A stretch of 27,521 nucleotides of DNA from Intoshia linei (lineage: Eukaryota; Orthonectida; Rhopaluridae). The stretch covers positions 1 through 27,521 of the forward strand of contig LWCA01000437.1 in NCBI GenBank assembly GCA_001642005.1. The letters run 5' to 3'. The notes beneath the pieces were generated by a model. That model was given only the letters and a program-made list of their open reading frames with translations. It did no database searches and had not been told where the DNA came from. A program made the translations under genes and the position numbers. This document shows, in pieces, positions 1 through 27,521 of the stretch. The stretch's first letter is position 1; every line of letters starts with the position of its first letter.

Positions 1-189
1 GTATAATTATATTAATATTATTAATTAATATTAAATGAATCATTATTATTTTTATAATAATTATTAATGACAGTTTTACATATCTGTGTTACTGTGAATT
101 GGCGTGTAATGATTTGACACCATATTGCACAATGTGCAATGCGCATGCATAAAAGGGTTAAATATTTTTTATTAAAATTAATTTAATAC

Positions 190-3100
190 CTTTGCATGTC
201 AGGATATTATTGGTAGAATCTAGATAAAATCCGCTTTGAGCTTTGTATAATTTGCATTTTGTGCATATATCACCTTTCATTACATCACATTTGTAAACTT
301 TTTCTTCCAAATCTACAATGGAAAGGTATTTTTAAACATTATTAATAAAAATTGTTGTATTAATTTTTTTTAAAAATACAATGCAACCACCTTCTATCAT
401 AATGGAATAACTTAATATTGGTGATAATAAAAAAATTATTTCCACATACGCCGGACAAAAATTTTTTGTAATAACATGATACTGATATTATGAATGATAT
501 AGGTAAATGATTATATAATTAATATTGTCGCGTCATTTTATAAAATTGGAATACCTGAATAATTAATAAATCATCTAAATTAAACATACTAATATTACAA
601 CATAAAAATTTTACAAAAGTTTACAAACACTAAAAATAAAATTCAACATATTACCAATTTTTATACTCTAAATAAAATATTTATATCCGTTGAACTTACA
701 TTTTCAAAATAATCTATAGTGTTATAATGTAGTATTATATTAGTATGTTTAATGTAGATGATTTATTGATTAGTCAAATATTCAAATTTTATAAAATGAC
801 GGGACAATATTAATTTTAAATTATATGCATTAATTTTATATTTGTTACAAATTTTTATAACATTTTACTATGAAAATAAAGTTTAATTTAAACTTTTTAG
901 GGAAAAATTTCGATGTCGAGTGGCCGGGTCCAAACTTAACCAATTTGAATAATTTTTTCAAGAAAGTGATCACCATCACCAATAATTCTGATGGTCCAAT
1001 ATACTTTTTGATCTTTTAAAAAAATATGCAAAAGTGATCACCCTAGTGTACATTGTACAATTTATATGACAGTGTCAGTAGCGTAAAGTTATAGTGTGCG
1101 GCGCACACCCTAAAAAAATTTAAAAAATTACATTTTTCAATAACATTCATGTACTACATTGTGCTTAGTCTAAGTACATTGTACTGGTATAAATTAAAAT
1201 TCAGTTTCTTAAATTATATTCATATAAAATGAAAAAAAATGTTAATTATATGTACATTAGGGGTGTGAACGAATTTTTATATTAAAAGTGCACCCTTCCA
1301 CTATATGAAAATTTGGAAAATATTCAATTTGCACCCAGTCTTATTTCTCAACTGTTAAAAAAACCCTGGGGCATCGCCTTCAAAGTTTTGAACAATATAT
1401 CGCCCACAGTAACTAATATATGACAATTTTCTTAAAAATATTATTTTAAATATAAAAATTTTTATACAAATAGCTATAAAGATGCGCAAAATTATCGTCT
1501 AGCGAATCATGAACGCCGAATNTATTATTTTAAATATAAAAATTTTTATACAAATAGCTATAAAGATGCGCAAAATTATCGTCTAGCGAATCATGAACGT
1601 CAAATTGATAAAAAAAGTAATTTCAATGAGAAAACTGAATAAATATAAAAAATATAAATTTAAAATTAATTGTTATGGAAATAATTATTACAATGAAATT
1701 TACTATACAATTTATATTAAATTTTGCTCATTATTCATATTTTGAAGTGCTTTGTGCCAGGGTTTTTTTTAATCCTTTTTATATAATTATTTGATAATTG
1801 TGTATCATTCAACTCCATCTTCCACGTATGGGGTGGCATTTTTGTATTTTCGCAAAAAAGTGAAAAAATTCACACCTTTAATGTACATTGTACAAACAAT
1901 GTGTAAATCTACAAACGTTTACTAAAATCTATTTTTAAAAAAATCACCAAAAATTTCATATTTCACAAAAATTTCACAACAGTCTAAGTCTTAGACTCTA
2001 AGTCCTTATTAACCAATTCAAAATTTAATAAACAATGTAAATTAATTTCCGATATTGGAAATTCCATATGGGGTTCCCTTAGTAAAGTTAAAAGAATTTA
2101 ATTTTTTGAAATAAAACACATTAAATCGTGTTATTTCTTGTTATTATGAGTTTTTGAATAATACATGACGAAGTAATATACCCTAAACATTCTCAACAAG
2201 TTTAAAGCAGTTTTTGGGGTTTATGAAAAATTTTATTAATTTCAAATTACTATAATCACTATAATAATTAAATAATTCAAACTTATATAAAAGACTGCAA
2301 TTTTTGTGTGTATGTGTTCAACTTTATTTAAATAACTACTCATCTTAGAATTTTTTAAAGATCACATTTCAATTATAGTTTTTTTCGTTACGTATATAAG
2401 ATAAATTTCAACCTCCCAGTTTCACATCTTACGGGTCAAAAACCCCAGTTGTCCCTCTTTTTGAAAATCAAACGCGTTAAAGAATTTAAAAAAATATATA
2501 CGCTGATGCAGATTTTAAAATCATAAAAATTATGATAAATTTAAATTTAAAAAAATTATATCTTAATGGCCAAAAAATTAAAAAAATTCCCTTCCTTTTT
2601 TTTTTGAAAACAGTTCTAGAATTTCAAAAAATTTCAATTCGAATAAGTGACGACTTCACGGTCAAAAAAGCATTTAAGTATTCATATATTTTTTTTCCGA
2701 AATATTTTATTAAAACAAAAAATGAGAAATAATTAAGGGTCCGAAAATTAAAAAAAAAAATTATTCTGATTGAGTTTATTCCAGTTGATATAAATACAAA
2801 ATTTCAACCCGAGAAATTTACGCATTCCCGATGAAAAATAATTTTTAATATATTATCAACCAATATTTATTTTTTTTAAATATTTCGATTAAAATAAAAA
2901 TTGAAAATATAAATATTGATCTTACAATTTCATTCATCAATTACATTACCCTCAGTATCCAATGAATACTGATCATTGCTTACTGTCCATTACATATTAA
3001 ATTACTATAATAAACTATTTACAATTGCAATATTGTTTATTATTTGAGATAAATAATGGCGATCTGCAGTTAGTACATGCTTTTGTAGTAGTTTTACACG

Positions 3101-5858
3101 ACAAACAATTCGTAATCGCATTTTTACATACTAAATATTATTAATTTAAAATATAATTAAAACTCTATTTTAAAATAACTTTAAACGTACAATATATTAC
3201 ATATACACATGTACAATATAGTATATTATACATTGTATAAAGACAAAATGTATAAATATCCAAATTTAAAATTCAATCTCTACTCAGTAAATCAGTAACA
3301 CATTGTGCTTACTCACGAGAATTCTTGTCTAGAAAAATCTGAAGAAATTTATATATTCTTAAATTTAAAATTATATTCGAAACTTTCAAAAATGTAGTTT
3401 GTTATATGATTGCAAAAATAAAATCTTCAAAGATAAATCATTTTTAATTGTGGCTAATATTTTAAGTGTGTAAAAACAAAATAATTTCAATTATTACAAT
3501 AAAAAAACAACATTACATTTTACGGTAATTCAATTCAGTTAAATGGTTTAATTTATTAATTTAGTATTAGATTTTTTCTAGATAGAATTAGATATTAAAT
3601 TAAAACTACAACAACGAATTACTAAATGTAATACAACTTTGTTATTACTATTTTTATATTTATTACAATCCTTTGCAATATTGGTAAAATTAACTTGAAA
3701 TATATTTATAAAGTGCTTATTCCGTTAATTATTGATACATAATTGGTAATGAATATATATTATCATATTAAAAATAACAAAATTAGTTTTTATAATATTT
3801 GTTTTTTTTGGAATTTATGCTATTTATGAAAATTTTTAGGATTGAAATGGTTTTACATTATTTTTAATATTATACACATATTTTGTCTAATAATTTAAAA
3901 AAATTAAAAAAATTGTTTTTAAAATTCTTAAAGAAAATATTAACAAAACAAAATTAAGATCGAATGATTAAACTTCTTAAAAAGGTTGATAATAGTGAAT
4001 AGTAGGATTTTTAAGTTAGATTTTTAATGTGAATTTATTTTTTTGATCAAATAAAAATGTGCCCTTGGCAGAGCTAGGTAGAGCTGTTTGTACGTAGTAC
4101 ATAACAGTCAACCTAGTATATGTATATTATACATCTGATATATGTAATTATGTTAAATTACATACTTATGTATGTGTAAAGTAAAAAACTAACGTAAGCA
4201 TAGACCTCCTTGTAAGGTATATCCATTGTCACATTGCTTGCATATATCATCTACGGCACATTTACAATAATTTATAGGCTTCTTGGTACACTCTGTGCTT
4301 AATTAAGTAAATATAAGTTTATCGTACTTCGACATCCGAATTTAAAGCTAAAGTAGCCATCTATACATAGCGAACATTCACTATGGTAACGTACACATTT
4401 TATACATTTATTTTTTTTGTTGCAATCTAAATTAAAAAATTTAAAATGTTCAAATTGTACAATAAATATTGACGATGTAGTTTATATCAGTTATGGGAAT
4501 TGGACCATAATATCGAAATGACTTAAGATGACTCTCAAATAATTAATATTAACAAAATAACTCGAAAAATAATTGAATATGGCACTCAAAATATTCATAT
4601 TTATAATCGCTATAGATTTTTAAAAAATCACAGCTAATAGTGTTCTTTCGAGTTAACGTAAAGAAAAATTTTTAATCTCACAAAGTTATGGATTCACGTT
4701 TAAAAAATGAATCTACTATTTATTTTCTATTCTTTTGGAAATTATTTCATTTACATTAAATTTTAAACTAAATAATATTAAATTATTATTTATTATTTAA
4801 ACTTTAATTGGTTTCTAAAACATTTTTTAAACATTTCTAAAATAATATCCGTTTAACAAAATTTTTCTCCTCTTGTACCTTGGTCAGCAGTGAATTTCAT
4901 GGTATTAAAAATCATATTTCAAACTTAAAAAATATACATGATGTAATTAAAAACATTATTATTTAATTGATGTTGCCGAGTAAAATATTTATAGCCTTAG
5001 TAGTTATGACCATTTTAATTGATGTATCATATTTGCTACATCGGTTTTGATAAATTTGATTAACGTAAAAATACAGAATATACTATTAACCTTAAAAATA
5101 TTCCTAATAGTAGTTGACGATTATATGAAATTGAGTTTGAAATAAATCTTTAACAAAGGAGAAAATTTAAAAATGTAACTTTACAAAAGAGACCATTTAG
5201 AAATGAAACTTTAAAAATTGAGATTATAGTGTGAAACCGTTATAATCATTTTAATCTGAATTTTTATTTTGCCCTGTATTTTATTTTGTTGAATATACTC
5301 GGAATCGTTTCTGTAGAGTTAAAATTGAAATGTATCATGTGTCAGAATTTATTGATATAAAAATGCAATAAAAATATGCAAAAGGTTGCCGATCCCTGGT
5401 TTTTGATGTATTCGAAAATTAGTTTTTTAATAAATTAAAATGTTTAGTTTGATGACATTTTGAAATTTACTTTTTATTTTTTGTACCAATATTTAGGGAT
5501 TTCAATTTCTAAATATTCAATAGATGTGGTTTATTTATTTCAAACGTTGGAATATACAAACTATTTAATAAAACTAATTTTTGATTTTTTTGAATAAATG
5601 TCAGTTTTCTGATGTAAATTTTATAAATAGTAAGGTAAATTTCTTAGATATGTACACTTTTCTCGTCACTGATGTAAATATATTATATATTCGAAAAATT
5701 TAATTACACACACATCTTGTTGCCTCCGGATTTAAAATATAATTTGCAACGCAATATAAACATTGATTATTATATGTTAATGCACAATTAGTATCTGTAT
5801 CTGTATAAACTAAATGCAGCAGTACTATCAAGGATATAAAATGTAGAAAAAAATTCAT
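190..5858 (-). CDS. Secreted modular cysteine-rich protein (spliced, 3' end probably beyond window)
   Basis: Five exons can be read: 5708-5858, 4328-4426, 4194-4292, 3023-3130 and 190-312 (151, 99, 99, 108 and 123 bp; 193 codons plus one base, no internal stop). Exon 1 opens with ATG and encodes a classic signal peptide (MNFFLHFISLIVLLHLVY) followed by DTDTNC. Every exon ends one base into a codon and exons 2-5 start with the two completing bases. Splicing yields RCVYC, GCRKC and GLCLLC at successive junctions, so Cys-x-x-Cys motifs are restored across three introns, which strongly supports the model. The repeating pattern is C-x5-7-C-x1-2-C, then a second C-x2-C, then often G-Y/F-x-L, then C-x at the exon end; about 26 cysteines in all. 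The layout recalls furin-like or growth-factor-receptor cysteine-rich repeats, but I do not recognise the family. Intron 2 is only 35 bp (4293-4327). The donor at 4193 is GTTAGT, a weak one. Exon 5 ends at a GTATTA donor, so more exons should follow to the left. Extracellular location is inferred from the signal peptide; an effector-like or structural role is speculation. Confidence 0.72.
509..832. repeat. Foldback-type inverted repeat (MITE-like)
   Basis: The segment 519-597 is repeated in inverted orientation at about 735-813, with weaker similarity continuing outward to 509 and 832. Shared landmarks are CGTCATTTTATAAAATT, AATAAATCATCTA and TTAAACATACTAATAT. The arms of about 80-90 bp flank a spacer of about 137 bp. 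It sits in the last long intron of the cysteine-rich gene. I could not define a target-site duplication, so the superfamily is open. Confidence 0.7.
1258..1880. mobile_element. Non-autonomous hAT-type element with 8-bp target duplication
   Basis: Terminal inverted repeats TAGGGGTGTGAA (left) and TAAAGGTGTGAA (right, read inward) bound a 623-bp segment. It is flanked on both sides by the exact 8-bp duplication ATGTACAT (1250-1257 and 1881-1888). An 8-bp duplication with a TAGGG-like terminus is typical of the hAT superfamily. No transposase frame is visible inside. The element lies in the intron between exons 4 and 5 of the cysteine-rich gene and contains an 84-bp tandem duplication with an ambiguous base. 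Confidence 0.8.
1439..1606. repeat. 84-bp tandem duplication interrupted by an N
   Basis: The segment starting TATTATTTTAAATATAAA at 1439 is repeated from 1523 with only two visible differences over 84 bases. The single ambiguous base at 1522 sits exactly at the junction. That position suggests an assembly join in which the same sequence was used on both sides, rather than a biological duplication. Confidence 0.85.
2290..2935. repeat. Repeat family A, copy 1
   Basis: Matches 14362-15055 closely, including AACTTTATTTAAATAACTAC-like, TTACGGGTCAAAAACC and GACGACTTCACGGTCAAAAA strings. Compared with copy 2 it lacks about 45 bp near 2632, at a point where AAAAAATTT lies on both sides, which looks like a short-homology deletion. 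It has no coding capacity that I trust; the 66-codon open frame inside it is not preserved in the other copies. Confidence 0.8.
3290..4112. repeat. Repeat family B, copy 1
   Basis: Shares long stretches with 25165-26486: ACAACGAATTACTAAATGTA near the middle, TTTGGAATTTATGCTATTTA further on, and a shared right end GTTTGTACGTAGTACATAAC followed by AGTCA. It lies in the intron between exons 3 and 4 of the cysteine-rich gene. No terminal inverted repeat or target duplication could be fixed, so the class is unknown. Confidence 0.75.
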
Positions 5859-5870
5859 TCAAATTGCAGT

Positions 5871-5879
5871 TTAAATATA
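5871..5879 (-). promoter_or_regulatory. Possible TATA-like box of the cysteine-rich gene
   Basis: TATATTTAA lies about 13 bases upstream of the signal-peptide ATG. In DNA this rich in A and T such a string is common, and the spacing would leave almost no 5' UTR. It may be fortuitous. Confidence 0.12.
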
Positions 5880-5899
5880 TCTTTTTTAAAGTACACAAC

Positions 5900-6226
5900 T
5901 TAAAAACATTTTAATGTTGTGTATTGACATAATAACAAAACAAAAGTAATTATATCATAGACGTAATTTTTCCACTCGTTATCAATAAAATATTTAATAT
6001 ATATTATGCGTAACGTGGCGTATATATAAATCAACTTAATCAAACTAGCCGAAAAATCGTATTTAAACTTACTCTGACAAGCACCATTATATGGCGTTAT
6101 TAGATTTTCGAGATATAGTACTTTCAGCACTAGGGTGTTATGACTAGAATGAATAATGTCATAAACATAATTTTTTTTTAATAATAAAAAAATGTTAGAA
6201 ATGTATGAGGGAACTCTAATAAACAC
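5900..6226 (-). other. 108-codon open frame with an internal peptide repeat
   Basis: An unusually long open frame for this AT content. It contains the octapeptide KNYVYDII twice (around 6154-6177 and 5948-5971). The two DNA copies differ at four of eight codons, all at synonymous third positions, which hints at past protein-level constraint. No domain is recognised. The frame also holds the strong GTAAGT donor at 6072, so it may be a spliced exon read through into its intron rather than one protein. Confidence 0.2.
6073..6129 (-). other. Candidate extra cysteine-module exon upstream of the secreted gene
   Basis: On the minus strand an AG acceptor (after ACACCCT) is followed by 57 bp that are open as 2 + 54 + 1 bases and end ...GGTGCTTGTCAGA before a strong GTAAGT donor. 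The end reads Ala-Cys-Gln and then one base, the same Cys-x/phase-1 ending as the five exons of the neighbouring gene. Joined to exon 2 of that gene (4426) it would give A-C-Q-N-C, again C-x-x-C. It may be an alternative upstream exon or a relic of a tandem paralogue. The open frame extends to an ATG at 6226, so a longer first exon is also possible. No other cysteine lies in it, so the call rests on phase, donor and ending only. Confidence 0.3.
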
Positions 6227-6410
6227 AGTTAATAGGGTATATCTTTTTTAATAAGTTTTTAAATCATAAATATCATATTTTTGACATAATTCTCATAATA
6301 ATATTAAAAAATTAATAATTTAAAAAAATTTTATTTTCCTTAAAACCATAATATAAATCAACAATTTTCAACTATACTGTGTGAAATAAAATCACCAAAA
6401 ACTTATTTGC

Positions 6411-6554
6411 AGCTATTAAACTGTCAAACTTCATCATCAAGTGTTGAAAGATCCGTTTTCGTTCCTGAAGAATATATTATCTACAGAAATAAATTTTTTA
6501 ACGTCAAAACAAATATTTATAAAATAATAATATTCATATTCTATTGTACTATAA
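6411..6554 (+). pseudogene. Possible remnant of a transposase C-terminus
   Basis: A plus-strand open stretch reads LLNCQTSSSSVERS and continues with a basic, tyrosine-rich segment ending FYC. The S-V-E-R-S followed by aromatic and arginine residues recalls the C-terminal region of some hAT-like transposases found in insect genomes. The frame is then cut by the MITE that begins at 6555. The match is short and recalled by eye, so this is tentative; no catalytic domain is visible. Confidence 0.22.
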
Positions 6555-6955
6555 CAGCGGTTTCCAACAAACTTCACGGTTGGTACTCCAAACTAAAAAA
6601 AAATAATTTCGGACATCATAATAATTTAAATTTACTGTAACTATGGCACCATATTAATTAAAAAAATTATTAAAACCCTACTTGACCCAAAATGGATATC
6701 TAAAAATCGTTAATGATTTAATTGACAAACTAGAAACATAACTACATATATATTTAATATACAACCTTAAAATCACATAGACTATCAAATAGACGTAAAT
6801 CCATAAGGAACTAAGGATATTATTACAAATTAATTTTTATTTTTGGAATATAAAAAATATTTATAATTTATGAGTCATAGTATAAGACGAGGTGGTGCGC
6901 TAAAACAATTTCTGGGACCGCTAGGGGACCCACCACCTTCATTTTGGAACCGTTG
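6555..6955. mobile_element. hAT-type MITE, 401 bp, with 8-bp target duplication
   Basis: The left end CAGCGGTTTCCAAC and the right end (inverted) CAACGGTTCCAAAA form terminal inverted repeats. They are flanked by the exact 8-bp duplication TACTATAA (6547-6554 and 6956-6963). The CAGNGGTT terminus and 8-bp duplication fit hAT. It has no coding capacity and lies in the 3' intergenic region of the SP-RING gene. Confidence 0.82.
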
Positions 6956-6963
6956 TACTATAA

Positions 6964-7585
6964 TAAATGAATTTGTCACAAAAATTCATATTTTGTTTAG
7001 TGAAATGTATAATTTTGTCATAAATAAATTGTCCTAGTTATGACCATCAGGTATTAAAACATGTTTATTTTTGTAAAAGCTTAAAACCACTATTTATTAA
7101 AAAAAAATGATAACAATTTTAAAATAAAAAATACATTATCAAAAATATTAGTAAAAAAGACTATTTAAGACAACCAGTGCTTTTAAATTTTTTTAGGTTT
7201 CACCGTTTATATATTCTAGTGTACAGTTTTTTAACATTATACTAAAACAGAACATAGCTTTTTCCAGTAAAATAGTAGGGTGCATTATAAATAGCATGCC
7301 AATCTATTTTCTGAATACCAGGGATTTAGATGGACAAAAAAGTGTGCTATAATCGTACGCTAACACGCGTCATAAGTCGAGTAACTCAACCAATATATAG
7401 ATATATGAATAAATTTATTATTACATAATTTATTTTTTATACAAATAAAACAATTGATCTTTAAAAATGTTGACTCAAGACAGCACTATTAAAACAAAAC
7501 ATAAAATTTTGAAAAAGAGTTCATAAGATGAATGAATAATGAAATGAATTTGTAAATTTGTAGTAAAATATAGATAGAGAACAGT
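6964..7585. other. Intergenic / 3' flank of the SP-RING gene
   Basis: AT-rich DNA with no gene that I can support. It lies downstream of the minus-strand SP-RING gene and holds several AATAAA hexamers on that strand (for example near 7411 and 7430), so the transcript may extend into it. Confidence 0.4.
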
Positions 7586-7591
7586 TTTATT
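7586..7591 (-). terminator. Likely poly(A) signal AATAAA of the SP-RING gene
   Basis: AATAAA on the minus strand about 66 bases past the stop codon at 7657-7659. It is the nearest canonical hexamer, but others follow in this AT-rich flank and could be used instead. Confidence 0.4.
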
Positions 7592-7656
7592 TGTCAGTCT
7601 ATTGATATATAACAATTGTAATTACAGGTAAGGTAATGGACTATTTGACTAATCGG

Positions 7657-10600
7657 TTACTTGTCACCTACTTTGCCAATACCTTTTTTATCAGAATCAA
7701 AAGATTCGGGTGTAAAAGGAGTAGGATTTATGTTTTGGTTTTCGTTAATATCAGACACTCGTTGAGAATTTGAATTAACGACATTTAAATGTTTGTTATC
7801 ATCTCTTGGTGCATTATTACCAACTCCCATAAACTGTACAAAATCTATATTATTAACATCCTCCATATCGCAAAGCATTTCATCGTCAATTAAATTAAAA
7901 TTATCTGAATTTATAAAATTATTTTCCAGGTCGGTATTGCAATCCAAATCACCACCAGATTCAATTAAATCCATCGGATCAAAGTCGACTGCAACGAAAT
8001 TTTCAGTTTTTTCATTGAGTGTAAATGATTCTACTGTAGATACATTTTGTTGACTTGTATCATTTTCTATTGTTGATTTATCAGAGACACTTTTAGGCAT
8101 TGAATGGACTCCGTCAGATTGTAAAATACTATGTATTGAAGATTCTTCAACAGACATTGGTTTTAATCTTAATGCAGCCGGAGAATTATCTTTTTTTGGA
8201 TCGGCTGACATGGGAGATTGTCTGTATGGTAACATATTTTCAAGTGTTGACTTTGGCTTGTTTGGTGACATTTTCATTTGACCATTGAAATCTAAAAATT
8301 TGATTATTTTATCATGTACTTAAATTATACTTAAATATTTAAAATTTTAATAATTCAATTTGTATATTACTTTTAGTTTTATTTTCTATATTTGAAACTT
8401 GATTTGTGGACACAGATTCACTTAAAACTGATAAAGAGTGTAAAATATTGGTAGAATTTTCATTAGAAAAAGTATTTTTGTTGTTATCTACATTAATGCC
8501 ATCATTTTTTGATTTTTCAATAGAATCAGGTAGATTCATTGTCATATCATTTTCAGGCAAATGTGAATGTGTGGTTGTAGACAATAATTCTACTTCAGCG
8601 CCACTTCTATCAAAAATGTTTTTATCGCTATTTGGTGTAGACTTTTGTAAAGGTGAATTAATGTTCTTTGAATTTGCAGCACTTGCCCAAGGGTTCACAT
8701 TTTGATCGTAGAGTGAAGATCCATTTACATAACCAGCTTTATAGCACGAAACTATAGACCAATTTTGTTCCGGGTTAACCCAAATGTATTTTACATCAGA
8801 ACTTACATGTGACAATAACTTATTTACGTATCCATCAATATGAAGAGATTCCAATGCTGCTTCTTTTCTAAATTTTTTTATAACTTTTAAAAATTAAAAA
8901 AAAAATGGATGGAACAGCACAGCCCTTTTCAACCTTTTTCAAGATGGAACATCTTCATTTTTGGGGATTAATTAATTTGTCAGTATTTAATTAAATTTTT
9001 TCATCATTGATATCATTCAAATTACATATTTGTCAGTATATAATTGCATTTTTGTCAGTAAATATATTAAATAGATCAGTATTCATCGAAAATTGTAAGT
9101 AACTCAACAAAACAGTATATAGAAATAAACACATTTTATAAAATAATATTTTGTCAGTAAAAAAATTGAATTGTAAGTTTAATGATTTTGAAGTGTCAGT
9201 ATAAAAATTAAAAGTTTTTGAAATTGAATGTAATTATGTCAATCCCTTTAATCTTTTTTATATCTCTCTCTTGTCGTAATTTTTATTTTTTATCATAGAT
9301 AAATAGTTTTGGCTTTACATTTATCACCAAATAAACTAAACTTGATAATACGTATTTTTTCTGGCCACTTCACCTAATCATTAGGCTAATGGCTATATTC
9401 TACAATTCAATCATTAAAAATATTTTTTCATTTTTTAAGCATTTTACCGTAACTTTTTTATTAATCTTTAAATAACAAGTTTTATAAGTGTAGCGGTTTT
9501 ATAGTTAAACTAGCTTGGCAGTTTTGTACTATGTACAAACAGCACGTGGATCTGGTTCAGGTGGAACCGTCATATCACATTAATTTTTACTTTAAAGTGA
9601 ATTATTCCATCTTAATTTTGTTTTGTTAACATTTGCGGTAAAAGAATTTTAAAAACAATTGTTATCCCATTATTTTAATTTATTAGACAAAATGTGTCCA
9701 TACTTTTGGCCTTTTCTCTTGTGAATGTTACTTTTCTTTTACCATTTTATGTTAAATTTGTAACAATTATCAATAAAAAAATAACACGTTTCAGTTAATA
9801 TAAATTTAATTTTATAAATTCGTTGCTGTAGTGTTAAAATTTGAAGATTATAAAAAATTTTTTGAAAATGAAAATTAAAAATTGTGGTCTTTAAAAAATT
9901 CTAAGAGTAATAGTTATTTCAATAGGCACATACACAAAAAAAAATCGCGTAGCCTTTTATATAAGTTAAAATAAAATATAATTTTATAACACCTGGGTCT
10001 CTAAAAAAAGACAATAGAATATCTCGAAAAGTTTGTCTAAATCTGACAAAAATTGAATTTTTGAGTTATCTTTTTGTGGCTCATAGCGATCATATTCAGA
10101 ATGGCTAACTGTGATTATACTGTAACAGCACGTTGATTTTTTTTATCCGTTACATTAAAAAATATATATATATTACTGGCAAATTGGGCAACGCCACAGA
10201 GTTCGATCAGCATTTAGATTCACATATGTGCTCAAATCATAGCACTAGAAATAAAATGTAACAAAATTAAAAAATTTTATACCTGCACATGTTGGCAATC
10301 TTGACCCCTAGCTGGTATTTTAATTTGTCGAAAAGATATGGCACACTCAACGTTGATACGAACAATTCTTTCACCTTTTTGATTATAAGAAATGTTGGGT
10401 ATTTCATGAGGAATAAAATTTAAAATTCGTTTAACTAAAAATAGATTAATTAAAATAGATTAATGTTTTAAAATTACTTTTAGAAATTGACATATCAACA
10501 GATACGATGCGTTTACGCATGAGTCCTTCAACAACAGATGTAACACTGGGACGATGAACCAAATGAAGAATAAAATTATGAGAACAACAACATTGCGAAA

Positions 10601-12293
10601 CTGTAATTTGGATAAGATTTCTGGATGGTCTAACGACTTGCTTTAAATTTAGCGGTTTATGTTCATTCGGCATTCCTTGAACTGTCGTGGTTTGTCCATC
10701 TATATTTCGTGTAATAAACATTTGATGTTCATTAACTGAAACGGAAACGGAAGCAGGCCAATTAGTGGTACAATAACGGTCTTCATGATGAAAACATTTC
10801 AATTGCAATTCCAAATCTGCGCGCATCATTAAAACGGGATAAACGTTATCTCTCAAGTAAAATTCGTGGCTGCTTACAGCGATATTGTGTTCAAGTCGAA
10901 AAGGTGGTAAAATGACTCCATCTCGAACAGGAAAAGATAACCGTGGTTCAATCGGGTACGGGTACATGGAGTAGTTGGATTGAGAATTCATTCTGTGCAT
11001 TGAATCAGATTGATTACTGGGGAGTCCAGGGAAAACTTCTGGAGGTTGAAAAGAATTTGAATTATTACCGTGGAGAGGTGTATTTCCCTCGAACCCGGGT
11101 CTAGGATCCATGAAATTGTTGGTATAAGCGAATTGGTTGTTATTATTGGGTTTTATGTAAGCTGTTTCAATATCATTTGATTTCTTTGCTGTACTAGGAC
11201 CATATACATCTGGGTTTAATAGTTGACTTGAATCAGGATAAGGACCAGGTCGTGATATTGGTAAATTATTGTAAACTGATGACGGTCGTTTACTGGTTAG
11301 TGAGTTTATTTGCCGATTTTGCCTATGTGAGTTAAGATTGCCAGGTAAATTCTGCCTGTCTGGTCTATTTGCACCAGGAGTTGAAGCAAATAATCTTTGT
11401 TGGAAAGGATTTGGAACTGCAGACATGGGTTGGTTAAGCGCCAATTGTCTACTTCTATACGCCTTCATATCAGGGTTTAACGAGTTTTCCAAATTTTCTT
11501 CTCGTATGTGACTAGAATTAAATTGATTGCCTGTCAATGGGTTCTTGATTGCTTCAATGTGTGCAATAAGTGGGCCTTCCTGTTTAAGTTCTTCCCGATT
11601 AGATATATTATGTGGAGAATTTGACAAATGGTTTTCTTGGGGAGGGTGAGCATAAGATTTGAAAGGAGGTTCATTTCTTGAATAAGGATTATAATTAGTT
11701 TGACTTGCACCTGAGGGAAAAGTAGATGGCGTAGGAGTAGTATTAAACTGCTGACTCCTTTGATATGGTAATTCTGTAGTTTTGATTGAACCGTTTTGTT
11801 GGTTAGCATACTGTTGAGCCATCATGGATTCCCGGCTGGAATGCCATGGTGAAGCTGTGGAATTTGGAATATCTTGGACTGGTCCTCGACTAAATGCATT
11901 AGAAGTTTGATTAGGGTTTGTTCGGTTGGGGTTCATCCAATAATGTGGATTATCACTCATGCCTTGTTCCTGGTTTAAAGCATACATTCGACTAAGCTCC
12001 TCAGTCCAATAAATGAGCATATTGGCAGATTTTGGAGTAAATTTATGCCGCTGAGAAGTGCAAGTACTCAATAACTGATAAGCCAATCCCAATTGAAATC
12101 CCGGCTGTAAAGCCACTTGACTGACCACAGTGAGACAACTAATAAGACTTTGCTCAAAATTTGGGTGGAATGCACGTGGATCCGAGCACCATTCCAACAA
12201 CTCTAGTACTGCATTTTTAAATGTAGCTTCATTAGATAAATTCTCCTTTATACACATCAATCTCTCGTTGGTTGAAGAAATATGGTTGTCCAT
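7657..12293 (-). CDS. tna: ZMIZ1/tonalli-type SP-RING protein (PIAS-like SUMO ligase / transcriptional co-regulator)
   Basis: Five coding exons: 10478-12293, 10283-10434, 10177-10244, 8371-8867 and 7657-8291 (3168 bp, 1055 residues). All junctions keep the frame. Residues 1-105 match the conserved ZMIZ N-terminal domain (DPRAF, FEQSL, CLTVVS, KFTPKSA). Residues about 110-440 are Pro/Ser/Asn/Gln-rich. Residues about 448-600 are the conserved region before the RING ([27 protein letters not shown]). The SP-RING at 635-680 is split over exons 2-4: [16 protein letters not shown] and WRCPICQ, with the expected metal ligands Cys652, His654, Cys675 and Cys678. The tail is acidic ([13 protein letters not shown]). 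Known relatives act in the nucleus as SUMO E3-like co-activators that work with chromatin remodelling and hormone-receptor pathways. The ATG has a good context (AACATGG), and an in-frame TAA at 12309-12311 lies upstream. Oddities: introns of 43 and 38 bp, CAI in place of the usual CPI at the RING start, and 605 residues in one exon. A GTAGGT near the stop could be a donor to a further exon. Confidence 0.95.
8976..9159. repeat. Cluster of TTTGTCAGTA 10-mers
   Basis: Four exact copies start at 8976, 9029, 9051 and 9150, with degenerate ones at 9074 (GATCAGTA) and about 9193 (GTGTCAGTA). The spacing is irregular, so this is not a simple tandem repeat. On the gene's strand it reads TACTGACAAA, which resembles a branch-point sequence. 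Confidence 0.6.
9525..9890 (-). repeat. Repeat family B, inverted copy in intron 3
   Basis: Read on the minus strand it matches 15170-15700: ACAGCAACGAATTTATAAAA, AACTGAAACGTGTTATTTTT, ATGTGATATGACGGTTCCAC and the right end CTGTTTGTACATAGTAC. Its orientation is opposite to the other copies in the window. Confidence 0.75.
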
Positions 12294-12327
12294 GTTATTC
12301 CAGTTCAGTTAGCACATTAAATGAAAT

Positions 12328-12377
12328 CTAAATTCAAATTGAGAATATAAATATCAAAAAATTTGTAAACAACTTAC
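12328..12377 (-). other. 50-bp intron in the 5' UTR of the SP-RING gene
   Basis: A perfect GTAAGT donor at 12377 and a TTTAG acceptor ending at 12328, 35 bases before the ATG, bound a 50-bp AT-rich segment. The upstream exon is non-coding; its start is not defined. Confidence 0.6.
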
Positions 12378-12378
12378 A

Positions 12379-14280
12379 ATCAAATTGGATGCGAGATAAA
12401 ATCTGTCGACGTAATTAATTTAGCAAAGATTTCTAATATCACTTAAATTTTATTGAATAGTGTTTGAATATAGCAATTGTCTATTGCGAAAAATTTTCAT
12501 TATCTTTCATACTAGTGACGCTCTCACTTATTTACAACAATAACAGTTAGCAACTTATGTTTCAGTAAAATTTATTTGTTGGTTGTTATTGCTTTGATCG
12601 AGATTATTAAATTAATTAGTTTCAAATCAACTATATTATCAATTTAATTTTTTGTGTTTACATAAATTTGCAACCTATGATTGAACAAATTTTAAGAATT
12701 GTGTTTAGTTGAAACCAAATTTGTTGCAAAATTATCTTGTTGTTAATGCTAGATTCAGGTGTATTTATTGGAAAAATAGTATAAATCTATAGATCTATAG
12801 CAATTTAAATTTTGTTAGTTAACTGGCTTAACTGCACATCGTAGACTGATTAAAATTTAGTCCTAATTTAATGCAATATCATCTTTAATTAGTGATAGTT
12901 AATTTAATTTTGTAAAGTAAATAATTCTGAACGAATCGTACGATGGTGCTGCCGTAAATTCAACAAATACACTCACTTGATCCTTTTATTTTTAAAACTC
13001 AAATTACTCTTAATAGCATTTTTTCAAACGTATAAAATTAAAATTACCGCACATTTGTCAAATTAGTCGGAAATTCAATTAATTTAAAACAATTCTTTGG
13101 TAAGAAAATAATTACATTTAAATATAACGATTTGATACTCTAGTTTCGTCTGTTGTGAATGACAAATTTTGTATAAAATTAAATAATTTAGAGTAGTCTG
13201 GAATGCGACACATAATCATAAATGTAGTGACAAGATTAACTATACACTTCGCAGACTGATTACAAAGTGGTTATCAACAAGTGGTCATAATCGAGTACTC
13301 TCGCGCGACAGCTTAAACAACGGACATCTTTGAACAGCTGAATAAATATTTTGTCTTCTCCAATCAAGAGTTCGATATGGAGATAGCAAACTACAGTCAC
13401 TTTCTTGTGACCTAGTTTACAATAAAAATCAATTTGTTATTTCTATAACATTCAAATTCTTTCTTACTCTAATAATGTCATTTTTACATTTATTCCATTG
13501 TGCACAATTTCCGTTTTACACATGTTTTGTAGTTTGCAGTTAATTTCAACAACTTTAAGTAGAGCACTCGTATTTTTTATAACATTATGTTTAACATCGT
13601 GTTAGATTTTATTTCATTAGTTTCATAACTTATTTTACTATATTTATCACTATGTTTTTTTATAAAATTTTATGTCAATCAAACAGTCTTAAGTTTATAT
13701 TACTAAATTTAAAATTCAGAAAATAATGGATTCATTACCGTTGTCATCTTTCGGATGGTCCCAGTGATATATGAACCATTTACCGAGTTGTACCTGTACA
13801 GAGTACAGGTTATATTGTACAGTAAAATGTACTAATACGATAATTATCTGTATGGCATATATTTATAGAACCCATCTGCATTCCACATATCTCAAATAAT
13901 ATACTTTTGACAGTGTAATTGATATGTTTGTGTACTCATGATGTGATTGTATTATTTACAAATTTTTAATTTAATTGTCATTTTCAAAACAAATAATGCT
14001 AATATTGATTTATCCAATAATTATTATAATACAGTGTATAATGTAAATCAAGTGTCAATCTATGGCCCTTTGCATAAATTTTTGTTATCCTCAGATAAAA
14101 TTTGAAATTATTGGTGTATTGCAGAGTTCCCAAACTATTGTAATTTATTTAATTTTATAAAAAATTATCATTTTTTTATAAACACATTTGCGACGTACAT
14201 TGGATGTTTATATTAAAATGTATGTTGTACAACACCGTCATCGTTCGAATTTAAAGTTTAAAGCTGTTTGATTCATCAGG
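12379..14280. other. Upstream flank of the SP-RING gene (5' UTR/promoter region)
   Basis: No coding exon is seen. Two similar sites on the gene's strand, AATCAGTCTACG (about 12840) and AATCAGTCTGCG (about 13250), contain the arthropod initiator-like TCAGTC. A CpG-containing patch (TCGCGCGA near 13300) is richer in G and C than its surroundings. These are candidate transcription starts for the minus-strand gene, not demonstrated ones. Confidence 0.3.
13792..13810. repeat. Perfect 8-bp hairpin
   Basis: ACCTGTAC-AGA-GTACAGGT, a perfect inverted repeat with a three-base loop, in otherwise featureless DNA upstream of the SP-RING gene. Function unknown. Confidence 0.6.
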
Positions 14281-14282
14281 GG

Positions 14283-14345
14283 CGCACCCAAGAGTCTAGT
14301 TAATGGGGTGCAAGCGAAGCAAGCAATATATTTAACTTATTATTT
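14283..14345 (-). mobile_element. Possible Helitron-like terminus
   Basis: Read on the minus strand: a degenerate stem (TGCTTGC-TTC-GCTTGCA) is followed by CCCCATTAACTAG. A short GC-richer stem followed about ten bases later by CTAG is typical of the 3' end of Helitrons. The stem is imperfect and the base after CTAG is A instead of T, so this is tentative. Repeat A copy 2 follows directly on the plus-strand side. Confidence 0.3.
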
Positions 14346-14361
14346 TAACTTATATAAAATG

Positions 14362-15055
14362 CGACGCGATTTTTGTTTGTGTGTGTCTGTGTGTGTGTTC
14401 AGCTTTATTTAAATAACTACCCGTCTTAGAATTTTTTAAAGACAACATTTCAACTACAGTTTTTTTCGAGACGTATATTAAGATTTATTTCAACCTCACA
14501 ATTTCACATCTTAAGGGTCAAAAACCCCTATTGTTCCTCTTTTTGAAAATCAAACAAGTTGGAGAATTTAAAAAAATATATACGCTGATGCGGATTTTAA
14601 AATCATAAACATTATCATAAATTTAAATTTCAAAAAATTATATCTTCATGGCCAAAAACTTAAAAAATTCCCTTTCTTTTTTTTTGAAAACAGCCCTAGA
14701 ATTTCAAAAAATTTACAGGGTTATCAGGTAGAGTTGTATCATGTTAACACACATAAAAAATTTCAATTCGAATAAGTGACGACTTCACGGTCAAAAAAGA
14801 ATTTTAGTATTCATATATTTTTTTTTGGAAATATTTTATTAAAACAAAAAATATGAAATAATTAACTGTCCAAAAATTAAAAAAAATGATTATTCTGATA
14901 GAGCCTATTCCATTTGATATAAATACAAAATGTCAACTCCAGAAATCTACGCATTCCCGGTGAAAAATAATTTTTAATATATTATCAACCAATATTTTTC
15001 AAATATTTCGAATTAAAATCAAAAATTGAAAATGTAAATATTGATCTAACAGTTT
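14362..15055. repeat. Repeat family A, copy 2 (fullest)
   Basis: The most complete copy. It starts with a GT-rich run (14377-14399), then AGCTTTATTTAAATAACTAC, CATCTTAAGGGTCAAAAACC and GACGACTTCACGGTCAAAAA. It matches 2290-2935 closely, 16355-16745 weakly and 23165-23380 in its first third. No open frame is conserved among the copies, so the family is non-autonomous. Confidence 0.8.
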
Positions 15056-15169
15056 CAAAAAAAATGTGTATTGTACGTCTACGCATTTCCAATAAAGACA
15101 TATGGGTGAGAATCTATATAATTCATTCCTTCGCAATTTTTTAATTTCCAATTTTTATTTTCATTTTCA

Positions 15170-15780
15170 AAACATTTTTTATAATCTTCAAATTTCAACA
15201 TTACAGCAACGAATTTATAAAATTAAATTTATATTAACTGAAACGTGTTATTTTTTTTATTGATAATTGTTACAAATTTAACATAAAAGTAAATAAAGAC
15301 AAAAGTTAACATTCACAAGAAAAAAGGCCAAAAGTATGGACACATTTTTAACATTAATGATTTTTATATTACAATCCTGTGCAATAATGGTAAAATTCGA
15401 CTGAAATATTAATTAAGTGTAGATTCAATTAATTATTTATACACTTTTAGTATTTTTAAGTAATATATTAAATACTAAATTTATTTATTAAATTGATACT
15501 AAATATATGTCATCACATTGAAAATGACAAAATATGTTTTCATAATTTTATTTTTTCTGGAATTTATGCTATTTATGACAATTTTTAGGATTGGACTGTT
15601 TTTACTTTAATTTTTTACGCAAATTTTAACAAAAAAAACTAAGATGAAATAATTTATTTTAAAGTAAAAAGTAATGTGATATGACGGTTCCACCTGAAAC
15701 ACATTTGGGAATTATTTAAAAGATTGATAATAGGAAATAGTATTTTTAAGTTAGATTTTAGATTAGTTAGATTAAAAAAT
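15170..15780. repeat. Repeat family B, copy 3
   Basis: Starts near TATAATCTTCAAATTTCAAC, contains TTTCTGGAATTTATGCTATT and ATGTGATATGACGGTTCCAC, and fades after TTTAAGTTAGATTTTA. It lies about 115 bp beyond the end of repeat A copy 2, in the same orientation. Confidence 0.75.
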
Positions 15781-16225
15781 GCTTCACATTTATATCTTAA
15801 GAAACAGTTTATAAGTTTTAAAGTGTGGGAATTCAAATAGCTAGAAAGAAAATAGTCTAAAAAATCCAAATTCTGGTAAATATTTAATTTAAAATATATT
15901 CTACAATGTTTATCATATAATATTGACATAAAAACTGTTTCAAATAATAATATTATTGATTAAAACTTTTCCATTAAGTGAATATTCCAAAAAAAATGTA
16001 GAAAATCTTTGATTTTCTCTGACTAATTTTTAAAAAATGGGTCCTAAAATTTTTTTTATCGCTTCGCTCAAAACTTTAAAGGACCTTCGGTCCAATGCTT
16101 AGCCCAGGGTCACGAAGTGGCTTAAGACGGCTCTAATAATACGTATGATGTGTAATGCATTGCTACTCAGATACGAACCCAACTGGTTCGAGAAACCAAA
16201 ATCAAAGATCTCTAAAAATTCTAAA
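15781..16225. other. Repeat-cluster spacer
   Basis: AT-rich filler ending in a GC-richer patch (16060-16135) that holds a perfect hairpin, GGACC-TTC-GGTCC, at 16081-16093. It may be the end of another mobile element. No gene is seen. Confidence 0.4.
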
Positions 16226-16227
16226 CG

Positions 16228-16276
16228 ATGCGCAATGGCATAGTGGATATGGGTCTGGATTCCAGACTCATGAATG
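16228..16276 (+). repeat. tRNA-like fragment, possible SINE head remnant
   Basis: TGGCATAGTGG (16236-16246) fits the pol III A-box consensus, and the next 25 bases resemble the D-arm and anticodon arm of an Arg-type tRNA. There is no B box and no T33 at the expected loop position, so it is not a working tRNA. It is most likely a degraded tRNA-derived SINE. Confidence 0.3.
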
Positions 16277-16354
16277 ACAATTATGATATAGTAAAATAGA
16301 CTTATATCTTTACTTATATACTTTTATTAATTACTTATTTAATTACTCATGTAC

Positions 16355-16745
16355 ATCTGTTATTGTTTATTTCAATAACTAAGAGTGTTAGAATTTTAAC
16401 AATTCCACATTTCTATTATAGTTTTTTCCTAGGCTTACCGTAAGATAAATTTCAATTTCAGAAACTCACATCTTACCCAATTAACAATTAAAAAAAACTA
16501 AATTATAATTAAAAAAGGAAATATACAAAAAATATACTCTTATACAGATTTAAAATCATGAATATCATCATAAATTTATATTTAAAAAAAATATATCTAT
16601 AGGTTCAAAACCCAAAATACCCGTTTTGAAAAAATGAAAATAGTCTTGGAATTTTAAAAAAAATTACAATTCATACAGTTATCTCCACATATTATACACA
16701 AAAAAATTTGATCTTTCTAAGTGAGGTCTTCACGGTCAAAAAAGC
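16355..16745. repeat. Repeat family A, divergent copy 3
   Basis: Same order of landmarks as the other A copies (GTTTATTTCAATAACTA, AGATAAATTTCAATTTC, GTCTTCACGGTCAAAAAAGC) but with many substitutions and gaps, so it is an older copy. Confidence 0.6.
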
Positions 16746-16749
16746 ACTT

Positions 16750-18711
16750 TTATAATCAACTATTGTTTTATATAAGAATAATATTTTAGATATGAATAAT
16801 ATTTTAGATAACAAATTAATATTTAATGTATAGAAATTTAATACAAATTTTTTTTGAAATTGTAGGATGATCTTTTATTTGCGATAAAACATCACTCTCG
16901 AAAAAATTTAATAAAAATATGAAATTTGTAAAAATCGACATTTTTATGTAAACTATTTTATATAAGTAATGATTTTCGATAAAGTTAAATCGATAGTATA
17001 AAATTTTGTTAGATCTAAAATTTTTTGATTTTACATGTTAATAAAAAAGACACATTTATGAAAGAGTTAAAATTGTTATATAAACAGTATAATACTCTTT
17101 ATATACGACGCCAAACCACCCTTTATTACGGAATTTCACAAATAGGGTTAATAGGAAAAATTCTTGATGAATATGCACTATTCTGATAGTTCGATGAATG
17201 AAAATTTTTAAGATATCTATTTTTGGTGAAATAGAGGTTTAAAGTTAAATGTGAAATATTTATTTTAAATTTTTAATAAAATTTTAATAATTCATATGAT
17301 GTCATAATTACCTTAAATAGAAATTATTGGGGTCAAAAATTTTTTTTAAGTTTTTGAGTCTGGGTACCAACTGTGAAGTATGTTTAAAACCGCAGCTTTA
17401 GTATTATGCATTTATTAGAATATTATAAGGTATAGAAAATTGAAATTCTTTATAACATCAAGGGTAAAAATTTAAATTTTATTGAAAAAACATTTATTAT
17501 GTTGATTTATCGATTTCATTCAATATTCTAAATTAAAAATAAAAATGAATTCATAAAGTATATAAAGTGGAATACAATTAATTAATTAGTACATTTTACA
17601 TTCGATAAGAGCCAAACCCATCCTACTGATACCTCTGATTAGGGACAACTACGAAATTATCTAAAGTGTGCTCATTTTTTCACATGAAGCTTTTAAAAAT
17701 TTTTATATTTTTCAATATAAAACTGTATCATATTTAAATTCTCGCATCCAAACTCTTGAAAAGTTGACTAAGAGCTGAATGAAATGATAATTCGGTTAGG
17801 ATTTTTTAAAAACCTATTTTGATTATCGATATCTATATGTAGGGTGCGGCTCTGCACTGAACCCTCTAATATTTACAGATTCCGTTATTCATCAACTTTG
17901 GAAGCTTTTTTAGTAAAAAAAATCCAAATAAAAATTTCTAAAAAAATGCGTGTGCTCTCATAATTTAAATTACATGGAATGATAAACCATTTCGTATTCA
18001 TAATATTAAAAAGTTATTATTGTAAAAATTAAAATATTACTAAAATGAACTGACTAAAATAAATAAAATTAATATACTTATTATAAGCCTTATGCATATT
18101 GTATTATAGTATAATGATTATATTACACGGTGTATAATAATTATACATAGTGTGTCAATTTATTAGGCAGATCACTAAAATTCATCTAATAAACTTTAGG
18201 AATAATGAAAACTTAATTTTTCTTTGTAATTAGTAGGCTTTTAAGTGTAAATAATATAGTATTCTCTCCTCAATTTGCCAATTCTCTAACTCGCTAATTT
18301 TATCTAAATCCTAAGAATGACAAGTTGTAGAGAGTATACTGTAATTAATAATTAAATGTAATATAAATTATAAATATTATAAATTATAATTACTAATTAT
18401 ACATGTATTTAATATGATATTGATAAAATAATTACCTTTGACTATAGTTTAACATATAATATATAGTATTATAATATTGTATTAATATACATACAAAACA
18501 TTTGTAAAATGTATTTTAATAATAATGAAGATAATCATAACATCTAATAATCAATATATTTACAATCTAAAATAACACAAATTAAATATATACATTTTAT
18601 AAATCTTTTTTAAAACTTTTGTAATGATTAAACTGACTTAAAAACAGATTTATTCAAAAATATTTTTTTCGATCATTTCAATAAATTGTTTTATTTAGTC
18701 TATTTTAGATA
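16750..18711. other. Gene-poor AT-rich stretch
   Basis: No supportable gene. Slightly GC-richer patches near 17600-17660 and 17840-17875 carry only short open frames without clear splice sites. Confidence 0.4.
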
Positions 18712-18987
18712 CAGTGAGTTGTAAAACTATAAATTCGCTCCACTTTTTGATGAAGCAATTGTAATACCGTTTAAACAAAATTTTTTCGACCAAATTAATT
18801 ATTATTTATATTAATATATATTAAAAACATCTAAAAATTAATTAAAAATAAAATTATATGGAGACATTTCCACTTTTTTACAGTTTTAGTTATTGTTTAG
18901 ATTTTTTTATCGTTATAAAAATATATATGAAGCATTATACTTGCTTCATCAAAAATGGGGGTGTATGCAGATTTTTGCAACCCACTG
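18712..18987. mobile_element. Tc1/mariner-type MITE, 276 bp
   Basis: Terminal inverted repeats of about 57 bp with mismatches: CAGTGAGTTGTAAAA on the left, CAGTGGGTTGCAAAA on the right (inverted), both ending inside TTTTTGATGAAGCAA. The element is bounded by TA on each side (18710-18711 and 18988-18989). A CAGTG terminus with a TA duplication is typical of Tc1/mariner. No transposase is present. Confidence 0.82.
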
Positions 18988-18989
18988 TA

Positions 18990-20385
18990 AAAAATTAATT
19001 TACATTGTACAATTTACAATGCAGATGTAATGTGTATTTAATACTATTATTACAGTACATGTCGCATAAAATTTACTTTCTATTTTAATTTAATTGTGTA
19101 TTTATTTTATGTTAATCAGATCTTTATGTCTCAAATTAGTATGCTTAACTGAAACAAATACGAAATTAATTAATTGTTAAAAACAAATTCTTTAACAAAT
19201 GAGTAAAAACGTTGGAAATCATTGATGTGAAGGGTTTATAATTTTATCCATATTTTGATATGTTTAAAAAATTTATCGTATATTAAAAAATGAAAATCTT
19301 TAATGATAAATTAAATGGCTTTAATTTAAAACGTGACCACACATTTCTCTGAACGTAGATCCAAATTTGGATATAAGTATGTATTATTTACGCCCTATAA
19401 TAATTTTATTATTATTATAGCTATATCACCTATAGTAATTAGATACATGTGTCTACAAATATATTGATGATGAGTTATTAAATGACACTGTTAATCATCT
19501 TAAAAATTATAATAAATTTAATAGTTAATACTACAAATAAAGATAAGTTCAAATTAAAACTGGTAATTTTAAATCGCTGAGTAGTGCGATATTGTTGCAA
19601 TAATATGAAAAACTAAAATTATACAAGTTAGTTTTAGCTCATTTCTCATGCCATACGGCGCTGGATTTCTTTAAAACTTTTAAATTCTATTTTTGGCGAA
19701 AAATAAAACCGAACGTCAATTCGTTTCAAAATGTGAACATTAGGATTTACAATATAAAAATTGTTAAATAAATATCAAAAATAAAGTAAATCAATATACA
19801 TGTGGTTTGTAAAGTAAATGAAATTGTGTATTACAAACTAATATAATTAAATGTACATTAATAATATTATTATGAATTATTCCAGTATACACTAAAAGTG
19901 ATATAATTTACAGTTCTCTAATTTGTTAAATATTATTTCTTATATATTGCTACTCATTAAATTTTAATGTGAATATAATTATATAAGTATATACATTATG
20001 TACTTGTAAATAATAAAAAGCCAAAGTACAAAATTGTACAGACTGCTACTGATTACTCTCAAAGATTAGATGAATATATACACCTGTAACCTAATTTATT
20101 GAAAACAATAATTGTTGTGTTCATAGCAATAGATTCGAATGAATATTAGCGAAAAGAATATGACTTGTAAAAAGTTAAAAAATTAAATTTTTTCATTATA
20201 AGATCATTGTATAATATATATTTCTTCGTTTTTAACATTAGTGCTACACATTTGCTAAAATGTAATAAAAAGTGGAATAAAACTTTGATATTAATTAATG
20301 TTGATTTATTTTCATCAAAAATAAAAGTTAGAAACTATATTTGACCCGTAAAATGAATTATAAAATGTAAGAGAACGGGAATTTA
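18990..20385. other. Gene-poor AT-rich stretch
   Basis: I see no gene, structured RNA or element end that I can support here. Confidence 0.4.
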
Positions 20386-20387
20386 CG

Positions 20388-20470
20388 GATCGGGTCATAA
20401 CCAGGCCAGTGGAGAGGGGCTAAGACCATATGACCGGGCCTACAACCATGAGGGTTTAGGTTTTAAATTT
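20388..20470. repeat. GC-richer repeat remnant, left member
   Basis: CATAACCAGGCCAGTGGAGAG resembles, in inverted orientation, TATGACCATGGCCGTGGAGAG at 21320-21352. Together they could be the ends of a decayed element of about 960 bp, but neither edge nor a target duplication can be fixed. Confidence 0.3.
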
Positions 20471-20789
20471 ATTTATGGGTAATGTTAGAAAATTTCGTAA
20501 TTGTATACCAAAAGTATTGTATAATAAAATGTATTAGAGCCATTATCTAGCAAATAAAATATAAAAATTTCAATTTAAGTGACTTACAAAAAATAATATT
20601 CAAGACTTATACGAGTTTCAGTTACGAGATCAAGGTATAATAGAATATGAGATGAGATAATAACATAATATTTAACAGATATTTCCAAAATTCAAAAAAA
20701 TTTATTCTTTTAATTAGATTATAAATTTGGTTCAAAATACGCATAAAATGTTACTACTTTACGAATTGAACTTATTATTTACGTTATAC

Positions 20790-20912
20790 ATTTATGATAT
20801 TATTAAATTGTAAATTATAACCACCAAACGGTGCTTCACTTCTGTTCTGATAAATTAACACTTGCACTAAAATTAATATCAGTATAATTATATATTTTAA
20901 TAATGAACTCAT
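20790..20912 (-). other. Candidate first exon of a secreted protein
   Basis: An open frame begins MSSLLKYIIILILILVQVLI, a plausible signal peptide, and continues YQNRSEAPFGGYN. The bases coding the polar part are clearly GC-richer than the flanks, as in the confirmed exons of this window. It ends at a possible GTATAA donor (20789); otherwise it stops at 20784. No following exon is recognised, and hydrophobic open frames arise easily in AT-rich DNA. Confidence 0.28.
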
Positions 20913-21289
20913 GTTTTTACATTTTAACCGCATTATTTTAATGCGCATTCGATGGAGTATGCATACTTTTATGAACTTTACCATGTACTGTTATTATTTT
21001 TTTAGTCAACATTGGAGTGGTTATAATGCATTACTTTTGAGAATGTATTTTAAAATATATATATAGTATATTTTATTTTTTTATGTCATAATATCTTAAT
21101 ATTAAATTTTGTAGTATCCTGAAAATATACGAATAAACTAGAAATATGGTAGCATATAATTTAAATTTATTGTTTTTTTAATTTATGACAGAGAATGGCT
21201 CATTAACAGTTCAATTAGTTATTTATAATTTTTAGATAATGAACTATCGATTAACCAATGTATAGAAGTCCCATTTTTTAAACAAAATT

Positions 21290-21352
21290 TTATAGGGGCC
21301 TAATTTCCATCTGACCTGGCCTACTGCTGACTCTCCACGGCCATGGTCATAC
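21290..21352. repeat. GC-richer repeat remnant, right member
   Basis: The inverted partner of the patch at 20388-20470 (GGCC-GTGGAGAG core). It lies inside a 77-codon minus-strand open frame that I regard as chance. Confidence 0.3.
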
Positions 21353-21479
21353 ACAATATGATTCCTACTAAGTATTAATACTATGTAATACATGAATTGT
21401 ATTTGAATAATTCTATAATTTAATATATAATTATTACTATCTTGAAATATATGAATTAGAGCACATAATTTTATCATCC

Positions 21480-22490
21480 CATTTATACAGTATTGTTATT
21501 TAGTATAGCTATTAAAAATTCGCTATATTGGGTCTTAGTTTAAATGACAGGTTTAAGTTAACGATAAGAAAGAAAAACGGAAAATTAATTAAAAATTTAT
21601 TATTAAATCCTGTTATATTACTTAAATTATAATAATACTTGTATCCTTCATTAATACTTTTTTGTATGAAAAAAATAACTATTTAGGATTTAAAAAATTA
21701 TTTTAAAGTATATATATTTACTGTAGGAAATAACTTATTTAAAACGGTTGTAATTTTGTTGTTTGATTGATAATTTGTTAAAATTCTATGCTATTTCTAC
21801 TAACATTCAAATATTGTTTTGTTTTTATGTGAGAATCTACACAAAACGACTTGTACTTTTTCAAAATTGACCACTACATTAATCAATTAAAAAAAAATGA
21901 ATTAAATAAAAAAGTTAGTGAGCATTACAGATAAATTTTAATGATCCGCCAAATTTATTTAATAAAATTTTTTAGCAGAACCGAAAATATCAGACCCTTT
22001 TTTATTGAAATTTTTTTAAATAATGTCTACAAGTGACTAAATATGTTTAAAACGGATTTTCTCGTATTGTAAATAGAAAAAAATTTATTTTATTGACTAA
22101 AACTCGCAATATTCATAACATGCACAATACAAGGTACATTATATTGATTTATAATATAAGGTAATAAGTGTATACAAAAAAATTTAAGAGGTTTTGGAAT
22201 TTTTTTATGTCGCTGCGGGCGCTGTGGTGAAAAAGGTTACTAAAATCTGCATCAACTGAATGAAACCAGATTTTTATGAAATTTTTTTATGAGAAAATGT
22301 TTACCTTTTTCTTCTAAAATGATTTATAATTGAGTACATTGGTCATCATTTTAATTAATACTTTAATTAATAAAATGTGTAATTAATATGTTAATAATTT
22401 TAAATTTACTCAACACTATGAATTCATGTATTGATAAGTAATATAAACGTATAGTGATGTTCATGAAGACAAAAAAGCTATGCCATATGA
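21480..22490. other. Gene-poor stretch with one GC-rich patch
   Basis: AT-rich DNA. A patch at 22210-22260 (GTCGCTGCGGGCGCTGTGG) stands out in composition and is probably a transposon remnant. I cannot place its ends. Confidence 0.35.
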
Positions 22491-22497
22491 GACTTAC

Positions 22498-22520
22498 AGT
22501 CAAAGTGACAAGTGAAACAT
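22498..22520 (-). other. Candidate 23-bp micro-exon
   Basis: On the minus strand a pyrimidine-rich acceptor (TTTCATTTTTCATTTACAG) is followed by 23 bases and a perfect GTAAGT donor. Joined to the candidate exon at 22899-22949 the frame stays open (G plus AT, then V-S-L-V-T-L-T). Both splice sites are strong, but the exon is too short to judge by coding content. Confidence 0.27.
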
Positions 22521-22898
22521 CTGTAAATGAAAAATGAAATGATCAAATTACTTTCTAAAAATGGGTAATAATTAGAGTAATGAACATTGTTTTCAGTAAA
22601 ACCCTATTAGCTCTGCACGTGTATAAATTTTTCGATACAACGTCAATCCTACAATTTCTAAGTTATAAAAAACATATTGATCCCTATTTTTAAATTATGC
22701 AGTACATATGTAATTTTAATTAACTCTTGAAAAATAGTTTCGTGTCAAAAATGCCAAATATACATAAATGTATACTAGACATTAAAAAATAAATTCAATA
22801 GAAACAAAAAAATAAAAATACTATACATGTATATTATACTATATGTATATGTATATTATTATTATTATTGTCTATGATATTACATGTATATTAATTAC

Positions 22899-22949
22899 CA
22901 ATCTCTTTAAGTTCTTTCAGTTTAATTTTATCCAGTTCTTTTTCTTTTT
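22899..22949 (-). other. Candidate 51-bp micro-exon, Lys/Glu-rich helix
   Basis: The acceptor TTTTATCCATTAG precedes 51 bases that are open in only one frame (2 + 48 + 1), coding KEKELDKIKLKELKEI, a charged, probably helical or coiled-coil segment. It ends at a GTAATT donor. The phases match the 22498-22520 candidate downstream. The parent gene is unknown. Confidence 0.35.
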
Positions 22950-23164
22950 CTAATGGATAAAATATTAATTTATATTAATAAGAAATAAATTGCGAATTAC
23001 TTTTTGATTAATTAAAATTTTATAGAGTTTGAATTGAAATTTTAAAAAACGACTTATATTTGAAAAAAATAACGTTAACTATAAAAATTGATTTTATATC
23101 ATGAAAAAACGACTTTATCCACTGAAAACATCTACAAAAATATTTTTCTATTACATTATGGGTG

Positions 23165-23380
23165 TGACTTTTGTTTGTGTGTGTGTTCCCTTTATTTAAA
23201 TAACTACCCGTCTTAGAATTTTATAAAGTCCACATTTCAATTACAGTTTTTTCCGGGGTGTTCACAAAATAAATTTCAATCTCCCAAACTTAAATCTTAC
23301 GGGTCAAAAACCACCAATGTTCTTTTTTTAAAAATCAAACAGGTAGGAGAATTTAAAAAAATATATACGCTTATGTTGGT
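23165..23380. repeat. Repeat family A, truncated copy 4
   Basis: Matches the first third of copy 2 (TTATTTAAATAACTACCCGT, CTTACGGGTCAAAAACC, AAAAAAATATATACGC) and then breaks off abruptly into family B sequence. Confidence 0.75.
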
Positions 23381-23480
23381 ATTTTTAAGTACATTTATTA
23401 TTATTGGTACTGAATATATATCATCACATTAAAAATTACAAAATAGATTTTTATAATTTTATTTTTTCTGAAATTGTATT
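23381..23480. repeat. Repeat family B fragment fused to copy 4 of A
   Basis: Begins GGTATTTTTAAGTACATTTA and matches the TATTTTTAAGT...ATATCATCACATT segment of the B copies. The direct A-to-B junction looks like an internal deletion of a longer A-B unit. Confidence 0.65.
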
Positions 23481-24468
23481 TAATTATTTAATTCATACTT
23501 ATTATTTTTTCCTTTTTGTCTAAATTTATCGTTTTAGCATATTTAAAATGTACATTATTTAGGAGATATGATGATATATGATATTAATTTAATATTAAAG
23601 AGGAAGCTTTGAAACTTTATACCCCTTAGATACAAGTCGTATCATATGACCAGTGTCGAACCTACCGCAGTGAGACTCCTTTCGGGAGCTTTTTTCAAAG
23701 AAATTATTGTAAAATGGCCCCTCATTTTTACACATTGAGTATTAAAAAAATTATATTTTTAAATAATGACTAGATTAATGATAGATTTAAATAATGATTA
23801 GACAATAGTGAGCAAAGTGATTGTAATTTACTTTTACATAGAGTTTTATGGGCTATTATAGAAATAGTTGACATCTGCTCGTTTTCATAAAAATTTTTTA
23901 GGATTGCTCGGAATGTGAAATATACATATGTATGATTCATAAATATTACGTGTTCATTTTAAAATTTCACGTCAACAACCTTGGACAGATGGATAGGGAT
24001 ATAGGGATATAAGCGGTTTTTTTATTTTTGGGAGGCCTCGAGCTTGATATGTTTAGCTGTGAATACTACTCTCTAAAAAATAAACAGTACAAAAAATACT
24101 TTGCCATATTCATTAAATTAACTAAAGCCAAAATTAATAACCAAATTACTATTAAACCAATTAAACAAATAATTAGATATCAGTAACATGCCATTTTCTA
24201 ATTCAAAAAATTTTAAAAAAATATAATAAATTTTATTAATGTTTCTAAATTGTTAATTTCAGTATCCGATACTGAGAAATACAAGTTTTCAAATATATCA
24301 TAAAAGATATAAAATTTAAGTACAATAATAATTTTATTCACATTAATAATTATGACATTATAATTTAATTGTAATAAAAATAAATGTTTTTTAGGACTTG
24401 AGAATTATACTAGGTTCAATTTAATATTAATACAGTACATATTGAAGTACATATATAATATATGTGTA

Positions 24469-24725
24469 CGGTGTGCCCATGAAAAAAATGTATTTATTTT
24501 TTAAGCAGTTTTAATATTCACAGGTTTAACCTTTTTATAGTAAAACTTATCAATTATCCATTTTTTTGTCCTTGAATACGCATTTTTTCAAAAATATGTA
24601 CACATTTGCATAAAATCTAACTTATCTTTTCACAATAAAATGTTTTATTTCATTTGAATTATCAAAATATTAAACTAAATAAATCATGGCAACAATTTTT
24701 AAAGGTACAAGATATGGTCACACTG
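24469..24725. mobile_element. Possible small mariner-like MITE
   Basis: The left end CGGTGTGCCCATGA and the right end (inverted) CAGTGTGACCATAT pair at most positions, and TA precedes the left end. The base pair after the right end is GA, not TA, so the target duplication is not intact. About 257 bp, non-coding. Confidence 0.4.
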
Positions 24726-25616
24726 GATTAGTAAACAGTTTGAGAGTATTTAATTTTTTATAATTATATTATAATATAAAGTTTATATATCGTATCATTA
24801 CTGGTTTTAACTATTAAAATATAATGTTAAATATAAATGTTAATAAGTTTCATAATAAGAAGAAAAGTACAATTAAATATTTTAATAGTTGAATTAATAA
24901 AAAAAAAAAAATTCAACTTTAAAAAATATTTCTTTATGAAACCTAGTAAATCTGGTGTAGTTTTTTTTGTGATCACGAATTATATATTTTATGCAAATTT
25001 GGGTAAGAAATAATGATCAACAAAAATAAGGTAATAAATCATTTAATTTGATATATCAGATTTGTGTTTTGTGTTTTTTGCTAGTTTAAATGGTCAACTG
25101 ATTAAATCAAGCATTTTAATCAATTTCAACAAAAAATTAAGATAATTTTTATTTAGTAGACGTAGTACATAGTGCTTACTCTCGAAAAATTCAAACAATT
25201 TTAAATTTAAAATTGTATTTAAAAATTTTCTAAAATGGTGTTTGTTACATGAATGCAAAAATAAAATCTTATTTAAAAACAATACTTGAAACCATAATTA
25301 TTTTACAAAGTTTAAAAAATACAGATGTAAAGTTGAAAAATTTTCTATCTTATAGATATTTTTAGCTTAATTAATACACTTAGTCAAAATTTGTAAAGAA
25401 AAAAATGTGACTTAAATATTACTAATGTGACTATAATACATCTACGTAATTAGGTATATTTTATTAATTTACCGTCTAATAATTTAGTTGATCCACATTA
25501 ATAGAATTTATAAATTAAGATAAATTTTTTATTTTTGTCCATTATATAATTATTAAGCAATTACAAGCTAAAAATAAAAAATAGCAATTAATATTAAAAT
25601 TTTAATTTTAATGCGT

Positions 25617-25650
25617 GTTACACATTATACGCGTTACGCGTATATGTAAC
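25617..25650. repeat. CpG-bearing palindrome
   Basis: GTTACA-CAT-TATACGCG-TTA-CGCGTATA-TGTAAC: nested perfect arms of 8 and 6 bp around a three-base loop, with one three-base bulge. It holds four CpG in a stretch where CpG is nearly absent. Confidence 0.7.
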
Positions 25651-25745
25651 CCAAACGGTTCAATTTAAAAATCAGTTTTTTTGCGTCAAAATGTATGGTA
25701 AGTATATGATAGTTAATTAATTAAGAAATCATAATCTGTCCTTAC

Positions 25746-25824
25746 ATATATATTGTCAATAAATCCATTGTCAACTGATTTTTGACCCTCGAGCAAGAAA
25801 TAGTCGCCATTGGCGATTTGCCAC
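25746..25824 (-). other. Candidate 79-bp coding exon of an unrecognised gene
   Basis: The acceptor GTTCTTTACAG is followed by 1 + 78 open bases reading WQIANGDYFLLEGQK and on to NGFIDNIY, then a GTAAGG donor. Its base composition is about twice as rich in G and C as the flanks, as in the confirmed exons. The peptide looks like an ordinary globular protein segment, but I cannot assign a family. It sits in a gap within the long B repeat copy. It may belong with the 22498-22949 micro-exons, although the phase (0 out) requires at least one more exon between. Confidence 0.42.
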
Positions 25825-26489
25825 CTGTAAAGAACACTGTTATAAATATTATTTCAAATCAATTTTTCAGATACAATACTCGACAAAAATTTGTTTAAAA
25901 TTTAAATTAAAACTACAACAACGAATTACTAAATGTAATACCACTTTTTTATTACTATTTTTATATTTATTACAATTCTTTGCAATATTGGTAAAATTCA
26001 TTTAAAATATATTTATAAACTGCTGATTCTGTTAATTATTGATACATAATTAGTATTTTTAAGTATTTATTAATTGGTACTGAATATATATTATCATATT
26101 GAAAATGGATAATTAGTTTTTATAATATTTTTTTTTTTGGAATTTATGCTATTTATGACAATTTTTAGAATTGGATTGTTTTTACTTTATTTTTAATATT
26201 ATACACACATTTTGTGTGATAAATTAAAAAATGGGATAACAATTGTTTTTAAAATTTTTTACGCAAATTTTAACAAAAAAAATTAAAATAAAATAATTCA
26301 CTTTAAAGTAATAAGTAATGTGATATGACGGTTCCACCTGAAACACATTTAGAAACCATTTAAAAGATTGATAATATTGAATGGGATTTTTAAGTTAGAT
26401 TTTCAACGTGAATTTATTTTTATCGTAGAATACAAATGTGCCCTCGGCAGAGTTAGTTCCTGTTTGTACGTAGTACATAACAGTCAATT

Positions 26490-27521
26490 TAGTCATATTA
26501 TAATATTATAATGAAATTAAGTGAAATGTACTTTTCACTAGAAGAATGTAATGAATTATAAATTATAACAAAAATGCAACATTATAAAAAAAGTAAAAAT
26601 TACTCTCTAAGTTAAAGATAATAAACATGTTGCAGAATATTACTGTAAAAAATTTATAAATCATCATTAAATACTTTCTATTTAAAAAAATAAAAATGTA
26701 CTAATGGATATATACTACATGTATGTAATGCATATAATATAATATACCGGCTATTGTGAACATACATTAATATTTATTTTTGAGTATCAACAATGCATAT
26801 TTTGCATTGTATTGTATAGTTAAATAAATGCTACTAAGAATATGTATACTCTCTACATTTATATATCGTTAGGTAATAGATGTATTTAATCATTAATAGA
26901 TACATGTATATTAATCATTGATATTTTATGCGTATCATTAAATTTTATGAAGCCTATTTACTTTCTAAATTTAATATATAATGGTAATAATAAAAATTGA
27001 AATTTATAAACTTAAATGAGTTAATTTATAAAAATTCGTAATAAATAGTATTTTAAAGCGTACTTTCTATAAAATAAAACATTTGATATGAATTTTTGGA
27101 GATATATTAACAATTATGGATATTTTTAAATTTAAATATTGTAAATAAGTATTAAAATTCTTTTTATATTATTTAAAGTAAAATAACATTTACCATCTGT
27201 TAAATTGATATTGATATATTATTATTTATAACAATATATTATTGTGTTAATTATATTAACTTTTATGTATTTTATATTTTATTGTTTCAGCTATATTTAC
27301 TATCTTAAAATAGGGAATAATGATCAAAATGTTTACTTGAAATATAAATTTATATATATTAACATGTATTAATTTACATTTTAATTACAATATTTTATTA
27401 AATATTTAATTTTACATTCTAATTGAATTTAGTTGATGTAGCATTTTAGATTTTTATTTGATATTTTATTATTTTTTAAAATTACTGACTGCAATTAATA
27501 ATTGTATTATTATAATAAACA
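26490..27521. other. Gene-poor AT-rich stretch to window end
   Basis: Only AT-rich sequence; I see no exon, element end or RNA gene that I can support. Confidence 0.4.

Follow-up and report, generated by a model that had tools for sequence, protein, structure and literature searches.

The DNA analysed here (the window) is a stretch of 27,521 bp from Intoshia linei, which is the whole of one contig (LWCA01000437.1) in a 34.65-Mb assembly. Its left end carries the 5' part of a gene for a predicted secreted protein made of cysteine modules, and a ZMIZ/Tonalli-type gene adjoins it. The latter is A3Q56_03773 of I. linei, which spans positions 7660 to 12293 on the minus strand in at least three coding blocks. 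An earlier note on this DNA had read the source as an insect, and this gene corrects that reading, as I. linei is an orthonectid. A search for Chitin_bind_4 was negative, although its controls could not validate it, a COX1 search of the assembly was likewise negative, and the ZMIZ protein had no match among plasmids, which is uninformative. No cysteine-module chain was present in the stretches tested between positions 12400 and 27521, and neither tRNAs nor Rfam families were found in the window.

Exons and splice junctions of the module gene

The visible part of the module gene consists of five predicted minus-strand exons that join in phase 1 into a single open frame of 193 residues, with AG and GT at their flanks. 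The exons and junctions had been predicted from the sequence in the earlier note, and the exons are present at the same coordinates. Exon 1 (5708 to 5858, 151 nt) begins with ATG and encodes a hydrophobic N terminus, the predicted signal peptide starting MNFFLHFISLIVLLHLVYT, followed by the first of the five cysteine modules, the four-cysteine CALTYNNQCLYCVANYILNPEATRCV, and it ends in phase 1 at the donor GTAATT. Exon 2 (4328 to 4426, 99 nt), exon 3 (4194 to 4292, 99 nt), and exon 4 (3023 to 3130, 108 nt) each encode a six-cysteine module, namely CNKKNKCIKCVRYHSECSLCIDGYFSFKFGCR, CTKKPINYCKCAVDDICKQCDNGYTLQGGLCL, and CKNAITNCLSCKTTTKACTNCRSPLFISNNKQYCN, respectively. Exon 5 (190 to 312, 123 nt) encodes a four-cysteine module, CDVMKGDICTKCKLYKAQSGFYLDSTNNILTCK, and is the final exon ahead of the contig end, where the gene is truncated with 189 bases remaining. 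The four introns measure 1281, 35 (between exons 2 and 3), 1063, and 2710 bp.

At each of the first three junctions, splicing would restore a C-x2-C pair (CV-Y-C, CR-K-C, and CL-L-C, with the split codon in the middle), which bears out the rebuilt cysteine pairs described earlier. The split codons sit between the last Cys-x of one exon and the first Cys of the next. This arrangement follows a rule seen across the family described below, in which a phase-1 exon has two bases in front of a Cys codon at its start and a further codon plus one base behind a Cys codon at its end. Exons 2, 3, and 4 conform at both ends, and exon 1 conforms at its donor only. The donor of exon 5 also conforms, in phase 1, and at the other end of this exon two bases and seven codons precede the first Cys.

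Repeats lie within two of the introns. Positions 4000 to 4160, in the intron between exons 3 and 4, are a piece of an interspersed repeat that occurs in at least 39 other places of the genome with 86 to 94% identity over 113 to 159 bases, in addition to one 43-base piece. In intron 4, positions 514 to 818 form an inverted repeat with arms of 82 nt that are 90% complementary and spaced by 141 nt, which looks like a small terminal-inverted-repeat element. A tandem duplication of 2.0 copies, with a period of 84 and a 96% match, is present at positions 1439 to 1606.

The gene could be a decaying 5' fragment or pseudogene, or its cysteine codons and splice-like sites could have been aligned by chance. 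In favor of such an origin, all introns except the 35-bp one are long (1281, 1063, and 2710 bp), two of these three are repeat-bearing, and the window protein is without a match in the protein collection. However, all five exons are open and in phase, and the shuffle, HMM-rank, splice-site, and permutation controls argue against it. A chain score over positions 1 to 6300 reached 27.1 for the real sequence, compared with a mean of 5.9 and a maximum of 12.9 for 200 dinucleotide shuffles, none of which reached the real value, and it was at most 7.7 on six other stretches of the window. This score was devised after the exons had been seen, and its best real chain comprises exons 1 to 4 only, as the four-cysteine exon 5 falls under the score threshold. 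Seven splice sites lie at the positions given by the family rule, and the chance of this is about 2e-10 from dinucleotide frequencies.

A six-cysteine family HMM, trained on 116 modules from contigs other than the window, placed the five exons at the top of 784 ORF segments of the window in the order exon 1, exon 4, exon 5, exon 2, and exon 3, with each exon weak singly (E = 0.0007 to 0.08). Likewise, a four-cysteine family HMM ranked exon 5 first of the 784 segments. Because the cysteines themselves could drive the HMM ranking, we held them fixed and shuffled all other residues. With the six-cysteine profile, the score of the actual exon was reached by 3, 67, 7, 21, and 6 of 1000 permutations for exons 1, 2, 3, 4, and 5, respectively, and with the four-cysteine profile none of 1000 did so for exon 5. 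Exon 2 taken singly is not significant at 5% in this test, whereas the exon set is. A chance origin of the exons is unlikely, and we consider the whole reading as a pseudogene or chance alignment to be very improbable.

A family of module genes in Intoshia linei

A genome search with the spliced window protein returned, apart from the exons of the window gene itself, a single module on contig C599 (E = 0.0029). With the C599 module as the query, 14 places on 12 contigs were matched, including itself and the window, and the others had E-values of 0.0004 to 0.34. Further module queries led to additional contigs with family genes. The earlier note had proposed a check for further copies, and the genome searches supplied them, with genes of the same make on 15 contigs, the window included. 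Reading stretches of these contigs gave 230 candidate exons, a list in which 14 rows lie inside two long open frames of C358 and some others are doubtful, such as a plus-strand row on C599. Most of the 15 contigs show runs of exons of about 96 bases, in phase 1 and with one module apiece, and all but one have mostly one module per phase-1 exon. The proposal, made from the window alone, of a secreted, exon-modular, cysteine-rich extracellular family is supported.

The longest models are those of C13 (35 exons, 1109 residues) and C1010 (31 exons, 1112 residues), which are collinear with 45% identity over 1137 columns. The gene models derive from a simple chain score that favors short introns, performs poorly on most first exons, and both omits some exons and includes false ones. 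The predicted family introns have a median of 57 bp (n = 235, with the bias of the score to short introns), and this equals the median intron published for I. linei in the portion of that source available to us (PMC6543705). The family gene of C358 departs from the pattern of one module per exon, as two long open frames (840 and 585 residues) contain its modules, which is possibly the result of intron loss. Fragments adjoining this gene, at 16.9 to 17.4 kb of C358, resemble a Tc1-type transposase.

Contig C86 carries tandem duplicate family genes at positions 15984 to 26860, where coordinates above 18000 are one too high because a 99-base gap was filled with 100 N. Over 246 codons, this pair has a Ka of 0.23 and a Ks of 1.22, which gives a ratio of 0.19 in a simple counting approach, and Ks is close to saturation. 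Given this low ratio, the protein is kept by purifying selection in that pair.

One family gene is already annotated, as the hypothetical protein A3Q56_02727 (partial, 1196 aa) on C588. This protein and its paralogues share the genome and the module with the window gene; the modules on C588 are encoded by phase-1 exons, and the protein ends in a Ly6-like part and a hydrophobic tail. A3Q56_02727 is far longer than the window protein, of whose gene the first five exons are visible. The window protein is divergent, and the two align with 23% identity over 173 residues (E = 1e-4) in a BLAST comparison of 18 sequences, in which the best matches of the window protein were C99 (E = 1e-6), C599 (E = 2e-6), and P0136 (E = 1e-5); these E-values apply to that tiny set. 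C599 resembles the start of the window gene, with a signal peptide, a first module, and then modules of the CSVNISNC and CAGAITNC types. In a word-based search of 5.8 billion proteins, which include those of I. linei, the window protein had no relative at E ≤ 1, so that within the reach of this search the window gene is apparently unannotated.

Protein ends, relatives, and known systems

The 3' part could be read in five relatives (C588, C13, C1010, C358, and C581). All five show a Ly6/uPAR cysteine order that ends in CC-x4-CN and is followed by approximately 25 to 28 residues that are hydrophobic towards the stop codon. In C588, C13, C358, and C581, the stop codon falls inside the hydrophobic stretch and leaves no cytoplasmic tail; for C1010, the DNA read ends before the stop, and the open frame is 39 residues. 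A3Q56_02727 confirms the Ly6-like end and the hydrophobic tail for C588. The tail appears GPI-signal-like, and by comparison with these relatives the window protein would be anchored as well. The earlier note had suggested an effector or a surface/matrix protein, and the tail in the five relatives makes a membrane-anchored surface protein likelier than an effector.

Alternatively, the window gene may encode a short soluble effector that is secreted into the host and lacks the anchor that the longer relatives would have. Residues 100 to 170 of the window protein align to residues 1045 to 1112 of C1010, near the end of the module array, so the gene may be short, and C599 looks like a similar gene start. 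However, the hydrophobic tail is present in each of the five relatives with a 3' part that could be read, and we regard a soluble effector as unlikely.

The assignment of the family tails to a Ly6/uPAR domain is not secure. The cysteine pattern CC-x3-6-CN occurs in relatives. The Pfam family QVR (u-PAR/Ly-6-like) matched A3Q56_02727 at E = 0.0097, and Activin_recp matched the protein P0133 at E = 0.073, each below the cut-off and spanning nearly the whole profile, while the Pfam scan gave no match on the annelid tail or the C358 tail. A profile of four tail sequences matched LYPD6 along almost all of its length, but only with E = 3.7, and an unrelated enzyme ranked higher (E = 1.2). The Ly6-like part was unfolded, with no confident fold, in two structure predictions. 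VIA-align listed no three-finger fold, which is uninformative as this part of the model lies below pLDDT 50.

With the 752-residue C588 model as the query, 24 proteins were matched at E ≤ 0.001 in the protein collection, 15 of which carry a precomputed Pfam VSP domain. The named sources among them are I. linei, the ciliates Stentor, Ichthyophthirius, and Paramecium, and the annelid Paralvinella palmiformis. The CC..CN pattern occurs within the last 140 residues of three of the 24 (the I. linei protein, P0136 of Paralvinella, and P0133), and all three end in a hydrophobic stretch; other matches, such as P0126, P0129, and P0141, have a hydrophobic end without the pattern. P0133 and P0136 also possess a signal peptide and a first module that resembles those of the I. 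linei genes. P0133 (877 residues), perhaps from an animal, combines a signal peptide and modules with the CC..CN end and the hydrophobic tail and is a third protein with this layout.

The P. palmiformis protein LSH36_676g00014 (845 aa) shares the signal peptide, tandem modules, Ly6-like cysteine pattern, and hydrophobic tail of the I. linei family. It is shorter than the longest I. linei models and is listed as EGF-like domain-containing, and the comparison was made on the protein. In the 18-sequence BLAST, the window protein aligns to it with 29% identity over 123 residues (E = 1e-5). The family had been called lineage-specific, which stands as far as its expansion in I. linei is concerned but not for the layout, which recurs in this annelid protein. 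The cysteine-rich proteins of Stentor, Ichthyophthirius, and Paramecium contain similar modules in long tandem arrays, whereas the last 140 residues of the three ciliate matches are without the CC..CN Ly6-like pattern. Ciliate and metagenome proteins outscore the annelid protein in the search with the C588 model, and our argument for family descent therefore relies on the layout as a whole rather than on the modules. For the window contig, an origin of the modules from contaminating ciliate DNA was ruled out, as the I. linei ZMIZ gene lies on the same contig.

Comparing the family with known systems, the Giardia VSPs (PF03302) are likewise CxxC-rich and carry a signal peptide. Four sequences from I. 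linei relatives gave PF03302 scores of 35.1, 38.9, and 18.4 bits and, for the Ly6-like end, no match, with a cut-off of 31.4 bits. The 38.9-bit match is the module chain from the first gene of the C86 tandem pair, whose modules look, by eye, closest to furin-like repeats. P0133 scored 20.4 bits, below the cut-off, and PF03302 matched neither the window protein nor A3Q56_02727 nor the annelid protein. A whole-genome search with PF03302, in which exons were searched singly, gave a single sub-threshold match. The I. linei family genes are intron-rich, in contrast to the vsp genes of Giardia, whose genes are not. Moreover, C588, C13, C358, and C581, whose stop codons were read, lack the CRGKA cytoplasmic tail that defines Giardia vsp genes, according to the part of that account available to us (PMC2996952).

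The window protein had no Pfam match, in agreement with the earlier note, which did not recognize it as a named animal family, and no PDB match. The furin-like cysteine spacing of its modules was upheld, and the Pfam Furin-like family matched neither the window protein nor the scanned relatives. The family models suggest a likeness to the Fu repeats of R-spondins at the structure level only. R-spondins have two Fu repeats, are soluble, and lack a Ly6-like end, and R-spondin/furin-like proteins differ from the family in these respects. Aphid bicycle effectors, which belong to aphid-type insects and are encoded by many micro-exons with a CYC motif, were ruled out, as the source is an orthonectid and the window exons measure 99 to 151 nt. 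The kind of protein, a furin/VSP-like modular surface protein, is already known. Curated libraries seem blind to this animal family, as Pfam returns Giardia VSP or nothing on the modules of the scanned members. The reading of the window gene improves from a lone secreted protein to one of a family that is expanded in the orthonectid and has a counterpart in an annelid.

A possible surface coat

We propose, with a probability of roughly 0.6, that the window carries the 5' end of a gene from a large I. linei module family whose products are disulfide-braced, anchored coat rods of annelid-like ancestry. As each symmetric phase-1 exon encodes one module of about 32 residues, exons could be gained or lost without breaking the frame. 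The signal peptide would direct export of the tandem-module protein, and the modules may fold as furin-like, disulfide-braced beta-hairpin units that stack to form a long, rigid rod. A GPI anchor would then replace the hydrophobic peptide at the C terminus, and many such rods could build a protease-resistant coat outside the cells of the worm. With less confidence, the likeliest site would be the surface of the parasite body or plasmodium that faces host tissue, where a dense disulfide-rich coat could both shield the membrane and make contact. The ancestral gene would have been present in an annelid-like ancestor and expanded in the orthonectid.

A serious rival, although a doubtful one, is that the rods form a coat or filament on the adult, which is ciliated and swims freely, either on its cilia or on its cuticle, and are unrelated to the host, like mastigonemes or the immobilization antigens of ciliates, which are GPI-anchored and cysteine-rich. 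At E ≤ 0.001, the model of the annelid relative matches a single PDB entry, 8tx1 (E = 2.3e-8), which is the mastigoneme filament of Chlamydomonas. However, the TM-scores of this match are very low (0.10 and 0.05, rmsd 78), and it may reflect just a repeated cysteine-rich rod. The presence of the same layout in P. palmiformis, a non-parasitic annelid, points to an ancestral role that was probably unrelated to parasitism. Cilia, which most lophotrochozoans possess, do not account for the expansion of the family. An extended form of the coat proposal is quite unlikely, namely that a multicellular animal parasite displays to its host, on the syncytial plasmodium, a variable coat like that of Giardia or trypanosomes, with an annelid-derived, GPI-anchored, disulfide-rich repertoire assembled from interchangeable phase-1 exons and varying between individuals or switching in expression.

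Few animals are as reduced as orthonectids, and little is known about how the plasmodium lives inside the tissue of its host. For localization, a large family of surface proteins that are cysteine-rich and probably anchored offers concrete molecules. Among literature titles and the openings of abstracts, we found no account of the modules with a Ly6-like end, of the exon regularity, or of the orthonectid expansion; the I. linei genome paper lies outside this scope and may contain a prior mention. In the portions available to us, a review calls the nutritive mechanism of the plasmodium unknown, and a 2025 paper (PMC12249979) argues for a place of orthonectids within the annelids and portrays the plasmodium as living in the tissue of the host and feeding there. 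The common layout of the I. linei and annelid proteins, comprising the modules, the Ly6-like end, and the hydrophobic tail, provides an independent, testable character for the proposed status of orthonectids as simplified annelids.
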